A stretch of DNA of 64,000 nucleotides from Blastococcus litoris (GTDB lineage: Bacteria > Actinomycetota > Actinomycetes > Mycobacteriales > Geodermatophilaceae): NCBI RefSeq assembly GCF_003075095.1, contig NZ_QCZF01000001.1:496001-560000 (forward strand), given 5' to 3'. Below the pieces are notes generated by a model. It saw only the letters and a list, made by a program, of their open reading frames with translations, did not search any database and was not told the DNA's origin. Positions within the stretch are counted from its first letter, which is position 1; every line of letters starts with the position of its first letter. The position numbers and the translations under genes were made by a program. This document shows positions 1-64,000 of the stretch, one piece after another.

Positions 1-1
1 C

Positions 2-403
2 GTGTCCGTCGTCCTGTGGTTCGTCCTCGGCTACGCGTTCTACGCGGCCATCTTCGCCGTGGCGGCCTCCCTGGTGAGCCGGCAGGAGGACCTCGGCACG
101 GTGCTCACGCCGACCACGCTCGTGCTCGTCGCCGCGTTCGTGGTGGGGATCCAGGCCGCGTCCGCCCCCGACGGCACGTTGGCGACGGTCACCTCGTACG
201 TGCCGGGTCTCTCGCCCATGGTGATGCCCGTCCGGCAGGCCGCCGGGGACGTGGCCGCGTGGGAGATCGGTCTCACGGTCGTGCTGATGCTGGCGGCCAT
301 CGCGCTCATCGTGCGTCTCGGGGGCCGCATCTACGCCGGAGCCCTGTTGCGCACCAGCGGCCGGATCAAGATGCGGGAGGCGCTGAAGGCCGAGCGCGCG
401 TGA
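2..403 (+). CDS. ABC-2 type transporter permease, C-terminal part (5' truncated)
   Basis: The reading frame is open to the left edge, so only the last ~133 residues are visible and the true start lies outside the window. The fragment carries at least three hydrophobic membrane segments (around residues 3-25, 36-55 and 88-108) and ends in a short basic cytoplasmic tail rich in Lys/Arg/Glu. The segment with SRQEDLGTVLTP followed by a loop and YVPGLSPMVMPVR resembles the end of NatB-like ABC-2 permeases, which export ions, drugs or lipids together with an ATPase normally encoded just upstream. The ATPase itself is not in view, so the substrate cannot be assigned. Confidence 0.7.
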   Translation: MSVVLWFVLGYAFYAAIFAVAASLVSRQEDLGTVLTPTTLVLVAAFVVGIQAASAPDGTLATVTSYVPGLSPMVMPVRQAAGDVAAWEIGLTVVLMLAAIALIVRLGGRIYAGALLRTSGRIKMREALKAERA

Positions 404-441
404 ACCGGTTGGACGCAATACGCCCCGGGTAGCCGCGCCGC

Positions 442-1422
442 ATGGGCATGCAGCTGGGCTACACGATGATGACCGAGCAGGCCGGGCCGAAGGACCTCGT
501 CAGCCACGTGGTGGGTGCCGAGGCGGCCGGCTTCGACTTCGCGGTGAGCAGTGACCACTACTTCCCGTGGCTGGACGAGATGGGGCACTCGCCGCACGCG
601 TGGACGGTGCTCGGTGCGGCGGCGCAGGCCACCAGCCGCATCCCGCTGACGACGTACGTCACCTGCCCGAGCTTCCGGTACCACCCGGCGGTCGTGGCGC
701 AGAAGGCGGCGACGCTGCAGATCCTGTCCGACGGCCGGTTCACGCTGGGCCTCGGTGCGGGGGAGAACCTCAACGAGCACGTGGTGGGGGCGGGCTGGCC
801 GCCGGCCGACGTCCGCCAGGAGATGCTGGAGGAGGCCCTCCACATCATCAGGTCCCTCTTCGACGGCGACGGGTACACCAACTTCCGCGGCGAGCACTTC
901 GACGTCGAGTCCGCGAAGCTCTGGGACCTGCCGGAGAAGCGGGTGCCCATCGGCGTCGCCGCCGGTGGCAAGCAGGCGGCCGCGATCGCCGGCGAGCTGG
1001 CCGACGCGCTGATCGCCACCGACCCCGAGCGCGAGCTGGTCGAGCAGTTCGAGGGCGCCGGCGGCGCGGGCAAGCCGAAGATCGCGCAGATGCCGATCAG
1101 CTACGGCACGGACAAGGGCGCCGCCGTGACGCGGGCGCACACGCTGTTTCGCTGGTTCGGCCTCGGCTGGAAGGTCAACGCCGAGCTGCCCGGGCCCTCG
1201 GCGTTCGACTCGGCGAGCTCCTTCGTCCGCGAGGAGGACGTCGAGAGCAGCATCCCGTGCGGGGACGACGTCGACGCCGTGATCGAGGGCGCGAAGGAGT
1301 ACGCCGACGCCGGCTTCACCCACCTGGCGCTCGTGCAGATCGGCGGCGACCAGCAGGCGCCGTACCTCGAGTGGACCCAGAAGACGCTGCTGCCCGCCTG
1401 GCGCGAGGCTTTCGGCAGCTGA
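442..1422 (+). CDS. LLM-class F420-dependent oxidoreductase (TIGR03557-like)
   Basis: A 326-residue luciferase-like (TIM-barrel) oxidoreductase. The N-terminus LGYTMMTEQAGPKDLV and the segment SSDHYFPWLDEMGHSPHAW match the actinobacterial subfamily related to F420-dependent glucose-6-phosphate dehydrogenase. The glycine-rich LGLGAGENLNEH segment (about residues 105-116) is typical of the cofactor-binding part of this fold. Family knowledge says such proteins use deazaflavin F420 for hydride transfer to diverse substrates; the substrate here is unknown. An ATG in frame six bases downstream is an alternative start. It lies alone between the permease fragment and the TPR gene, so neighbours give no functional clue. 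Confidence 0.88.
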   Translation: MGMQLGYTMMTEQAGPKDLVSHVVGAEAAGFDFAVSSDHYFPWLDEMGHSPHAWTVLGAAAQATSRIPLTTYVTCPSFRYHPAVVAQKAATLQILSDGRFTLGLGAGENLNEHVVGAGWPPADVRQEMLEEALHIIRSLFDGDGYTNFRGEHFDVESAKLWDLPEKRVPIGVAAGGKQAAAIAGELADALIATDPERELVEQFEGAGGAGKPKIAQMPISYGTDKGAAVTRAHTLFRWFGLGWKVNAELPGPSAFDSASSFVREEDVESSIPCGDDVDAVIEGAKEYADAGFTHLALVQIGGDQQAPYLEWTQKTLLPAWREAFGS

Positions 1423-1499
1423 CAGGCACGCACACCTTGGGGTGAGGTCATCCCGCCGGGGGGCGCGGGCAGCGTTCCCCGGCGGCGATCATCGGCGCC

Positions 1500-2360
1500 A
1501 TGACCGAGGACCTCGACGCCCGCCTCCAGGCGCTGCAGGCCTCCGACGACGTCTACGCGCTGATCGACCTCGGCTGCGACCTGGCCGACGTCGGGAGGCA
1601 GACCGATGCCGAGTCGTGCTTCCGCCGCGCCGCCGACCTGGGCGACACCGTCGCCTCGTTCAACCTCGGCAACGCGCTCGCCGCCCAGAAGCGCTTCCCC
1701 GAGGCCGTCGAGGCCTACGAGGTCGCCATCGCCGGCGGCGAGGCCGACGCGTGGCGCAACCTCGGCAAGGTCCTCGAGGACCTCGGCGACCTCGCCGGCG
1801 CCATGCGCGCCTACCGCGGCGCCGTCGAGGCCGGTGACCTGGAGGGCGGGCTGCAGCTGGCCTTCCTGCTGCGCGAGCAGGGCGAGCGGCACGCCGCCAT
1901 GGACGTCGCGCTGGAGATCGCCGCGATGGGCGACCAGGAGGCCGCCGCCGTCGTCGCCTGCTGGCGCTGGTGCGCCACGATGGACCCCTCGCTCGAGCCC
2001 GAGCTGCGCGCCGGCGCCGACCACTTCCCGGCCGCCCGCGCCGACCTCGCGCACCTGCTGCGCGAGTCCGGGCGCAAGGACGAGGCCCGCTTCCAGCTGG
2101 AGAAGGGCGCCAAGCGCGGTGAGGCCGTGTCCTGGCTGCCGCTGGGGAACTTCTACGCCGACGAGATGAACGACGACGAGGCGGCCGAGGAGGCCTACCG
2201 CGGGGGGATCGCGGCGGGCGAGGCGTACTGCCACCACAACCTGGCCGTGCTGCTGGCCGAGCGAGGTGACTTCGACGGCGCCGTCGAGCAGTTCCGGCTC
2301 GGTGCGGCGGCCGGCGACCAGCTGGCCGCGGACGCCCTGCGGGAGCTCGAGCACGGCTGA
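1500..2360 (+). CDS. Tetratricopeptide/Sel1-like repeat protein
   Basis: A 286-residue soluble protein made almost entirely of helical repeats of roughly 35 residues, seen as recurring A-x-x-x-LG / A-x-x-x-Y-x-x-A patterns (for example [20 protein letters not shown] and [19 protein letters not shown]). No signal peptide, membrane segment or catalytic motif is visible. TPR and Sel1 repeats act as protein-protein scaffolds; the partner is unknown. The start ATG follows a short untranslated stretch without a strong Shine-Dalgarno sequence. The PEP carboxylase gene begins 73 bases downstream on the same strand from its own putative promoter. Confidence 0.8.
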
Positions 2361-2421
2361 CGCAGGACCACCCGCTCCAGCACGTCGCCGGGCCCGACAT
2401 GAGCCCGTTACACGGGGGCCG

Positions 2422-2427
2422 GATACT
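2422..2427 (+). promoter_or_regulatory. Putative -10 element of ppc (leaderless type)
   Basis: GATACT ends six bases before the GTG at 2434. This spacing would put transcription initiation at or next to the start codon, giving a leaderless mRNA, a common arrangement in actinobacteria. There is no Shine-Dalgarno sequence before this GTG, which fits. A -35 box is not obvious. Confidence 0.4.
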
Positions 2428-2433
2428 GCCCGC

Positions 2434-5238
2434 GTGTCCGAAGCCACAGTCGACGTCGCCGACCTGCGTCCCTCCGGTTCCCCCGGGAGCACCGACCGGG
2501 CCGACGAGGCCCCGCTCCGCGACGACATCCGCCTGCTGGGACGCGTCCTCGGCGAGGTGATCGGGTCGCAGGCCGGGCAGGACGTCCTGGATCTCGTCGA
2601 GTCGACCCGCGTCGAGGCCTTCCGCATCCGCCGCTCCGAGATCGACCGCGCCCAGCTGGCCGAGCGGTTGTCCGGGCTCGACGTCCGCTCGGCGAACCAC
2701 GTCATCCGGGCGTTCAGCCACTTCTCGGTGCTGGCCAACCTGGCCGAGGACATCCACCACGAGCGCCGCCGCCGCTTCCACCGCCGGGAGGGCTCGCCGC
2801 CGCAGACCGGCAGCCTGGCCGCGACCATGGCGCTGCTCGACGACGCCGACCTCGACCCCGACGTGGTCTCCCGGGAGCTCGCGGGGGCGCTGGTGTGCCC
2901 CGTCGTCACCGCGCACCCGACCGAGGTGCGGCGACGCACCATCTCGCAGGTCCAGCGGCACATCGCCGAGCTGGTCCGCGAGCGCGACCGCGCCGCCGGC
3001 GGCGAGATCGACGACGCGGCGTGGTCGGCCCAGCTGTGGCGCTCGGTGCTGACCCTCTGGCAGACGGCGCTGCTGCGGTTGTCCCGGCTGCGCCTGCAGG
3101 ACGAGATCGACGAGGCGCTGCGGTACTACGACCTGTCGCTGTTCGAGGTGGTCCCGGCGATCAACGCCGAGCTGCGGAAGGCGTTCGAGCAGCGCTGGCC
3201 CGACGCCGGCCTGCTGCGCCGGCCGATGCTCCTGCCGGGCTCCTGGATCGGTGGCGATCGCGACGGCAACCCCTTCGTCACCGCCGATGCGCTGCGCCGG
3301 GCCACCAGCCGGCAGGCGGAGACGGCGCTGGCCCACCACCTCGACGAGCTGGAGGCGCTGCGCGGCGAGTTGTCGATGTCCGACCGGCTGGTCACCCCGA
3401 CGCCGGAGCTCTACCACCTCGCCGACGCGTCCCGGGACGACTCACCGTTCCGCGCCGACGAGCCCTACCGCCGTGCCCTCAACGGCATCTCCGCCCGGCT
3501 CGCGGCGACCGCGCACGCCGTGCTCGGCCGGGTCCCCGGTCCGGCGCCGCAGACCCCGCTGCCGCCGTACGAGTCGCCCGACGAGCTGCGCGCCGACCTC
3601 GACGTCGTCGACGCGTCCCTGCGCAGCCACGGTGCGGGCGCCCTGGCCGACGACCGGCTGCTGCGGCTGCGCGAGGCGGTGGAGGTCTTCGGCTTCCACC
3701 TGTGCGGCCTGGACATGCGGCAGAACTCCTCGGTGCACGAGGAGGTCGTCGGCGAGCTGCTGGCCTGGGCCGGGGTGTGCGACGACTACGGCTCCCTCGA
3801 CGAGGCCGCACGCGTCGAGCTGCTGTCCCACGAGCTGACGCTGCGGCGGCCGCTCGTGCGCCCCGACGCCGAGCTCTCGGACACCGCCCGCGGGGAGCTG
3901 GACGTCCTGCTGGCCGCCGCCGACCAGGTGGCGCTGCTCGGCCCGCGCACGGTCCCGAACTACGTCATCAGCATGTGCGAGTCGGTCAGCGACGTCCTCG
4001 AGGTCGCCGTCCTGCTCAAGGAGGTCGGCCTCCTCGACCCCGGCGCCGACGGTGGTCCGACGTCGTCGGTCGGCATCTCGCCGCTGTTCGAGACGATCGA
4101 CGACCTCAAGGCCGCCGGGACGACGCTCGCGGCGATGCTCGACCAGCCGCTGTACCGCTCGCTGGTCGCCTCCCGGGGCGAGCAGCAGGAGGTCATGCTC
4201 GGCTACTCCGACAGCAACAAGGACGGCGGTTACCTGGCCGCCAACTGGGCGCTGTACCGCGCCGAGCTGGACCTGGTGGAGGTCGCCCGCGCCGAGGGCG
4301 TCCGGGTGCGGCTGTTCCACGGCCGCGGCGGGACCGTGGGCCGCGGCGGCGGGCCCAGCTACGAGGCCATCCGCGCGCAGCCCCCGGGCGCGGTCGCCGG
4401 CGCGCTGCGGATCACCGAGCAGGGCGAGGTCATCGCGGCCAAGTACGCCGACCCCGACCTGGCCCGGCGCAACCTGGAGGCCCTCGTGGCGGCCACGCTG
4501 GAGGCCAGCCTGCTCGACATCGAGGGTCTCGGCGACGACGCGGAGCCGGCCTACGCGCTGCTCGACGACCTCGCCGGCCGGGCCCAGCAGGCCTACCGCG
4601 CGCTGGTGCACGAGACGCCGGGCTTCGTGGAGTGGTTCCGCGCGGCGACGCCGATCAGCGAGCTCGCGGAGCTGAACATCGGCAGCCGGCCGCCCTCGCG
4701 CAAGGCGGGCAACTCCATCTCCGACCTGCGTGCCATCCCGTGGGTGTTCAGCTGGTCGCAGGCGCGGATCATGCTGCCCGGCTGGTTCGGCACCGGGTCG
4801 GCGCTGGAGAGCTGGGTCGACGGGGACGAGGAGAAGCTGGCCCGCCTGCGCGAGCTGCACCGCACGTGGCCGTTCTTCCGCACCGTGCTCTCCAACATGG
4901 GCATGGTGCTGGCCAAGACCGACCTCGGCCTGGCCGCGCGCTACGCCGAGCTCGTCCCCGACGAGGAGCTGCGGGCGCGGGTCTTCGACCAGATCACGGC
5001 CGAGCACGAGCGCACCTGCCGGATGCTGCTCGCCGTCACCGGCGACGACCAGCTGCTGGCGGACAACCCGTCGCTGGCGCGGTCGATCCGCAACCGCTTC
5101 CCCTACCTGGAGCCGCTGCACCACCTCCAGGTGGAGATGCTGCGCCGCCGCCGGGCGGGGGAGGACGACGAGCTGACCAGCCGCAACATCCACCTGACGA
5201 TCAACGGCATCGCGACCGCCCTGCGCAACAGTGGCTGA
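2434..5238 (+). CDS. ppc: Phosphoenolpyruvate carboxylase
   Basis: Carboxylates PEP with bicarbonate to oxaloacetate, the anaplerotic feed of the TCA cycle. The 934-residue length is normal for the bacterial enzyme. Visible signatures: [13 protein letters not shown] (catalytic His region, about residues 157-169), [15 protein letters not shown] (about 269-283), the active-site block [17 protein letters not shown] (about 589-605), [19 protein letters not shown] (about 628-646) and the C-terminal end [18 protein letters not shown]. The frame stays open upstream to 2266, but the first residues there look like out-of-frame translation of the previous gene; the GTG at 2434 is preferred because a -10-like GATACT lies six bases upstream. 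The stop overlaps the next start by eight bases, suggesting co-translation. Confidence 0.97.
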
Positions 5239-6313
5239 CCTCCGCGTCGCCGCCGGAGGGCCGGACCTCGGCCGCGCGGCGGCGTCGCTCGGGCTGGCGC
5301 CGGCCGCGCTCGCCCCGGCGGTCAGCGACCCCGCCTACCGGGTGCTGGCCGGCGACCTCCCCGACGGCAGGGCGACGGCGGTGCTGCTGCGTCGGCAGTG
5401 GACGGCCGAGGGCATCTCCGAGGCGGTCCTGCTCGCCGACTCGGGGGTGGGCCCCGACGCGCCCGCGGTCCTGGCGACCGCGTCGGCGTGGGGCTGCGAC
5501 CGGGTGCGCGACCGGCCCGGTGGGCGCGGGGTGCGGCCGGTCCCCCCGCCGGGGGCCTCGGACCCGCTGCCCGCGCGGTTCCTGCACCTCGCCGCCCTCG
5601 CCGCGACCCGGGTGGAGACGGCGGTGGCCCTGGCCCGCGGGACCGGCGAGGACCGGGTGAAGGCCGACGGCAGCCCCGCGGTGGCCGCCGACGAGGCGGC
5701 CCACGTGGCGGCCGCGGAGGTCCTCGCGGGCCTCGGCGTGCCGGTGCTCAGCGAGGAGCGCGCCGACGACCGGGTGGCCGGGGACGAGCCCTGGGTCGTG
5801 CTCGACCCCCTCGACGGCACCGGGAACTTCCGCGCCGGGCTGCCGCCCTGGGCATTCTCCGCCGGGCTCGTGCGGGCCGGTCGACCGATCGCGGGCGTCG
5901 TCGTGGACCTGTCGTCGGGCCGCCGCTGGTGGGCCGACGGGCAGCACGCGTGGCGCGACGGCCTGCCGGTGGCGCCGCGCCCCGGCAGCACCGTCGTCGT
6001 CCCGTCCGCGCCGGCCGGGGGCACGGTGGTCGTGCCCGGCCCGGCCCACCGCGTCCGGGTCACCGGCTGCACCGCCGTCGAGGTCTGCCTCGTCGCCGAC
6101 GGCTCGGCGGCCGCCTGGCACGACATCGACCGCAGCGGCACGCACGTGCACGACGTCGCCGGTGCGCTGGCCGTGCTGCTGTCGGCCGGCGGCGCCGCGC
6201 TGGGCCCCGACGGCACGCCCGTGCGGCTGCTGCCCGACACCGCGGCGAAGCTCCGCTTCGTGGCGGCGTCCTCGTCCGAGGCGGCGGCGGAGCTGCTGCG
6301 CGCCGTCTCCTAG
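5231..6313 (+). CDS. Inositol monophosphatase-family phosphatase (IMPase/CysQ-like) with N-terminal extension
   Basis: A 360-residue Li-sensitive-phosphatase superfamily member. The metal-binding motif [10 protein letters not shown] lies at about residues 193-202, preceded by an acidic LSEERADD (about 173-180), and the second metal Asp is in [13 protein letters not shown] (about 305-317). The family dephosphorylates inositol phosphates, fructose-1,6-bisphosphate or 3'-phosphoadenosine 5'-phosphate; the substrate cannot be told from the sequence. The phosphatase domain starts near residue 120. The first ~115 residues form an extra region with no motif I recognise. The GTG start overlaps the ppc stop by eight bases. 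The gene is convergent with fprA and the two share the tetranucleotide CTAG as stop codons. Confidence 0.85.
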
Positions 6314-7716
6314 CGGTCGGCGGCCGCCCGCACGGCGGCCATCAGCGCCTCGCGTTCGTGCAGCGTCGTCCGGGCGCGGCCCCGGGTCGCGCCGAGGGCG
6401 GCCTCGGCGGCGTCGATCGCCCGCCAGTCCTCGAGCAGCACCGGTTCGGCGCCCCGGGCGACGAGCTCGTCGACCAGGTCGCCGACCGGGCCGCCGACAC
6501 GGAGCGTCCCCTCGGCGACGTCGGCCAGCAGCGCCGCGACGGTCTCGCGGGCGTCGTGCTTGTTGTGCCCGACCACCCCGCTGGGACCGCGCTTGATCCA
6601 GCCGGCCACGTACTCGCCGGGGGACACCTTCCCCTCGCGGAGCACCCGGCCGGTGTCGTTGGGCACGGTGCCCGATCGTTCGTCGACCGGCAGTCCCGGC
6701 AGCGGGACGCCGCGGTACCCGACCGAGCGCACCACCAGGTCCGCGGGCAGCACCTCCAGCTCGCCGGTCCCCATGGCCCGGCCGTCGCCGTCGACCGCGG
6801 TCCGCTCCACCTCGATGCCGGTCACCCGGTCGGTGCCGAGCAGCCGCACCGGACGGCGGAAGAAGCGCAGCCGCAACCGGACCCGTCCGGGCGCCGCCGT
6901 GTGGTCGGCCCAGCCGCGGAGGACGGCGAGGTTGCGGCTGACGTTCCGGTCGCCGGCGGCGTGCTCCTCGGAGAGCGGGTCGAGCTCCAGCTCGGCCGGG
7001 TCCACGAGCACGGTGGCGTCGGCGAGCCCGTCGAGTTCGCGCAGCTCCTGCGTGGTGAAGGTGGCCTGGGCCGGCCCCCGGCGGCCGAGGACGGTCACCT
7101 CCTCGACCGGCGCCGCGGCGAGGACGTCGAGCACGTGCTGCGGCATGTCGGTCGGCTCGAGCTCCTCGGAGGTGCGCGACAGCACCCGCGCGACGTCGAG
7201 GGCGACGTTGCCCACGCCGATGACGACGGCCGAGCGCACGCCGGCCAGCGCGGCCTCGACGCGGGCCCGGTCGCAGTCGGGGTGGCCGGTGTACCAGGCG
7301 ACCAGGTCGGTGGCGGCGAGGCTGCCGGGCAGCTGCTCGCCCTCGATGTCCAGCTGCCGGTCGAGGGAGGCGCCGTAGGTGTAGATCACCGCGTCGACGT
7401 GCCGCCGGAGCTCGTCGAGGGGGATGTCCACGCCCACGTCGACGTTGCCGACGAAGCGGACCAGCGGGTGGTCGAGGAAGCGGTGCAGGGTGTCGCGGAT
7501 GGCCCGCATCTTCGGGTGGTCGGGGGCGATGCCGTGCCGGACCAGGCCGAACGGCGTCGGCAGGCGGTCGACCAGGTCGACGGCGACCGGGACGTCGTCC
7601 TGGCGGGTCAGCGCGTCCGCCGCGTAGATCCCGGCGGGACCGGCGCCGATCACCGCGATGCGCAGGGGGCGCTCGGCCGACGGGGGAGGGGACGCGGCGG
7701 CGGGCACGCCTGGCAT
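6310..7716 (-). CDS. fprA: Ferredoxin/adrenodoxin-type NADP+ reductase (FprA-like)
   Basis: A 468-residue flavoprotein of the adrenodoxin-reductase type, passing electrons between NADPH and ferredoxin for cytochromes P450 and other redox enzymes. The FAD dinucleotide-binding motif AVIGAGPAGIYAADAL lies at about residues 21-36, PFGLVRHGIAPDH follows, and the NADP site GVGNVALDVARVL is near residue 180. GPSGVVGHNKHDARETV near the C-terminus is the family's FAD-contacting block. The ATG at 7716 is chosen over an upstream start because GGGACAGG sits directly before it and the family's N-terminus is short. No ferredoxin gene is adjacent. It shares overlapping stop codons with the convergent phosphatase gene. 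Confidence 0.93.
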   Translation of the reverse strand: MPGVPAAASPPPSAERPLRIAVIGAGPAGIYAADALTRQDDVPVAVDLVDRLPTPFGLVRHGIAPDHPKMRAIRDTLHRFLDHPLVRFVGNVDVGVDIPLDELRRHVDAVIYTYGASLDRQLDIEGEQLPGSLAATDLVAWYTGHPDCDRARVEAALAGVRSAVVIGVGNVALDVARVLSRTSEELEPTDMPQHVLDVLAAAPVEEVTVLGRRGPAQATFTTQELRELDGLADATVLVDPAELELDPLSEEHAAGDRNVSRNLAVLRGWADHTAAPGRVRLRLRFFRRPVRLLGTDRVTGIEVERTAVDGDGRAMGTGELEVLPADLVVRSVGYRGVPLPGLPVDERSGTVPNDTGRVLREGKVSPGEYVAGWIKRGPSGVVGHNKHDARETVAALLADVAEGTLRVGGPVGDLVDELVARGAEPVLLEDWRAIDAAEAALGATRGRARTTLHEREALMAAVRAAADR

Positions 7717-7778
7717 CCTGTCCCGGCCCGGGCCGTTCGCACCAGCCCGGGTCACCTCACCGCCGTCCAGGAGGACCC

Positions 7779-8087
7779 GTGCCCGTCGTCGTCGTCGCCA
7801 CCATCACCCCGAAGCCCGACCAGGTGGACGCCGTCCGGGACGCGATCCTGACCGCGGTGCCGAAGGTGCACGAGGAGCCCGGCTGCGAGCTCTACGCGCT
7901 GCACGAGGGCGACGGCTCGTTCGTCATGGTGGAGCGCTGGGAGAGCCCGGAGGCCCTGAAGGTGCACGGCCGCGCGGAGGCGCTCACCACGCTGGGCGGG
8001 GCCATCGCGGACAAGCTGGCGGCCCCGCTGGACGTCCGCCGGCTGGCCCCGGTGCCGGCGGGCGACGCGGACAAGGGCGCGCTCTAG
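7779..8087 (+). CDS. Antibiotic biosynthesis monooxygenase (ABM) family protein
   Basis: A 102-residue protein with the compact ferredoxin-like fold of the ABM/YgiN family. Signatures are the opening beta strand VVVVATITPKPDQVDAV, EPGCELYALHEGD and FVMVERWESPEALKVH. Family members are quinol oxygenases or cofactor-free monooxygenases, or act in heme or reactive-species handling; the actual substrate is unknown. GTG start with a strong AGGAGG about seven bases upstream. It is divergent from fprA with a short shared control region of about 60 bases (7717-7778). Confidence 0.85.
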   Translation: MPVVVVATITPKPDQVDAVRDAILTAVPKVHEEPGCELYALHEGDGSFVMVERWESPEALKVHGRAEALTTLGGAIADKLAAPLDVRRLAPVPAGDADKGAL

Positions 8088-8090
8088 CCG

Positions 8091-8897
8091 TCAGCAGGCG
8101 ACGTTGCGGTCCCACTCGTCGCGGACGTACTGGCTGAGGACAACGTCGCCGTCGGGGACCAGCGGGTCGTCGTCGCAGGCGGCCTCGGCCTGGTCGGCGG
8201 TCAGCGAGCCGGCCAGCCAGCTGTCCAGCTCGGCCAGGACGCTGTCGTCGCCGACCTCGCCGACGATCTGCCCCCACTGGCGGCCGGTCGAGTAGACGCC
8301 GACCTCGGCGTCCCGCGACAGCAGGTAGGACGCCATGCCCTCGAGCGTGGCCCGGTTCCGATCGCTGGCCCCGGCGGACCCGTACTGCCAGGTGTTCATC
8401 GTCTCGACGTCGAGCCACCACACGTACCGGGAGGGCTGGCTGTCGACCCGCGCCGCGCGGGCGGCGGGGGTGAAGAACGACAGCACGCTGTTCTCCGCCC
8501 GCTCCCAGCCGTACTCCCACGAGCAGGCGGTCGAGTTGGTGCCGTCGCACGCGCCGTAGGGGGTGGACCCGCTCATCGGCCAGGTCGTCACCTCGTCGAG
8601 CAGCTGCCCCGGGTTGGCGGTGTTGAGGTAGAGCTGGGCCCGCGGCTGGCCCGCCACCTCGCCGGAGGACTCCCACGCCCAGGTCAGCTGCTCCTGCAGG
8701 CAGGGGTTGGCCCGGGTGGACAGCCCGCCGTTGACGCCGACGACGGCGAACGCGCGCTCGCGCGGCAGGTCGGTGTCGCACTGCGGGTGCGAGACGTCGT
8801 AGCCGACGGAGGTGTCCGCCCAGGCGGTCCCGGGCACGGCGACGGCCGCCGCGACCCCGCAGGCCACGACGGCGATCTTCCCCGCTGACGATGCCAT
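8091..8897 (-). CDS. Secreted protein, putative GH25/DUF1906-like barrel domain
   Basis: A 268-residue exported protein. The signal peptide runs to about residue 27, with cleavage after GTAWA. The mature part begins TSVGYDVSHPQCDTDLP and later has WWLDVETMNTW and EVGVYSTGRQWGQIVG, the spaced Asp/Glu and strand-helix pattern of lysozyme-like TIM barrels (GH25 or DUF1906). It contains several Cys (in HPQCDT, NPCLQ, YGACDG, TACSW, AACDDD and NVAC at the end), suggesting disulfide bonding outside the cell. I cannot prove catalytic activity. A cell-wall role is plausible. It lies downstream of nei and phr on the same strand but after a 70-base gap. Confidence 0.6.
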   Translation of the reverse strand: MASSAGKIAVVACGVAAAVAVPGTAWADTSVGYDVSHPQCDTDLPRERAFAVVGVNGGLSTRANPCLQEQLTWAWESSGEVAGQPRAQLYLNTANPGQLLDEVTTWPMSGSTPYGACDGTNSTACSWEYGWERAENSVLSFFTPAARAARVDSQPSRYVWWLDVETMNTWQYGSAGASDRNRATLEGMASYLLSRDAEVGVYSTGRQWGQIVGEVGDDSVLAELDSWLAGSLTADQAEAACDDDPLVPDGDVVLSQYVRDEWDRNVAC

Positions 8898-8970
8898 CGG
8901 CGGCGAAGGTACACGGCTCCCGGTCGGCGTGCCGGGCCGTCACGGAACCTCGAACTCCCTGGTGACCGCC

Positions 8971-9780
8971 CTAGGTCGCCTGGCAGACCGGGCACCAGTA
9001 GAGGTTGCGCCCGACCATGACCTCGGTCCGCACGGGTGTGCCGCAGAGCCGGCAGGGGAGCCCGGTGCGCCGGTAGACGTAGTGCGCGTCGTCGCGCTGC
9101 ACCGCGCCGCGTCGCCGCGTCCGGTCCTCCGGCCGGGTGGTGACGATGCGACCCATGCGGACGCCGGCCCGCATGAGCGTCACCAGGTCGGCCCACATCG
9201 CCTGCCACAGCTCGGCGTCGACGGCGCGGCCCGGCCGGAACGGCGAGACGCCGTGCCGGAAGAGCAGCTCGGCCCGGTAGACGTTGCCCACGCCGGCGAG
9301 CACCGACTGGTCCATGAGGAGCGCGCCGACGGCGGTGCGGCTGGCGGCGATGCGGCGGTGGGCGCGGGCGCCGTCGGCCCGGGGGCGGAGGGGGTCGGGG
9401 CCGAGCCGGTCCAGGATCGCCTTCACCTCGGGCTCGGCGAGCACGTCGCAGGCGGTGGGGCCGCGCAGGTCGGTCCACACGCCGGTGCCGTCGGGACCCT
9501 CGGCGGTCCACCGCATCCGCAGCGCGCCCTTGGGCGGGGGCGGGTCGCCGGTGCCGCCGGTGAAGGTGCCGTAGAGGCCCAGGTGCACGTGGAGCACGTC
9601 GCCGCCGAAGTCCGCGAACAGGTGCTTGCCGTAGGAGTGGACCTCCTCCAGCACGCGCCCGTCGAGCAGCGCTGCGCCCGCGGCGAACCGCCCCTGGGGG
9701 CTGGTGACCCGGACCGGCCGTCCGGCGAACGTCTGCTGCTGCTCGCGCGCCAGGCGGTAGAGCGTGTGCCCCTCAGGCAC
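8971..9780 (-). CDS. nei: Fpg/Nei-family DNA glycosylase (endonuclease VIII type)
   Basis: A base-excision-repair bifunctional glycosylase/AP lyase of 269 residues. The N-terminus MPEGHT provides the catalytic Pro2 and Glu3 after Met removal. The helix-two-turn-helix region contains LMDQSVLAGVGNVYRAELLF (about residues 161-180), and a zinc finger closes the protein with CRLCGT and CPVCQ. The MPEGHT start is typical of Nei-like rather than Fpg (MPELPE) enzymes, so oxidised pyrimidines are the likely substrates. GTG start with GGAGG upstream. It follows the photolyase by 27 bases on the same strand, making a two-gene repair operon for UV and oxidative damage. Confidence 0.93.
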   Translation of the reverse strand: MPEGHTLYRLAREQQQTFAGRPVRVTSPQGRFAAGAALLDGRVLEEVHSYGKHLFADFGGDVLHVHLGLYGTFTGGTGDPPPPKGALRMRWTAEGPDGTGVWTDLRGPTACDVLAEPEVKAILDRLGPDPLRPRADGARAHRRIAASRTAVGALLMDQSVLAGVGNVYRAELLFRHGVSPFRPGRAVDAELWQAMWADLVTLMRAGVRMGRIVTTRPEDRTRRRGAVQRDDAHYVYRRTGLPCRLCGTPVRTEVMVGRNLYWCPVCQAT

Positions 9781-9807
9781 CGGGGGTCCTCCGGATCCCG
9801 GCCGCGG

Positions 9808-11178
9808 TCACGAGGACCGGACCTGCTGGTAGCGCGCGAGCGCGACCTGGCGCTCGGCGGCGTGCTCCACGATCGGCTCGGGGTAGCCGGCCGGCGGTCC
9901 GCCCGGCGCCAGCCACGGCTCGTGCACGTACGCGGTGGGGACGTCGCGCAGCTCGGGCACCCAGCGGCGCACGTAGTCGCCGTCCGGGTCGAACTGCTTG
10001 CCCTGCCGGGTCGGGTTGAACACCCGGTAGTAGGGCGAGGCGTCGGTGCCGGTGCCGGCCACCCACTGCCAGCCGTGGTTGTTGCTGGCCAGGTCGCCGT
10101 CGACGAGGTGCTGGAGGAAGTGGCGGGCACCGCGCCACCAGTCCAGGTGCAGGTCCTTCACCAGGAACGAGGCCACGATCATCCGCACCCGGTTGTGCAC
10201 GTAGGCCTCGCCGAGGAGCTGACGCATGCCGGCGTCGACGATCGGGTAGCCGGTGCGGCCCTCCGCCCACGCGTCGAAGTGCGCGTCGGCCTCCGGCCCG
10301 GTGTCGTACTCGATCGCGCCGGTGCGGGCGTCGAGCGGCTCGCGCGCCGACTCCGGCCGGTGCCAGACGACGTCGGCGTAGAACTCCCGCCAGGCCAGCT
10401 CGTCGGTGTAGCGCCGGACGGCCTCGGTGGCCTCGCCGTCGGCCGCGAGGTCGGCCAGCAGCGTGCGCGGGTGGATGCAGCCGTACTTGAGGTAGGCCGA
10501 GAGCCGGCTGGTGCCGTCGGTCGCCGGGAGGTTGCGGGTCTCGGGGTACCCGGGCAGCAGCCCGTCGCGGAACCGCTCCCAGGCGGCCAGCGCCGCGGCC
10601 TCCCCGGCGGGCGGCAGCCGCACGTCGCCGAGGTCCTGCTCCGGCGGCAGGCCGTCCGTGCGCACCTGCCGCAGCCAGCGCACACCCTCCGGTCGCGGCG
10701 CGGGGGCGCGCCAGCCGTGCGCCCGCCAGGCGCGGGCGAAGGGGGAGAAGACCCGGAACGGCTCGCCGTCGGCCTTGGTCACCCGGCCGGGCGTGACCGC
10801 GTAGGGGGAACCGGTCCGTACGAACGGGACGTCGCCCAGCGCCCGCTCCACGGTGGCGTCCCGCCGGCGGCCGTACGGCCCGGCGTCGGCCGACACGTGC
10901 ACCGACGCCGCGCCCACCTCCCGGGCAGCCGAAGGCAGGACGGCGGCCGGGTCGCCGGAGCGGACCACCAGGGCGCCGTCGAGCGACTCCTGCAGCGCGG
11001 CCAGGCAGTCCCGGAGGAACTGGCGGCGCGGCCCACCGGCCGGCCCCCACAGCCGGGGGTCGACGACGAACACCGGCAGGACGTCGCCGTCGGCCCCCGC
11101 GTCGTCCACGGCGGCGAGCAGGGCGGGGTGGTCGCCGAGCCGCAGGTCGCGGCGGAACCACAGCAGCGACGTCGGCAC
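9808..11178 (-). CDS. phr: Deoxyribodipyrimidine photolyase
   Basis: A 456-residue class I photolyase that uses blue light and FADH- to split cyclobutane pyrimidine dimers. The antenna-binding alpha/beta domain opens with LLWFRRDLRLGDHPALL. The FAD domain shows ELAWREFYADVVWHRP, GRTGYPIVDAGMRQL, NNHGWQWVAGTGTDASPYY and VFNPTRQGKQFDPDGDYV, all standard CPD-photolyase blocks, including the tryptophans of the electron-transfer chain. GTG start at the position expected for the family. It is first in an apparent operon with the Nei glycosylase, fitting a sun-exposed lifestyle typical of stone- and soil-surface actinobacteria. Confidence 0.96.
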   Translation of the reverse strand: MPTSLLWFRRDLRLGDHPALLAAVDDAGADGDVLPVFVVDPRLWGPAGGPRRQFLRDCLAALQESLDGALVVRSGDPAAVLPSAAREVGAASVHVSADAGPYGRRRDATVERALGDVPFVRTGSPYAVTPGRVTKADGEPFRVFSPFARAWRAHGWRAPAPRPEGVRWLRQVRTDGLPPEQDLGDVRLPPAGEAAALAAWERFRDGLLPGYPETRNLPATDGTSRLSAYLKYGCIHPRTLLADLAADGEATEAVRRYTDELAWREFYADVVWHRPESAREPLDARTGAIEYDTGPEADAHFDAWAEGRTGYPIVDAGMRQLLGEAYVHNRVRMIVASFLVKDLHLDWWRGARHFLQHLVDGDLASNNHGWQWVAGTGTDASPYYRVFNPTRQGKQFDPDGDYVRRWVPELRDVPTAYVHEPWLAPGGPPAGYPEPIVEHAAERQVALARYQQVRSS

Positions 11179-11214
11179 CTGCGGAGCGTAGGCAGGGACC
11201 GCGCGCGGCGCAGG

Positions 11215-11535
11215 TCAGCGGTCGGCGGTCTCCAGGCCGAAGTGCGGCCTGTCGTCCTCGGCGACGAGGTCGGTCAGCTCCGGGTGCTGCTGGATGTAGT
11301 GGCGGATGAAGGAGCAGTAGGGCAGGACGGTCAGCCCGCGCTCGCGCGCGGCGTCCAGCACGCCCGCCACCAGCTGCGTGCCGATGCCCCGGCCGCCGAC
11401 ACCCGGGTCCACCTCGGTGTGCGGGAGGGTCATCGTGCTGCCGTCGACGTGGTAGCTGGCCAGACCGACGACGCGGCCGTCGAGCCGGATCTCGAAGCGT
11501 CCCTTCTCGGGGACGTCCACCACCTTCGTGTCCAT
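11215..11535 (-). CDS. Small GNAT-type N-acetyltransferase (YidJ/NATD1-like)
   Basis: A 106-residue minimal GNAT domain of the kind seen in COG2388. The acetyl-CoA-binding P-loop is VGGRGIGTQLVAGVLDAARE (about residues 47-66), preceded by the strand TMTLPHTEVDP and followed by LPYCSFIRHYIQQHPEL. The substrate is unknown. The reading frame stays open upstream through the tRNA gene, but the ATG at 11535 is chosen because GGGAGGACGAGG lies just before it and the domain is complete from there. The 180 bases to the tRNA (11536-11715) hold the promoters of both and a TAGCCT -10-like box at 11671-11676 for the tRNA. Confidence 0.85.
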   Translation of the reverse strand: MDTKVVDVPEKGRFEIRLDGRVVGLASYHVDGSTMTLPHTEVDPGVGGRGIGTQLVAGVLDAARERGLTVLPYCSFIRHYIQQHPELTDLVAEDDRPHFGLETADR

Positions 11536-11715
11536 CGTTCCTCGTCCTCCCGTCCCCCGGCGCCGTTGCCGGAGCCCGACGTGTACCCGGAAAGGTAGTC
11601 CGGGGATGCGTCGGTCGCTCTCACCTGTGGTGACGAGTCGGGTGTGGCGGGTGTTCCCCGGGGCACCGGATAGCCTCTTGCCATCGGCGCGGCGATCACC
11701 GCTCGCCACGCCGTC

Positions 11716-11788
11716 GCCCCCGTAGCTCAGGGGATAGAGCATCGGTTTCCTAAACCGTGTGCCGCAGGTTCGAATCCTGCCGGGGGCA
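11716..11788 (+). tRNA. tRNA-Arg (anticodon CCU)
   Basis: A 73-base cloverleaf. The acceptor stem GCCCCCG pairs with CGGGGGC and the discriminator is A. The D stem is GCTC/GAGC, the anticodon loop is TTCCTAA with CCT at 34-36, and the T arm is GCAGG-TTCGAAT-CCTGC. The outermost anticodon-stem pair (27-43) is a T-T mismatch. It reads AGG codons, which are minor in such GC-rich genes. CCA is not encoded. No integrase or att-like duplication is seen nearby. Confidence 0.97.
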
Positions 11789-11864
11789 CGCACGTCCGCT
11801 GGTGGCGGTCGCGGGAGCTGGCCAGGATGGTCCTCCCGCGACGACCGACCAGGGAGCGACCGCG

Positions 11865-12218
11865 ATGGTCCTGCACCGCATCATCACCAACCTCAACGTC
11901 GACGACGCCGGCACCGGCCACGAGTTCTACGAGGACTTCCTCGGCCTGGAGAAGCAGTTCGACCTCGGCTGGGTGGCGAGCTTCCGGTCGCCGACGAACC
12001 CGAGCATCCAGGTCAGCCTCGTCGCCGGCGACGCGACCGCGCCGGAGCAGTCCGCGTGCACCGTGGCGGTGAGCGACGTCGACGCCATGCACGCCGAGGC
12101 GCAGCGCCGGGGCTACGAGATCGTCCACCCGCTGACGCAGGAGCCGTGGGGCGTGCGCCGCTTCATGGTCCGCGACCCGCACGGCGTCGTGCTCAACGTC
12201 GTCGGGCACGCGGACTAG
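11865..12218 (+). CDS. VOC-family (glyoxalase/bleomycin-resistance) protein
   Basis: A 117-residue single-domain vicinal-oxygen-chelate protein with the paired beta-alpha-beta-beta-beta modules: ITNLNVDDAGTGHEFYEDFL at the start and VRRFMVRDPHGVVLNVVGH at the end. A Glu/His metal-binding pattern is only partly evident, so enzymatic activity is uncertain. Such proteins are dioxygenases, isomerases, or binders that sequester toxins. The ATG at 11865 is chosen because the frame upstream runs through the tRNA; AGGGAG lies about eight bases before it. Confidence 0.82.
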   Translation: MVLHRIITNLNVDDAGTGHEFYEDFLGLEKQFDLGWVASFRSPTNPSIQVSLVAGDATAPEQSACTVAVSDVDAMHAEAQRRGYEIVHPLTQEPWGVRRFMVRDPHGVVLNVVGHAD

Positions 12219-12255
12219 CCGGACCACCCCGGCCGGGCGTAGCGTCGGAGCCACT

Positions 12256-12672
12256 GTGAACTGGCTCACCATCGAGGTGTTCGACGGCGCGACGTCCGCC
12301 GCCGGGTGGGAGCTGTCCTGGCACGACCGGATCGTCGAGGCGGCCGTGACCGGTGGCGCGGTGTTCTGGGACGAGCACGCGCACAGCTGGGGCGTCGTCC
12401 TCGAGTTCACCTTCGACGACGAGCGCCGCCGGGACGCCTTCCGGCAGGCCCCGGTCCTCCTCGCCGCGCTCGACGCGACGCCCGATCCGGTCACCGGCGT
12501 CCTGGTCTACCCGCACCGCGGCGGCGGCGACGGCATCCGCCAGCCCCGGCGACCGCACCCGGTGCGCGGCGGCGGGACGGCGGAGCTGCCGCTGCCCGAC
12601 CCCGACGCCGGCCGCGTGCTGGCCTGCAGCGCCGAGCCGGCTGCGACACGGGGTGCGGCCGAGCCGGCCTAG
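12256..12672 (+). CDS. Hypothetical protein, actinobacterial
   Basis: A 138-residue soluble protein I do not recognise by name. The first ~90 residues look like a compact alpha/beta domain (MNWLTIEVFDGATSA, WHDRIVEAAVTGGAVFWDEH, SWGVVLEFTFDDERRRDAF, VTGVLVYPHRGGG), and the last ~45 are Pro/Arg/Ala-rich and probably disordered. There is no signal peptide or membrane segment. A TAGCGT box lies ten bases before the GTG. It is convergent with the secreted phosphoesterase and the two share CTAG as overlapping stop codons. Confidence 0.6.
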   Translation: MNWLTIEVFDGATSAAGWELSWHDRIVEAAVTGGAVFWDEHAHSWGVVLEFTFDDERRRDAFRQAPVLLAALDATPDPVTGVLVYPHRGGGDGIRQPRRPHPVRGGGTAELPLPDPDAGRVLACSAEPAATRGAAEPA

Positions 12673-14588
12673 CCGACCGGGCGCGCGCTGACGTCGTCCA
12701 TCCGCAGGACCACCGGTGCATTGGTCGCGCCGCTGGACAGGTACGCGGTCAACCCCACCGAGCCGGCCGCCTGCAGTCCCGCCCCCGAGTCGGTGGTGAC
12801 CAGCTGCCACGCCGTCGGCTCCGGCGCCGTGGCGGCCCAGACCTTGAGGCGCAGCGTCGTCGGGCCGGTGCCGGTGGCCTGCATCCGGACGTTGAGCACC
12901 GTCCCCGGCCCGTACGTCACGCCGGAGGCGCGGATCGCAGGGGCGACGACCCGGGTCGTCGAGCCGTTGAGCGCGTTGATGGCGATGTTCACCTGCCCGG
13001 ACGACAGCAGGGTCAGCCGCGCCCGGTACTCGTTCGTCGCGTTCACCCGTCGCCCGGCCACGTCGAGGTAGAGGCTGCTGGTCGGGACCTTGTCGACCGA
13101 CAGGCTCATCCGGAGGTCGGTGTCGGTCCGCGTCGTGGCGTTCAGCCAGGCGCCGATCGTCGTCCCGGCCGTGCGCAGGTTCAGCGCCGCACTGCCGGAG
13201 GAGACGGAGAAGTTGGACGACGTCCCCGACGTCGTCCAGGCGCCACCGACCTCCGCCGTCCCCAGGCCGTTGGACACCGTCCGGCCGAAGGTGTCCTGCA
13301 CGAAGACCGTCGACGGCGGTGGCGCGGTGACGGTGACCTGCCCCGTCTCCTGGTCGGTGAGCCCGCCGCCGTCGGTGACGCTGAGCGTGACGTCGTAGGT
13401 GCCCGCGGCCGCGTAGGGGTGCTGCGGCTGGGCGCCGGTGCCGGTGGTGCCGTCCCCGAAGTCCCACGCGTACGAGCTGATCGGGCCGTCCGGGTCGCTC
13501 GACCCACGGGCGTCGAAGGTGGCCGTCAGCCCCGACGTCGTCGACGTGAAGGCAGCCGTGGGGGCGGCGTTCGGCGGCGGTGCCCCACGGGTGATCGTGA
13601 AGGCGTCGGCGAAGGTGCCGTTGGCGCGGACGAACGACGCCTGCAGCGCGTCGGCGGTGGCCCGCACGTCGAGGAACCCGTGCGACGGCGTCCGGTTGGC
13701 CCCCTGGTAGGCGGCGAAGTACCCCACCTCGCTGTCGGCCGCGTTGACGTCGCGCAGCGTCTGGCCGCCGGTCCCGACCGTCGCGAAGACGGTGCCCGCG
13801 CCCTGGCTCATCGCGGCGTCCCCGTCGGCCACGCAGTCGGGGTCGAAGGTGTTCGTCGGGACGGCCGTGCACCCCGTCCGGAGGCCGAGCTGGTGGGTGC
13901 GCTGGTAGAGGTGCTCGTGCCCGTTGAGGACGAGGTCGACCTTCTTGCTCATCACGAGCTGCATGAGGTCGGCGCCGATCTCGCAGGTGTACTGCCCGAG
14001 GGAGAGGCAGGGCTTGTGCATCCCCACGACGACCCAGGGGATGCTGAGCGACCGGGCGCCGTCGATGGCCGCCGCCGTCCACTCGTAGCGGGCGCTGCCG
14101 GCCGGGTAGTTCCACTGCCCGTCCGGGAACCCGAGGTTCGGCGAGATCATCACGAACCGGACCAGCGGGTCGACCTGGGGGACGTCGACGTAGTACTGGC
14201 GGCCGTAGGTGCCCACCAGCCCGGGCAGCTGGTTGGGCAGGCAGGCGGAGAAGTCGTTGATGTTGCCGTTGAGCCCGTTGCTCTCGTGGTTGCCCGCGAG
14301 CAGCTCGAACGGGAAGCCGGCCCCGACCTCGGAGGTCACCAGGTCGCACCACTGCTGCTCCGCGCCGGTGGCGCCGTAGGACAGGTCGCCGACCGTGACG
14401 GCCAGGTCGGGGTCCTGGTCGTCCATGGCGGAGAGCACGGCACGGGTGTTCGCCGACGCGCCGAAGTCACCGGCGGAGGTGAAGTGCACGACGCCGGGCT
14501 CGGCCGCCCCGTTCGCGCCGGTGCCCCCGGCGACGACGCCCAGGACCAGGCCCAGGACGGCGAGCGGTGCGATGCTGCGGATGCGCAT
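12669..14588 (-). CDS. Secreted metallophosphoesterase with PKD domain and unnamed C-terminal beta domain
   Basis: A 639-residue exported protein. A signal peptide covers about residues 1-29. The calcineurin-like phosphoesterase domain (about 33-300) shows the metal motifs SAGDFGAS, TVGDLSYGATG, LLAGNHESNG, VVVGMHKP and LNGHEHLYQR. A PKD domain follows (about 305-400, with SYAWDFGDG). The last ~230 residues begin DTFGRTVSNGLGTAEVGGAWT and end in a small beta domain that also occurs in both giant proteins at the right of the window. It probably removes phosphate from organic phosphates or surface polymers outside the cell. ATG start with GAGGAAG upstream. No sortase signal or C-terminal anchor is seen. 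Confidence 0.88.
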   Translation of the reverse strand: MRIRSIAPLAVLGLVLGVVAGGTGANGAAEPGVVHFTSAGDFGASANTRAVLSAMDDQDPDLAVTVGDLSYGATGAEQQWCDLVTSEVGAGFPFELLAGNHESNGLNGNINDFSACLPNQLPGLVGTYGRQYYVDVPQVDPLVRFVMISPNLGFPDGQWNYPAGSARYEWTAAAIDGARSLSIPWVVVGMHKPCLSLGQYTCEIGADLMQLVMSKKVDLVLNGHEHLYQRTHQLGLRTGCTAVPTNTFDPDCVADGDAAMSQGAGTVFATVGTGGQTLRDVNAADSEVGYFAAYQGANRTPSHGFLDVRATADALQASFVRANGTFADAFTITRGAPPPNAAPTAAFTSTTSGLTATFDARGSSDPDGPISSYAWDFGDGTTGTGAQPQHPYAAAGTYDVTLSVTDGGGLTDQETGQVTVTAPPPSTVFVQDTFGRTVSNGLGTAEVGGAWTTSGTSSNFSVSSGSAALNLRTAGTTIGAWLNATTRTDTDLRMSLSVDKVPTSSLYLDVAGRRVNATNEYRARLTLLSSGQVNIAINALNGSTTRVVAPAIRASGVTYGPGTVLNVRMQATGTGPTTLRLKVWAATAPEPTAWQLVTTDSGAGLQAAGSVGLTAYLSSGATNAPVVLRMDDVSARPVG

Positions 14589-14760
14589 GGCGGCTTCCTC
14601 ACGGCGTGTGCCCGGGGCGCCGGGTCCGGGCGCCGCACTGCTGGGCCCCCTCAGTGCTGCGCGGACCGTAGTTCGCGGTCCCCGCGTTGGTAAGTCCCTC
14701 CCGCGCGGCTCACCCGGACGGACGCATCCCTCCGCCGCCCGCGGGAACTACCGTCGGCTC

Positions 14761-15129
14761 GTGGTCCTGGGGCTGATCGAGCTGGCGCTCCTCCTGCTCG
14801 TGCTCACGGCGATCGGCACGGTCGGCTGGGCGCTGTGGAACGCGCTGCGGAGCGGCACGGCGGGGGCCCTGCCCGCGCGGCAGCGCGCCGAGCTGTCGGC
14901 GGCCATCGCCGGGGCGCGGTGGCTGCCGGCGCACGACGAGGTGGACGGCGCCACCCGCGTGCTCGTGCAGAAGGTCTACACCGGCCTCGACGGGCGGCCG
15001 GTCGTGCTCGACGAGCGGGTGATCGAGTCCTTCCCCGCCCGGGACCCGGCCTGGGAGGCCCGCTTCACCGAGTCGATGTCCGCCGCGCGCTACCGCTGCG
15101 AGTACCTGAACGCCGAGGAGGCGCAGTAG
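14761..15129 (+). CDS. Small membrane-anchored hypothetical protein
   Basis: A 122-residue protein with one N-terminal membrane helix (LIELALLLLVLTAIGTVGWAL, abbreviated region 4-27), then a charged domain ending EYLNAEEAQ. The segment HDEVDGATRVLVQKVYTG followed by RPVVLDERVIESFPARDP suggests a small beta-rich domain; I do not recognise the family. The GTG at 14761 is chosen because a TACCGT -10-like box ends exactly six bases before it, implying a leaderless transcript. The 172 bases between the divergent phosphoesterase start and this gene hold only the two promoter regions. Confidence 0.6.
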   Translation: MVLGLIELALLLLVLTAIGTVGWALWNALRSGTAGALPARQRAELSAAIAGARWLPAHDEVDGATRVLVQKVYTGLDGRPVVLDERVIESFPARDPAWEARFTESMSAARYRCEYLNAEEAQ

Positions 15130-15172
15130 GCCGCCGCCGCGCCGGGTCGGCGCGGAGGAGAGGATCACGGGC

Positions 15173-15619
15173 ATGAGCCAGGTCGTCGCCACCGCCGAAC
15201 GAGTCGTCCGTGCCCCCGCCGAGCAGGTGCGGGCCGCCCTCGCCGACTACGAGGGCGCCCGCCGCCGGGCGCTCCCGGAGCAGTTCAGCGACTACCGGGT
15301 CGAGGCCGGCGGCCAGGGCGCGGGCACCCGGGTGCACTGGCGGTTCGCGGCGACGTCGAAGCGGGTCCGCGACCAGCTGCTGGAGGTCACCGAGCCCACG
15401 GCCGACTCGTTGGTGGAATCCGACGCGAACTCCTCGATGGTCACCACGTGGACCGTGCTCCCGGCTGACGCCGGCGTCTCGACGGTCCGCGTGCGGACCA
15501 CCTGGAACGGTGCGGGTGGCGTCGGGGGCTTCTTCGAGAGCACGTTCGCCCCGAAGGGGCTGCGCCGGGTGCACGAGCAGGTGCTGGAGCGCCTCGAGGC
15601 GGAGCTCGCCGGTCGCTGA
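15173..15619 (+). CDS. SRPBCC-family (polyketide cyclase/START-like) protein
   Basis: A 148-residue single-domain protein with the helix-grip fold of the START/Bet v1 superfamily. It opens with VVATAERVVRAPAEQVRAAL, the usual first strand and helix, and ends with the long C-terminal helix GLRRVHEQVLERLEAEL that closes the hydrophobic pocket. These proteins bind or transform hydrophobic ligands; the ligand is not predictable. GGAGGAGAGG upstream gives a good ribosome site. It precedes the sirtuin gene by 39 bases on the same strand. Confidence 0.82.
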   Translation: MSQVVATAERVVRAPAEQVRAALADYEGARRRALPEQFSDYRVEAGGQGAGTRVHWRFAATSKRVRDQLLEVTEPTADSLVESDANSSMVTTWTVLPADAGVSTVRVRTTWNGAGGVGGFFESTFAPKGLRRVHEQVLERLEAELAGR

Positions 15620-15658
15620 CCCGCGGCACGACGTGCGCCGGGAGGGGACGATGGCCGG

Positions 15659-16516
15659 GTGACCTCCGCACGTCTCGCCGACCCCCGCCCGGACGCGGGG
15701 GTCGACGCGCTCGCCGACCTCCTCGCCGACGGCGACGCCGTCGTGCTCTCCGGCGCGGGCCTGTCCACCGATTCCGGCATCCCCGACTACCGGGGAGCCA
15801 CCGGCAGCCTCCGCCGGCACACGCCGATGACCTACCAGACCTTCACCCGCGACCCGCGGGGCCGGCACCGCTACTGGGCGCGCAGCTTCGTGGGCTGGCG
15901 GCAGATCCGTGCCGCGCTGCCCAACGACGGGCACCGGGCGGTCGGCGACCTGCAGGCGGCCGGGCTGGTCGGGGGCGTCATCACGCAGAACGTCGACGGG
16001 CTGCACCAGGCGGGCGGCGCACGTGACGTCGTCGAGCTGCACGGCGGCCTCGACCGGACCGTCTGCCTCGGCTGCGGCGACATCGCCGGTCGGGCCGAGC
16101 TGGACGAGCGGCTGCGGGCGGCCAACCCCGGCTTCGGTCCGCGCACCGACGAGATCAACCCCGACGGCGACGCCGAGCTGCCCGACGAGGTGCTCGACGG
16201 CTTCGTCATGGTCGGATGCCTGGCGTGCGGCGACGGACCGCTCAAGCCTGACGTCGTCTTCTTCGGCGAGACGGTGCCGCGCGACCGCGTCGAGCACTGC
16301 TTCGGCCTGGTCGAGGAGGCGGGCAGCCTCGTCGTCCTCGGCTCGTCGCTGACGGTGATGAGCGGCTACCGCTTCGTGCTGCGCGCCGCGAAGCTCGGCA
16401 TCCCGGTCGCGATCGTCAACGTCGGGCCGACCCGCGGCGACGCGAAGGCCGACGTCCGGGTGGACGCCCCGCTGGGCGCCGTCCTGCCGGCGCTCGCCGA
16501 ACGCCTCGGCGCGTGA
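15659..16516 (+). CDS. cobB: NAD-dependent protein deacylase, sirtuin family
   Basis: A 285-residue Sir2-family enzyme that removes acyl groups from lysines using NAD+. Signatures: GAGLSTDSGIPDYRG (about residues 32-46), TQNVDGLHQAGG (about 110-121), VELHGGLD with the catalytic His, zinc-ligand pairs CLGCGD and CLACGDG, PDVVFFGETVP and VLGSSLTV. The spacing between the two Cys pairs is long, as in SIRT4-like class II sirtuins. Bacterial members regulate acetyl-CoA synthetase and other metabolic enzymes. GTG start. Its stop overlaps the start of the next small gene in GTGA. Confidence 0.95.
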   Translation: MTSARLADPRPDAGVDALADLLADGDAVVLSGAGLSTDSGIPDYRGATGSLRRHTPMTYQTFTRDPRGRHRYWARSFVGWRQIRAALPNDGHRAVGDLQAAGLVGGVITQNVDGLHQAGGARDVVELHGGLDRTVCLGCGDIAGRAELDERLRAANPGFGPRTDEINPDGDAELPDEVLDGFVMVGCLACGDGPLKPDVVFFGETVPRDRVEHCFGLVEEAGSLVVLGSSLTVMSGYRFVLRAAKLGIPVAIVNVGPTRGDAKADVRVDAPLGAVLPALAERLGA

Positions 16517-16818
16517 CCGGCGAGGTCGGGCGGACCGACGACGGCCGGTACGTCGTCGTCGACGGGAGGCGGTGGCGCACCGCGGACCCGGCGCTGCCCG
16601 ACGGCGTGCGCGAGCGGCTGCTGCACCACCTGGGGGTCGCCCGGTCGGCGGTGCGGACGGCGGGACGCGCGGGCGACGAGCAGGCGGTGGCCGCAGCGCG
16701 GGAGCGGGTGCAGCTGGCCAAGACCGGGCTGGGGGAGCGTGGGCCGGCCTGGTGGGACCAGGACGACGCCGGGCGGCGGGCCCGCTGGGAGACCGCGCTG
16801 CGGGCGCTGGGCGACTGA
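16513..16818 (+). CDS. Small conserved hypothetical protein
   Basis: A 101-residue soluble, highly charged protein translationally coupled to the sirtuin by a GTGA overlap. The N-terminus has RYVVVDGRRWRTADPALPDG, then a predicted helical hairpin (VRERLLHHLGVARSAVRTA, DEQAVAAARERVQLAKTGLG), and the end reads PAWWDQDDAGRRARWETAL. I recognise the WW-containing tail as common in small actinobacterial proteins but know no function. The tight coupling with cobB may mean a shared pathway. Confidence 0.65.
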   Translation: MTGEVGRTDDGRYVVVDGRRWRTADPALPDGVRERLLHHLGVARSAVRTAGRAGDEQAVAAARERVQLAKTGLGERGPAWWDQDDAGRRARWETALRALGD

Positions 16819-16833
16819 CCGAGACTGGCGACG

Positions 16834-17736
16834 GTGCAGACCTTCCTCCCCGTCGCCGACTTCACCGAGTCGGCCCGTCTCCTGGACAACCCCCGGCTCG
16901 GCAAGCAGCGGGTGGAGTGCCTGCAGGTGCTGCGCGCGCTCGAGCTCCCCGACTACGGCTGGGCCAACCACCCGGTCGTGACCATGTGGCGGGGGCACAC
17001 GGCCGGGCTGGTCGTCTACTCCCTGGCGATGGTCCGCGTCTGGCGGGAACGCGGGTTCGCCGACACCACCGAGGCGCTGATCGCCGAGTTCGCCCCGGAG
17101 GCGGCGAGGATGACCCAGGCCGAGGCGGCGGCGGCCGGCCTGCTGCCGAGCTGGGTGGGCGACGAGGAGCTGCACCTGTCGCACCGGTCCAACCTGCTCG
17201 CCAAGGACCCGGGCTTCTACCGCTCGCGGTTCCCGGCCGATCCCGACGACCTCCCCTACACGTGGCCCGGTCCCGACGACGTGCCGCCCGTGCCGGCGCC
17301 CGAGGGCGTCGGCGTGTGGGTCGTGCGGCCGCGGGCCCACACCGAGCTCGGCGCCTGCCTGGCCGCCGGCGTGGTCGGGCTGGGCACCCAGTCGGGGATC
17401 GACGTCGACGCGACCGGCATGACGCCGACCGAGCTGCGGACGCTGTCCAAGGAGCTGTCGGGACGGCGCCCGGCCAAGGACCTGCGCCAGCTGTCGGCGT
17501 TCCTCGACGAGATGGAGCCCGGCGACCGCGTCGGCCTGCCGATCGAGCACGGCGCCGGGCTGCTCCTCGGGGAGGTGGTGGGGGACTACCTCTTCCAGGG
17601 CCGGGAGCTGCTCCCGCACCGCCGGCCGGCCCGGTGGGAGCGGGTGGTCCCGCGCTCGGCGGCGCTGCCGCCGGCGACCCTGCAGGACCCCCGCGCCCTG
17701 TTCCGCGTGGTGCTCGACCCGGCTGCCGTGGCCTAG
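16834..17736 (+). CDS. Fusion: MSMEG_6728-type (pyrimidine-dimer glycosylase-like) domain + PUA/EVE-like restriction N-domain
   Basis: A 300-residue two-domain protein. Residues 1 to about 140 match the MSMEG_6728 family, related to the T4 endonuclease V/pyrimidine-dimer DNA glycosylase group: MQTFLPVADFTESARLLDNP, LGKQRVECLQVLRALE and WANHPVVTMWRGH. Residues from about 160 on (GVWVVRPRAHTELGACLAAG, LRQLSAFLDEMEPGDRVGLP, LLLGEVVGDYLF, HRRPARWERVVPRSALP-like end) resemble the N-terminal PUA/EVE-type domain of Mrr-like restriction and McrB-type proteins that read modified DNA. Combined, this suggests a DNA-damage or modified-base recognition enzyme, which is inference. GTG start with a GAGACT box seven bases upstream. 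Convergent with the thioesterase, sharing CTAG stops. Confidence 0.7.
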   Translation: MQTFLPVADFTESARLLDNPRLGKQRVECLQVLRALELPDYGWANHPVVTMWRGHTAGLVVYSLAMVRVWRERGFADTTEALIAEFAPEAARMTQAEAAAAGLLPSWVGDEELHLSHRSNLLAKDPGFYRSRFPADPDDLPYTWPGPDDVPPVPAPEGVGVWVVRPRAHTELGACLAAGVVGLGTQSGIDVDATGMTPTELRTLSKELSGRRPAKDLRQLSAFLDEMEPGDRVGLPIEHGAGLLLGEVVGDYLFQGRELLPHRRPARWERVVPRSAALPPATLQDPRALFRVVLDPAAVA

Positions 17737-18152
17737 CTCCCCGGCAGGGGCACGTTCTGCAGCCGCACCTGCCCGCGCGCGACGAGCTTGCCGTCCTCGG
17801 CGCGGGTGAGCTGCACCTGCCACAGCTGCTGGGTGCGGCCCTGCTGCACCGGCTCGGCGACGACCTCGACCCGGCCGGCCGTCATGCTGCGGATGAAGTC
17901 GGTGTTGTTGTTGACCCCGACGGCGAACTGCCCGTGCTCCCGCACGGCCGTGCTGGCCCCGATGCTCGCGGCGGACTCGACGACGGAGCAGTACACGCCG
18001 CCGTGGACGACGCCCCACGGGGTGTGCTGCTCGGGCCCCAGGTCGACGTGCCCCGTGACGCGCGAGCCCGTCGCCTCCGCGACGGCGAAGTTGATCGCCG
18101 CGACGAACGGGCTCGTGGCCGTGAGGTCGACCGAGGGCAGGTCGCTGCTCAC
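17733..18152 (-). CDS. PaaI-family hotdog thioesterase
   Basis: A 139-residue hotdog-fold acyl-CoA thioesterase. The helix-strand block HTPWGVVHGGVYCSVVESAAS (about residues 43-63) has the HGG motif with the following acidic residue that forms the active site in this family, and NNNTDFIRSMTAGRVEVVAEP is the typical second half. The family hydrolyses phenylacetyl- and other aryl- or acyl-CoA esters; the true substrate is unknown. The GTG at 18152 is preferred over one nine bases upstream because it overlaps the upstream VOC gene's stop in GTGA. Confidence 0.87.
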   Translation of the reverse strand: MSSDLPSVDLTATSPFVAAINFAVAEATGSRVTGHVDLGPEQHTPWGVVHGGVYCSVVESAASIGASTAVREHGQFAVGVNNNTDFIRSMTAGRVEVVAEPVQQGRTQQLWQVQLTRAEDGKLVARGQVRLQNVPLPGS

Positions 18153-18505
18153 GCGTCCCACACCAGGCAGAACGGGTGACCGACCGGGTCGGCGTAGACG
18201 CGGAAGTCCCCTCCGCCGCCCGGCAGCCGCCGGGCGCCGAGCGCCAGGACCTCCGGCTCGGCCTCGTCGACGTCGGCCACGCGGATGTCGAGGTGGAACT
18301 GCTGCGGGCGGTCCGGATCGGGCCAGTCCGGCGGCTGGAGGTCCGGCGCCTGCTGGAAGGCGATCCTGTAGCCGGCGCCGGTGACGACCACCCAGTCGTC
18401 GCCCGGCGAACCCTTCACCTCCATGCCGAGCAGCTGGGCGTAGAAGCCGGCGAGGGCGTGGGCGTCGGGTGCGTCGATCACGACGGAGTGCAGCTGACCG
18501 ATCAT
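18149..18505 (-). CDS. VOC-family (glyoxalase-like) protein
   Basis: A 118-residue vicinal-oxygen-chelate domain. Two half modules are visible: LHSVVIDAPDAHALAGFYAQ with LLGMEV, then QFHLDIRVADVDEAEPEVLA and ending FRVYADPVGHPFCLVW. The latter two blocks are typical of actinobacterial glyoxalase_6-type proteins of unknown substrate. It overlaps the thioesterase gene by four bases (GTGA), so the two are probably co-translated. It is divergent from the YbaK gene, with 117 bases between them. Confidence 0.85.
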   Translation of the reverse strand: MIGQLHSVVIDAPDAHALAGFYAQLLGMEVKGSPGDDWVVVTGAGYRIAFQQAPDLQPPDWPDPDRPQQFHLDIRVADVDEAEPEVLALGARRLPGGGGDFRVYADPVGHPFCLVWDA

Positions 18506-18622
18506 GGCCCCATCCTGGCGGGGCGCCGTTCGGGACGACAGGCGGGATGCGGCCGTGAGCCGCCGGGATCCGGCCATCCGGGCGGTGTGGTCGCTGCCGG
18601 GGCCGTACCGGAGGATCGCACC

Positions 18623-19315
18623 GTGCCCTCTCCCCAGCTCGGCTCCCTGACCTGGCTCCCCGTGGCCGACCGGCCCGACCTCCTGGCCCCGCCGGTCGCC
18701 GCGGCGGTCCCGTTGCTCGGCGGAGCCGCCTGGGTCGCGGAGATCGACGACGAGCTGGCCGACACCGCCGCGTTCAGCGACGCGTACGGGGTGCCGCTGG
18801 AGGCCTCGGCGAACTGCGTGGTGGTCGCGGCCCGGCGCGCCGGCCAGACCACCCTCGCCGCGTGCGTCGTCCTCGCCACGACGCGCGCCGACGTCAACGG
18901 CGTCGTCCGCCGCCACCTGGACGCCCGGAAGGCGTCGTTCGCGCCCCAGGACGTCGCGGTCGCCGAGTCGGGGATGGCGTTCGGCGGGATCACCCCGGTC
19001 GGGCTGCCGGAGGGGTGGCCGGTCCTCGTGGACCCGGCGGTCGCCGCCGCGGACGTGGTGGTCATCGGCTCGGGGATCCGGGGCAGCAAGCTCGCCGTCC
19101 CGGGCGCGGCGCTTGCCGGGCTGCCGTCGGCCCACGTGCTCGACGGCCTCGGGCGGCCGATGGCCCCGGTCCCGGACGAGCCGGCTCCGGCGCCCGTGCG
19201 GCCCCTCCGGGCGCCGGACGACAGCGATGTCGGGTGGGGCGAGCGACCGACCGACCCCTCCGACGACGACCGCCGCTACCTCGAGGACCGGCCCCCGCAC
19301 TGGGGGAGCGACTGA
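18623..19315 (+). CDS. YbaK/EbsC-type aminoacyl-tRNA deacylase with acidic GWGE tail
   Basis: A 230-residue protein. The central domain (about residues 20-175) matches the YbaK/prolyl-tRNA editing fold: ANCVVVAARRAGQTTLAACV, LDARKASFAPQDVAVAESGM and FGGITPVGLPEGWPVLVDP. Such domains hydrolyse mischarged tRNAs in trans. The last ~35 residues are an acidic, probably disordered tail, DDSDVGWGERPTDPSDDDRR, ending DRPPHWGSD, a pattern I have seen closing other short actinobacterial proteins. GTG start at 18623 with GGAGG eight bases upstream. Confidence 0.82.
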   Translation: MPSPQLGSLTWLPVADRPDLLAPPVAAAVPLLGGAAWVAEIDDELADTAAFSDAYGVPLEASANCVVVAARRAGQTTLAACVVLATTRADVNGVVRRHLDARKASFAPQDVAVAESGMAFGGITPVGLPEGWPVLVDPAVAAADVVVIGSGIRGSKLAVPGAALAGLPSAHVLDGLGRPMAPVPDEPAPAPVRPLRAPDDSDVGWGERPTDPSDDDRRYLEDRPPHWGSD

Positions 19316-19319
19316 CTAC

Positions 19320-19757
19320 TCAGAGCTGACCGGGCAGGCTCGTCGTCCCGGGCCCGGAGGGGTCGCGCCCCGGCCCCTGTCCCTGCTGCGCCCGCAGCAG
19401 GTCGCGGATCTCGACCAGCAGCTCGACCTGCGTCGGTTCGGCCGGGCCTGCCTCCTCACCGCGCTTGCGCCGTTCCACGAGCGTCTTCATGGGCAGGACC
19501 ACGACGAAGTAGACGACCGCGGCGGTCAGCACGAACGTGATGAGCTGGTTGACGAACGCGCCCCAGTCGAAGGTCTGGCCGTTGATCGTGAAGGTGCCGC
19601 CGTCGACGCCACCGCCTCCGACCAGACCGATCAGCGGCTCGAGGAAGGAGCTGGTGAACGATCCGACCAGCAGCGTGAACGCGGTCCCGATGACGACCGC
19701 GACGGCCAGGTCGACCACGTTGCCGCGGAGCAGGAAGTCCTTGAATCCCTTGATCAT
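19320..19757 (-). CDS. mscL: Large-conductance mechanosensitive channel
   Basis: A 145-residue MscL that opens under membrane tension to release solutes on hypo-osmotic shock. The start MIKGFKDFLLRGNVVDLAVA contains the amphipathic N-helix and the first membrane helix with its constriction residues; a periplasmic loop with GTFTINGQTFDWG follows, then TM2 (LITFVLTAAVVYFVVVLPM) and the C-terminal helix VELLVEIRDLLRAQ. Length is typical. The ATG at 19757 matches the conserved family N-terminus; upstream in-frame codons are not needed. It ends five bases from the convergent YbaK stop. Confidence 0.96.
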   Translation of the reverse strand: MIKGFKDFLLRGNVVDLAVAVVIGTAFTLLVGSFTSSFLEPLIGLVGGGGVDGGTFTINGQTFDWGAFVNQLITFVLTAAVVYFVVVLPMKTLVERRKRGEEAGPAEPTQVELLVEIRDLLRAQQGQGPGRDPSGPGTTSLPGQL

Positions 19758-19801
19758 GGGTCCATCCACGCACACCGGCGGCCCGGGACGTACGAGGCGC
19801 G

Positions 19802-20428
19802 TCAGGGCGGCGGGAGGCTGATCGTCAGGGTCGCGGTGGTCGACGCGGCCGCGAGCCGGGCGGCCGTGCCGCCGTCGACGGCCAGCAGCAGCAGCCCGGT
19901 CGCGGCGTCGTCCCGGGCGGCCTCGCCCGGGACGGCGAGGACCAGGGCCCTGGCGGCGACGGTCTCCGCCGTACCGGCGTCGGGAGCGCTGGCCAGGACG
20001 TCGACGCGGTCGCCGGTGCGGACGAGGGCCGCCACGGCGAGGTCGGCGAGCCGGACCGGTGCGGCGACCTGCCCCTCCGGCAGGAGGGCGGTCAGGCCGG
20101 CGCCGACCAGGCGGGCGTCGGTGACCGGTTCCCGGGCGCGTACGGACCCGGCGAGCACACGCCCGACCAGGGTCGACGGCTCGGCGGCCACCCCGCCCGG
20201 CACAGCGCCCACCGGCAGCCGGGCGAGCGACAGATCGCTCCGGGTGAGCACCCTGCCCGGCGGCAGGTCGGTGGCGGCCACGGTCACCGGGGCGTCGGCG
20301 GGCCGGTCGACCGCGGGAGACGGCGGCTCGGGGCGCAGCGCGAGCACCAGCGCCAGCACGGCGAGCAGCACCGCCGCCGCCCGGCGGGCGGTGTGCAGCG
20401 GATGACGGGGACGGCGCAGGCGGATCAC
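19802..20428 (-). CDS. SAF-domain protein (CpaB/RcpC-like)
   Basis: A 208-residue membrane-anchored protein. One N-terminal helix (AAAVLLAVLALVLAL, about residues 17-31) is followed by a SAF domain: VTVAATDLPPGRVLTRSDLS, then STLVGRVLAGSVRAREPV. The remainder (VRTGDRVDVLASAPDAGTA) matches the CpaB/RcpC C-terminal part of Flp pilus assembly proteins. No other pilus gene (CpaA, CpaF, TadB) is nearby, so a pilus role is uncertain; in actinobacteria orphan SAF proteins are common. GTG start. Confidence 0.8.
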   Translation of the reverse strand: MIRLRRPRHPLHTARRAAAVLLAVLALVLALRPEPPSPAVDRPADAPVTVAATDLPPGRVLTRSDLSLARLPVGAVPGGVAAEPSTLVGRVLAGSVRAREPVTDARLVGAGLTALLPEGQVAAPVRLADLAVAALVRTGDRVDVLASAPDAGTAETVAARALVLAVPGEAARDDAATGLLLLAVDGGTAARLAAASTTATLTISLPPP

Positions 20429-20518
20429 CGGCCCAGCCTGGGGCGGCCGACGGGCGTTCCGGACGTGCCCGGAGAGGTTGTGGAGAGAGCCGTCCGCTGT
20501 GGACGGCGCCTCAGCGGG

Positions 20519-20854
20519 TCAGTTCGCGGCCTTCGACGAGGAGCCGGACGAGGTGCTCGCGCTCGACGTGGACGACGAGCCCTCCTTCGACGACGACGAC
20601 GACGACGACGTGGACGAGGAGGACGACGTCGAGGAGCCGTTCGACGAGGAGGTCTCCGACGACGAGGCCGACTTCCGGCTGTCGGTCCGGTAGAAACCGG
20701 AGCCCTTGAACACCACGCCGACGGAGCCGTAGACCTTGCGCACCGGTGCGCCGCACTCCGGGCACTCGCTCACCGGGGCGTCGCTGAAGGACTGCACGAC
20801 CTCGAACTCGTGCTTCCCCTCGGGGTTGGTGCAGGCGTACTGGTACGTGGGCAC
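20519..20854 (-). CDS. FmdB-family zinc-ribbon protein with poly-serine tail
   Basis: A 111-residue protein. The first ~65 residues are the FmdB putative-regulatory zinc ribbon: PTYQYACTNPEGKHEFEVVQ, then CPECGAPVRKVYGSVGVVFK and GSGFYRTDSR. CxxC pairs are reduced here: only one clear CPEC pair plus the single Cys of YACT. The C-terminal ~45 residues are nearly all Ser with a few Thr/Lys/Glu and certainly disordered; they are encoded by TCG-rich repeats, which read as a GAC run on the opposite strand. The GTG at 20854 is chosen because AGGGAG lies upstream and the family starts MPTYxY. Confidence 0.87.
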   Translation of the reverse strand: MPTYQYACTNPEGKHEFEVVQSFSDAPVSECPECGAPVRKVYGSVGVVFKGSGFYRTDSRKSASSSETSSSNGSSTSSSSSTSSSSSSSKEGSSSTSSASTSSGSSSKAAN

Positions 20855-20965
20855 GACGGGTCTCCCTGGTGGTGCGGAACGTTCGGGTCGGGGCTGGCAC
20901 TCGCACCCGGCGACTGCCAATGATGCGCCATCGACGCGGCCGGCGTCCACGCACCGTGCAGAGCC

Positions 20966-22540
20966 TCACGCCCGGGTGGGAGCCGCCCCGGTCCAGCGCA
21001 TCGCGAGGATCACCGTGTCGTCCTTCTTGCCGCCGTCCACCAGGCTGCTCATGAGGTCGTCGAGCATGGCCGGCAGCGGTCGGGCCGCGGCGGCCGCGGC
21101 GGCGGAGCGGAGCCGGTCCAGCCCGTCGTCGATCACCTCGCCGCTGCGCTCGACGGCGCCGTCGGTGAAGGCCAGGAGCGTGGCCGTCCCGGGCACGTCG
21201 ACGGTCACCGCGGTCGGCGGGACGGGGCTGGGGACGCCGACCGGCGGGGAGACGGGGCAGTCGACCAGCCGGGCGCCGTCCCCGGTGACCAGCATCGGGC
21301 CGAAGTGCCCGGCCGACACCAGCCGGAGCCGCCCGGCGGAGGCGTCGAGCTGGCCGAGCAGGACCGTCGCGAACTGGTGCTCGGTGTCGATGTCGAGGAG
21401 GCAGCGCAGCTTGGCCAGCACCGTCTCGATGCAGTGGCCCTCGGCGAGGTAGGCGCGCACCGCGAAGCGCAGCGCCGCCATGGTCGTCGCCGCGGGGAGT
21501 CCCCGCCCGGAGACGTCGCCGACGACGAACACCACGCACCCCGGGCGGACCTCGATGACGTCGTACCAGTCGCCGCCGACCGCCAGCTCGTCGACGCCGG
21601 CCACGTACCGGGCGGCGGCCTCGAGGCCGGTCAGCTCGGGCAGGACGGGGAGGAGCGCGTGCTGCAGCGTGCCGGCGATGCCGCGCTGCTGGCGGTAGAG
21701 CCGGTCGTTCTCGGCGGCGAGGCCCTCGGCGAGCGCCCGGCGGCGGGACACGAACTCGACGACGGTCACGGCGCCGACCGCCAGCGCGCAGCCCACTCCC
21801 AGCACGATCCACGGCAGGGCCGCGGCCAGCGGACCGGACAGCGGGGCGTCGGAGGCTCCCACGACGGTCACCGTGGTGTTGCCGAACGGCACCGCGGTGC
21901 GCTGCGGATCGCCGTCGATCGGCGTGGGCGCGGTGGCCTGCAGGAGCTGGTCGGGGTCGGCCTGGGTGCCCAGGTACAGCGCCAGGTCGAGGCCGGCGAG
22001 GGGCGAGGCGTCGTCGACCGGCGCCGGCTCGCCGTCGGGCAGCGGCGACTCGGCGTAGACGAGGAGGTCGCCCGCGCCCTCGGCCGGCATGAGGCCGTAG
22101 GCCAGCCGGCGCGGCTCGCCCGGGAGGATCCCGAGGATCACCAGCTGCCCGTCCGGTTGCAGCGCGGTGAGGGCCTGAGAGCCGTTCCCGGGCAGGACCG
22201 GGTCCACGCCCTGCACGGCCAGCTGCTCCGCCCGGCCGTCGGTGACCCGCCACAGCGACAGCGACTGCCCGGTCTGCTCCAGCTGCGTCGCGCCGAAGCG
22301 GGCGAAGGAGCCCGGGTTGGCGTTGGTGTTGACGGCGACGGCACCGACGTCGGCCAGCTGCACCTGCAGCACCGCCGCCTGCGTGCTGAGCAGGGACCCG
22401 ACCTGCGCGAGCTGGCGGTCGAGCAGCCGTTCCTCGCCGTGCGTGGTCACCCGCCAGGTGAGGAAGGCCAGGACGCCGGTGATCGCCAGCAGCAGGACCG
22501 CGACGACGATGCTCACCTTGCGTAGCCGGACGGTAACCAT
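20966..22540 (-). CDS. Membrane PP2C (SpoIIE-type) serine phosphatase with extracellular sensor
   Basis: A 524-residue sensor phosphatase. TM1 lies at about residues 9-28 (SIVVAVLLLAITGVLAFLTW), an extracytoplasmic sensor of roughly 200 residues follows, and TM2 is near residue 240 (PWIVLGVGCALAVGAVTVV). The cytoplasmic SpoIIE-type PP2C domain has VGGDWYDVIEVRPG, VVGDVSGRGLPAATTM, VSAGHFGPMLV and LAFTDGAVERSGEV, supplying the metal-binding acidic residues. Such phosphatases usually act on anti-anti-sigma factors in stress control, but no STAS or RsbW gene is adjacent. The ATG at 22540 is chosen because the upstream frame lacks domain character and a TAATCT -10-like box lies just upstream. Confidence 0.9.
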   Translation of the reverse strand: MVTVRLRKVSIVVAVLLLAITGVLAFLTWRVTTHGEERLLDRQLAQVGSLLSTQAAVLQVQLADVGAVAVNTNANPGSFARFGATQLEQTGQSLSLWRVTDGRAEQLAVQGVDPVLPGNGSQALTALQPDGQLVILGILPGEPRRLAYGLMPAEGAGDLLVYAESPLPDGEPAPVDDASPLAGLDLALYLGTQADPDQLLQATAPTPIDGDPQRTAVPFGNTTVTVVGASDAPLSGPLAAALPWIVLGVGCALAVGAVTVVEFVSRRRALAEGLAAENDRLYRQQRGIAGTLQHALLPVLPELTGLEAAARYVAGVDELAVGGDWYDVIEVRPGCVVFVVGDVSGRGLPAATTMAALRFAVRAYLAEGHCIETVLAKLRCLLDIDTEHQFATVLLGQLDASAGRLRLVSAGHFGPMLVTGDGARLVDCPVSPPVGVPSPVPPTAVTVDVPGTATLLAFTDGAVERSGEVIDDGLDRLRSAAAAAAARPLPAMLDDLMSSLVDGGKKDDTVILAMRWTGAAPTRA

Positions 22541-22634
22541 GTCGTCACGGAGATTAACCGTCACCAGGACGACACGCCCGGGTTCCGGAAAAGCGGATCC
22601 GGCCGGGCAGCCGACCTCCATTACGGTCTGCCCC
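22541..22634. promoter_or_regulatory. Divergent promoter region, PP2C phosphatase / MarR
   Basis: Ninety-four bases serve both divergent genes. On the plus strand TACGGT (22622-22627) ends seven bases before the marR GTG, implying a leaderless transcript. On the minus strand TAATCT (22556-22551) lies ten bases before the phosphatase ATG. A GC-rich inverted element around 22575-22610 (CCGGGTTCCGG, GGATCCGGCCGGG) separates the two and could bind the MarR protein. Confidence 0.4.
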
Positions 22635-23126
22635 GTGACCGATCGCTGGCTCGACGAGGAGCAGCAACGGACCTGGCGTGCATGGCTCACGGTGTCCGAG
22701 CTGGTGCCCCGGGCGCTGGACGCACAGCTCCAGCGCGACGCCGGGATCAGCCACGCGGCCTACGTCGTCCTCGCGATGCTGTCGGAGTCCCCGACGCGCA
22801 GCCGGCGGATGAGCGACCTCGCGCGCCGGGCCAACCAGTCGCAGAGCCGGCTGTCGCACACCGTGGCCCGGCTCGAGGAGCGCGGCTGGGTGCGCCGGGA
22901 ACGAGCCGCGGACGACGGCCGGGGCAACCTCGCCGTCCTCACCGACACCGGGTGGGACGTCGTCGTCGCGGTCGCGCCGGGGCACGTCGACGCCGTCCGG
23001 GAGGCGGTGTTCGGCCCGCTGACCGCCGAGCAGACCCGGGTCCTCGGTGAGGCGCTCGAGGCCATCGCCGCCAAGCTCGACCCCGACCGCAGCCTCCGCG
23101 TCCAGGACGGCGCCGACCTCGCCTAG
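22635..23126 (+). CDS. MarR-family transcriptional regulator
   Basis: A 163-residue winged-helix regulator. The helix-turn-helix spans about residues 55-95 (RRMSDLARRANQSQSRLSHT, then VARLEERGWVRRERAADD with the wing GRGNLAVLTDTGWDVV). N- and C-terminal helices form the dimer arm. MarR proteins usually repress a neighbouring gene and release DNA on binding phenolic or oxidant ligands. It is divergent from the SpoIIE-type phosphatase, its most likely target. The upstream open frame to 22242 is antisense to the phosphatase and is not used. It shares CTAG stop codons with the convergent carboxyltransferase gene. Confidence 0.92.
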   Translation: MTDRWLDEEQQRTWRAWLTVSELVPRALDAQLQRDAGISHAAYVVLAMLSESPTRSRRMSDLARRANQSQSRLSHTVARLEERGWVRRERAADDGRGNLAVLTDTGWDVVVAVAPGHVDAVREAVFGPLTAEQTRVLGEALEAIAAKLDPDRSLRVQDGADLA

Positions 23127-24652
23127 CGCCCCAGGTGCCGGTACCGGTGCAGCCGGCTCCGGTAGCGCTCGGTGTCGTCGCGGCCCAGCAGCCCGGCCAG
23201 CTCCTCGCCCAGCACCCGGCCCAGCCGCAGGCAGAACTCGTTCGGCTCGTCGGCGGCGTCCGGACGCTCGGGCACGACGCGGTCGACGATCCCCGCCCGC
23301 CAGAGGTCGGTGGCCCGGACCCCCTGGTGGGCGGCCATCTCGTCGGCCCGGTCGACGGTCCGGTGCACGATCGCCGACGCGCCCTCCGGCGGCAGCGGCC
23401 CCAGCCAGCCGTTGGCCGCGGCGAGCACCCGGTCGGCGGGGACCAGGGCCAGCGCGCCACCACCGGTGCCCTGGCCGAGCAGCACCGCGAGCGTCGGTGC
23501 CCTCAGCACCACCAGGTCGTGCAGGCAGCGGGCGATCTCCCCGGCCAGCCCGCCCTCCTCGGCCTCGCGGGAGAGCGCGGCGCCGGGGGTGTCGATGAGC
23601 GTGACCAGCGGCAGGCGCAGCTCCTCCGCCAGGTGCATGCCTCGGCGGGCCTCGCGCAGCGCGGCCGGTCCCAGCGGTGCCGACAGCGACTGACCCCGCC
23701 GGTCCTGGCCGAGCACCACGCACGGGGCGCCGCCGAACCGGGCCAGCGCCAGCAGCAGGCCGGGGTCCTTCTCGCCGGCCCCGGTGCCCGACAACCCGAC
23801 GACGTCGGTGGCGGCGGTGCGCAGCAGCCGTCGCACGCCCGGCCGGTCCTTCCGCCGGGACGCCGTCACGACCTCCCACGCGCTGCGGTGGTCCTCCGGG
23901 TCGTCGGCGTCGGTGCCGTCCTCCGGCCCCGGCTTCTCGGCGCCGCTGACGTCGGTGTGCCAGGTCTGCCGGGCGGCCAGCACGCGCAGCGCCCGGTCGG
24001 CGAGGTCCGCGACCTCCTCGTGCGGGACGACGGCGTCGATCAGCCCGCGCTCGGCCATGTGCTCCGCGGTCTGGACGCCCTCGGGGAACGGCTCGCCGTA
24101 CAGCGCCTCGTACACGCGGGCACCGAGGAAGCCGATCGCGGCACCGGGCTCCGCGATCGTGACGTGGCCCAGCGATCCCCAGGAGGCGAGCACCCCACCG
24201 AACGTCGGGTTGCGCAGGTAGACCAGGTAGGGGAGCCCCGCCTGCTTGTGCCGGGCGATCGCGGCGGTGATGCCCACCATCTGCAGGAACGCGACCGTGC
24301 CCTCCTGCATGCGGGTCCCGCCGGACACGGGGGCGGCGAGCAGGGGGAGGCCCTCGTCGGTGGCCCGCTCGACCGCCGCCATGAGCCGCTCGGCCGCTGC
24401 GACGCCGATGGACCCGGCCAGGAAGCCGAACTCCCCGGCGACGACGGCCACGCGACGCCCGCGCAGCCGCCCCTCGCCGGTGATGATCGACTCGTCCTGC
24501 CGCGACTTCTCGGCGGCGGTGCGCAGCTCGGCGGCGTAGGACTCGGGCACCTCGCGCTGGCGGACGGGCGCGTCCCACGACGTCCACGACCCGGGGTCGA
24601 GGACGAGGTCCCGCAGCGAGCGGGCGTCGAGACGGGCGGGCTTCCCGGTCAC
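23123..24652 (-). CDS. Acyl-CoA carboxylase carboxyltransferase (fused beta-alpha type)
   Basis: A 509-residue two-half carboxyltransferase. The N-terminal half (about residues 40-260) carries GEGRLRGRRVAVVAGEFGFL, APVSGGTRMQEGTVAFLQM and RNPTFGGVLASWGSLG, typical of AccD-type crotonase folds; the C-terminal half (about 290-500) has LVTLIDTPGAALSREAEEGG and LLGQGTGGGALALVPADRV, typical of AccA. No biotin-carrier or biotin-carboxylase part is fused or adjacent, nor is a zinc finger seen at the N-terminus. It would transfer a carboxyl group from carboxybiotin to an acyl-CoA, or act as a decarboxylase subunit. The GTG start overlaps the CoA-transferase stop in GTGA. Confidence 0.85.
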   Translation of the reverse strand: MTGKPARLDARSLRDLVLDPGSWTSWDAPVRQREVPESYAAELRTAAEKSRQDESIITGEGRLRGRRVAVVAGEFGFLAGSIGVAAAERLMAAVERATDEGLPLLAAPVSGGTRMQEGTVAFLQMVGITAAIARHKQAGLPYLVYLRNPTFGGVLASWGSLGHVTIAEPGAAIGFLGARVYEALYGEPFPEGVQTAEHMAERGLIDAVVPHEEVADLADRALRVLAARQTWHTDVSGAEKPGPEDGTDADDPEDHRSAWEVVTASRRKDRPGVRRLLRTAATDVVGLSGTGAGEKDPGLLLALARFGGAPCVVLGQDRRGQSLSAPLGPAALREARRGMHLAEELRLPLVTLIDTPGAALSREAEEGGLAGEIARCLHDLVVLRAPTLAVLLGQGTGGGALALVPADRVLAAANGWLGPLPPEGASAIVHRTVDRADEMAAHQGVRATDLWRAGIVDRVVPERPDAADEPNEFCLRLGRVLGEELAGLLGRDDTERYRSRLHRYRHLGR

Positions 24653-25827
24653 GACTGCAGCCAGGCGCGGATCGCGTCGCCGTCGGCACCGAGCACCGGG
24701 GGAGCGGTGTGGTCGCGCCGGGTCGTCTCGGTCTCGCCGTCCGGACCGGGGGCGAAGAACCGCAGCGGCGGGCCGGGCAGCTGCACCCGGCCCAGCGTCG
24801 CGTGGTCGACGTCGACGAGCAGGCCCTGGGACAGCGTCTGGTCCCACCCGTAGACCTCGTCGACCGTGCGCACCTTCCCGGCCGGGATGCCGGCCGCGGC
24901 GAGCCGGGCCAGCAGGTCCTCGGCGGGGATCCCAGCGAACGCCTCCTCGAGCAGCGCGATCACCCGCTGCCGGTTGTCCACGCGTTCGCCGTTGGTGGCC
25001 ATGCCGGGCGCGTCGGGGTCGAACCCGAACTCCGCGCAGAGCTTGCGCCAGAGCCCCTCGGAGCCGCAGGACAGCTGCACGCTCCCGCCCTGGCAGTGGA
25101 ACAGGCCGTAGGGCGCGATCGAGGGGTGGTGGTTGCCCTGCGCGTGGCCGACCTTGCCGGCCACCGTCCACGCCGTCCCCTGGAACGCGTGCACGCCGAC
25201 GATCGCGGCCAGCAGCGAGGTGCGCACGACCTGGCCGCGGCCCGTCCGCTCGCGCTCCATCAGCGCGGCGAGCACGCCGTAGGCGCCGTACATGCCGGCC
25301 AGCAGGTCGCCGATCGGGACGCCGACCCGCTGCGGGTCGTCCGGACCGGACCCGGTGAGCGACATCAGGCCGCCCTCGCCCTGGGCGATCTGGTCGTACC
25401 CGGCGCGGCCGCCCTCGGGCCCGTCGTGCCCGAAGCCGCTGATCGCCAGGGTGACCAGCCGCGGGTTCAGCTCGGCGAGGACGTCGGTGCCGAAGCCGAG
25501 GCGCGCCAGCGTGCCCGGCCGGAAGTTCTCCATGAGCACGTCCGCGCGGCGCAGCAGCTCGGTCAGCACCTTCTTGTCGCCCTCGTCCTTGAGGTCGAGG
25601 GTGATCGACTCCTTGTTCTTGTTCGTCGACAGGAAGTAGGTCGACTCGCGGTCGCCGTTCTCGGGCTGGACGAACGGCGGGCCCCACCCGCGGGTGTCGT
25701 CCCCGCTGCCGGGGTTCTCCACCTTGATCACGCGGGCGCCGAGGTCACCGAGCATCATCGCGGCGTGCGGCCCGGCGAGGGCACGGGTCAGGTCGACGAC
25801 GAGGATGCCGTCCAGTGGTCCGGTCAT
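24649..25827 (-). CDS. CaiB/BaiF-family (class III) CoA-transferase
   Basis: A 392-residue class III CoA-transferase. Signatures: LDGILVVDLTRALAGPHAAM (about 4-23), LGDLGARVIKVENPGSGDDT, FLSTNKNKESITLDLK, ADVLMENFRPGTLARLG (about 93-109), SGFGHDGPEGGRAGYDQIAQ with the catalytic Asp after the GY turn region, and PIGDLLAGMYGAYGVLAAL. The enzyme moves CoA between carboxylic acids, for example succinate to a dicarboxylate or carnitine-like acid. It sits between a dicarboxylate-type permease gene and a carboxyltransferase gene, so it probably activates the imported acid. The ATG at 25827 gives the normal family N-terminus. Confidence 0.93.
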   Translation of the reverse strand: MTGPLDGILVVDLTRALAGPHAAMMLGDLGARVIKVENPGSGDDTRGWGPPFVQPENGDRESTYFLSTNKNKESITLDLKDEGDKKVLTELLRRADVLMENFRPGTLARLGFGTDVLAELNPRLVTLAISGFGHDGPEGGRAGYDQIAQGEGGLMSLTGSGPDDPQRVGVPIGDLLAGMYGAYGVLAALMERERTGRGQVVRTSLLAAIVGVHAFQGTAWTVAGKVGHAQGNHHPSIAPYGLFHCQGGSVQLSCGSEGLWRKLCAEFGFDPDAPGMATNGERVDNRQRVIALLEEAFAGIPAEDLLARLAAAGIPAGKVRTVDEVYGWDQTLSQGLLVDVDHATLGRVQLPGPPLRFFAPGPDGETETTRRDHTAPPVLGADGDAIRAWLQS

Positions 25828-25841
25828 GGCCCGATCCTGTC

Positions 25842-27179
25842 CTACAGCCATCCGGGGACGGCGAACACCAGCCACGAGAGCAGCGGTCCGACCGCCACGA
25901 CGATCGCGGCGTAGGCCAGGATCTGCTTGTAGAAGCGGTCCTTGTCGACGTCCTGCGCGTTGGCCAGGACCAGCGCGCCGTTCGTGGAGAACGGGCTCAC
26001 GTCGACGATCGTGGAGGCCACCGACAGGGCGACCACCACGCCCACGGCGCTGATGTCCCCCGACTCGAGGAACGGCACCGCGAGCAGGATTGCGACGCCG
26101 ATGATGGCGGTCGACGACGCGAAGGCCGACACCACTCCTCCGATGTAGCAGAGGAGGAGGGCGATGAGCAGCGGCATGCCCAGCCCGATGACCGCCTCGC
26201 CGACGTAGTCGATCGTGCCCGCCTCCTGCAGCACGAAGACGAAGGTGAGCACCCCGGCGATCAGCAGGATGGTCGACCAGCTGATCTGGGTGACCGCCCC
26301 CTTGTGCTGCTGCGCCGAGAACAGCGCCAGGACGACGGCCACGGAGATCGCGACGAAGCCGATGTCGAGGTCGAAGGCCAGCGCCAGCACCGCGACGACC
26401 AGCAGGCCGACGAGCGTGAGCACCTGCTCGAACCGCACCGGCTGGGGGACGTCCGGGTGGATGTGCTCGTCGTCGTCACCGCCGACCGCGGGACCGGGGG
26501 CGGCGCCGTGCCCGCGGACCGTCGTCCCGTGGGCGTGCTCGGTGTGCGCGAGCGGGGCCGCCTCGACCCTGCGGCCGAGCAGCTTGCGGCCGCCCAGGAC
26601 GAAGAAGAGCACCAGGGCGATCGCGAGGTTGAAGAAGAGGCTGCCCAGGAAGACCGCGACCGGGCTGCTCGGCAGGCCCTCGTCCTCGACGATGGTGTTG
26701 ACCGTGACGCCGTAGACGCTGATCGGGGAGAAGCCGCCGCCCTGGGCGCCGTGGATGACCATCATGCCCATCAGCAGCGGGCTGATCCCGTGCCGCGCGG
26801 CGAAGGTCAGCGCGATCGGCGCGATGATCGCGACGGCGGCGGGGGAGAGCGCGCCGATGGCGGTCAGCGCCGCGGTGACGAAGAACATGATCCAGGGGAT
26901 GGCCGCGACGTGGCCGCCGACGAAGCGCACGGCGCCGCGGACCAGCAGGTCGACGGTGCCGTTGTTCTGCGCGATCGCGAAGAGGTAGGTGACCCCGATC
27001 AGGGTGAGCACCAGCTCGGCCGGGAAGCCGCCGAGGATCTCGTCGGTGCTCAGGTCGACCGAGAGGGTCCCGACGAGGAACGCCGCCACGAACGCCAGCG
27101 CGCCCATGTTGATGGGCAGGAACGTGGCGATCGCGAAGATGACGACGAGCGCGAGGATGGAGACGATCTCGGGGGACAC
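25842..27179 (-). CDS. SLC13/MatC-type dicarboxylate permease
   Basis: A 445-residue polytopic membrane protein with about eleven hydrophobic helices. The N-terminal half resembles the MatC N-domain: IATFLPINMGALAFVAAFLV, DEILGGFPAELVLTLIGVTY and WIMFFVTAALTAIGALSPAA, plus the conserved GGGFSPISVYGVTVN. A hydrophilic central loop around residues 220-245 has several His and Asp (HTEHAHGTTVRGHG and DDDEHIHPD), which might bind metal. MatC-type carriers import malonate or other dicarboxylates. First gene of the operon with the CoA-transferase and carboxyltransferase. GTG start. The 133 bases to galU hold both promoters. Confidence 0.85.
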   Translation of the reverse strand: MSPEIVSILALVVIFAIATFLPINMGALAFVAAFLVGTLSVDLSTDEILGGFPAELVLTLIGVTYLFAIAQNNGTVDLLVRGAVRFVGGHVAAIPWIMFFVTAALTAIGALSPAAVAIIAPIALTFAARHGISPLLMGMMVIHGAQGGGFSPISVYGVTVNTIVEDEGLPSSPVAVFLGSLFFNLAIALVLFFVLGGRKLLGRRVEAAPLAHTEHAHGTTVRGHGAAPGPAVGGDDDEHIHPDVPQPVRFEQVLTLVGLLVVAVLALAFDLDIGFVAISVAVVLALFSAQQHKGAVTQISWSTILLIAGVLTFVFVLQEAGTIDYVGEAVIGLGMPLLIALLLCYIGGVVSAFASSTAIIGVAILLAVPFLESGDISAVGVVVALSVASTIVDVSPFSTNGALVLANAQDVDKDRFYKQILAYAAIVVAVGPLLSWLVFAVPGWL

Positions 27180-27300
27180 GGTCCCTCCTCCGGGCGAGCG
27201 GGGATGCGGTCGGCCCAGTGCACCAACTACCGGCGGGTAGCGCCTGCCAGCCGTCGGGCGGCGGCGACCTCGGGCCGGAGGGGCGTCGCCGCGGGCTGGC

Positions 27301-27306
27301 TAGGCT
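27301..27306 (+). promoter_or_regulatory. Putative -10 element of galU (leaderless type)
   Basis: TAGGCT ends exactly six bases before the galU ATG at 27313, the same spacing seen before ppc, metG and two hypothetical genes here. No Shine-Dalgarno sequence is present between the two, which supports a leaderless mRNA. Confidence 0.45.
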
Positions 27307-27312
27307 GCCGCC

Positions 27313-28245
27313 ATGTCCAGCCCCACCTCGCGTCCGGCGCGCAAGGCCGTCATCCCCGTCGCCGGGATGGGAACCCGCTTCCTGCCCGCGACCAAGGCGG
27401 TCCCCAAGGAGCTGTTGCCGGTGGTCGACCGGCCGGCGCTCCAGTACATCGTCGAGGAGGCGGCCCGCGCCGGGCTGCCCGAGGTGCTGATGGTCACCGG
27501 CCGCGGCAAGTCGGCCATCGAGGACTTCTTCGACCGGGTGCCGGAGCTGGAGACGGCGCTGGAGAAGAAGGGCGACGCCGACCGGCTCGCCTCGGTGCAC
27601 GAGTCCACGGAGGTCGCGCAGGTGCACTTCGTCCGCCAGGGCGAGGCGCGGGGGCTCGGGCACGCGGTGCTGCAGGCCTCGGCGTTCGTCGGCGACGAGC
27701 CGTTCGCGGTGCTGCTCGGCGACGACCTCATCGACGCCCGCGACCACCTGCTCGAGCACATGCTCGCCGTCCAGGCGCAGCACGGCGGCTCCGTCATCGC
27801 GCTGCTCGACGTCGGCCGGGAGAACATCGACAAGTACGGCGCGGTGGCCGTCGAGCCCGGCACGCAGACCGCGCTCGAGGGCGACGAGGTCGTCACGGTG
27901 ACCGGCCTGGTGGAGAAGCCGCCGGTCGACGAGGCGCCGAGCAGTCTGGCGATCATCGGCCGCTACGTGCTGTCGCCGGCGGTGTTCGACGTGCTGCGCG
28001 AGACCTCGCCGGGGCGGGGCGGGGAGATCCAGCTGACCGACGCGCTGGCCACCCTCGTCGAGCGCGGCGAGCCCGTCCACGGCGTGGTCTTCAGCGGCCG
28101 GCGGTACGACACCGGCGACCGGCTGGACTACCTCAAGGCGGTCATCCGGCTGGCCAGCGAGCGCGACGACCTCGGGCCGCCGCTGCGCGCCTGGCTGCAC
28201 GACTTCGTGGCCGACCTGCCCGCCGAGGGCGCGTCGTCGTCCTGA
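27313..28245 (+). CDS. galU: UTP--glucose-1-phosphate uridylyltransferase
   Basis: Makes UDP-glucose from UTP and glucose-1-phosphate for cell-wall glycans, trehalose and glycogen. The 310-residue protein opens with the nucleotide-binding signature AGMGTRFLPATKAVPKELLP (about residues 16-35), followed by IVEEAARAGLPEVLMVTGRG, FVRQGEARGLGHAVLQA and VLLGDDLIDA; it ends normally. First gene of the galU-glp-rimJ-glpR cluster that is conserved in order in mycobacteria and corynebacteria. ATG start set by the -10-like TAGGCT six bases upstream. Confidence 0.97.
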   Translation: MSSPTSRPARKAVIPVAGMGTRFLPATKAVPKELLPVVDRPALQYIVEEAARAGLPEVLMVTGRGKSAIEDFFDRVPELETALEKKGDADRLASVHESTEVAQVHFVRQGEARGLGHAVLQASAFVGDEPFAVLLGDDLIDARDHLLEHMLAVQAQHGGSVIALLDVGRENIDKYGAVAVEPGTQTALEGDEVVTVTGLVEKPPVDEAPSSLAIIGRYVLSPAVFDVLRETSPGRGGEIQLTDALATLVERGEPVHGVVFSGRRYDTGDRLDYLKAVIRLASERDDLGPPLRAWLHDFVADLPAEGASSS

Positions 28246-28333
28246 CCGGCCACGTCACGGGGCACCATCGGCGTGCGGAGCGGCCGCCGGTACGGCGGAC
28301 GGCGCTCGGCACGGCGGAACGACGGTGGTGAGG

Positions 28334-29800
28334 ATGAGCGGTCAGATCGACGGCGGGAACGGCACGGGCGGCGCGTACCGGGGGTACCGGGACACCGCGC
28401 AGGTCGACATGCCGATGGCACCGCCGCGGGCGAGCGGCCCGTCGACCCTGCCCGGCGCACGGCTCGTGACCCCCTCGCACGCCGCGGCGTCGGCCGACCG
28501 CCCGGTGCCTGGTCAGCGCACGGCCGCCTCCGGTCCGATCCCGCTCCCGCCGGCCGAGTCGGTGCCGCTGGCGCAGATCTGCACCGTGGAGCGGCACCTC
28601 GACGAGATCCTCGCCGCCGTGCCGCAGCCGCACCCGATCGAGCTCGCGGTCCTCGACGCCCAGGGCCTGCTCTGCGCCGAGGAGGTCGTCAGCCAGCGGG
28701 CGCTGCCCGCGTTCGACCAGGCGGCCCTCGACGGGTACGCGGCCCGGGCCGAGGACGTCGTGGGCGCGCTGCCGCACGCGCCGGTGGAGCTCGCGGTCGT
28801 GGGGGAGAGCGTCGCCGGCGCCGGCGCGCCGTCGTCCATCGGGCCGGGGCTCGCGCTCAAGGTGGCTGCCGGGGCGATGCTCCCGGCCGGCGCCGACGTC
28901 GTCGTCCCCGCGGTCTGGACCGACGGGGGCGCGGTGACCGTCGCGGTGCAGGCCGGCCCGCCGGCCGGCAGCTACGTCCGGCGCACCGGGGACGACGTCG
29001 CACCCGGCGACCCGGCCGTGCAGGTGGGCACGCCCATCGGCCCCGCGCAGATCAGCCTGCTGGCCGCCGTCGGCCGCGAGCGGGTCCTGGTGCGCCCGCG
29101 GCCGCGGATCGCCGTGCTCAGCGCCGGCAGCGAGCTCGTCGACATCGGGACCCCGCCCGCGCCCGGCCAGGTCGTCGACGTCAACAGCTACGCCCTGGCC
29201 GCCGCCGCCCGCGACGCCGGCGCGGAGGCCTACCGGTCGGGGATCCTCCCCAGCGACCCGCGTCGCCTCTCCGAGGTGCTGGAGAGCCAGCTGCTCCGGA
29301 GCGACCTGGTGCTGGTGGCGGGCACGTTCGCCAGCGGCGGGTTCGACATGGTGCAGGAGGCGCTGTCCGCGCTCGGGGACATGCGATTCCGCCAGGTGAC
29401 GATGCACCCCGGGCCCGCCCAGGGCTTCGGACGCCTGGGGCGGGACGAGATCCCGGTCATCTGCATCCCCGGTGAGCCGGTGGCCGCGCTGGTCGCCTTC
29501 GAGGTGTTCGTCCGGCCGGCCATCCGCCTGATGCTCGGCAAGCGCCAGCTGTTCCGCCGCACCGTGCAGGCGATCGCCGGGCAGGCGCTGGTCTCCCCGC
29601 TGGGCTACCGCCAGTACCTGCACGGCACGGTCATGCGGCACCCGGACGGCGGCTACGTGGTCGAGCCGGTCGGCGACGGCACCGACGCGCTCCTGGCCCG
29701 CATGGCCCGGGCCAACTGCCTGATCGTGGTCGACGAGGACGTCACGGAGGTCGCGGCCGGCGGCCTGGTCACCGTGATGCCGCTGCTGCTCGGGGGCTGA
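28334..29800 (+). CDS. glp: Gephyrin-like protein Glp (MoeA-family, probable divisome component)
   Basis: A 488-residue MoeA/gephyrin E-domain protein with an extra disordered N-terminal ~75 residues rich in Pro, Ala and Gly. PAFDQAALDGYAARAED (about residues 126-142) is the family's substrate loop, but the MPT-cofactor signatures are eroded: the usual GGxSxGxYD block reads AGTFASGGFDMVQEAL and the GLPGNPVSAL block reads IPGEPVAALVAF. In Corynebacterium, Glp with its membrane receptor GlpR bridges FtsZ and the elongasome. The same order galU-glp-rimJ-glpR is present here, so a cell-division role is more likely than molybdenum insertion. Two GTG codons just upstream (28325, 28328) are alternative starts. 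Confidence 0.82.
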   Translation: MSGQIDGGNGTGGAYRGYRDTAQVDMPMAPPRASGPSTLPGARLVTPSHAAASADRPVPGQRTAASGPIPLPPAESVPLAQICTVERHLDEILAAVPQPHPIELAVLDAQGLLCAEEVVSQRALPAFDQAALDGYAARAEDVVGALPHAPVELAVVGESVAGAGAPSSIGPGLALKVAAGAMLPAGADVVVPAVWTDGGAVTVAVQAGPPAGSYVRRTGDDVAPGDPAVQVGTPIGPAQISLLAAVGRERVLVRPRPRIAVLSAGSELVDIGTPPAPGQVVDVNSYALAAAARDAGAEAYRSGILPSDPRRLSEVLESQLLRSDLVLVAGTFASGGFDMVQEALSALGDMRFRQVTMHPGPAQGFGRLGRDEIPVICIPGEPVAALVAFEVFVRPAIRLMLGKRQLFRRTVQAIAGQALVSPLGYRQYLHGTVMRHPDGGYVVEPVGDGTDALLARMARANCLIVVDEDVTEVAAGGLVTVMPLLLGG

Positions 29801-29852
29801 GCTGGATCCCGTCGCGCACCCCGGCTGGCCGGCCCGGCTGACCTGGGGCCCG

Positions 29853-30419
29853 GTGGAGCTGCACCCGCTCCGCCGCCGGGACGCCGGTGAGTGGAGCCGG
29901 CTGCGCCTGGCCAACGAGGACTGGCTGCGCCGCTGGGAGCCGTCGAACGGGCTGCCGTGGCAGGAGCGGCACACGCCCGCCGCCTACCGGGCGATGCGCC
30001 GGGTCGTCACCCGCCGGGCCCGCCAGGGCACCTCCCTGCCGTTCGCGCTCCGCGTCGAGGGCCGGCTGGCCGGCCAGGTCACCCTGGACAACGTCGTCCG
30101 CGGGGCGCTGCGCTCGGGGAACCTCGGCTACTGGATCGACCGGTCGGTCGCCGGGCGGGGCATGGCCTCGCTGGCCGTCGCGCTGGTGTGCGACCACGCG
30201 TTCGGCGCCGTCGGGCTGCACCGGGTCGAGGCCGACATCCGGCCGGAGAACCTGCCCAGCCAGCGGCTGGTCGAGCGGCTGGGCTTCCAGCGGGAGGGGC
30301 TCCTGCGGCGCTACCTCGACATCGACGGCGACTGGCGCGACCACGTCTCCTTCGCGCTGCTGGCCGAGGACCTCCCCGGCGGGGTGCTCGCCCGCTGGCG
30401 CGACCGCATACCAGGCTGA
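29853..30419 (+). CDS. rimJ: RimJ/RimL-type GNAT N-acetyltransferase
   Basis: A 188-residue GNAT protein of the ribosomal-protein-alanine acetyltransferase type. It shows the opening MELHPLRRRDAGEWSRLRLA, GNLGYWIDRSVAGRGMASLA (acetyl-CoA loop, about residues 90-109), VGLHRVEADIRPENLPSQRL and ERLGFQREGLLRRYLDIDG. Substrate: probably an N-terminal amine, unproven. The frame stays open upstream with DPVAHPGWPARLTWGP, which looks like family sequence, so translation may begin at a CTG at 29802, two bases after the glp stop and behind CGGGGG; the GTG at 29853 is the conventional start given here. Confidence 0.88.
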   Translation: MELHPLRRRDAGEWSRLRLANEDWLRRWEPSNGLPWQERHTPAAYRAMRRVVTRRARQGTSLPFALRVEGRLAGQVTLDNVVRGALRSGNLGYWIDRSVAGRGMASLAVALVCDHAFGAVGLHRVEADIRPENLPSQRLVERLGFQREGLLRRYLDIDGDWRDHVSFALLAEDLPGGVLARWRDRIPG

Positions 30420-30573
30420 GCCGACCCGCCGGTGGACGGCGACCGCGACACGCCCCTGTCGTCACACCGGCCACAGAAATCCACGCGCGACACACCGCGC
30501 GCCTCCCGGGCGCGGACCTCCGACCTGCATAACCTCGCCCCTGCGAGTGACTCATGTGACAGGTGGTGTTCGG
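30420..30573 (+). promoter_or_regulatory. rimJ-glpR intergenic region with -10-like TAACCT
   Basis: A 154-base gap unusual for this tight cluster. TAACCT at 30530-30535 matches the TANNNT -10 pattern 38 bases before the glpR ATG, so glpR may have its own promoter besides read-through. The region also has CGCGCGACACACCGCGCG (about 30485-30502), an imperfect GCGCG inverted repeat. GGTGGTG upstream of the ATG is a weak ribosome site. Confidence 0.35.
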
Positions 30574-31269
30574 ATGGGATCGGGCGTGCTCTTGGCCGCT
30601 CTGGTCGTGCTGTGGTTCGTCGTGCTGGTGCCGATGGTGGTCACCCGCGGCGACGCGCAGACCGGCCCGGTGGGCCTGGCTGACTCCGGTCGGACGCTGC
30701 AGCGCCGTCGGACCGTGGACCCCGTCGTCCACGCCGACACCGAGCGCGTGTCGATCGACCGGGACCTGCTGCGCACCAGCGGTGAGCTGCAGGTGGACGT
30801 GCACGCCCTCCGGCGTCGCACCCTGGCGGGCCTGGTGGCCCTCGCCGTGCTGTCCCTGGTGGGTGCTCTGGTCTACAGCCCCTGGGTCTGGACGGCGCAG
30901 GTGCTGCTCGACCTCGCCGTCGTCGGCTACGTGCTGGTCCTGCGCAAGGTGGCCCGCCGCGAGCGGCTCGCCGCCCGCCGCGCCGCCCGTGCCGCCGCCC
31001 GTGCCGCGCTGCGTACCGAGGCCCGGCCGGTGCCGGTGCAGCGCGACGTCGAGGTGCACGAGACCGTCGCGCAGGCGGACCTGCCGTCGCTGCCGCACCC
31101 GAGCGTGCCGCTGGCGCCCGTGCACGCGTTCCCGATGGGTCGCGTCGTCGCCGCCCGCACGCCGGCCCCGGCCGGTTGGCAGAACAGCGCCGTCGTCGGT
31201 CTGGACGACGACGACATCGGGTTCGCCGACATCGACGAGTACCAGCCGCGGCGGGTCGCCAGCGGCTGA
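30574..31269 (+). CDS. glpR: Membrane receptor of Glp (GlpR-like; mycobacterial Rv0996-type)
   Basis: A 231-residue membrane protein. TM1 lies at about residues 4-22 (GVLLAALVVLWFVVLVPMVV). A cytoplasmic stretch with RTLQRRRTVDPVVHADTERV follows. Two more hydrophobic segments lie at about 82-125. A basic Ala/Arg-rich segment (VARRERLAARRAARAAARAA) leads into a long Pro-rich soluble tail ending LDDDDIGFADIDEYQPRR. In Corynebacterium the intracellular loop of GlpR binds the MoeA-like pocket of Glp; position directly after galU-glp-rimJ matches that locus. Assignment is by order and topology, not by a diagnostic motif. Confidence 0.75.
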   Translation: MGSGVLLAALVVLWFVVLVPMVVTRGDAQTGPVGLADSGRTLQRRRTVDPVVHADTERVSIDRDLLRTSGELQVDVHALRRRTLAGLVALAVLSLVGALVYSPWVWTAQVLLDLAVVGYVLVLRKVARRERLAARRAARAAARAALRTEARPVPVQRDVEVHETVAQADLPSLPHPSVPLAPVHAFPMGRVVAARTPAPAGWQNSAVVGLDDDDIGFADIDEYQPRRVASG

Positions 31270-31277
31270 ACGCCTCC

Positions 31278-31319
31278 CGGCTCCCCGACGACGGCCCCGG
31301 TGCTGGCGTCGGGGAGCCG
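31278..31319 (+). terminator. Terminator hairpin after glpR
   Basis: CGGCTCCCCGACG at 31278-31290 pairs perfectly with CGTCGGGGAGCCG at 31307-31319, a 13-base stem with a 16-base loop, eight bases after the glpR stop. There is no T-run, as is usual for actinobacterial intrinsic terminators. It separates the galU-glp-rimJ-glpR unit from the tRNA promoter. Confidence 0.7.
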
Positions 31320-31342
31320 AGGCGGTAAACTCACTCCTCGAA

Positions 31343-31416
31343 GGGGCTGTGGCGCAGTCCGGTAGCGCACCTCGTTCGCATCGAGGGGGTCAGGGGTTCA
31401 ACTCCCCTCAGCTCCA
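31343..31416 (+). tRNA. tRNA-Ala (anticodon CGC)
   Basis: A 74-base cloverleaf. Acceptor GGGGCTG pairs with CAGCTCC (one G-T), discriminator A. D arm GCGC/GCGC around CAGTCCGGTA, anticodon stem CCTCG/CGAGG with loop TTCGCAT (CGC at 34-36), T stem AGGGG/CCCCT-type pairing with loop TTCAACT, a slight departure from the usual TTCGAAT. It reads GCG, an abundant codon here. TAAACT at 31326-31331, eleven bases upstream, is a good -10 box. Confidence 0.95.
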
Positions 31417-31440
31417 CACCTTCACAGCACGACCCAGCCG

Positions 31441-31470
31441 ACGCCGTCGGGGCCTCCGCCCCGGCGGCGT
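31441..31470 (+). terminator. Terminator hairpin after tRNA-Ala
   Basis: ACGCCGTCGGGGC at 31441-31453 pairs with GCCCCGGCGGCGT at 31458-31470 around the loop CTCC, giving 13 pairs with one G-T. It begins 24 bases after the tRNA end and precedes the next start codon by 22 bases. Confidence 0.7.
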
Positions 31471-31491
31471 TCGACGTCCGGAGGAGACGAC

Positions 31492-31707
31492 GTGAGCGAG
31501 CCCGCCCCGGACGACACGCGCGCGGTGCGGCTGCGCTGGATCGCGCGGGCGGTGGTCGCCGCGATCGGGCTGTACTTCCTCGTCGACGGGCTGCGCGGCG
31601 TGTGGGCGGACGCGGACGCCGTCGGGCAGGTGCTGATCGTCGGCGCGGTCCTCGTCGTCCTGGGCGTGGTCGCCCTGGTCCTGCTGCGCCTGGACCGCCG
31701 CCGCTGA
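31492..31707 (+). CDS. Small two-helix membrane protein, unknown
   Basis: A 71-residue protein with two predicted membrane helices (about residues 19-36 and 46-65), short charged ends and a basic RLDRRR C-terminus. GTG start with CGGAGGAG eight bases upstream. I recognise no family. Its stop lies three bases from the convergent enoyl-CoA hydratase stop, the two forming the palindrome TGAGCTCA. Confidence 0.6.
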   Translation: MSEPAPDDTRAVRLRWIARAVVAAIGLYFLVDGLRGVWADADAVGQVLIVGAVLVVLGVVALVLLRLDRRR

Positions 31708-31709
31708 GC

Positions 31710-32498
31710 TCAGCGGGCGTTGCGGAAGTCGGGCACCCGCTTCTCGAGGAACGCCCGCACGCCCTCGCGTCCCTCGGGGTCGGCCGCGGACTCGGCGATC
31801 AGCTGCGCCTCGTCGTCCAGCTGCTCCTCGAGCGTGCGGGTGGCTGCGCGGCGCACCAGCGCGCGGGTGCGGACCATCGCCCGGACCGGGCCCTCGGCGA
31901 TCTCCCGCGCCACCATCTCCGTCGTGGCGCGGAGGTCCTCGTCCTCGACCAGGCGGGCGACCAGCCCGGTGAGGTGCGCCTCGGCCGCCGTCAAGGAGCC
32001 GTTGGTGAGCATCAGGTCCAGCGCACGGGGCGCACCCAGCGACCGGGCCAGCGCCCACGAGGTGCCGCCGTCGGGGGAGAAACCGATCGCGCTGTAGGCG
32101 GGCCGGATCTTGGTGGTGCGCGCGCAGACGACGAGGTCGCAGGCGCCCACCAGCCCGACGCCGGCGCCGGCCACCGCACCCTGCACGCCGGCCACCACCG
32201 GGACGGGGCAGTACAGGAGCGCCTTGATGACCTCGTGCCAGTCGTGCGCCAGGCGGCCGACGAAGGTGCCGGGGTCGTCGGAGTCGGCGAAGGAGCGCAC
32301 GTCCCCGCCCACGCAGAAGCGGGGGCCGTTGGCCAGGAGCAGGACGACGCGGCTGCCCTCGGGACGGGCCGCCAGGGCCGCGGCGAGCTCGGCGGCCATC
32401 TGCGGGGTGAGCGCGTTGCCGGTCTCGGGGCGGTCGAGGGTGATCCGCCAGACGTCGCCGTCGACCTCCGTGAGCACGGCGGGCCGGTCCTGGGTCAT
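31710..32498 (-). CDS. Enoyl-CoA hydratase/isomerase family protein
   Basis: A 262-residue crotonase-fold enzyme, acting on acyl-CoA intermediates, for example in beta-oxidation. Family blocks: WRITLDRPETGNALTPQMAA, the oxyanion segment NGPRFCVGGDVRSFAD (about residues 64-79), VVAGVQGAVAGAGVGLVGAC (about 107-126) and FSPDGGTSWALARSLG with the active-site acidic position replaced by Asp in a GFSPDGG context, as in several isomerase-type members. ATG at 32498 is chosen over 32531 because AAGGGGACG precedes it and the family starts close to this Met. Confidence 0.92.
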   Translation of the reverse strand: MTQDRPAVLTEVDGDVWRITLDRPETGNALTPQMAAELAAALAARPEGSRVVLLLANGPRFCVGGDVRSFADSDDPGTFVGRLAHDWHEVIKALLYCPVPVVAGVQGAVAGAGVGLVGACDLVVCARTTKIRPAYSAIGFSPDGGTSWALARSLGAPRALDLMLTNGSLTAAEAHLTGLVARLVEDEDLRATTEMVAREIAEGPVRAMVRTRALVRRAATRTLEEQLDDEAQLIAESAADPEGREGVRAFLEKRVPDFRNAR

Positions 32499-32547
32499 CG
32501 TCGTCCCCTTCGTCCTCGCTGGTCCCGTCACCGTAGGGGCTGGGCGC

Positions 32548-34056
32548 TCAGAACCAGGAGGGGAACCACATCCGCAGCAGCCACTCCGGGTGGGAGAGCG
32601 GCTGCCCCGTGAGCACGGGGTAGAAGAAGACGAAGGTGGCCGCGACCAGGGCCACGTACAGGCACACCGCGCCGAGGCGGATCTGCCGCCGCAGGGAGTC
32701 CCTCTCGCCGCGGCCCAGGACGTCCTGCAGCGCCAGCACCACGGCCAGGACGAAGAACGGCAGGGCCGGCGCCATGTAGAAGATGAACATGGTCCGCTCG
32801 GGGTTGAGGAACCAGGTCAGCCAGCCGGCGGCGATGGCCACGGCGACGGTGACGGCGGCCGGGTCGCGGCGGGCCACGATGCGCCAGAGCAGCCAGAGCA
32901 GGGCGGGCGCGAACGCGAACCACAGCGTCGGCGTCCCGACCATGAGGATGTAGCGGATCACCTGGTCGCCGGCGGAGTCCGTCAGGCCCTGCGGGTTCCA
33001 GAGCAGGATCGGCCGGCCGTCGACCAGCCACGACCAGGGGCCGGACTCCCACGGGTGCGGCGAGGACAGCTGGTTGTGGAACCCGAGCCACTGGGCGTGC
33101 TCGTGCCACAGGGAGCGGAGCGCGTCCGGGATCCAGGGGAACGCGGTGTCGGGGTTCTGCTGGGCCCACGCCTTGCCCTGCGAGGTCTCGCCGAGGAACC
33201 ACCCGGTGAACGACGCCAGGTAGGTGAGCACCGGGACGGCGCCCAGCGCCCAGACCGCTCCCGGGAGGCCGCGGCGCAGCGTCGTCCGCGTGGGGCTGGG
33301 GACGCCGGCCTCCCGCCAGGCGGCGCGGTCCCAGAACAGGCTCAGGACCGCGAAGAACGCCAGGAACCAGATCCCGCTCCACTTGACGGCGCAGGCCGCG
33401 CCGAAGAGGACGCCGGCGGCGATCCGCCACCCGCGCGGACCGATCCGGGCCGGGACGTCCATCGCGCGGACGCGTGCCCGCACCGTGTCGCGGTCGACGA
33501 CGAGGCAGGCGACCGCGGAGACGGCGAAGACCTGGAGGAAGACGTCGAGCAGGCCGATGCGGCCGAGGGTGAAGGAGAAGCCGTCGAGCGCCAGCAGCAG
33601 CCCGGCGATCAGGCCCAGGAACGTCGAGCCGGTGAGCCGCCTGGCCAGCCGGGCGAGGACGACGACGGCGATCGTGCCCGCGACCGCCGACGGGAACCGC
33701 CAGCCGAAGGAGTTGTAGCCGAACAGCTGCTCGCCGGACGCGATCAGCCACTTGCCCAGCGGCGGGTGGACGATGAACGAGTAGCCGCGGTTGTACTCGA
33801 AGCCCCAGGTCAGCAGTTCGTGCGCCTCGGGCGGGTAGTACGCCTCGTCGAAGAGCAGGTCCTTCGGGTAGGTGATGCCCCACAGGCGGACGGCGAGCGT
33901 GACGACGCCCAGGACCGCGGTGAGGATCCACGACAGCCGCGCGTCGTCGGGCAGCGGCGGGGTGGTGTCCCGGCGGCGGCGGGGCGGCGTCCAGCGGCGG
34001 GCCACCGGAGGTGGCTCGGGTGCCGTCTCCGCCCGCTCGGGTGCCAGCACCGCCAT
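32548..34056 (-). CDS. pmt: Dolichyl-phosphate-mannose-protein mannosyltransferase (Pmt, GT39)
   Basis: A 502-residue integral membrane O-mannosyltransferase that transfers mannose from polyprenyl-phosphate-mannose to Ser/Thr of proteins being exported by Sec. After a cytoplasmic Pro/Arg-rich N-terminus, TM1 leads to the luminal catalytic acidic loop YPKDLLFDEAYYPPEAHELL (about residues 63-82). FIVHPPLGKWLIASGEQLFG and GLLLALDGFSFTLGRIGLLD are standard PMT blocks; about eleven hydrophobic helices follow. It corresponds to mycobacterial Rv1002c and is divergent from rsmI exactly as in mycobacteria. Targets may include the secreted proteins of this window, which are Ser/Thr/Pro-rich. Confidence 0.94.
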   Translation of the reverse strand: MAVLAPERAETAPEPPPVARRWTPPRRRRDTTPPLPDDARLSWILTAVLGVVTLAVRLWGITYPKDLLFDEAYYPPEAHELLTWGFEYNRGYSFIVHPPLGKWLIASGEQLFGYNSFGWRFPSAVAGTIAVVVLARLARRLTGSTFLGLIAGLLLALDGFSFTLGRIGLLDVFLQVFAVSAVACLVVDRDTVRARVRAMDVPARIGPRGWRIAAGVLFGAACAVKWSGIWFLAFFAVLSLFWDRAAWREAGVPSPTRTTLRRGLPGAVWALGAVPVLTYLASFTGWFLGETSQGKAWAQQNPDTAFPWIPDALRSLWHEHAQWLGFHNQLSSPHPWESGPWSWLVDGRPILLWNPQGLTDSAGDQVIRYILMVGTPTLWFAFAPALLWLLWRIVARRDPAAVTVAVAIAAGWLTWFLNPERTMFIFYMAPALPFFVLAVVLALQDVLGRGERDSLRRQIRLGAVCLYVALVAATFVFFYPVLTGQPLSHPEWLLRMWFPSWF

Positions 34057-34109
34057 GGGGGCAGGGTATGTGGCCCGGCCGGGGGGCCGGCCGTGACAGG
34101 CTCGTGGAC

Positions 34110-34973
34110 GTGAGCGGACGGCTGGTGCTGGGTGGGGCGCCCCTCGGGCAGCCGGGCGACGTGGGACCGCGGCTGCGCGACGTGATGGCCTCGGCCGACG
34201 TCCTCGCCGTCGAGGACACCCGCCGCCTGCACCGGCTCGCCACCGACCTCGGCGTCACCTTCACCGGCCGGGTGGTGACCTTCCACGAGTCGGTGGAGAA
34301 GGCGCGGCTGCCCGGGCTGCTGTCGGCGATGCAGGACGGCGCGACGGTGCTGCTGCTCACCGACGCGGGGATGCCGTCGGTGTCCGACCCCGGCTACACG
34401 CTGGTGCGGGCGGCCATCGAGGCCGGCGTCCCGGTGACCTCGGTGCCGGGGCCCTCCGCGGTGACCACGGCGCTGGCCGTCTCGGGGCTGCCCGTGGACC
34501 GCTTCTGCTTCGAGGGCTTCCTGCCGCGCAAGGGCGGGGAGCGGCGGTCGACGCTGGCGGGCCTGGCCGACGAGCGCCGCACGATGGTCTTCTTCGAGTC
34601 CCCGCACCGGCTGGCCGACGCCCTGGCCGACGCGGCCGCGGCGTTCGGCGACGCCCGGCCCGCCGCCGTCTGCCGCGAGCTGACCAAGACCTACGAGGAG
34701 ATCCGGCGCGGGCCGCTGTCGGAACTCGCCGTGTGGGCCGCCGAGGGCGTGAAGGGCGAGATCACGCTGGTGGTCGCGGGGGCGAGCGCGGCGCCCGTGC
34801 CGATGGACGCCGACCAGCTGGCGGCCGCCGTGGCGTCGGAGGAAGCGGCCGGTGCCACCCGCAAGGACGCCATCCGCGCCGTCGTCGTCCGGACCGGGCT
34901 GCCCCGCCGGGTGGTCTACGACGCCGTCGTCGCCGCCAAGTCCCCCTCGGCGGCGTCCGGCCCGCCGACCTGA
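34110..34973 (+). CDS. rsmI: 16S rRNA (cytidine-1402 2'-O)-methyltransferase
   Basis: Methylates the ribose of C1402 in the decoding centre using S-adenosylmethionine. The 287-residue protein has the tetrapyrrole-methylase fold: LVLGGAPLGQPGDVGPRLRD (usually VATPIGNLxD), VLAVEDTRRLHRL, LLLTDAGMPSVSDPGYTLVR, VTSVPGPSAVTTALAVSGLP and FEGFLPRKGGERRS. The GTG at 34110 gives the standard N-terminus; a GTG six bases upstream is possible. The first signature is more divergent (GAPLGQPGD) than in most homologues but complete. Divergent from pmt with 53 bases between starts. The 109 bases to corA (34974-35082) hold only imperfect GC-rich inverted repeats. Confidence 0.94.
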   Translation: MSGRLVLGGAPLGQPGDVGPRLRDVMASADVLAVEDTRRLHRLATDLGVTFTGRVVTFHESVEKARLPGLLSAMQDGATVLLLTDAGMPSVSDPGYTLVRAAIEAGVPVTSVPGPSAVTTALAVSGLPVDRFCFEGFLPRKGGERRSTLAGLADERRTMVFFESPHRLADALADAAAAFGDARPAAVCRELTKTYEEIRRGPLSELAVWAAEGVKGEITLVVAGASAAPVPMDADQLAAAVASEEAAGATRKDAIRAVVVRTGLPRRVVYDAVVAAKSPSAASGPPT

Positions 34974-35082
34974 TCTCCTCCCTCGCCGCGACGCCCGGCC
35001 GGTGACTGTGCGCGGACCCGCCCCACCGCGCGCCCGATGACGTGGATCAGCGCACGGACGGCGCGTCCAGCGAGGGGAGGGG

Positions 35083-36192
35083 TCAGAGCCAGCCGTTGCG
35101 CTTGAAGCCGCGGTACAGGAGCACGCACACGGCCGCGATGACCAGCAGCACCAGGAAGTAGCCGTACCGCCACCGGAGCTCCGGCATGTAGTCGAAGTTC
35201 ATCCCGTAGATGCCGGCGATGGCGGTCGGCACGGCGATGATGCCGGCGTAGGCGGAGATCTTCCGCATGTCCTGGTTGTCGGCCATCGTCGACCGCGCGA
35301 GCGAGGCCTGGAGGATCGACGACAGCAGCTCGTCCAGCGCCGACACCTGGTCGCGGACGCGGATGGCGTGGTCCTGGACGTCGCGGAAGTACGAGCGCAT
35401 CGCCTCGGGGACGACGTCGATCTGGCGCTCGGCCAGCTTCTGCAACGGCAGCTCCAACGGGGAGACCGCCTTGCGCAGCGACATCAGCTCCCGCTTGAGC
35501 TGGTAGAGCCGGCCGATGTCGTCGGTGCGCTGGGGGCTGAACACCGAGGACTCGAGCTCGTCCACGTCGTCGGTGACCGCCTCGGCGACCTCGACGAAGC
35601 TGTCGACGACGAGGTCCGCGACGGCGTAGAGGACGGCCGACGGGCCCAGGCACAGCAGGTCGCGCTGCTCCTCCAGGCGAGCGCGCAGGCTGGTCAGCCC
35701 GGAGTGGGTCCCGTGCCGCACGGTGATGACGTAGTGCGAGCCGAGGAAGACCATGACCTCGCCGGTGTCCACCACCTCGCTGGTCGCGGTGAGCTGCTCG
35801 TGCTCCACGTAGGTCGCCGTCTTGAGCACCATGAACAAGGCGTCGTCGTAGTGCTCCAGCTTGGGCCGTTGATGGGCGTAGACCGCGTCCTCGACCGCCA
35901 GGGGGTGGAGCCCGTACCGGTCGCCGATCGCGGTCAGCTCCTCGTCGGTGGGCTCGTAGAGGCCCAGCCACACGAAGCCGCCCTGGGCGACGGCCGCCTC
36001 CAGCGCCTCCTCGGGCGTGACGGGTGCCTGCCGCCGGCCGTCGACGTACACCGCGCAGTCGACGACGACGTCCTCGTCCGCCGTGCGGGCGCGGGTCGAC
36101 TTCGGCGCGCCCGCCGGGCGCGGGCGCGGTGTGGGCGGCTGCAGCGGAGGCGGCCCCGCGGGCAGGTCGCGGGGCGTGTCGGTCGCGGCCAT
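35083..36192 (-). CDS. corA: CorA-family magnesium/cobalt transporter
   Basis: A 369-residue CorA channel. The cytoplasmic domain (about residues 45-305) contains LGLYEPTDEELTAIGDRYGL, HPLAVEDAVYAHQRPKLEHY, VYAVADLVVDSFVEVAEAVT-like helices and ELMSLRKAVSPLELPLQKLA. Two C-terminal membrane helices end the protein, with the pore signature YGMNFDYMPEL (about residues 325-335) and a basic KRNGWL tail. The ATG at 36192 is chosen because GGAGAGG lies upstream and the first ~50 codons of the longer frame are Arg/Pro-rich non-coding type. No riboswitch-like M-box is recognised in the 217 bases upstream (36193-36409), which hold only GC-rich short inverted repeats. Confidence 0.94.
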   Translation of the reverse strand: MAATDTPRDLPAGPPPLQPPTPRPRPAGAPKSTRARTADEDVVVDCAVYVDGRRQAPVTPEEALEAAVAQGGFVWLGLYEPTDEELTAIGDRYGLHPLAVEDAVYAHQRPKLEHYDDALFMVLKTATYVEHEQLTATSEVVDTGEVMVFLGSHYVITVRHGTHSGLTSLRARLEEQRDLLCLGPSAVLYAVADLVVDSFVEVAEAVTDDVDELESSVFSPQRTDDIGRLYQLKRELMSLRKAVSPLELPLQKLAERQIDVVPEAMRSYFRDVQDHAIRVRDQVSALDELLSSILQASLARSTMADNQDMRKISAYAGIIAVPTAIAGIYGMNFDYMPELRWRYGYFLVLLVIAAVCVLLYRGFKRNGWL

Positions 36193-36409
36193 CGCCCACC
36201 TCTCCAGTTCGGCCCGGTGCGGTCCGGGAGCGAGTGCAGCGTAGGCAATGCGGGCCGCCGGCCCCCGTGCGACGCTGCCCGGCCGCCGCCTCTCGGGGGG
36301 CGGGGCCCGCGAGCGCGCCCCGCGCACGAGCCGACGTCGGCTCACCCGCTGGGGTGAGAGCCGCCCGGCGACCCTTCAGCGGGCCGCCCGGCGGGCCGAG
36401 CTGACCGGT

Positions 36410-37084
36410 ATGGCGATCAGCGTCCTCGAGGCACCCCGCACGTTCGGGCCGCTCCCGGCGCGCGCGGCGGACACCGCCGTCGAGGAGATCGCCGCCACCC
36501 GGGAGGTCGCCTCCCGCCGCATCCCGCTGGCGGTCCTCGGCGCCGCGTCCGTCGGCGTCCTCCAGGCCGTCGCCCTGCTCGCCCTCGCCCTGGGGAGCCT
36601 GGACGGCGTCCTGTCCTCGGCCGGTCCCCCCGCGGGCTGGCTGGTGGCCGTGGCCCTCGTCGTGCTCGCCGGCTGGATCGTGCTGTGCGCGGGCAGCGCC
36701 GCCGCGATGGTGGACGGCACCGGGCGCTCGCTGTTCGTCGGAGTTGCCTACGGCGAGCTGGCCGCCCTGGCCGCGCTGCTCGTCGTCGCCACCGCCACCC
36801 CGGTCGCCAACCCCACCCCGCTGCCGCTGCCGGCCCTCGCGCTGCTCCTCCTCGCCGTCCCGGTCGGGAAGCTGCTGCTGGCCGGCACCCCGGCGACCCA
36901 GCAGTGGATCGCGCAGGGGCCCCGCGCCCGGGTGCGCCGTCCCGACCCGGTGCAGGCCCACCGGTTGCTCGCCACCGTGACGCTGGGCGTCATCGGCGCC
37001 TCGCTGTGCGCCGTCGCGGTGCTCGCGCCGGTCCCCGCCGGCGACGTCCAGGACCCGGCGTCCTCGGTGTTCACGCAGGACTGA
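36410..37084 (+). CDS. Integral membrane protein, unknown
   Basis: A 224-residue protein with about five hydrophobic helices (around residues 40-65, 78-100, 105-135, 140-160 and 190-210) and a short N-terminal cytoplasmic part (ISVLEAPRTFGPLPARAADT). The tail DVQDPASSVFTQD is exposed. No motif I recognise. The ATG at 36410 is preferred to an upstream start inside Arg-rich sequence. It is followed by metG after 38 bases that contain metG's own promoter box, so the two are probably separate units. Confidence 0.6.
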   Translation: MAISVLEAPRTFGPLPARAADTAVEEIAATREVASRRIPLAVLGAASVGVLQAVALLALALGSLDGVLSSAGPPAGWLVAVALVVLAGWIVLCAGSAAAMVDGTGRSLFVGVAYGELAALAALLVVATATPVANPTPLPLPALALLLLAVPVGKLLLAGTPATQQWIAQGPRARVRRPDPVQAHRLLATVTLGVIGASLCAVAVLAPVPAGDVQDPASSVFTQD

Positions 37085-37110
37085 CGCGCAGCCGGGTGGA
37101 CGGTGCTCCG

Positions 37111-37116
37111 TACTGT
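37111..37116 (+). promoter_or_regulatory. Putative -10 element of metG (leaderless type)
   Basis: TACTGT ends exactly six bases before the GTG of metG at 37123 and no ribosome site intervenes, supporting a leaderless transcript starting at the GTG. Confidence 0.45.
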
Positions 37117-37122
37117 TGACCC

Positions 37123-38919
37123 GTGAGTGATCGGCACATCCTGACCGCAGTCGCCTGGCCCTACGCGAACGGGCCGCGGCACATCGGCCACGTCTCCGGC
37201 TTCGGCGTCCCCTCCGACGTGTTCAGCCGGTACCACCGCATGGCCGGGGACAAGGTCCTCATGGTCAGCGGCACCGACGAGCACGGCACCCCGATCACCG
37301 TCGCGGCCGACGCCGAGGGCATCACGCCGCGGCAGATCGCCGACCGGAACAACCGGATCATCGTCGGCGACCTGCAGTCGCTCGGGCTCAGCTACGACCT
37401 CTTCACCCGGACCACGACGGCCAACCACGCCGCCGTCAGCCAGGAGATCTTCCTGGGCCTGCTGAAGAACGGCTACGTGTTCCCGAAGACGACGCTGGGC
37501 GCGATCAGCCCGTCGACCGGGCGCACGCTGCCCGACCGCTACATCGAGGGCACCTGCCCGATCTGCGGCTACGACGGCGCCCGCGGCGACCAGTGCGACA
37601 ACTGCGGCAACCAGCTCGACCCGACCGACCTGATCAACCCGGTCAGCCGGATCAACGGCGAGACGCCGAAGTTCGTGGAGAGCGAGCACTACTTCCTCGA
37701 CCTGCCGGCGTTCACCCGCGCGCTGGGCGACTGGCTGGCCACCCGCAAGAGCTGGCGGCCCAACGTCCTGAACTTCAGCGTCAACCTGCTCGAGGACCTG
37801 AAGCCCCGCAGCTACACCCGCGACATCGACTGGGGCGTGCCCGTGCCGCTCGACGGCTGGCGGGACCGCAACGACAAGCGCATCTACGTCTGGTTCGACG
37901 CCGTCGTGGGCTACCTCTCGGCGTCCATCGAGTGGGCGCGCCGGTCGGGTGACCCCGAGGCGTGGCGGCAGTGGTGGCAGACACCGGACTCCGACGCCTA
38001 CTACTTCATGGGCAAGGACAACATCGTCTTCCACTCCGAGATCTGGCCCGCCCAGCTGCTCGGCTACAACGGCGAGGGCGACAAGGGCGGCACGCCGGGT
38101 GACCTGGGCCGGCTGAACCTGCCGACCGAGGTGGTCTCCAGCGAGTTCCTGACGATGGAGGGCCGCAAGTTCTCCAGCAGCCGCAACGTCGTCATCTACG
38201 TGCGCGACTTCCTCTCCCGTTACGACGCCGACGCGCTGCGGTACTTCATCGCCGTCGCCGGGCCGGAGAACCAGGACACCGACTTCACCTGGTCGGAGTT
38301 CCTGCGCCGCAACAACGACGAGCTGGTGGCCGGCTGGGGCAACCTGGTCAACCGCACGGTGTCGATGGCGGCGAAGAACGTCGGCGCCGTCCCGACCGCG
38401 GGCGACCTCACCGACGCCGACCGGGCGCTGCTGGCGACGACGTCCGGAGCGTTCGGGCCGATCGGTGACCTGCTGACCCGCAACCGCCAGAAGGCGGCGG
38501 CCACCGAGGCGATGCGGGTGGTCGGCGAGGCGAACAAGTACCTGTCCGACCAGGCGCCGTGGAAGCTCAAGGAGGACCTGCCCCGCCGGGACACCGTCCT
38601 GCACACCGCGCTCCAGGCGATCAAGGACTGCAACGCCCTGCTGACGCCGTTCCTCCCGCACTCGGCGCAGAAGGTGCACGAGCTGCTGGGCGGCACCGGC
38701 GTCTGGTCGCCCGCGCCGCGGATCGAGGAGGTCACCGACCTCGACGACGGCTCGCCCTACCCGATCATCACCGGTCCCTACGACCAGGGGCAGGCGGTGT
38801 GGGCGTCCACCCCGCTCGCCGAGGCGGGCACCCCGCTGGCGCCGCCGACGCCCGTGTTCACCAAGCTCGACGACTCGATCGTCGAGGAGGAGCTGCGGCG
38901 GCTGGAAGAAGGCGAATGA
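37123..38919 (+). CDS. metG: Methionyl-tRNA synthetase
   Basis: Charges tRNA-Met with methionine; 598 residues. Class I signatures: [19 protein letters not shown] with the HIGH box (about residues 6-24), the zinc knuckle [19 protein letters not shown] (about 146-164), [35 protein letters not shown] and the KMSKS-equivalent [16 protein letters not shown] (about 345-360; KFSSS is normal in the MetG1 subgroup). No C-terminal dimerisation/tRNA-binding EMAP domain. The stop overlaps the tatD start as ATGA, so the two are coupled, as in mycobacteria. Confidence 0.98.
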
Positions 38920-39800
38920 GCCGCTCGGCGGCGTCGCGCGCGAACAAGCGCGGCGAGCCGCCGCCGTCCCCGGAGCCGCTGCCGGGTCCGGCGCTCGACA
39001 GCCACACGCACCTGGACATCGTCCTGGGGGAGCGGCCGGCCGGCGACGAGCACGGCGAGTGGGCGTCGGACGCCGCCGTCGACGCCGAGATCGCCGCCGC
39101 GGTCGCGGTGGGCGTGCCGCGGCTGGTCCAGGTCGGGGTCGACGTCGCGTCGTCGCGCTGGTCGGCGGCGTTGGCCGAACGGCACCCGAACGTCCTGGCC
39201 GCGGTCGCCCTGCACCCGAACGAGGCCGGCGCCGGGAAGGCGACCGACGACGCACTGGCCGAGATCGACCGGCTGGCCGGGCTGCCCCGGGTGCGGGCGG
39301 TGGGGGAGACCGGCCTGGACCGGTTCCGGACCGGCCCCGAGGGGTGGGCCGCGCAGGAGGCGTCGTTCCGGGCGCACATCGGCATCGCGAAGCGCCACGG
39401 GATCGCGCTGGTCATCCACGACCGGGACGCCCACGAGGAGATCCTCCGGGTCCTGGACGACGAGGGCGCGCCCGAGCACACCGTCTTCCACTGCTTCTCC
39501 GGTGACGCCGACTTCGCGCGCCGCTGCGTCGAGCGGGGCTTCGTCCTCTCCTTCGCCGGCACCGTCACCTTCGGCAACGCCGGCTACCTGCGGGAGGCGG
39601 CGGCGCTCACCCCGGTCGACCAGATGCTGGTCGAGACCGACGCGCCGTTCCTCACGCCGATGCCCCACCGCGGCCGCCCGAATGCCTCCCGCCTGGTGCC
39701 GCACACCGTGCGCGCGCTGGCCGAGGTGACCGGCGTCGACCCGGGGGAGCTGTGCGCGGGCCTGACCGCGACGGGCGAGCGGGTGTTCGGGTCCTGGTGA
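38916..39800 (+). CDS. tatD: TatD-family metal-dependent deoxyribonuclease
   Basis: A 294-residue TatD hydrolase, a 3'-5' exonuclease type linked to DNA repair and turnover. Metal motifs: [12 protein letters not shown] (about residues 27-38), [22 protein letters not shown] (about 128-138), [28 protein letters not shown] and [17 protein letters not shown] (about 236-252). The N-terminal ~25 residues are a basic, Pro-rich extension ([19 protein letters not shown]). The start ATG overlaps the metG stop. Next in the mycobacterial order are rpfB and ksgA, also found here after one extra gene. Confidence 0.95.
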
Positions 39801-39852
39801 TCCTGCGGCGGGGAGGCCGCCACGTCGCGGCAAACCGGGGGACACTGGCGTC

Positions 39853-40689
39853 GTGGGCCGTCTGATCGCCGTTCTGCTGTTCATCGCCGTGCTGGTGCCC
39901 GGCGTGCTCCTGGCGCGGGCGTGGTGGCTGGCGGTCGGCCGGCGAGCCGTCGCCGCCGGTGGTGTCGAGCTGGCCGAACCCACGCCCGAGGGCACCAGGG
40001 CGCTCCAGCGCCAGGCGCAGCACGGGCGGCGGATCCGCCTGCTCGGCCTGCTGCTCGGAGTCGCCGGGATCATCGGGAGCGTCGTCGCGCTCGCCGAGGC
40101 GTCGGTCTTCCTGTGGGTGCCGATCCTCGTCGTCGGTCTGCTGCTGGGGGTGCTGCTCGCCGAGGCGACCCGGCCCCGGCCGCGCTGGACCACCAGCGCC
40201 CCGCCCCGCCGCCCGCGCCTCGGCGACCTGATCTCCGGCTGGCTGCTCTGGACGATGCGGGTGGTGGCCGCCGCGCAGGTGGCCGTCACCGTCTCGCTGT
40301 GGAACGAGGGCGAGCTCCCCGACACGGTGGCCTGGGCGGCGCTGCTCGTGCCGCTCGTCGCGTGGCTGCTCGCCGAGGTGGCCCTGCTGCGCGTCCTGGT
40401 GCGCCCGCTGCCGGCGCGCGGAGCCGACGTGCCGGTGGACGAGGCCCTGCGGACGTGGACCGCGCACCTGGTCGCGGCCGCGACGACGGTCCTCGGCCTG
40501 CTGCCTCTCGGCACGCTGCTGCTGCGGGCGGGCATCGACCCGGAACGCGTCAGCGAGGGCTACGACTTCCTGCCGGTCGCGCTCGTCGCCGGCGGTTTCT
40601 CGGCGCTGACGGCGGGGGTCGCGGTGGCAGCCTTCCTGCTCGGCTGGCTGCGCCCGGTGCGGACCACGGCACGCGCCCTGGCCGGCTGA
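39853..40689 (+). CDS. Polytopic membrane protein, unknown
   Basis: A 278-residue protein with about seven to eight hydrophobic helices. Residues 3-28 form the first helix, then AQHGRRIRLLGLLLGVAGII starts a second pair, and PRLGDLISGWLLWTMRVVAA begins the C-terminal set; RPVRTTARALAG closes it. It is inserted between tatD and rpfB, where mycobacteria have no gene. GACACT ends six bases before the GTG, so it too may be leaderless. I recognise no family. Confidence 0.6.
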   Translation: MGRLIAVLLFIAVLVPGVLLARAWWLAVGRRAVAAGGVELAEPTPEGTRALQRQAQHGRRIRLLGLLLGVAGIIGSVVALAEASVFLWVPILVVGLLLGVLLAEATRPRPRWTTSAPPRRPRLGDLISGWLLWTMRVVAAAQVAVTVSLWNEGELPDTVAWAALLVPLVAWLLAEVALLRVLVRPLPARGADVPVDEALRTWTAHLVAAATTVLGLLPLGTLLLRAGIDPERVSEGYDFLPVALVAGGFSALTAGVAVAAFLLGWLRPVRTTARALAG

Positions 40690-41035
40690 ACGATCCGGCT
40701 CGAGAGGGCCCGCAACCTCCGGTTTCTGCCCCGCGACGGCGGGAACGACGCTGTGGCCTTGCTCACCGGTCACGGGGCGGTCACGTCGGCTCACCACCTG
40801 CACCTTCTGCCCGCCGTGTCACGGAGGGTGTCGGCGAGCCCACGCAGCGCAAGTGAATTCCTCTGCTGTACTTCCTGTGCAGCATTGCCACACAGTCAGT
40901 GTTCGTTATCGTGTCGTGACCGACAGCCGGGGTGGAGACCACCCGGGCGGCATCGACCGGCTGGGCGCCCCCGCGCTCCCGACCGGCTGCCGGCCCGGCC
41001 TCCTGCCCGGGTCTTGTGACCTCGTGGAAGTGTTC
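40690..41035 (+). promoter_or_regulatory. rpfB upstream region with sigma-70-like promoter
   Basis: The longest non-coding stretch (346 bases) in the window. TTGCCA (40885-40890), a 16-base spacer, and TATCGT (40907-40912) make a fair -35/-10 promoter. The roughly 120-base leader then contains an imperfect hairpin (CAGCCGGGGTGG / CCACCCGGG, about 40925-40947) and a second GGCCGG-rich inverted element near 40980-41005. Mycobacterial rpf leaders can carry cyclic-di-AMP riboswitches; I looked for the ydaO consensus and could not recognise it. The part 40690-40880 is AT-richer than its surroundings but shows nothing I can name. Confidence 0.45.
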
Positions 41036-42121
41036 GTGCGCCGCTCTCTCCAGCTCAGCCTGTTCGCCGTCGTCCTCCTGGGACTGATCGGTGGCACGCT
41101 CGCCTACTTCGTCGCCCAGAAGTCCGTGACGCTCACCGTCGACGGGCAGCCCCGCACCGTCGGCACCTACGCCGGCACGGTCGCCGAGGTCCTCGACGAG
41201 GAGGGCCTGGAGGTCGCCGCACACGACGTCGTCCTGCCGGCTCCCGGCCAGGAGCTCGCCGACGGCGACGCGGTGGTCGTGAACCGCGCCCGGCCGCTGC
41301 AGCTGTCGATCGACGGGGTGGACCGCGAGGTCTACGTGACCGCCCTGAGCGTCGACGAGGCGCTCGAGCAGCTGGGTCTGCGCTCGGACGACCTCGTGCT
41401 CTCCGCCAGCCGCAGCGAGCGCCTCCCGCTCGACGGCATGCAGCTGACGATCACCACGCCCAAGCAGATCGTCCTGGTCAGCGACGGCCAGGAGCGCGTC
41501 GTCACGACGACGGCCGCCACCGCCGGTGACCTGCTCACCGAGCAGGGCATCGCGCTGAGCGCGACCGACCGGACCAGCCTCTACCTGGGTCAGGCGCTGC
41601 TGAACCGCATGCGCCTGCAGGTCTTCCGCGTGCAGGTGACCGAGACCCAGGTGGCCGCGGCCATCCCGCACGAGCGGGTCGAGACCGCCGACCCCGAGGC
41701 GCTCGAGGGCGACGAGAAGGTCACCCAGCAGGGCGTCGACGGCGAGCAGGTGTCCACCGTCCGCGTCACGGTCGTCGACGGCGTCGAGACCGCCCGCGAG
41801 GTCCTGAACACCAGCGTCACCCGCCAGCAGGTGCCCGAGCAGGTCACGGTCGGCACCAAGGCGCGCCCCGCCAACAGCCCGTCGGCCGACGGGCTGAACT
41901 GGGCGGCGCTGGCGCAGTGCGAGTCCGGCGGGCGCCCGAACGCGGTCAGCGCCAGCGGCAAGTACCACGGGCTCTACCAGTTCTCGGTCGCCACGTGGCA
42001 GGCCGTCGGTGGCACGGGCCTGCCGTCCCAGGCGACGCCCGACGAGCAGACCTACCGCGCCCAGCTGCTGTACCAGCGCTCCGGCGCCGGGCAGTGGCCG
42101 CACTGCGGCAAGAACCTCTGA
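41036..42121 (+). CDS. rpfB: Resuscitation-promoting factor RpfB
   Basis: A 361-residue cell-wall lytic transglycosylase that helps wake dormant cells. N-terminal membrane anchor ([20 protein letters not shown], about residues 5-24), three DUF348 repeats ([60 protein letters not shown]), a G5 domain (about 205-280), and the catalytic Rpf domain starting [20 protein letters not shown] with the catalytic Glu in CESGG, ending WPHCGKNL. It is the RpfB architecture found before ksgA in mycobacteria. GTG codons at 41024 and 41030 are alternative starts; GGAAG before 41036 supports the given one. Confidence 0.95.
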
Positions 42122-42131
42122 TCGGGCGTCG

Positions 42132-42998
42132 CTGAGCACTCCTCCCGAGCAGTCGGACGGGCTGCTGGGACCGGCCACCATCCGTGAGCTGGCCCAGCAG
42201 CTCGAGCTGCGTCCGACCAAGACGCTCGGGCAGAACTTCCTCCACGACGCCAACACCATCCGGCGGATCGTCCGGACGGCGGACCTCCGGCCGGACGACG
42301 TCGTCCTCGAGGTGGGCCCGGGGCTCGGGTCGCTGACCCTCGGCCTGCTGCCGGCGGCCGCGGCCGTGCTCGCCGTCGAGATCGACCCGCGCCTGGCCGG
42401 TCTCCTGCCGGGCACTGTCGCCGAGCGACGTCCCGATCTCGCCGACCGGCTCACCGTGGTCACCGCGGACGCCCTCCGCGTCCAGGAACTGCCCGGGCCG
42501 CCGCCGACGGCGCTGGTGGCGAACCTGCCCTACAACGTGGCCGTCCCCGTCCTCCTGCACCTGCTGGAGCTGCTGCCGACGCTGGACCGGGCGCTGATCC
42601 TGGTGCAGGCCGAGGTGGCCGAGCGGCTGGCGGCCGCTCCGGGCAGCTCCGCCTACGGGGTGCCCTCGGCCAAGGCCGCCTGGTACGGCGAGGTGCGCCG
42701 GGCAGGGGCCGTGGGCCGCAAGGTCTTCTGGCCCGAGCCCAACGTCGACTCCGGTCTGGTGGCGCTGGTCCGGCGCCCACCTCCGCCCGGCGACCGGCCG
42801 GCCACCTTCGCCGTGGTGGACGCCGCCTTCGCGATGCGCCGCAAGAGCCTGCGGGGCGCCCTGGCACGGTGGGCCGGCAGCCCCGCGGCGGCCGAGACGC
42901 GGCTGCGGGCCGCGGGCATCGACCCCGCCACGCGCGGGGAGCAGCTGTCGGTGGCCGACTTCGCACGGCTGGCGGCGACCGCACCGGTGGACCCGTGA
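42132..42998 (+). CDS. ksgA: 16S rRNA (adenine-1518/1519 N6)-dimethyltransferase
   Basis: Dimethylates two adenines in the 3' hairpin of 16S rRNA, a late assembly step. About 288 residues with [20 protein letters not shown] (about 30-49), the SAM motif [29 protein letters not shown] and the catalytic [17 protein letters not shown]. No ATG, GTG or TTG lies in frame between the rpfB stop and the GQNFLHD block; the only options are CTG at 42132 (giving [19 protein letters not shown]) or a GTG at 42009 deep inside rpfB. The CTG is used here. It overlaps ispE by four bases. Confidence 0.92.
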
Positions 42999-43915
42999 CC
43001 GCCGTCGTCGCCCGGGCGCCCGCGAAGGTCAACGTGCACCTGGGGGTCGGGCCGCTGCGCCCCGACGGGTTCCACGAGCTGCGCACCGTCTACCTCGCGG
43101 TGTCGCTGTTCGACAGCGTCACCGCTGCTCCGGGGGACGGCCTCGCGCTCACTGTCACCGGCGAGGGCACCGGCGGCCGCGGCGCGGACCTCGTGCCGAC
43201 GGACTCCCGGAACCTCGTCTGGCGGGCCGCCGAGCTGCTGGCCGCGTCGGCCGGGGTGCCCGCCCACGCGACCCTGGCCGTCGACAAGGCGATCCCGGCC
43301 GCCGCCGGGCTGGCCGGCGGCAGCGCCGACGCCGCGGCCGCTCTGGTCGCGCTCGACGCCCTGTGGGGCACGCGGGCGAGCCGTGAGGACCTGCTCGGGC
43401 TGGCCGCGCAGCTGGGCAGCGACGTCCCCTTCAGCCTCGTGGGCGGGGTTGCGCTGGGCGCCGGCCGCGGCGAGCAGGTGACGCCGGTGCTGTCCCGCGG
43501 TCGCTGGGACTGGGTCCTGGGCATCGCGGGGGAGGGGCTGTCGACCCCCGCCGTCTACGGCGAGCTGGACCGGCTGCGCGACGCCGGCCGGCTGCCCACC
43601 GACTGGTCCGCCGACGCCGAGCCGGTGCTGGCTGCGCTGCGCAGCGGACCGCCGTCGGCGCTCGCAGCGGCGCTGGCCAACGACCTCCAGGCACCGGCGC
43701 TCGCCCTCCGGCCCGCGCTCGGGCGCGCCCTGCGGGCCGCGACGGAGGCGGGCGCCGCATCCGCGCTGGTGAGCGGCTCCGGCCCCACCGTCGCCGCACT
43801 CTGCCGCGACGAGCAGCACGCCCAGCGGCTGGCGGCCGAGCTGGCCGGCGAAGGCGTCTTCCGGACCGTCCGCGCCGTGCACGGCCCGGTACCGGGCGCC
43901 CGCGTGACCCGCTGA
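42995..43915 (+). CDS. ispE: 4-diphosphocytidyl-2-C-methyl-D-erythritol kinase
   Basis: Phosphorylates CDP-methylerythritol in the non-mevalonate isoprenoid pathway, feeding polyprenyl phosphate and menaquinone synthesis. The 306-residue GHMP kinase shows [20 protein letters not shown] at the start, the ATP-binding glycine loop [19 protein letters not shown] (about residues 99-117) and [18 protein letters not shown] near the end. GTG start in a GTGA overlap with ksgA, so ksgA-ispE are coupled as in mycobacteria. Confidence 0.96.
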
Positions 43916-43925
43916 GGCCGGAGGC

Positions 43926-44561
43926 TCAGGAGGCGGTCCGCCCGCGCAGGGCCGGCGCCGCGTCGAGGTGCGCGAGGCCGTTGTAGGAGAGGTTCACCAG
44001 GTGGGCGGCCACCTGCTCCTTGCCCAGCGCCCGGTTGTCGAGCCACCACTGGCCGACGAGGGAGACCATCCCGACGAGTGCCTGGCTGTAGAGCTGCGCG
44101 AGCCGGGGGTCGTACCCCCGGCCACCGAACTCCCGGCCCAGGATGTGCTCGACCTTGCGGGCCACCTCGCCGATCAAGGAGGAGAACGAGGCACCACCGC
44201 TCTGCCCGGGGGCGTCGCGGGTCAGGACCCGGAAGCCGTCGGTCTCCTCCTCGATGTAGTCGAGGAGGACCAGCGCCGCGCTCTCCAGCATCTCCCGCGG
44301 CGGCCCCGGCACCGACAGGGCAGACGTGAAGCGATCGAGCAGCGCCTGCATCTCGCGGTCGACGACCGCGCCGTAGAGGCCCTCCTTGCCGCCGAAGTGC
44401 TCGTAGACCACGGGCTTGCTGACATCGGCGTGGGCGGCCAGCTCCTCGACCGAGGTGGCCTCGAAGCCCCGCTCGGCGAACAGCTCGCGGCCGATGTCGA
44501 GCAGCTGCCGACGGCGCTGCTCGCCGGTCATCCGGACCCGGGGGCGCGTCGTGCTGGTCAT
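43926..44561 (-). CDS. TetR-family transcriptional regulator
   Basis: A 211-residue TetR repressor. The DNA-binding domain covers about residues 12-58 (QLLDIGRELFAERGFEATSV, ELAAHADVSKPVVYEHFGGK), followed by an all-helical ligand domain ending LVNLSYNGLAHL. It lies 90 bases downstream of the acyl-desaturase gene on the same strand and next to glmU, like mycobacterial Rv1019. A tandem palindrome upstream of the desaturase (45711-45739) is the best candidate operator; the ligand might be an acyl-CoA. ATG at 44561 with GGGAAGGA upstream. Confidence 0.9.
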   Translation of the reverse strand: MTSTTRPRVRMTGEQRRRQLLDIGRELFAERGFEATSVEELAAHADVSKPVVYEHFGGKEGLYGAVVDREMQALLDRFTSALSVPGPPREMLESAALVLLDYIEEETDGFRVLTRDAPGQSGGASFSSLIGEVARKVEHILGREFGGRGYDPRLAQLYSQALVGMVSLVGQWWLDNRALGKEQVAAHLVNLSYNGLAHLDAAPALRGRTAS

Positions 44562-44651
44562 GGGGTGTCCTTCCCTCGACGACATCGTGCCCCGGCCCCG
44601 TTCAGAGGCTCGCCCCGAGCGTGCGAGGGGTGAGGGGAACGGGGTGTTTCG

Positions 44652-45647
44652 TCAGGCCGACGCCGGGGCGGGCGCCGGTGCCGCGTCGCGGCGCTTGGCG
44701 GCCAGCCGGACCGGGTCGGGCCACTTGACGTCGCGCGCCCACCCCAGCTTCTCGAAGAACCAGATGATCCGGGCGCTGATGTCGATCTGTCCGCGGAGCA
44801 CCCCGTGGCGGGCGCACGTCGGGTCGGCGTGGTGCAGGTTGTGCCACGACTCGCCGCCGCTCAGGATCGCCAGCGGCCAGAAGTTCGTGGCGCGGTCGCG
44901 CGAGGCGAAGGGGCGGTTGCCCATGACGTGGCAGACCGAGTTGATCGACCACGTGACGTGGTGCAGCAGCGCGATCCGCACCAGGCCGGCCCAGAAGAAC
45001 GCCGACCAGGCGCCGGCCCAGGTGCCGGTGACCAGGCCGCCGATGACCGCGGGGAGGAAGAGGCTCAGGGCCGCCCAGAGGACGAACAGCCGGCTCGTGG
45101 TCACCAGCGCGCCGTCCTTGAGCAGGTCGGGGGCGTAGCGCTCCGGGTTGGTCTTGCGGCGCTCGAACGTCCAGCCCAGGTGGGCGTGCCACATGCCCTT
45201 GAGCAGGGCCCGCAGGTCGGTCCCGTAGCGCCAGGGGGAGTGCGGGTCGCCCGCCCGGTCGGCGAAGGCGTGGTGCCGCCGGTGGTCGGCCACCCACTGG
45301 ACGACCGGACCCTGGATAGCCATGGATCCGGCGGCCGCGAGCGCCAGCCGCAGCGGCCGCGTGGCCTTGAACGAGCCGTGGGTGAAGTGCCGGTGGTAGC
45401 CGACCGTGACGCCGAGCAGCGTCAGGTAGTAGAAGCCGACGGCGAGGCCGACGTCGAGCCAGGACATCCCCCAGCCCCAGACGACGGGGACGACGGCGAT
45501 CAGGGCGAGGAACGGGACGGCCACGATCACCGACAGCGTGACGATCTCGAGGATGCTCTTGTGCCGGCCGATGGCGTTGGCGGGCAGTCCGGCGTGGGGG
45601 TCCGCGAGCGGGGGAGCCGTGGGCCGGGTGAGAGCGGGAGCGGACAA
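44652..45647 (-). CDS. Membrane acyl-CoA (delta-9 type) fatty acid desaturase
   Basis: A 331-residue integral membrane di-iron desaturase that puts a cis double bond in acyl chains to keep membranes fluid. The three His boxes are present: YHRHFTHGSFK (about residues 85-95), DHRRHHAFADRAGDPHSPW (about 121-139) and WHNLHHADPTCARHG (about 268-282). Four membrane helices alternate with these. Electron donor is unknown. TTG start behind GGAG. It heads a two-gene unit with the TetR regulator and is preceded by paired TACG-N4-CGTA palindromes. Confidence 0.95.
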   Translation of the reverse strand: MSAPALTRPTAPPLADPHAGLPANAIGRHKSILEIVTLSVIVAVPFLALIAVVPVVWGWGMSWLDVGLAVGFYYLTLLGVTVGYHRHFTHGSFKATRPLRLALAAAGSMAIQGPVVQWVADHRRHHAFADRAGDPHSPWRYGTDLRALLKGMWHAHLGWTFERRKTNPERYAPDLLKDGALVTTSRLFVLWAALSLFLPAVIGGLVTGTWAGAWSAFFWAGLVRIALLHHVTWSINSVCHVMGNRPFASRDRATNFWPLAILSGGESWHNLHHADPTCARHGVLRGQIDISARIIWFFEKLGWARDVKWPDPVRLAAKRRDAAPAPAPASA

Positions 45648-45710
45648 GGAGAACTCCAGGTGCGTGGTCAGGGGCCTCGCGCGGGGTCAGCGACCATCCG
45701 GCGCCGTGGC

Positions 45711-45739
45711 TACGTGGCCGTAACCTACGACACCGTAGG
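45711..45739. promoter_or_regulatory. Tandem TACG-N4-CGTA palindromes, putative TetR operator
   Basis: TACGTGGCCGTA (45711-45722) and, 15 bases centre to centre further on, TACGACACCGTA (45726-45737), the second extended to CCTACG-ACAC-CGTAGG (45724-45739). Both lie about 65-90 bases upstream of the desaturase TTG and none was noticed elsewhere. Tandem copies on roughly the same helical face fit binding of two TetR dimers. The adjoining tetR gene is the obvious candidate. Confidence 0.55.
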
Positions 45740-45857
45740 GCGGGCGGCGACCCGGCCTCCGTGCCCGGTGGGTGCCCTCGCCGTCCGGCGGCCCTAGGCT
45801 CGGTCCGGGTGCCGGGACCCCGGCACCCCCGTGGTCCCGGCCGACCGGGTCCGCGGG

Positions 45858-45930
45858 TGGGGGATGGGGTAATCGGCAGCCCGCCGGCCTTTGGAGCCGT
45901 GCAGTCTCGGTTCGAGTCCGAGTCCCCCAG
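45858..45930 (+). tRNA. tRNA-Gln (anticodon UUG)
   Basis: A 73-base cloverleaf. Acceptor TGGGGGA/TCCCCCA with discriminator G, D stem GGGT/GCCC, anticodon loop CTTTGGA (TTG at 34-36), T arm CTCGG-TTCGAGT-CCGAG. The 27-43 pair is a mismatch. Its place directly before glmU is the same as in mycobacteria. TAGGCT at 45795-45800 is a possible -10 box with a 50-base leader. Confidence 0.95.
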
Positions 45931-45961
45931 CGAGAAGCCGGCCGCCCGTCCGAGGAGATCC

Positions 45962-47473
45962 GTGATCGCGCAGGAGTCGCCCGCCGCCCCGTCGACGTCC
46001 CCGGCGGTGGCCGCCGTCGTCGTCCTGGCCGCCGGCCAGGGCACGCGCATGCGTTCGACGACGCCCAAGGTGCTGCACACGCTGGGCGGGCGCAGCCTGC
46101 TGGGCCACGTGCTCGCCGCCGCCGAGCCCCTCCGCGCCGGGACGACGGTCGTCGTCGTCGGTGCCGGGCGCGACCAGGTCGAGGCCCACCTCGCCGAGAT
46201 CGCCCCGGGCGCCCTGGCGGTCGTGCAGGAGGAGCAACGCGGCTCCGGGCACGCGGCCGCCGTCGCGCTGGACGCGGTCCCCGACATCGAGGGGCCGGTC
46301 CTGCTCGTCAACGGCGACGCCCCGCTGCTGCGCGCCACCACGGTCTCCGCGCTGGTCGAGGCGCACCGGGCGGCCGGCAGCGCGCTGACGGTCCTGACGG
46401 CGGAGGTCGACGACCCGACCGGTCTGGGCCGGATCGTGCGGGGTGCGGACGGGGGTGTGCGCGCGATCGTGGAGGAGCGCGACGCCACCCCCGAGCAGCG
46501 GGCTCTCCGCGAGATCAACGCCGGCGTCTACGTCGGCGACGCGGCGTCCATCCGGAGCGCGCTCGGCCGGATCAGCACGGATAACGACCAGGGCGAGCAG
46601 TACTTCACCGACGTCCTGGGTCTGCTGGTCGCCGACGGCGCCCCGGTCGGCGGGCACGTGGCCGAGGACCCCGACGACGTCCTGGGCTGCAACGACCGCC
46701 GGGAGCTGGCCTTCCGCCGCCGCACCCTCAACGACCGGGTCCTCGACGACCTCATGCGCAGCGGGGTCACCGTCGTCGACCCGCAGACCACGTGGGTCGA
46801 CGTCACCTGCTCCGTCGGTGCCGACGCCGTCCTGGAGCCCGGTACCCAGCTGCAGGGGACGACGGCCGTCGGTGGCGGGGCCGTGGTCGGGCCGGACACC
46901 ACGCTGGTCGACTGCGTCGTCGAGGACGGGGCCAGCGTCGTGCGGTCGCACTGCCTGGGCGCGCAGATCGGACCGGACGCCACCGTCGGCCCGTTCAGCT
47001 ACCTGCGCCCGGGCACCCGCCTGGCGCGCGGCGCCAAGGTCGGCGCGTTCGTGGAGACGAAGAACGCGGAGGTCGGCGAGGGCTCGAAGGTGCCGCACCT
47101 GTCCTACGTGGGTGACGCGACGATCGGCCGGGGCGCCAACATCGGCGCGGCCACCGTCTTCGTGAACTACGACGGCGTCGCCAAGCACCGCACGACGATC
47201 GGCGACCAGGTCCGCGTGGGGTCCGACACCATGCTCGTGGCGCCGGTCACCGTGGGGGACGGCGCGTACACCGCGGCCGGCTCGGTGATCACCTCCGACG
47301 TCCCCCCGGGAGCCATGGCCGTCGCGCGGTCGCCCCAGCGGAATGTGGGAGGCTGGGTGCGCCGCCGCCGCTCCGGGACGCCCGCGGCCGAGGCCGCGGA
47401 GGCGGCCGAGCGCCGGGCGGCTGCGGCTGCCGAGGACCGGTCCGAGGCCACAGGTACGCACACCGACACGTAG
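45962..47473 (+). CDS. glmU: Bifunctional UDP-N-acetylglucosamine pyrophosphorylase / glucosamine-1-phosphate N-acetyltransferase
   Basis: Makes UDP-GlcNAc, the entry precursor of peptidoglycan, in two steps. The 503-residue protein has the uridylyltransferase domain (about residues 18-245) with VVVLAAGQGTRMRSTTPKVL and VLLVNGDAPLLRATTVSALV, and the left-handed beta-helix acetyltransferase domain (about 265-470) with hexapeptide repeats and GAFVETKNAEVGEGSKVPHL, YVGDATIGRGANIGAATVFV. The last ~45 residues are an Ala/Glu/Arg-rich disordered tail. GTG start chosen at 45962, 31 bases after the tRNA; GGAGAT precedes it. Confidence 0.97.
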   Translation: MIAQESPAAPSTSPAVAAVVVLAAGQGTRMRSTTPKVLHTLGGRSLLGHVLAAAEPLRAGTTVVVVGAGRDQVEAHLAEIAPGALAVVQEEQRGSGHAAAVALDAVPDIEGPVLLVNGDAPLLRATTVSALVEAHRAAGSALTVLTAEVDDPTGLGRIVRGADGGVRAIVEERDATPEQRALREINAGVYVGDAASIRSALGRISTDNDQGEQYFTDVLGLLVADGAPVGGHVAEDPDDVLGCNDRRELAFRRRTLNDRVLDDLMRSGVTVVDPQTTWVDVTCSVGADAVLEPGTQLQGTTAVGGGAVVGPDTTLVDCVVEDGASVVRSHCLGAQIGPDATVGPFSYLRPGTRLARGAKVGAFVETKNAEVGEGSKVPHLSYVGDATIGRGANIGAATVFVNYDGVAKHRTTIGDQVRVGSDTMLVAPVTVGDGAYTAAGSVITSDVPPGAMAVARSPQRNVGGWVRRRRSGTPAAEAAEAAERRAAAAAEDRSEATGTHTDT

Positions 47474-47487
47474 GGAAGACGAAGCCG

Positions 47488-48468
47488 ATGAGCGCGATCC
47501 GGCAGGCGAACAGCAAGAGCTTGATGCTCTTCTCAGGACGGGCCTACCCGGAGCTCGCCACCGAGATCGCCGGGCACCTCGGCGTCACCCCCACCCCGAC
47601 GGCGTCGTACGAGTTCGCCAACGGCGAGCTGTTCGTCCGCTTCGAGGAGTCGGTGCGCGGCTGCGACGCCTTCGTCGTGCAGAGCCACACCGCGCCGATC
47701 AACACCTGGCTCATGGAGCAGCTGATCATGGTCGACGCGCTCAAGCGCGCCTCGGCCAAGCGGATCACCGTCGTCGCCCCGTTCTTCCCCTACGCCCGGC
47801 AGGACAAGAAGCACCGCGGTCGCGAGCCGATCTCCGCCCGCCTGGTCGCCGACATGTTCAAGACCGCGGGCGCCGACCGGCTGATGGCGGTGGACCTGCA
47901 CACCGCCCAGATCCAGGGCTTCTTCGACGGGCCGGTGGACCACCTGTTCGCCCTGGACCTGCTCGTCGCGCACGTCTGCGAGAAGTGGGGCGACCGCGAG
48001 CTGACGGTCGTCTCGCCCGACTCCGGCCGCGTGCGGGTGTCCGAGCGCTGGAGCGACAAGCTCGGTGGCGTCCCGCTCGCCTTCATCCACAAGACCCGGG
48101 ACCCGATGCGCCCCAACGAGGTCGTCGCCAACCGCGTCGTCGGCGAGGTCGAGGGCCGGGTCTGCATCCTGGTCGACGACATGATCGACACCGGCGGCAC
48201 GATCGTGAAGGCCGCCGAGACGCTGTTCGACGCCGGCGCCGCCGACGTCATCGTGACCGCCACGCACGGCGTCCTGTCCGGTCCCGCCGTCGACCGGCTC
48301 AAGAACAGCCGGGTCAGCGAGGTCATCGTGACCAACACGCTGCCGATCGAGCCGGAGCGGCAGTTCGACAAGCTCACCGTCCTCTCGATCGCCCCGCTCC
48401 TCGCCCGCGCGATCACCGAGGTCTTCGAGGACGGCTCCGTCACCAGCCTTTTCGACGGCGCCTCGTAA
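47488..48468 (+). CDS. prs: Ribose-phosphate pyrophosphokinase
   Basis: Makes PRPP from ribose-5-phosphate and ATP for purines, pyrimidines, His, Trp, NAD and, in this group, decaprenyl-phosphoryl-arabinose. The 326-residue protein has LFSGRAYPELATEIAGHLGV at the start, FPYARQDKKHRGREPISARL, the divalent-metal loop DLHTAQIQGFFDGPVDHL and the PRPP-binding loop LVDDMIDTGGTIVKAAETLF. ATG start 14 bases after glmU with GGGAAGACG upstream. Order glmU-prs-rplY-pth is standard for actinobacteria. Confidence 0.97.
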   Translation: MSAIRQANSKSLMLFSGRAYPELATEIAGHLGVTPTPTASYEFANGELFVRFEESVRGCDAFVVQSHTAPINTWLMEQLIMVDALKRASAKRITVVAPFFPYARQDKKHRGREPISARLVADMFKTAGADRLMAVDLHTAQIQGFFDGPVDHLFALDLLVAHVCEKWGDRELTVVSPDSGRVRVSERWSDKLGGVPLAFIHKTRDPMRPNEVVANRVVGEVEGRVCILVDDMIDTGGTIVKAAETLFDAGAADVIVTATHGVLSGPAVDRLKNSRVSEVIVTNTLPIEPERQFDKLTVLSIAPLLARAITEVFEDGSVTSLFDGAS

Positions 48469-48471
48469 CAC

Positions 48472-48490
48472 TGCGATCCTCCGGATCGCA
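48472..48490 (+). terminator. Short hairpin after prs
   Basis: TGCGATCC (48472-48479) pairs perfectly with GGATCGCA (48483-48490) around TCC, three bases after the prs stop. An eight-base stem without T-run could terminate or attenuate read-through into rplY. Confidence 0.5.
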
Positions 48491-48758
48491 CCGCGGCCAC
48501 GAGCCGTCCCCGGCTCCGGCTGAGCCGCTGCCCGTGTCCCGGCCGGGGACCCTCCGGGTCCCGCGACCGGTCCACCCGCTGCGCGTCTGCCGCGGTCTGG
48601 GAGCTCCTGGCCGCGGGTGCCCGGCGGACGCCGGGTACAGTGGACACAGCCCGGCGAGGGAGCTCCCGCTCCGTGATCGACGTGCGTCCGCCCCAGGGGT
48701 GTGCCGCGCTCGTGCGCCGGTCCGCAGACCGATCCACCTCCTGAGGAGCACATCCACC
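48491..48758 (+). promoter_or_regulatory. rplY leader region
   Basis: A 268-base gap without a gene. TACAGT at 48636-48641 is a possible -10 box with a ~110-base leader to the rplY GTG. The leader contains GGGAGCTCCC (48658-48667), a perfect ten-base palindrome. GAGGAG at 48743-48748 is the ribosome site. No L25 autoregulatory structure was recognised. Confidence 0.35.
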
Positions 48759-49463
48759 GTGGCTGACTTCCGCCTCGAAGCCGAGATCCGCACCGAGTTC
48801 GGCAAGGGCAGCGCCCGCCGCACCCGCCGTGCCGGTCGCGTCCCCGCCGTCCTCTACGGGCACGGCCAGGACGTCGTCCACCTGTCGCTGCCCGCCCGCG
48901 AGTTCGCCGCGGCGCTCCGTAACGGCGGCACCAACGCCCTCCTCACCGTCGTCCTCGACGGCAAGGAGCAGCTCGCCCTGACCAAGGCCGTGCAGCGCGA
49001 CCCGATCAAGCGCGTGCACGAGCACGTCGACCTGGTCATCGTGCGTCGCGGCGAGAAGGTCACCGTCGACGTCCCGGTCGTCGTCGTCGGCGAGACCGGC
49101 CCCGACACCCTGGTGAGCATCGAGCTCAACACCGTGTCGGTCCAGGTCGCCGCCACCAGCATCCCCGAGTCGATCGAGGTCGACGTCGAGGGCCGCGGCG
49201 TCGGCGAGGGCTTCACCGCCGGTGACCTGACGCTGCCGAAGGGCGCCACCCTGCTCACCGACGCCGACGCGCTGGTGGTCAACCTGATGGCCGCCCCGAC
49301 CGCCGAGGCCCTCGAGGCCGAGCTGGAGGAGGCCGAGGCCGAGGCCGGCATCGAGCGCGAGGAGTCCGCCGCCGCCGACGAGGGCGCCGGCCAGGGCGAC
49401 GTCGTCCCCGAGCCGCAGGACCAGGGCAGCGGCGAGTCGATCGAGTCGACCGAGAACAGCTGA
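48759..49463 (+). CDS. rplY: 50S ribosomal protein L25 (CTC form)
   Basis: Binds 5S rRNA in the large subunit. The 234-residue long form has the L25 domain (about residues 1-95: [40 protein letters not shown]) and the TL5/CTC beta-barrel domain (about 100-185: [40 protein letters not shown]). A highly acidic, Glu/Gly/Ser-rich tail of about 50 residues ends the protein, as in other actinobacteria where CTC acts in stress. GTG start with GAGGAG upstream. Confidence 0.96.
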
Positions 49464-49491
49464 GGGATCCCCTGAGCGACAGCACGGGCAA

Positions 49492-49520
49492 CGGGGGCGC
49501 CGGCACTGCCGGCGCCCCCG
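49492..49520 (+). terminator. Perfect 13-bp hairpin in the rplY-pth gap
   Basis: CGGGGGCGCCGGC (49492-49504) pairs perfectly with GCCGGCGCCCCCG (49508-49520), loop ACT. It could terminate rplY transcripts. It ends only five bases before the conventional pth GTG, where a ribosome site should be, so it may instead be coding sequence of a pth that begins at CTG 49472, or control pth translation. Confidence 0.55.
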
Positions 49521-49525
49521 TCGCC

Positions 49526-50116
49526 GTGCCCTCCGAGGGCCCGTTCCTCGTCGTCGGGCTCGGCAACCCGGGGCCCGGCTACGCGGGCAACCGGCACAAC
49601 GTCGGCGCCATGGTGCTCGACGAGCTGGCCTCCCGGGCCGACATCAAGCTCTCGCCCGGGAAGGGTGCGCGCTCGCGCGCCGTCTCCGGCGAGGGGCGGC
49701 TGGCCGGCCGCCGCGTCGTGCTGGCCCGGCCCCTGACCTACATGAACGAGTCCGGAGGGCCCGTCCGCGGGCTGCTCGACTACCACCACCTCCCGGCCGA
49801 CGACCTCGTCGTGGTGCACGACGAGCTCGACCTGCCCTTCGCCTCCGTCCGGCTCAAGCGCGGCGGTGGCGAGGGCGGGCACAACGGCCTGCGGTCGATC
49901 TCCCGGTCGACGGGCACGAAGGACTACCTGCGGGTGCGCGTCGGCATCGGCCGCCCGCCCGGCCGCCAGGACCCCGCCGACTTCGTCCTCAAGGACTTCT
50001 CCGCCGTCGAGCGCAAGGAGCTCGACCTGCTCCTCGTCGAGGCCGCGGACGCGCTGGAGGCTCTCCTCGTCAAGGGTCTCGAGGCGGCGCAGAACGAGGT
50101 CCACGCGCGCACCTGA
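49526..50116 (+). CDS. pth: Peptidyl-tRNA hydrolase
   Basis: Recycles peptidyl-tRNA dropped from ribosomes. The 196-residue enzyme has [20 protein letters not shown] (catalytic His in RHNVG, about residues 8-27), [40 protein letters not shown] with the active Asp, and [20 protein letters not shown]. The GTG has no ribosome site and directly follows a strong hairpin; a CTG at 49472, preceded by GAGGGA, is in frame and may be the true start, adding 18 residues ([17 protein letters not shown]). Confidence 0.94.
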
Positions 50117-50127
50117 ACCGTGCCCTC

Positions 50128-50276
50128 GTGACGCAGAGTATCTGCGGACAGTGGTCCCTCGGTTACCTAGAGCGATAATTCGGCCTTGATGGCGGCTTTT
50201 CGTCGCACTCGGTCATCAGGACGGGGGATCACGCCCGGAGTCCGTGACGCATAGTGTTCGTGGTCGTTGATCAACG
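50128..50276 (+). promoter_or_regulatory. Control region of giant protein 1: repeated GTRACGC motif and palindrome
   Basis: Two copies of a motif, GTGACGCAGAGTATCTGCGG (50128-50147) and GTGACGCATAGTGTTCGTGG (50244-50263), and a third before the paralogous gene (59490-59509). In the second copy TAGTGT (50252-50257) could be a -10 box. Right after it CGTTGATCAACG (50265-50276) is a perfect 12-base palindrome. GGGGGAAC before the ATG at 50318 is the ribosome site. Confidence 0.5.
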
Positions 50277-50317
50277 ATCACGTCGTCAGCGTCACCGACC
50301 ACGGGGGAACCACACAC

Positions 50318-53300
50318 ATGTACGGACGCGTCGCGGCCTGGCCCAAGGTGGCCGTCGCAGGGCTGCTGAGCACCCTTCTCGCCATCGGGACCCTGGGGAC
50401 CCTGCTCGCGGGCACGGCACAGGCCGACACCGCGCCGGCCGACCCGGCGAACCCGGCGACGCCGGCCACCGTCAGCGCCGACCCGCTGCCCACCGTCCAG
50501 ATCGACGGCGTGGCGTGGTCTCAGGTCGTCGTGGGCAACACCGTCTACGTCGGCGGTGAGTTCACCACCGCCCGTCCGGCAGGCGCCGCCCCGGGCGTCA
50601 ACACGGTGCCGCGGAACAACCTCCTCGCGTACGACATCCGCACCGGCGAGCTGATCACCTCGTTCGCCCCCAGCCTCAACGCGCAGGTGAAGACCGTCGC
50701 GGCCTCGCCCGACGGCACCCGGATCTACGTCGGTGGCAGCTTCACCGTCGCCGACGGTCAGCCCCGCTACCGCATCGCGGCCTACGACACCGCGACCGGC
50801 CAGCTCGCCACGGAGTTCACGCCGGGCTTCTCCCAGCAGGTCAAGGCGCTCGCCGTCACCAACGACGCCGTCTACGTCGGTGGCAACTTCACCTGGTCCG
50901 GCACCGAGACCCGCACCCGGCTGGCCGCGTACTCCCGCTCCAACGGCGCGCTCCTCCCGTGGGCGCCGGCGGCGGACGCGCAGGTGCAGACGCTGGCCGT
51001 CTCGCCGGACGCCAGCAAGGTCTACGCCGGCGGCTCGTTCACGAAGCTGACCTCGCCGACCGGCGCGAGCCAGACTGCCCGCGGTCTCGGCGCGATCGAC
51101 GCCGTGACCGGTGAGCCGCTGCCCTTCACGGCCGGCACCGTCATCAACAACACCGGCTCCTCGGCGTCGGTCACCGGCATCTCCGTCGACGCCGACACCG
51201 TGTACGCGTCGGGCTACACCTACGGCCCCGGCACGCTCGAGGGCGTCGTGGCCGCCGACGTGAACACCGGCGCGGTCAAGTGGATCGACGACTGCCACGG
51301 CGACACGTACTCCGTCTGGGCCTCCGGTACCTCGGCCTACGTCGCGGGCCACCCGCACGTCTGCAGCAACATCGGCGGCTTCCCGCAGACCGAGCCGTGG
51401 TCCTTCTACCGCGGCATCGCGTTCAGCAAGGCCGCCGTCGGCAAGGTCGGCACCGAGACCGGCAACTTCGTCGGCCAGCCGGCCCCGCAGCTGCTGACCT
51501 GGTTCCCCGACATCAAGGCGGGCACCTACACCGGCCAGAGCCAGGGCCCCTGGAACGTGTCCGGCAACAGCCAGTACGTCGTCTACGGCGGCGAGTTCCC
51601 CGGCGTCGACGGCGTGGCCCAGCAGGGGCTGGTCCGCTTCGCGGTCCGCCCGCTGGCGCCGAACAAGGTGGGCCCGGACAACAACCCGGAGCTGCAGCCC
51701 GTGGTGCGGTCGGTCGTCGGCGGCACCGCCCGGGTCACCTGGCAGGCGACCCACGACCAGGACAACGAGATCCTGACCTACCGCGTCTACCGCGACGGCA
51801 ACACGACCGTCCCGGTGTACGAGGTCACCCAGGCCTCGACGTTCTGGAAGCGCCCGACGCTGAGCTTCGTGGACGGCAACCTCACCGCCGGCAGCCACCG
51901 CTACCGCGTCACCGCGTCCGACCCGCTGGGCAACGTGGTGAGCACGCCGTGGACCACCGTGGAGGTGGGGGCGCCCGGCACCGGCGGCGTCTCGTACGCC
52001 GACAACGTGCTGCTCGACGGCGCGCAGAACCACTGGCGGCTCGGTGAGGCCTCCGGCACCGTCGCCGAGGACTCGGCCGGCACGTCCGACCTCGCCGTCC
52101 GCGGCAGCACCCTCACGCCCGGCCGGGCCGGCGCCATCTCCGGTGACCCGGACACGGCGATCCAGTTCTACGGGCAGAGCAACAACGGGACCCCCCGCGG
52201 CTTCCTCGCCACGACCACGGCGATCCCGGGCCCGAACGAGTTCACGATCGAGGCGTGGTTCCAGACCACGAGCCGGACCGGCGGCAAGATCATCGGCTTC
52301 GGCAACCGGACGACGGGCAACAGCACCGGCTACGACCGCCACGTCTACATGGATGCCTCGGGCCGCGTGCTCTTCGGCGTCTACCCGGGCCAGGAGCGGA
52401 TCGTGAACAGCACGGCGACGTTCAACGACGGCAAGTGGCACCACGTCGCCGCGTCGCTGAGCCCGTCGGGCATGGCGCTCTACGTGGACGGCGTGCTGGT
52501 CGGCTCGCGCACCGACACGACGGTCGCCCAGGCCTACACCGGGTACTGGCGGGTCGGTGGCGACTCCAGCTGGTCGGGCAACGCGTACTTCACCGGTCTC
52601 ATCGACGAGCCGGCGGTGTACCCCCAGGCCCTCCCTGCCGACCGGGTGCGGGCGCACTACACGCTGGGCACCACCGGCAAGCCGGCGAACATGGCCCCGA
52701 CGGCGACCTTCACGTCGACGGTCACCGACCTGGCGGCCAGCTTCGACGCCGCCTCCTCGCTGGACACCGACGGCACCATCGCGTCCTACGCCTGGGACTT
52801 CGGGGACCAGACGTCGGGCACCGGTGCGACGGCGCAGCACACCTACGCGCAGGCCGGCACCTACACGGTCCGCCTGACCGTCACCGACGACAAGGGCGCG
52901 ACCGGCACCACGACGCGCCAGGTGACGGCGACGGCTCCGCGGGTCAACGAGGCGCCGACGGCCGCCTTCACGACCGCCGTCACGGACCTCGCGGTGCGGG
53001 TCGACGGGTCGGGTTCGGCCGACACCGACGGCACCATCGCGTCCTACGCCTGGGACTTCGGGGACCAGGCGTCGGGCACCGGTGCGACGGCGCAGCACAC
53101 CTACGCGCAGGCCGGCACCTACACGGTCCGCCTGACCGTCACCGACGACAAGGGCGCGACCGGCACCACGACGCGCCAGGTGACGGTCACCGACCCGCCG
53201 GCCGGTCCGCGCGCCGTGGCCCAGGACGCCTTCGAGCGCTCCGTGGCCTCCGGCCTGGGCACCGCCGATGCCGGTGGCGACTGGACGACGGGCGGCTGGA

Positions 53301-54811
53301 CCGGGTCCGCGTCGGTGTCCGGTGGAGCCGGGCACGTCGCGGTGGCGAGGGCCGGTGGCCGCACCAACGGCACCCTGTCCGGCGTCTCGTCCACCGAGGT
53401 GGCGGTGCAGACGTCCCTGGCGCTGCCGCAGATGCCGACGGGTGGCGGGATCTTCTTCTCCGTCGACGGACGGCGCTCCGACGCCGGCTACTACCGCGCG
53501 ACGGTGAAGGTGAACGCGACCGGATCGGTGAACCTGATCCTCACCCGCGGTGCGGGCGGTACGGAGACCGGGCTGCGCACCATCAAGGTCCCCGGCCTGG
53601 ACTACACGCCCGGCACCGTGCTGAACGTGCGGTTCGACGTGAGCGGCGTCGGCACCTCGACGCTCGCGGCGAAGGTCTGGGCCAAGGGCACCCCGGAGCC
53701 GGCCGGCTGGCAGAACACCGTCACCGACACGACGGCGGCCCTCCAGGCCGCGGGCACCGTCGGGTACGAGCTCTACGTGTCGGGTTCGGCGACCGCGCTG
53801 CCGGTCGTCCTCGACCTCGACGACTTCTGGGCCGGCCCCGCCGGGACCACCCCGGCGGACACCGCGCCCCCGGTCGTCGAGCCCCCGGCCAACACCGCCC
53901 CGACCGCGGCCTTCGTGCCGACGGTGACCGGGATGGGCGTGGCCGTGGACGCCACCTCGTCCTCGGACGCGGACGGCACCATCGCCGCCTACGCCTGGGA
54001 CTTCGGTGACCAGACGTCGGGGACGGGTGCGACGGCGCAGCACACCTACGCGCAGCCGGGCACGTACACGATCCGGCTCACCGTCACGGACGACGACGGC
54101 GCCACGGGCACGCGGACGCAGGAGGTCACCGTCGCCCAGCCGGGTCCCGCGCCCGAAGCCTTCGCGCTGGACGCCTTCGGGCGCTCGGTCGCGACGGGTC
54201 TGGGCACCGCCGACACCGGCGGCGACTGGACGACCGGCGGCTGGACCGGCTCGGCGTCGGTCTCCGACGGTGCGGCGCACATCGCGGTGGCGCGCGCCGG
54301 TGGCCGCTCGAACGGGTACCTGGACTCGGTCTCCGCCGACCAGGTCGCGGTGCAGCTGTCGATGCGCCTGCCGCAGATGCCCACCGGCGGCGGGATCTTC
54401 TTCTCGACGTCGGCGCGGCACACCGCTGCCGGGGAGTACCGGGCGACCACCAAGGTCACCGCGGCCGGCGGGGTCAACCTGATCCTCACCCGGGTCGTGG
54501 GCGGCGTCGAGACCAACCTCCGGTCGATCAAGGTCGGGAACCTGACCTACACGCCGGGCATGGTCCTCAACGTCCGGTTCGACGTCAGCGGCGTCGGGAC
54601 CTCGACCCTGGGGGCCAAGGTCTGGGCCGACGGGACGGCCGAGCCGGCCGAGTGGCAGACGACGGCCACCGACGCCGCGCCCGAGCTCCAGGTGGCCGGT
54701 TCGGTCGGCTTCGAGCTCTACGTCTCGGGCTCGGCGACGGCGCTGCCGCTGGTGCTCGACCTCGACGACCTGTGGGTCGGCCGCGCCGGCACCGGGCCCG
54801 TCGAGGAGTGA
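50318..54811 (+). CDS. Giant secreted beta-propeller/FN3/LamG/PKD protein 1
   Basis: A 1,497-residue exported protein. Signal peptide about 1-36 (cleavage after GTAQA). Residues ~50-440 form propeller-like repeats with recurring VYVGGEFT / IYVGGSFT / VYVGGNFT motifs (delta-60/DUF5122 type). Then an FN3-like part (~450-550), a LamG domain (~560-790; FTIEAWFQTTSRTGGKIIGF, WHHVAASLSPSGMALYVDGV), two PKD domains (~800-960; SYAWDFGDQ), an unnamed ~210-residue beta domain (~965-1185), a third PKD and a second copy of the unnamed domain (~1280-1495). No LPxTG or C-terminal membrane anchor, so it is released or held non-covalently. Probably binds glycan; enzyme activity not evident. ATG at 50318 preferred to a start 51 bases upstream. 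Confidence 0.85.
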   Translation: MYGRVAAWPKVAVAGLLSTLLAIGTLGTLLAGTAQADTAPADPANPATPATVSADPLPTVQIDGVAWSQVVVGNTVYVGGEFTTARPAGAAPGVNTVPRNNLLAYDIRTGELITSFAPSLNAQVKTVAASPDGTRIYVGGSFTVADGQPRYRIAAYDTATGQLATEFTPGFSQQVKALAVTNDAVYVGGNFTWSGTETRTRLAAYSRSNGALLPWAPAADAQVQTLAVSPDASKVYAGGSFTKLTSPTGASQTARGLGAIDAVTGEPLPFTAGTVINNTGSSASVTGISVDADTVYASGYTYGPGTLEGVVAADVNTGAVKWIDDCHGDTYSVWASGTSAYVAGHPHVCSNIGGFPQTEPWSFYRGIAFSKAAVGKVGTETGNFVGQPAPQLLTWFPDIKAGTYTGQSQGPWNVSGNSQYVVYGGEFPGVDGVAQQGLVRFAVRPLAPNKVGPDNNPELQPVVRSVVGGTARVTWQATHDQDNEILTYRVYRDGNTTVPVYEVTQASTFWKRPTLSFVDGNLTAGSHRYRVTASDPLGNVVSTPWTTVEVGAPGTGGVSYADNVLLDGAQNHWRLGEASGTVAEDSAGTSDLAVRGSTLTPGRAGAISGDPDTAIQFYGQSNNGTPRGFLATTTAIPGPNEFTIEAWFQTTSRTGGKIIGFGNRTTGNSTGYDRHVYMDASGRVLFGVYPGQERIVNSTATFNDGKWHHVAASLSPSGMALYVDGVLVGSRTDTTVAQAYTGYWRVGGDSSWSGNAYFTGLIDEPAVYPQALPADRVRAHYTLGTTGKPANMAPTATFTSTVTDLAASFDAASSLDTDGTIASYAWDFGDQTSGTGATAQHTYAQAGTYTVRLTVTDDKGATGTTTRQVTATAPRVNEAPTAAFTTAVTDLAVRVDGSGSADTDGTIASYAWDFGDQASGTGATAQHTYAQAGTYTVRLTVTDDKGATGTTTRQVTVTDPPAGPRAVAQDAFERSVASGLGTADAGGDWTTGGWTGSASVSGGAGHVAVARAGGRTNGTLSGVSSTEVAVQTSLALPQMPTGGGIFFSVDGRRSDAGYYRATVKVNATGSVNLILTRGAGGTETGLRTIKVPGLDYTPGTVLNVRFDVSGVGTSTLAAKVWAKGTPEPAGWQNTVTDTTAALQAAGTVGYELYVSGSATALPVVLDLDDFWAGPAGTTPADTAPPVVEPPANTAPTAAFVPTVTGMGVAVDATSSSDADGTIAAYAWDFGDQTSGTGATAQHTYAQPGTYTIRLTVTDDDGATGTRTQEVTVAQPGPAPEAFALDAFGRSVATGLGTADTGGDWTTGGWTGSASVSDGAAHIAVARAGGRSNGYLDSVSADQVAVQLSMRLPQMPTGGGIFFSTSARHTAAGEYRATTKVTAAGGVNLILTRVVGGVETNLRSIKVGNLTYTPGMVLNVRFDVSGVGTSTLGAKVWADGTAEPAEWQTTATDAAPELQVAGSVGFELYVSGSATALPLVLDLDDLWVGRAGTGPVEE
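52763..53185 (+). repeat. 165-bp near-identical direct repeat within giant gene 1
   Basis: Copies at 52763-52927 and 53021-53185, period 258 bases, encode the core of two successive PKD domains and differ by about one base (CAGACG versus CAGGCG in the dipeptide after FGD). The intervening sequence is less conserved, which points to recent duplication or gene conversion of this segment. Confidence 0.85.
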
Positions 54812-54815
54812 CTCT

Positions 54816-54857
54816 CCGGGAGGGGCGTGGTGACCTCGGTCACCACGCCCCTCCCGG
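54816..54857 (+). terminator. Strong terminator after giant gene 1
   Basis: A perfect 19-base stem: 54816-54834 (begins CCGGGAGGGGCG) pairs with 54839-54857 (ends CGCCCCTCCCGG), loop CTCG, beginning four bases after the stop. No T-run. It insulates the glycan cluster from the giant gene. Confidence 0.85.
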
Positions 54858-54998
54858 ACACGCGACGGCCGTCCTCACATCGGGGTGAACGGCCGCCGCT
54901 CGCATTGACGCCACGGTGACTCACTGTGAAGGTGAGTGCTCCTGACCGGCGAGGGCCCGACGAAGGGCCTGGTGGGCGTCGGAAAAGACAACCGCACG

Positions 54999-55024
54999 GT
55001 GACAAACCAGTCACAGACTGTCAC
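54999..55024 (+). promoter_or_regulatory. GTGAC/GTCAC repeat array before the glycan-cluster gene
   Basis: GTGAC (54999-55003), GTCAC (55010-55014) and GTCAC (55020-55024): an inverted pair followed by a direct copy at 10-base spacing, just before the ribosome site GGGGGAG and the ATG at 55041. Helically phased half-sites suggest a regulator. A further GTGACTCACTGTGA lies at 54917-54930. The rest of 54858-55040 shows nothing else. Confidence 0.45.
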
Positions 55025-55040
55025 GAAGTTCGGGGGAGTC

Positions 55041-56534
55041 ATGCTGCTCGACCACAAGCAGCGGGATGCCGGACTGGCGCCCTCGACCGGCGTCGCGTCC
55101 GCCGGTCGCACCTCGCCCCAGCCCGACGTCCGCCGTTCCTCGCCGGCGTGGGTCCGCCGGTACGCACTCGTCCTGGTCGCGTTCGAGTCCCTCGCCGCGT
55201 CGGTGGCGGGCGCCGCGGTCCTGCTGACCCGGCCCGGCGGCATCAACACCTCGAGCAGCCTGTTCTGGGCGACGCTCGTCCTCGTCCCCCTCTGGCCGGC
55301 GCTGCTGGCCTTCACCGGCGCCCACTCCGAGCGGGTCTTCGGCACGGGCAGCGACGAGTACCGCCGGGTCGGCCGCGCCGGCCTCCTGGTGCTGGCCCTC
55401 GTCGGGTTCAGCAGCTACGCCCTGGCGCTCGACCTCAGCCGCGCGCTGGTCGTCCTCGCCCTGCCCGCCCTCACGGTCGTGACCCTGCTCGGCCGCTACG
55501 TGGCCCGGACCCAGCTGCGCCGGCTGCGCGCGGTCGGGCGCTGCACCAAGCGGGTGATCGTGGTCGGCCGCGGTGGAGCGGTGCTCGAGCTCGTCCGCCG
55601 CCTCCAGCGCGAGCACTACGCGGGCCTCGACGTCGTCGCCGCCTGCGTGACACCCGACGACCGGGCCCGGGTGGGGGAGCAGGCGGGTGTTCCCGTCGGC
55701 GGACTGGACGACGTCCTGTCCCTGGCGGCGGAGCTGAACGTCGACACCATCGCCGTCACGTCCGCCAGCGAGACCGCCGCCCAGTACCTGCGGCAGCTGT
55801 CCTGGCAGCTGGAGGGCACCGGCATCGAGCTCCTGGTGGCGCCCGGCCTGATCGAGGTCGCCGGCCCGCGGCTGCACATCCGCCCCTTCGAGGGGCTGCC
55901 CCTCCTCTCGGTCGAGCAGCCCTGCCTCGAGGGCTGGCGCCGGGTGGTCAAGGGCGGGGTGGACCGCTGCGCCGCCGCCCTGGCGGTGCTGGTCCTGGCG
56001 CCGGTCCTGGTCGTGCTCGCGCTCGCCGTCCGGTTCACCAGCACCGGGCCCGTCCTCTACCGGCAGGAGCGGGTGGGCCTCGGGGGCCGCACGTTCACCA
56101 TGCTGAAGTTCCGGAGCATGGTGGCCGACGCCGACCAGCGCCTGGGCGACCTGCTGCCGGGCAACATCTCCGACGGGCTGCTGTTCAAGATGCGCGCCGA
56201 CCCGCGGGTCACGCCGCTGGGCCGGTGGCTGCGCCGTCTGTCGCTCGACGAGCTGCCGCAGCTGTTCAACATCCTGGGCGGCTCGATGTCGCTGGTCGGT
56301 CCCCGGCCGCCGCTTCCCGGCGAGGTGGCGAAGTACGACACCTCGGTGAGCCGGCGGCTCCTGGTCAAGCCGGGCCTGACCGGCCTGTGGCAGATCTCCG
56401 GGCGCAGCGACCTCTCCTGGGAGGAGTCGGTCCGGCTGGACCTCCGCTACGTCGAGAACTGGTCGCTCGCCCTCGACCTGCTCATCCTCTGGAAGACCGC
56501 CCGCGCGGTCCTCTCCCGCTCCGGCGCCTACTGA
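55041..56534 (+). CDS. Polyprenyl-phosphate sugar-1-phosphate transferase (WbaP/CpsE type)
   Basis: A 497-residue initiating enzyme of exopolysaccharide or capsule synthesis that moves a sugar-1-phosphate from a nucleotide sugar to undecaprenyl/decaprenyl phosphate. Four N-terminal membrane helices (about 35-150), a CoA-binding-like domain (about 175-300; KRVIVVGRGGAVLELVRRLQ), a fifth hydrophobic helix (about 310-335) and the catalytic bacterial-sugar-transferase domain with YRQERVGLGGRTFTMLKFRS, RLSLDELPQLFNILGGSMSL and VGPRPPLPGEV. UDP-glucose from GalU is a possible donor. ATG at 55041 with GGGGGAG upstream. First gene of the cluster. Confidence 0.94.
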   Translation: MLLDHKQRDAGLAPSTGVASAGRTSPQPDVRRSSPAWVRRYALVLVAFESLAASVAGAAVLLTRPGGINTSSSLFWATLVLVPLWPALLAFTGAHSERVFGTGSDEYRRVGRAGLLVLALVGFSSYALALDLSRALVVLALPALTVVTLLGRYVARTQLRRLRAVGRCTKRVIVVGRGGAVLELVRRLQREHYAGLDVVAACVTPDDRARVGEQAGVPVGGLDDVLSLAAELNVDTIAVTSASETAAQYLRQLSWQLEGTGIELLVAPGLIEVAGPRLHIRPFEGLPLLSVEQPCLEGWRRVVKGGVDRCAAALAVLVLAPVLVVLALAVRFTSTGPVLYRQERVGLGGRTFTMLKFRSMVADADQRLGDLLPGNISDGLLFKMRADPRVTPLGRWLRRLSLDELPQLFNILGGSMSLVGPRPPLPGEVAKYDTSVSRRLLVKPGLTGLWQISGRSDLSWEESVRLDLRYVENWSLALDLLILWKTARAVLSRSGAY

Positions 56535-56665
56535 CCCGGAGCTGCTCACTCCCCGGAGGGGGAAGGGGCAGCGCGGAAGGACCCGCACCCCCTAGCGTCA
56601 GCGTCGACGCCGCGTCCCGCCCCGCCGGGACCAGCCCGCCCGAACGCCGACCGAACGGACCTCAC

Positions 56666-57856
56666 GTGCAAGCCCTGAGCATCGCCATGGTCGGCACCCG
56701 CGGTGTCCCGGCCCGGTACGGGGGCTTCGAGACCGCGGTGGAGGAGGTCGGCCGCAGGCTGGCCGCCGCCGGGCACCGCGTGGTCGTCTACTGCCGGACG
56801 GCCGGCGACGACCGTCCCGAGCGGTACCTGGGCATGGAGCTCGTGCACCTCCCGGCCGCCCGCAAGCGCTCGCTGGAGACCCTGAGCCACTCGGCGCTCT
56901 CCGTGCTGCACCTGCTCCGGCACCGCACCGACGCCGCGTTCGTCTTCAACGCCGCCAACGCCCCGCTGCTGCCGCTCGTCCGCGCGGCCGGCATCCCGGT
57001 CGCCACCCACGTCGACGGCCTGGAGTGGCGCCGGGCCAAGTGGGGCGGCGCCGGGCGGCGCTACTACCGGGCCGCCGAGGCGCTGGCCGTGCGGTGGAGC
57101 GACGCGCTCATCGCCGACGCCCAGGGGATCGCCGACTACTACCGCCGCGAGTTCGACGCGCCCACGACGCTGCTCACGTACGGGGCGCCGCTCGTCGCGC
57201 CCGGCACCGAGCGGCTGGCCGAGCTCGGGCTCGAGCCGGGTGGCTACCACCTGGTCGTCGCGCGCTTCGAGCCGGAGAACCACGTCGACGTCATCGTCGA
57301 CGGCTACCGCCGCAGCGGTGCGCGCAAGCCGCTCGTCGTGGTCGGCTCGGCTCCCTACGCCGACGAGTACACCGCGCGCGTGCACGGCCTCGCCGACGAG
57401 CGGGTGCGCTTCCTCGGCGGGGTCTGGGACCAGGTCCAGCTCGACGCGCTCTACGCCCACTCGGCCACGTACCTGCACGGGCACTCGGTCGGCGGCACCA
57501 ATCCCTCGCTGCTGCGCGCCCTGGGCGCCGGGGCCGCGGTCCTCGCCTTCGACGTGGACTTCAACCGCGAGGTGGCCGGTGCGTCGGGCCGGTACTTCGC
57601 CGGCCCGGACGACGTCGCGGCCCTCGTGACCGCCGCCGAGGCCGACCCCGCGGGCACCGAGCAGGCCGGGCGGCTCGCCCGCCGGCTCGCGGCGAGCTAC
57701 GACTGGGACGACGTCGCGGCCGGCTACGAGCGGCTGGCCGCCCGCCTGGCCGCCGGCGACGTCCCTGCCACCCGTCCGAGCGGTCGCCGCCGGGCCGCGG
57801 CCGGCGGCCCCGCCGCCGAGCTCGTACCCACCCCCGGCCCCGGAGGGCACCCATGA
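56666..57856 (+). CDS. DUF1972/GT4-type glycosyltransferase
   Basis: A 396-residue cytoplasmic glycosyltransferase. It opens with the DUF1972 signature MVGTRGVPARYGGFETAVEE (about residues 9-28) and continues with a GT-B fold: VATHVDGLEWRRAKWGGAGR, LVVARFEPENHVDVIVDGYR and YLHGHSVGGTNPSLLRALGA (the nucleotide-sugar acceptor block with the conserved acid replaced by N-P-S-L-L context, as usual for this subfamily). A Pro/Arg/Ala tail ends it. It likely adds a sugar to the lipid-linked primer made by the preceding enzyme. The 131 bases before it (56535-56665) show nothing distinctive. GTG start. Confidence 0.9.
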   Translation: MQALSIAMVGTRGVPARYGGFETAVEEVGRRLAAAGHRVVVYCRTAGDDRPERYLGMELVHLPAARKRSLETLSHSALSVLHLLRHRTDAAFVFNAANAPLLPLVRAAGIPVATHVDGLEWRRAKWGGAGRRYYRAAEALAVRWSDALIADAQGIADYYRREFDAPTTLLTYGAPLVAPGTERLAELGLEPGGYHLVVARFEPENHVDVIVDGYRRSGARKPLVVVGSAPYADEYTARVHGLADERVRFLGGVWDQVQLDALYAHSATYLHGHSVGGTNPSLLRALGAGAAVLAFDVDFNREVAGASGRYFAGPDDVAALVTAAEADPAGTEQAGRLARRLAASYDWDDVAAGYERLAARLAAGDVPATRPSGRRRAAAGGPAAELVPTPGPGGHP

Positions 57857-58680
57857 GCGCGACCCCCGACACCGATCCGCGGATCTCCCTGCCGACCCAG
57901 CGGGCCGACCGCGCGGGGGAGAACACGCCGCAGAGCCCGCCTCCGCGACCGGCACCGGAGTCCATCGGTGCCACGCTGCGGCGGCTCTCCTCGGCGCAGA
58001 AGGGTGCGAAGGGCGCCCCCGCGTACTCGCGCTTCGTCAACCGCAAGCTCGGCCGGGTGCTCGCGGCGCTGGCCTTCCACGCCGGCCTGACGCCGAACGC
58101 GGTGACCGCGATCAGCGCCGCCTCCACCTTCACCGGCATCGCGCTGCTGGCGCTCGTGAGCCCGTCCTGGGGACTCGGCATCGCCGTCACCGCCTGCCTG
58201 GTGCTCGGCTACGCGTTCGACGCGGCCGACGGCCAGCTGGCCCGCCTGCGCGGCGGCGGCAGCCCCGCGGGGGAGTGGCTGGACCACATGGTGGACGCGG
58301 TGAAGATCTCCAGCCTGCACCTCGCCCTGCTGGTCGGCGCCTACCGCTTCGAGCTCGTGGAGCGGGGGCCGTGGCTGCTCGTCCCGATGGGGTTCACCGT
58401 CGTGGCCGCCGTCCTGTTCTTCGGCACCATCCTCAACGAGGCGCTGCGCGAGCGGCACGGTGCCGCGACCCGCGCTCAGCCGACCGGTGAGCGACCCAGC
58501 GTGCTGCGCTCGCTGCTCGTCGCCCCCACCGACTACGGCCTGCTCTGCCTCGTGTTCCTCCTGCTCGGCGCGCCCGCCGTCTTCTACGGTGCGTACTCGT
58601 TCCTGTTCGCTGCCACCGCGGGCTACCTGGCACTGGCCTGCGTCAAGTGGTTCCGGGAGATCGGACGGTTGCCACGATGA
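57853..58680 (+). CDS. CDP-alcohol phosphatidyltransferase family protein
   Basis: A 275-residue integral membrane enzyme. The signature D-G-x2-A-R-x8-G-x3-D-x3-D is present as AADGQLARLRGGGSPAGEWL then DHMVDA (about residues 120-146). Helices follow at about 75-115, 150-190 and 215-265. The first ~55 residues are a cytoplasmic, Pro-rich extension. The family makes phospholipids or transfers phospho-polyols such as inositol or glycerol phosphate. Within a polysaccharide cluster it may build a phosphodiester-linked surface lipid or polymer; the substrates are unknown. The ATG overlaps the previous stop and the stop overlaps the next ATG (ATGA both times). Confidence 0.92.
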   Translation: MSATPDTDPRISLPTQRADRAGENTPQSPPPRPAPESIGATLRRLSSAQKGAKGAPAYSRFVNRKLGRVLAALAFHAGLTPNAVTAISAASTFTGIALLALVSPSWGLGIAVTACLVLGYAFDAADGQLARLRGGGSPAGEWLDHMVDAVKISSLHLALLVGAYRFELVERGPWLLVPMGFTVVAAVLFFGTILNEALRERHGAATRAQPTGERPSVLRSLLVAPTDYGLLCLVFLLLGAPAVFYGAYSFLFAATAGYLALACVKWFREIGRLPR

Positions 58681-59357
58681 GCCGCGAAGAGACCAGCACC
58701 GCCGACCCGTCCGCCGACGTCCCGGACGCGGGCGCCAGGCGCACGCGCCTGCGGCTGCTGCTGGCCGCCGCGGCGGCCGTCCTCGTGGCGGCCCTGGTCG
58801 TCGTGCTGCTGGTCGTCAACGGGGACGACGACGAGCCCGCGGACCCCGCTGCGTCGCGGATCCCGGTGCCCACCGCGGCCGTGCCCTCGAGCACGGCGGC
58901 CACCACCCCGGCCGTGCCGGCCCCGACCGGTCCGGTCGTGAACGCCGACGACCTCCCGCCGGCCCTCGACCCGGTGCCGCTGGACGGCACGGCGGACGCC
59001 GGCACCGGCATCACCGCCACGCTCCCGGCCATCGAGGCGATCGAGGGCACGGGGGTCGGGCCGGGCAACGTCGCCGGGCCGGCGCTGCGCGTCACCGTGC
59101 GCATCCGGAACGGTTCCGGCGAGCCCGTCGTCCTCGACGGCGTGGCCGTCAACCTCTACACCGGCGCCGACCTGACGCCGGCGTCCCCCCTCGACGACCC
59201 GTCGCAGGAGCTGTTCACCGGGCGGCTGGAGCCCGGCGAGTCCGCGGACGGTGTCTACGTGTTCACCGTCCCCACCGACCGGCGGGACGCGGTGACCGTC
59301 GAGGTGGGCTACGGCCCGGGCGTCCCGTTCATGCGCTGGACGGGCCCCGTCGGCTGA
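58677..59357 (+). CDS. Membrane-anchored extracytoplasmic protein, DUF4352-like
   Basis: A 226-residue protein with one N-terminal membrane helix (about residues 28-48, LLLAAAAAVLVAALVVVLLV), a Pro/Thr/Ala-rich linker that is a plausible mannosylation target (about 60-90), and a C-terminal beta-sandwich domain (about 105-226) with ALRVTVRIRNGSGEPVVLDG and VNLYTGADLTPASP, like the DUF4352/Ig-like extracytoplasmic domains. Start overlaps the previous stop (ATGA), so it belongs to the glycan cluster. It may bind the polymer at the membrane surface. Confidence 0.72.
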   Translation: MSREETSTADPSADVPDAGARRTRLRLLLAAAAAVLVAALVVVLLVVNGDDDEPADPAASRIPVPTAAVPSSTAATTPAVPAPTGPVVNADDLPPALDPVPLDGTADAGTGITATLPAIEAIEGTGVGPGNVAGPALRVTVRIRNGSGEPVVLDGVAVNLYTGADLTPASPLDDPSQELFTGRLEPGESADGVYVFTVPTDRRDAVTVEVGYGPGVPFMRWTGPVG

Positions 59358-59444
59358 CGCCTCCCGTGTGTTCCGCGCCACCCTGGCGGCCGGATATCAC
59401 CGTGCGTGAGGGAAGGTTGCGAGACGGTCACGGAGAACCTCGCG

Positions 59445-59509
59445 TGATACCCGGTATCAGGCGCCCCAACCCCTGGTGGGCCGTTGCATGTAACGCTTAG
59501 TATCCGTCG
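59445..59509 (+). promoter_or_regulatory. Control region of giant protein 2: palindrome and GTRACGC motif
   Basis: TGATAC-CCG-GTATCA (59445-59459) is a 15-base palindrome, and GTAACGCTTAGTATCCGTCG (59490-59509) matches the motif found twice before giant gene 1. TAGTAT (59498-59503) may be a -10 box about 60 bases before the ATG. GGGGGAACCACC before the ATG is shared with giant gene 1. Confidence 0.5.
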
Positions 59510-59562
59510 CCCGGATCGGTCTGGTCCTCGGGCGCACGCGGAGAACAGCCGGGGGAACCACC

Positions 59563-62500
59563 ATGACTGCACGGCGGATCGACATCCCGAGGCGGGTGCT
59601 CGGCCTCCTGCTCGGCCTGCTCCTCGTCGCCGGTTTCCTCGGGGTCGCCGCGCCCACCCCGGCCCGGGCGGACTCGGCGCCGCTGAACCCGGCCAACCCG
59701 ACGACGCCGACCTCCGTGGCGGCCGACCGCCTCCCGACCGTCCAGATCAACGGCGTCGTGTGGCAGTCGGTCGTCGTCGGCGACACCGTCTACGTCGGTG
59801 GCAAGTTCACCCGGGCCCGGCCGGCCGGCGCCGCCCCCGGCGTCAACGAGGTCGTCCGCAACAACATGCTGGCGTTCGACATCAACACCGGCGAGCTCAT
59901 CACCTCCTTCGCCCCCGACCTCAACGGCCAGGTGCTCGGGATGGCGGCGAGCCCCGACGGCTCGCGCATCTACGTCGGCGGCGACTTCACCACCGCCAAC
60001 GGCCAGAGCCGCAACCGGGTGGCGGCGTACGACACCGCCACCGGAGCCCTGGTGAGCACCTTCCGCCCCAGCGTCAGCGGGCAGGTGCGGGCGATCGCCG
60101 CCACCAACAGCACCGTGTACCTCGGCGGCGCGTTCACCGCCGTCGGCGGGGTCGCCCGGAAGCGGCTGGCGGCGGTCACCGCTGCCTCGGGCGCGCTGGT
60201 CGAGGGCTGGGCGCCGTTCCCCGGCGAGGGCTCGACGGCCGGCAACCGCAACGGCGCGACCGGGACGAGCACCACCGTGATGGACCTGGTCATCGCCGGG
60301 GGGCAGGTCATCGCCGGTGGGCGCTTCGACAGCCTGAACGGCATCAAGAGCACCGGGGTGGGCGCCATCGACGCCTCGACCGGCGCCACCCTGCCGTTCG
60401 CGATCAACCAGCTGATCACCAACCAGGGCATCAACTCCGCGATCTACAGCCTGGCCACCGACGGCACGCTGGTCTTCGGGACCGGCTACGACTACTACGG
60501 GCCGGGCAACCTCGAGGGGTCCTTCTCCGCCGTCGCCGTCGGCGGTGCCGTCGTGTCCATCAACGACTGCCGCGGGGACACCTACGGGAGCTACTCGACG
60601 GGCGGCCTGCTGTACCTGGCCGGGCACCCGCACTTCTGCCAGAACATCGGCGGCTATCCCGAGTCGCCGTCCATGCGCGCGACCGCGGTGAGCATCGCCC
60701 CGTCCGGCGTGGTCGGCACGCAGACGCTGCGCAACTCGAACTTCGTCGGCCAGCCGGCGGCCAAGCTGCAGACCTTCTACCCGGTCCTCGACACCGGCAC
60801 GTTCACCGGCCAGAGCCAGGCCGCCTGGAGCGTCGGCGGCAACGACGAGTACGTCGTCTACGGCGGCGAGTTCCCGTTCGTCAACGGCACCCGGCAGCAG
60901 GGCCTGGTGCGCTTCGCCGTCCCGTCGATCGCCCCGAACGACCGCGGGCCGGCGTCCTCGGGTCTGGTCGCGCCCACGGCGAGCACCCTCGTGCCCGGCA
61001 CCGTCCGGCTCACCTGGACCACCACGAGCGACCAGGACAACGAGTACCTCACGTACCGCGTCTTCCGCGACGGCGGGGCGACCCCCGTCGGGGAGACGAC
61101 GGTGTCCTCCGACTGGTACCGGAAGCCCAGCGCCGGGTTCACCGACGTCGGGGTGCCGGCCGGCACCCACCGGTACCGCGTGGTCGCCACCGACCCGTGG
61201 GGGAACGTGGCGAACTACCCCGAGGTCTCGATCGACGTCGCCGGTGGCGGCGCGACGACACGGCCCTACGCGCAGGCGGTCCGCAGCGCCGGAGCCCAGG
61301 ACCACTGGCCGCTGACCGAGACCACCGGGGTCGCCCGCGACCAGGTCCAGAACCTCGACCTGACCGCGAGCTCCGGGGTGACGCGGGGCCAGGCGGGGGC
61401 GATCACGGGTGACTCCGACCCCTCCTACCGGTTCAGCGGCTCCAACGCGTTCCTCTCGACGCAGACCGCGATCCCGGCACCCACGACGTTCACCGTCGAG
61501 GCCTGGTTCCGGACGAACTCGACGGCAGGCGGCAAGATCATCGGCTTCGGCAACGCCCGCACCGGTAACAGCACCACGCACGACCGCAGCGTCTACGTCG
61601 ACGAGTCCGGCCGGCTGGTGTTCGGCGTCTACGACGGGGCACGGCGCACGATCCAGAGCCCCGGCACGGTCGAGGACGGCGCCTGGCACCACGTCGCTGC
61701 GTCGCTGAGCTCGAGCGGAGCCGCGCTCTACCTCGACGGCGTGCTGGTGGGCTCGCTCTCCGGTGTCACCACGGCGCAGCCGAACACCGGCTACTGGCGG
61801 GTGGGTGGTGACACCTCCTGGTCGGGGGCGAACTACTTCAACGGCTGGATCGACGAGCCCGCGGTCTACCTCTCCGCGCTCTCGCCGCTCGAGGTGGCGG
61901 GGCACCACGCCCTGGGGGCCGGGACGACCGTTCCCAACGTGGCGCCGACGGCTGCGTTCACGTACACCGCGACGAACCTGAGCGTGGCGTTCGACGGGAC
62001 GTCGTCGACCGATCCGGAGAACGGCGCGCTGACCTACGCGTGGAACTTCGGGGACGGCGGCACCTCGACCGAGGCGAAGCCGACGCACCCGTACGCGGCG
62101 GCCGGCGACTACCAGGTGACGCTGACGGTCACCGACCCGCAGAACGCCAGCGACCCGGAGACGAAGACCGTCACCGTCACCGCCCCGCCGAACCAGCCGC
62201 CGACGTCGGCGTTCACGTTCACGCCGAACGCCCTGAGCGTCGCGTTCGACGGCACGTCGTCGACCGATCCGGAGAACGGCGCGCTGACCTACGCGTGGGA
62301 CTTCGGGGACGGCGGGACCTCGACCGAGGCGAAGCCGACGCACCCGTACTCCGCCGGGGGCACCTACCCGGTGACGCTCGTCGTGAAGGACCCGGCCGGG
62401 AACACCGGCAGCTCGACCCAGCAGGTGCAGGTCACCGACCCGGGCACCCCACCGCAGGGCATCGCCGTGGACTCGTTCGGCCGGACGGTCGGCAACGGGT

Positions 62501-64000
62501 GGGGCTCGGCCGACACGGGCGGGGCGTGGACCGTGCTGAACGGCCCGGGCGCGTCGTCGTCGGTGTCGGCCGGCGCCGGGCGCCTGCAGTTCGGCACCGC
62601 GGGTCACACCTCGTACTTCACCCTCGGGGGCGTCTCCGCCGGTGACGTCGCGGTGCAGGGCACGTTCACGCTCGACACGCCGCCGACCGGCGGCGGGGTG
62701 TTCGCCTCGCTCGTCGCCCGGCGGGTCGACGCCGCGAACATGTACCGCGCGATCGTCAAGTTCGTGAACGACGGCCGGGTCACGCTGACGATCGCCCGCA
62801 TGGCAGGGGGGACGGAGACCACCCTCCGCGGGATCACCGTCCCCGGGCTCACCTACACCCCGGGCACGCCGCTGCTGGTGCGCTTCGACGTGAGCGGTGC
62901 GTCGACGATGGACCTGCGGGCGAAGGTGTGGGCGGCCGGCACGCCGGAGCCGACGGCCTGGCAGAACACCACCACCGACAGCACCGCCGCCCTGCGGGTG
63001 CCCGGGGCCATCGGCGGCACGGTCTACGTCTCCGGTTCGGCGACGGCACTGCCCGTGCGGTTCTCGGTCGACGACTGGTGGGCCGGCGCCTCCGGAACCG
63101 CACCGGGCACGACCCCGCCGGCGAACCAGCCGCCCACGGCAGCGTTCACGCACGTGGCGACCGGGCTGAGCGTGGCGTTCGACGGGACGTCGTCGACCGA
63201 TCCGGAGAACGGCGCGCTGACCTACGCGTGGGACTTCGGGGACGGCGGGACCTCGACCGAGGCCAAGCCGACGCACCCGTACGCGGCGGCCGGCGACTAC
63301 CAGGTGACCCTGACGGTCACCGACCCGCAGAACGCCAGCGACCCGGAGACGAAGACCGTCACCGTGACCGCCCCGCCGCCGCCGAACCAGGCGCCGACGG
63401 CTGCGTTCACGTACACCGCGACGAACCTGAGCGTGGCGTTCGACGGGACGTCGTCGACCGATCCGGAGAACGGCGCGCTGACCTACGCGTGGAGCTTCGG
63501 CGACGGGGGGACCTCGACCGAGGCGACGCCGACGCACCCGTACGCGGCGGCCGGCGACTACCAGGTGACGCTGACGGTCACCGACCCGCAGAGCGCCAGC
63601 GACCCGGAGACGAAGACCGTGTCGGTCAGCGCCGGTGGTCCGCCGCCGAACCAGGCGCCGACGGCCGCGTTCACGTACGCCGCCACGGGGCTGAGCGTGG
63701 CGTTCGACGGGACGTCGTCGACCGATCCGGAGAACGGCGCGCTGACCTACGCGTGGAACTTCGGGGACGGCGGGACCTCGACCGAGGCGACGCCGACGCA
63801 CCCGTACGCGGCGGCGGGCGACTACCAGGTGACGCTCACGGTCACCGACCCGCAGAACGCCACCGACCCGGAGACCAAGCAGGTGACCGTCACCGCAGCG
63901 GCCACGCCGCCCATCGCGGCCGACGCCTTCGCCCGCACGGTCACCAGCGGGTGGGGGGACGCCGACACCGGTGGACCCTGGACGGTCTCCGTCCCGCTGG
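59563..64000 (+). CDS. Giant secreted beta-propeller/LamG/PKD protein 2 (3' truncated by window)
   Basis: The open frame runs to the right edge; about 1,479 residues are visible. Signal peptide about 1-36 (VLGLLLGLLLVAGFLG, cleavage after PARA). Residues ~50-440 are propeller repeats (TVYVGGKFT, RIYVGGDFT, TVYLGGAFT) aligned with giant protein 1, then an FN3-like part (~465-560), LamG (~570-790; FTVEAWFRTNSTAGGKIIGF), two PKD domains (~793-960; YAWNFGDGG), the unnamed beta domain (begins SFGRTVGNGWGSADTGGAWT near 62475), three more PKD domains (~1188-1445) and the start of another beta domain (begins AFARTVTSGWGDAD near 63928). Paralogue of the protein at 50318-54811. ATG start with GGGGGA upstream. 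Confidence 0.85.
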   Translation, partial: MTARRIDIPRRVLGLLLGLLLVAGFLGVAAPTPARADSAPLNPANPTTPTSVAADRLPTVQINGVVWQSVVVGDTVYVGGKFTRARPAGAAPGVNEVVRNNMLAFDINTGELITSFAPDLNGQVLGMAASPDGSRIYVGGDFTTANGQSRNRVAAYDTATGALVSTFRPSVSGQVRAIAATNSTVYLGGAFTAVGGVARKRLAAVTAASGALVEGWAPFPGEGSTAGNRNGATGTSTTVMDLVIAGGQVIAGGRFDSLNGIKSTGVGAIDASTGATLPFAINQLITNQGINSAIYSLATDGTLVFGTGYDYYGPGNLEGSFSAVAVGGAVVSINDCRGDTYGSYSTGGLLYLAGHPHFCQNIGGYPESPSMRATAVSIAPSGVVGTQTLRNSNFVGQPAAKLQTFYPVLDTGTFTGQSQAAWSVGGNDEYVVYGGEFPFVNGTRQQGLVRFAVPSIAPNDRGPASSGLVAPTASTLVPGTVRLTWTTTSDQDNEYLTYRVFRDGGATPVGETTVSSDWYRKPSAGFTDVGVPAGTHRYRVVATDPWGNVANYPEVSIDVAGGGATTRPYAQAVRSAGAQDHWPLTETTGVARDQVQNLDLTASSGVTRGQAGAITGDSDPSYRFSGSNAFLSTQTAIPAPTTFTVEAWFRTNSTAGGKIIGFGNARTGNSTTHDRSVYVDESGRLVFGVYDGARRTIQSPGTVEDGAWHHVAASLSSSGAALYLDGVLVGSLSGVTTAQPNTGYWRVGGDTSWSGANYFNGWIDEPAVYLSALSPLEVAGHHALGAGTTVPNVAPTAAFTYTATNLSVAFDGTSSTDPENGALTYAWNFGDGGTSTEAKPTHPYAAAGDYQVTLTVTDPQNASDPETKTVTVTAPPNQPPTSAFTFTPNALSVAFDGTSSTDPENGALTYAWDFGDGGTSTEAKPTHPYSAGGTYPVTLVVKDPAGNTGSSTQQVQVTDPGTPPQGIAVDSFGRTVGNGWGSADTGGAWTVLNGPGASSSVSAGAGRLQFGTAGHTSYFTLGGVSAGDVAVQGTFTLDTPPTGGGVFASLVARRVDAANMYRAIVKFVNDGRVTLTIARMAGGTETTLRGITVPGLTYTPGTPLLVRFDVSGASTMDLRAKVWAAGTPEPTAWQNTTTDSTAALRVPGAIGGTVYVSGSATALPVRFSVDDWWAGASGTAPGTTPPANQPPTAAFTHVATGLSVAFDGTSSTDPENGALTYAWDFGDGGTSTEAKPTHPYAAAGDYQVTLTVTDPQNASDPETKTVTVTAPPPPNQAPTAAFTYTATNLSVAFDGTSSTDPENGALTYAWSFGDGGTSTEATPTHPYAAAGDYQVTLTVTDPQSASDPETKTVSVSAGGPPPNQAPTAAFTYAATGLSVAFDGTSSTDPENGALTYAWNFGDGGTSTEATPTHPYAAAGDYQVTLTVTDPQNATDPETKQVTVTAAATPPIAADAFARTVTSGWGDADTGGPWTVSVPL
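61939..63890 (+). repeat. Five near-identical PKD-coding units in giant gene 2
   Basis: The 20-base sequence GCGTTCGACGGGACGTCGTC (or a one-base variant) recurs at 61987, 62242, 63175, 63436 and 63700, each at the same place in a PKD domain. Units 3-5 are tandem with periods of 261 and 264 bases, units 1-2 are 255 apart, and the unnamed beta domain lies between the groups. Nucleotide identity is close to complete over most of each unit, synonymous positions included. Confidence 0.88.

Follow-up and report, generated by a model that had tools for sequence, protein, structure and literature searches.

In Vibrio cholerae, the gene for RbmC belongs to the rbm cluster, which lies between two vps polysaccharide clusters, and both RbmC and Bap1 are large, secreted, unanchored and modular proteins based on a beta-propeller. 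Glycan genes and large surface proteins are also found together in the S-layer glycan (slg) loci of Bacillota, in which an initiating transferase and glycosyltransferases lie beside such a protein, and the archaeal surface-layer protein 1l0q joins a propeller to PKD domains. In pneumococcal-type cps loci (Cps2E/Cps2T), an initiating glycosylphosphotransferase is followed by a DUF1972 glycosyltransferase of the GT4 type, to which GacB also belongs; to our knowledge, giant secreted propeller proteins are absent from these loci. Similarly, we are not aware of any matrix protein linked to a defined polysaccharide in the actinomycetes, organisms that are abundant in dry soils, on stone and in many biofilms. 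With regard to function, two reports describe the binding of VPS by the Bap1/RbmC propeller (PMC10102183) and the addition of beta-1,4-rhamnose by GacB, a DUF1972 enzyme, and by Cps2T (PMC6802508).

The window analysed here is a stretch of 64,000 nucleotides (C1:496001-560000) within the 4.63-Mb genome of Blastococcus litoris. It contains two genes whose products an earlier note on this DNA had taken for giant, paralogous, secreted proteins, a description borne out by 52% identity over 1268 aa and by a Sec-type signal peptide recognised by eye at the start of both translations. As judged from its sequence, its Pfam matches and the fold of a homologue, giant 1 (1497 aa; 50318..54811, forward strand) consists of the signal peptide, a seven-bladed propeller (50483-51667), an FN3-like domain, a LamG domain (approximately 52028-52672), two PKD domains, a first copy of an unnamed beta domain, hereafter UBD (53210-53848), a further PKD domain and a second UBD (54152-54808). 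Giant 2 (1667 aa; 59563..64000, forward strand, running on in the contig to the equivalent of window position 64566) displays the same order, from signal peptide and propeller (59728-60942) through FN3-like, LamG and two PKD domains to a first UBD (62455-63090), three PKD domains and a second UBD (from 63904). In both giants Pfam matched the propeller in part (Rax2) and found Laminin_G_3, with PKD_4 covering three stretches of giant 1 and five of giant 2. The shared architecture proposed previously stands for the propeller, LamG, PKD and unnamed beta domains; for FN3 there was no Pfam model match at E<=0.01, and a small all-beta domain occupies that place in the AlphaFold model of a homologue. 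The reported lack of a sortase or membrane anchor extends well beyond the two proteins, as an LPxTG motif or C-terminal transmembrane segment was present in 0 of 123 complete, distinct giants longer than 800 aa (taken from this locus, from relatives and from named loci, excluding nine giants cut by locus ends).

In being large, secreted, unanchored, modular and propeller-based, and in their polysaccharide-locus context, the giants are alike Bap1 and RbmC, from which they appear to differ in possessing LamG, PKD and UBD modules where the Vibrio proteins have beta-prisms and mucin-binding domains; no beta-prism was among the giants' Pfam matches. This likeness is one of features, and speaks neither for nor against a relationship in sequence.

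The four genes between the giants, all on the forward strand, proved to be those claimed in the earlier note. The first encodes a polyprenyl glycosylphosphotransferase (55041..56534; TIGR03025, 415.7 bits against a cut-off of 295.55; PF02397, 3.6e-66), an enzyme that places the first sugar-1-phosphate onto a lipid carrier. It is followed by a GT4 glycosyltransferase with DUF1972 (56666..57856; PF09314, 4.5e-18; NF046071, 3e-54, below cut-off) that, because of its homology to Cps2T and GacB, probably adds beta-1,4-rhamnose as the second sugar. The remaining two are an integral membrane CDP-alcohol phosphotransferase (57853..58680; PF01066, 7.9e-10, 39.8 bits against a cut-off of 22) and a membrane-tethered, DUF4352-like extracellular beta protein (58677..59357; 23.5 bits, under the cut-off of 25.9). 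To the left, also on the forward strand, are prs, the conserved neighbour encoding ribose-phosphate pyrophosphokinase (47488..48468; PF13793, 3.4e-48), a gene for an L25-like ribosomal protein (rplY; 48759..49463) and a pth-like peptidyl-tRNA hydrolase gene (49520..50116), the latter two named from sequence; the order prs-L25-pth is common to many relatives, and pth forms the left border of a variable glycan locus.

To the right of giant 2, the order is a flippase (Wzx; 64664-66094; PF01943, 33.2 bits over 28.2), a GT4, a GT2-like gene, a hydrophobic ORF on the reverse strand (69225-71690; sole match Wzz, 22.1 bits, under the cut-off of 25.5), a Wzz/BY-kinase (71907-73466; Wzz, 36.1 bits over 25.5; AAA_31, 53.5 over 27) and a low-molecular-weight phosphotyrosine phosphatase (LMWPc, 67.2 bits over 23.2), after which come a cytidylyltransferase, two glycosyltransferases and mfd, the names of mfd and of the GT2-like gene being taken from sequence. 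The locus continues in this manner for approximately 12.6 kb beyond giant 2 and reaches as far as mfd, which places giant 2 within it. The assertion that the giants flank a glycan cluster accordingly holds for the four genes between them but was in part an artefact of where the window ends, and the six-gene arrangement, though real, makes up the left-hand portion of a longer locus. Across such loci, the tandem arrays comprise one to five giants. From its gene content, the pth-mfd interval of this genome appears to be a Wzx/Wzy-type polysaccharide locus, in which Wzy is represented by a candidate ORF only, and we class it as such a locus, its resident protein being of a new kind; no description of a giant-plus-glycan locus was found in the open papers searched. 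Compared with the vps and rbm clusters of Vibrio, it is distinguished by Gram-positive hosts, a CDP-alcohol phosphotransferase, a cytidylyltransferase, a DUF4352-like tether and up to five tandem giants.

The connection between giants and glycan genes, proposed originally from position and domains, is strongly supported by their distribution. Firstly, of 61 relatives, 24 have both the propeller (E<=1e-140) and the DUF1972 glycosyltransferase (E<=1e-60) and 35 have neither, with one genome having only the propeller and one only the glycosyltransferase (Fisher 1e-14, phylogeny not corrected for); for the 16 genomes of the genus, the corresponding counts were six, nine, one and zero. The propeller-only genome (G014) is 76% complete and has a fragment with a CDP-alcohol phosphotransferase, a DUF4352-like protein and a giant, and the glycosyltransferase-only genome (G040) has a divergent propeller 3 kb from the glycosyltransferase. 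Secondly, the two genes are tightly linked: among the 23 relatives in which a single contig carries both (G040 counted), the shortest separation was 1.9 kb at the median and 6.3 kb at most, and in one other (G044) they lie on different contigs. Thirdly, in a sample of 295 genomes of the class, 16 of the 18 with a strong propeller (E<=1e-120) also had the glycosyltransferase, 15 of these 16 on one contig and within 10.7 kb, with G192 split over contigs; the two without it at threshold (G147, G327) have a glycosylphosphotransferase and other glycosyltransferases beside their giants. The converse fails, since 25 of 41 class genomes with the DUF1972 glycosyltransferase lack a strong propeller. A sample of 296 genomes of the phylum yielded propellers at E<=1e-40 in 12, of which only two were strong, both in Actinomycetes. 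Scattering of the paralogues without glycan genes in most relatives, an outcome that would have spoken against the connection, was for the most part not observed, and pure coincidence of position was rejected on the joint presence and absence together with the linkage.

A wider survey of named loci extends this picture. A scan of genome contigs returned at least 527 propeller relatives among at least 596 pattern matches, and the best 77 loci were analysed with the proteins of the window's locus as queries (1e-10). All 77 are from Actinomycetota, and their genera include Modestobacter, Geodermatophilus, Klenkia, Blastococcus, Arthrobacter, Cellulomonas, Clavibacter, Leifsonia, Subtercola, Microlunatus and Mumia, among others; Blastococcus haudaquaticus (L077) and a Blastococcus MAG (L108) are among the named loci. 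At least one glycan-assembly gene was detected in 65 of these best 77 loci and at least three in 59, and every gene scored 0/20 in the controls (twenty 20-kb loci at hand-chosen spots in four carrier genomes). The commonest neighbour of the giants is the DUF4352-like gene, found in 64 of the best 77 loci at 1e-10: 53 of 65 such ORFs overlap a giant or sit within 400 bp of one, 49 of 65 encode a hydrophobic segment and nine of 65 a lipobox-like motif. Twelve of the 77 loci had no glycan genes, six of them being shorter than 15 kb and six of full length. All six full-length exceptions come from genomes with a DUF1972 glycosyltransferase, four having another giant 2-10 kb from it and two (G352, G353) having no giant near it. 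A record from oral Actinomyces oris combines, in a locus near prs, two propeller proteins with a cytidylyltransferase, a sugar transferase, a flippase, a CDP-alcohol phosphotransferase, a DUF1972 glycosyltransferase and a chain-length protein; a lipoprotein without a match to the DUF4352 query occupies the position of the DUF4352-like protein. Taken together, giants and surface polysaccharide genes are inherited together and constitute a widespread surface system of soil- and stone-dwelling actinobacteria.

Where the idea of a glycan-linked surface system needs qualification is in the copies that lie apart from the glycan genes. The 61 relatives hold 58 strong propeller copies: 44 are within 40 kb of the glycosyltransferase on one contig, six sit on short contigs belonging to G014 or G044, and eight are off the main locus, in six genomes (one each in G004, G017, G018, G027 and G054, three in G052) that all carry the main locus as well. 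When the surroundings of six of these eight were examined, leaving out two G052 copies, three lay beside a DUF4352-like gene only, two had no match to the glycan-locus queries nearby, and the G018 copy, located between pth and mfd, formed a cassette with a preceding glycosylphosphotransferase gene and a following DUF4352-like gene. In the class sample, a second giant pair of G327 and one giant of G192 likewise lack glycan matches nearby. Giants can thus serve where no complete glycan locus adjoins them but, among the relatives, only in genomes that possess one.

In Geodermatophilaceae, the pth-mfd interval itself emerges as a glycan locus of variable content. Judged from coordinates, 15 of the family's 20 carriers have a giant on the mfd contig, no further than approximately 50 kb from mfd. 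A comparison of 18 stretches from non-carriers, several of them uninformative, revealed alleles in which pth directly adjoins mfd (G006), in which a glycosylphosphotransferase is present alone (G002, G022) or with 3-4 kb lacking a query match (G012, G026), and in which a different EPS cluster without giants resides (G015). Klenkia (L083) and G018 show a minimal allele of glycosylphosphotransferase, giant and DUF4352-like protein alone. Genome G013, which is without the giant system, encodes beside mfd two PKD giants whose propellers are of a divergent type, and a Wzz protein nearby; these giants match the propeller weakly, have neither of the propeller motifs described below and no UBD, and one bears a malectin domain. 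This variability, together with the presence of another kind of PKD giant at the same site, is what would be expected if the giants were cargo in a hot spot, sharing a neighbourhood with the glycan genes and no function. Such an explanation is contradicted by the linkage data and is very improbable: this propeller family and the same glycan genes remain linked outside the pth-mfd interval and in distant families. Moreover, for 67 of 76 giants from multi-copy loci the closest relative lies at another locus, a figure inflated by near-identical strains among the loci compared, which indicates that the paralogues are old and have been kept. The giant 1 propeller is 57% identical to that of giant 2 and 69% identical to one from Modestobacter caceresii. 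Recent duplication or exchange of the paralogues is unsupported, given the same 67 of 76 closest relatives across loci.

The explanation to which we assign the greatest probability, approximately 0.5, is that the giants are matrix proteins that bind or organise the polysaccharide of their locus, by analogy with Bap1 and RbmC. Under this model, the glycosylphosphotransferase would load sugar-1-phosphate onto undecaprenyl phosphate, the DUF1972 enzyme would add the second sugar, probably rhamnose, and further glycosyltransferases would finish the repeat unit, with the cytidylyltransferase and the CDP-alcohol phosphotransferase supplying a putative phospho-alcohol group. The flippase, a presumptive polymerase and the Wzz/BY-kinase would then export and polymerise the glycan. 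The giants, leaving the cell by the Sec route and unanchored, would be held in the polymer by the propeller, the UBD or both, while their LamG and PKD modules could bridge to other chains or surfaces, and the membrane-tethered DUF4352-like protein may keep giant or polymer at the cell. We infer, on the strength of context and domain content, that the giants may act as adhesins or polymer binders.

Structural predictions were obtained for the propeller from a short homologue of Arthrobacter terrae (L069, 878 aa), for which AlphaFold returned a model with a mean pLDDT of 91.2 from a 68-row alignment. Its propeller superposes upon seven-bladed WD40-type structures (VIA Z 31.6, rmsd 2.0-2.3), and the 50 VIA rows listed are taken up by propellers of WD40 and related types, many of which are scaffolds that bind peptides or proteins. 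The propeller of the giants is thus predicted to be a regular seven-bladed WD40-like scaffold, a fold that, being scaffold-like, shows no function. The top Foldseek match was the archaeal surface-layer propeller-PKD protein 1l0q (E 2.5e-11, 14% identity), which lacks LamG and UBD modules and superposes poorly when several domains are taken together (rmsd 25 over 595 columns). This match raises the question of whether the giants are themselves glycoproteins that carry the glycan of the locus, as in S-layer glycosylation loci, whose layout of an initiating transferase and a rhamnosyltransferase-like enzyme beside a large secreted protein is shared here, and for which the minimal loci of glycosylphosphotransferase, giant and DUF4352-like protein could also speak. 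We regard this as quite improbable. In comparison with slg loci, export here looks to be of the flippase/Wzz type, and the flippase and Wzz/BY-kinase point to a long polymer; no oligosaccharyl-protein transferase was recognised among the Pfam matches, although the Wzy-like ORF could be one; and a set of one to five modular paralogues does not resemble the one protein of an S-layer.

The propeller is also highly conserved. The motifs C-x-G-D and then H-x-H-x-C are kept in 140 of 140 distinct propellers examined, 131 of which display the longer form DC-x-GD followed by H-x-H-x-C, the other nine differing only at the first D. The motif H-x-H-x-C is found as well in the divergent propellers of G040, G048 and G059, and mean column identity of the propeller over 54 sequences is 58%, which is high for a secreted protein. 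These motifs could form a catalytic or metal site; their two cysteines could form a disulphide. Because the motifs are invariant, a real competitor to polysaccharide binding, and the main one, is that the propeller is an enzyme acting on the exported polymer, be it a lyase, a hydrolase or a transferase that trims or attaches, which the LamG, PKD and UBD modules merely target. The Foldseek list, which includes GH43 enzymes albeit with poor whole-chain TM, lends this some encouragement, but the listed VIA rows are propellers of WD40 and related types, many of them binding scaffolds (by which enzymes are not excluded), the cysteines may simply pair, and no catalytic carbohydrate-active domain matched the giants in Pfam, where ChitinaseA_N and Sde0182_C fall over the PKD repeats. 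On balance we consider an enzymatic propeller rather unlikely.

For giants that bind the polysaccharide as matrix proteins, the second domain of interest is the UBD, of approximately 210 aa and present twice in each giant of the window. No Pfam or NCBIfam model covers it, and 61 UBDs scanned singly against Pfam gave weak matches only, each in at most five members. In the L069 model the domain is predicted to be all-beta save for short helix turns, with 15 strands; the VIA rows, all taken by the propeller, say nothing about its fold. A divergent LamG domain was considered and found no support (hhalign probability 1.5%, using only two LamG sequences), and a search against PDB sequences gave no match at E<=0.1 and five chance-level hits up to E 1. 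At rank 30 of the Foldseek list stands a CBM structure, 2c26, which is a lead only, because the list does not say which part of the giant homologue aligned.

The UBD is not confined to the giants. Within the window, a separate protein encoded on the reverse strand (12669..14588) combines a secreted metallophosphoesterase (PF00149, 3.9e-8) with PKD (PKD_4, 1.1e-23) and a UBD (C1:508672-509304); its enzyme domain was found in four of 61 relatives, all of them giant-bearing, a number too small to count. Fourteen phage records, of which 12 are from Streptomyces phages, contain UBD-like sequences (29-37% identity), and the matched genes are annotated as minor tail or virion structural (seven), carbohydrate-binding (one) or hypothetical (five), one record being unannotated. 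In addition, 51 of 61 UBDs match phrog_24476, annotated as a phosphodiesterase; the first UBD of giant 1 matches no phrog, and the giant 2 match falls on the C-terminal part of the phrog_24476 profile. Three viral fold hits had UBD-sized alignments (the aligned range not being given), one of them to a minor tail protein of an Arthrobacter phage. Occurrence on phage tail proteins and on a phosphoesterase, as well as on the giants, is as expected of a binding module and suits a role in binding surfaces. In the class sample, 25 genomes have the UBD; ten of these 25 are without a strong propeller, for which reason the UBD was dropped as an exclusive marker of the giant system, and three of the 18 strong-propeller genomes are without a UBD.

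A broader proposal, possible but doubtful in our estimation, is that these loci represent an undescribed glycan-plus-propeller system found across the actinomycetes, in which the polymer bears a phosphodiester-linked alcohol that is recognised by the UBD and in which the tandem giants form a species-specific matrix. Recognition of a phospho-alcohol would explain the presence of the UBD on the giants, on the secreted phosphoesterase and on actinophage tail proteins alike. If the proposal were true, the phospho-alcohol would be made by the CDP-alcohol phosphotransferase and the cytidylyltransferase, the tandem giants would be old, specialised paralogues that give each species its own matrix, and G013, with propeller-PKD giants at the same site, would possess a parallel system that serves a different glycan. 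Whatever the outcome, from Blastococcus, Arthrobacter, Cellulomonas and Microlunatus to Actinomyces oris, recurring glycan genes are paired with one protein family, which offers a testable role for two domains without a model of their own, the motif-bearing propeller and the UBD, and the UBD in tail proteins may provide a clue to the host range of actinophages.

Finally, several minor observations concern the nucleotide sequence at giant loci. In locus L003, no match attained the gathering score of an Rfam family, and two miRNA matches stayed below threshold. The sequence GGGAACC lies shortly before a start-like codon in just six of 142 propeller upstream regions, among them those of both giants of the window. 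A hairpin with a perfect 20-bp stem (54815..54858, forward strand) and no T run, folding at -50.8 kcal/mol (z -7.8), is a likely terminator; because it directly follows giant 1, that gene is probably its own transcription unit.

Within the Geodermatophilaceae, the interval between pth and mfd is a glycan locus of variable content. Specifically, some alleles are empty, others hold the glycosylphosphotransferase alone or almost alone, and still others carry a different EPS cluster (L124 in genome G006, L127 in G015, and loci L123, L125, L128 and L130), while a minimal form consists of the glycosylphosphotransferase, a propeller giant and the membrane-tethered DUF4352-like protein only (L083, from Klenkia, and L160). 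In genome G010, the DUF1972 glycosyltransferase gene is broken across two frames (G010:C1:2359607-2360751), and is either a pseudogene or the product of a sequencing error.

Additionally, two PKD giants of a different kind adjoin mfd in genome G013 (L126, 595-5373 and 6735-11156), which is without the giant/glycan system of the window. These proteins have a divergent propeller without the H-x-H-x-C motif and lack the unnamed beta domain (UBD), and one contains malectin; they are possibly a parallel version of that system. Weak propeller matches lie on the same contigs as mfd in G001, G055 and G057, which likewise do not carry the window's system. Propeller giants also stand alone, distant from glycan genes, in genomes carrying the main locus (L166, L169, L170, L172 and L174), and a DUF4352-like gene adjoins three of these five.

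The UBD, common to giants 1 and 2 of the window, also occurs in a secreted metallophosphoesterase with PKD (window 12669-14588, minus strand), the enzyme domain of which was found in 4 of 61 relatives, each also possessing the giant/glycan locus. A UBD-like stretch is present in Streptomyces phage genes (L175, 6001-6405; L176, 6001-6417) that, like some other phage matches, are annotated as minor tail or carbohydrate-binding, a resemblance in sequence that may be a clue to receptor binding.

Directly 5' of the start codon of both giant 1 and giant 2 lies GGGGGAACCAC (window 50303-50320 and 59545-59565). A pattern search of regions upstream of propellers found this type of sequence to be uncommon elsewhere (6/142, both window giants counted). 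The second propeller protein of Actinomyces oris (L177, 11987-13561) bears a Lys/Asp/Trp-rich tail in place of LamG, PKD and UBD.
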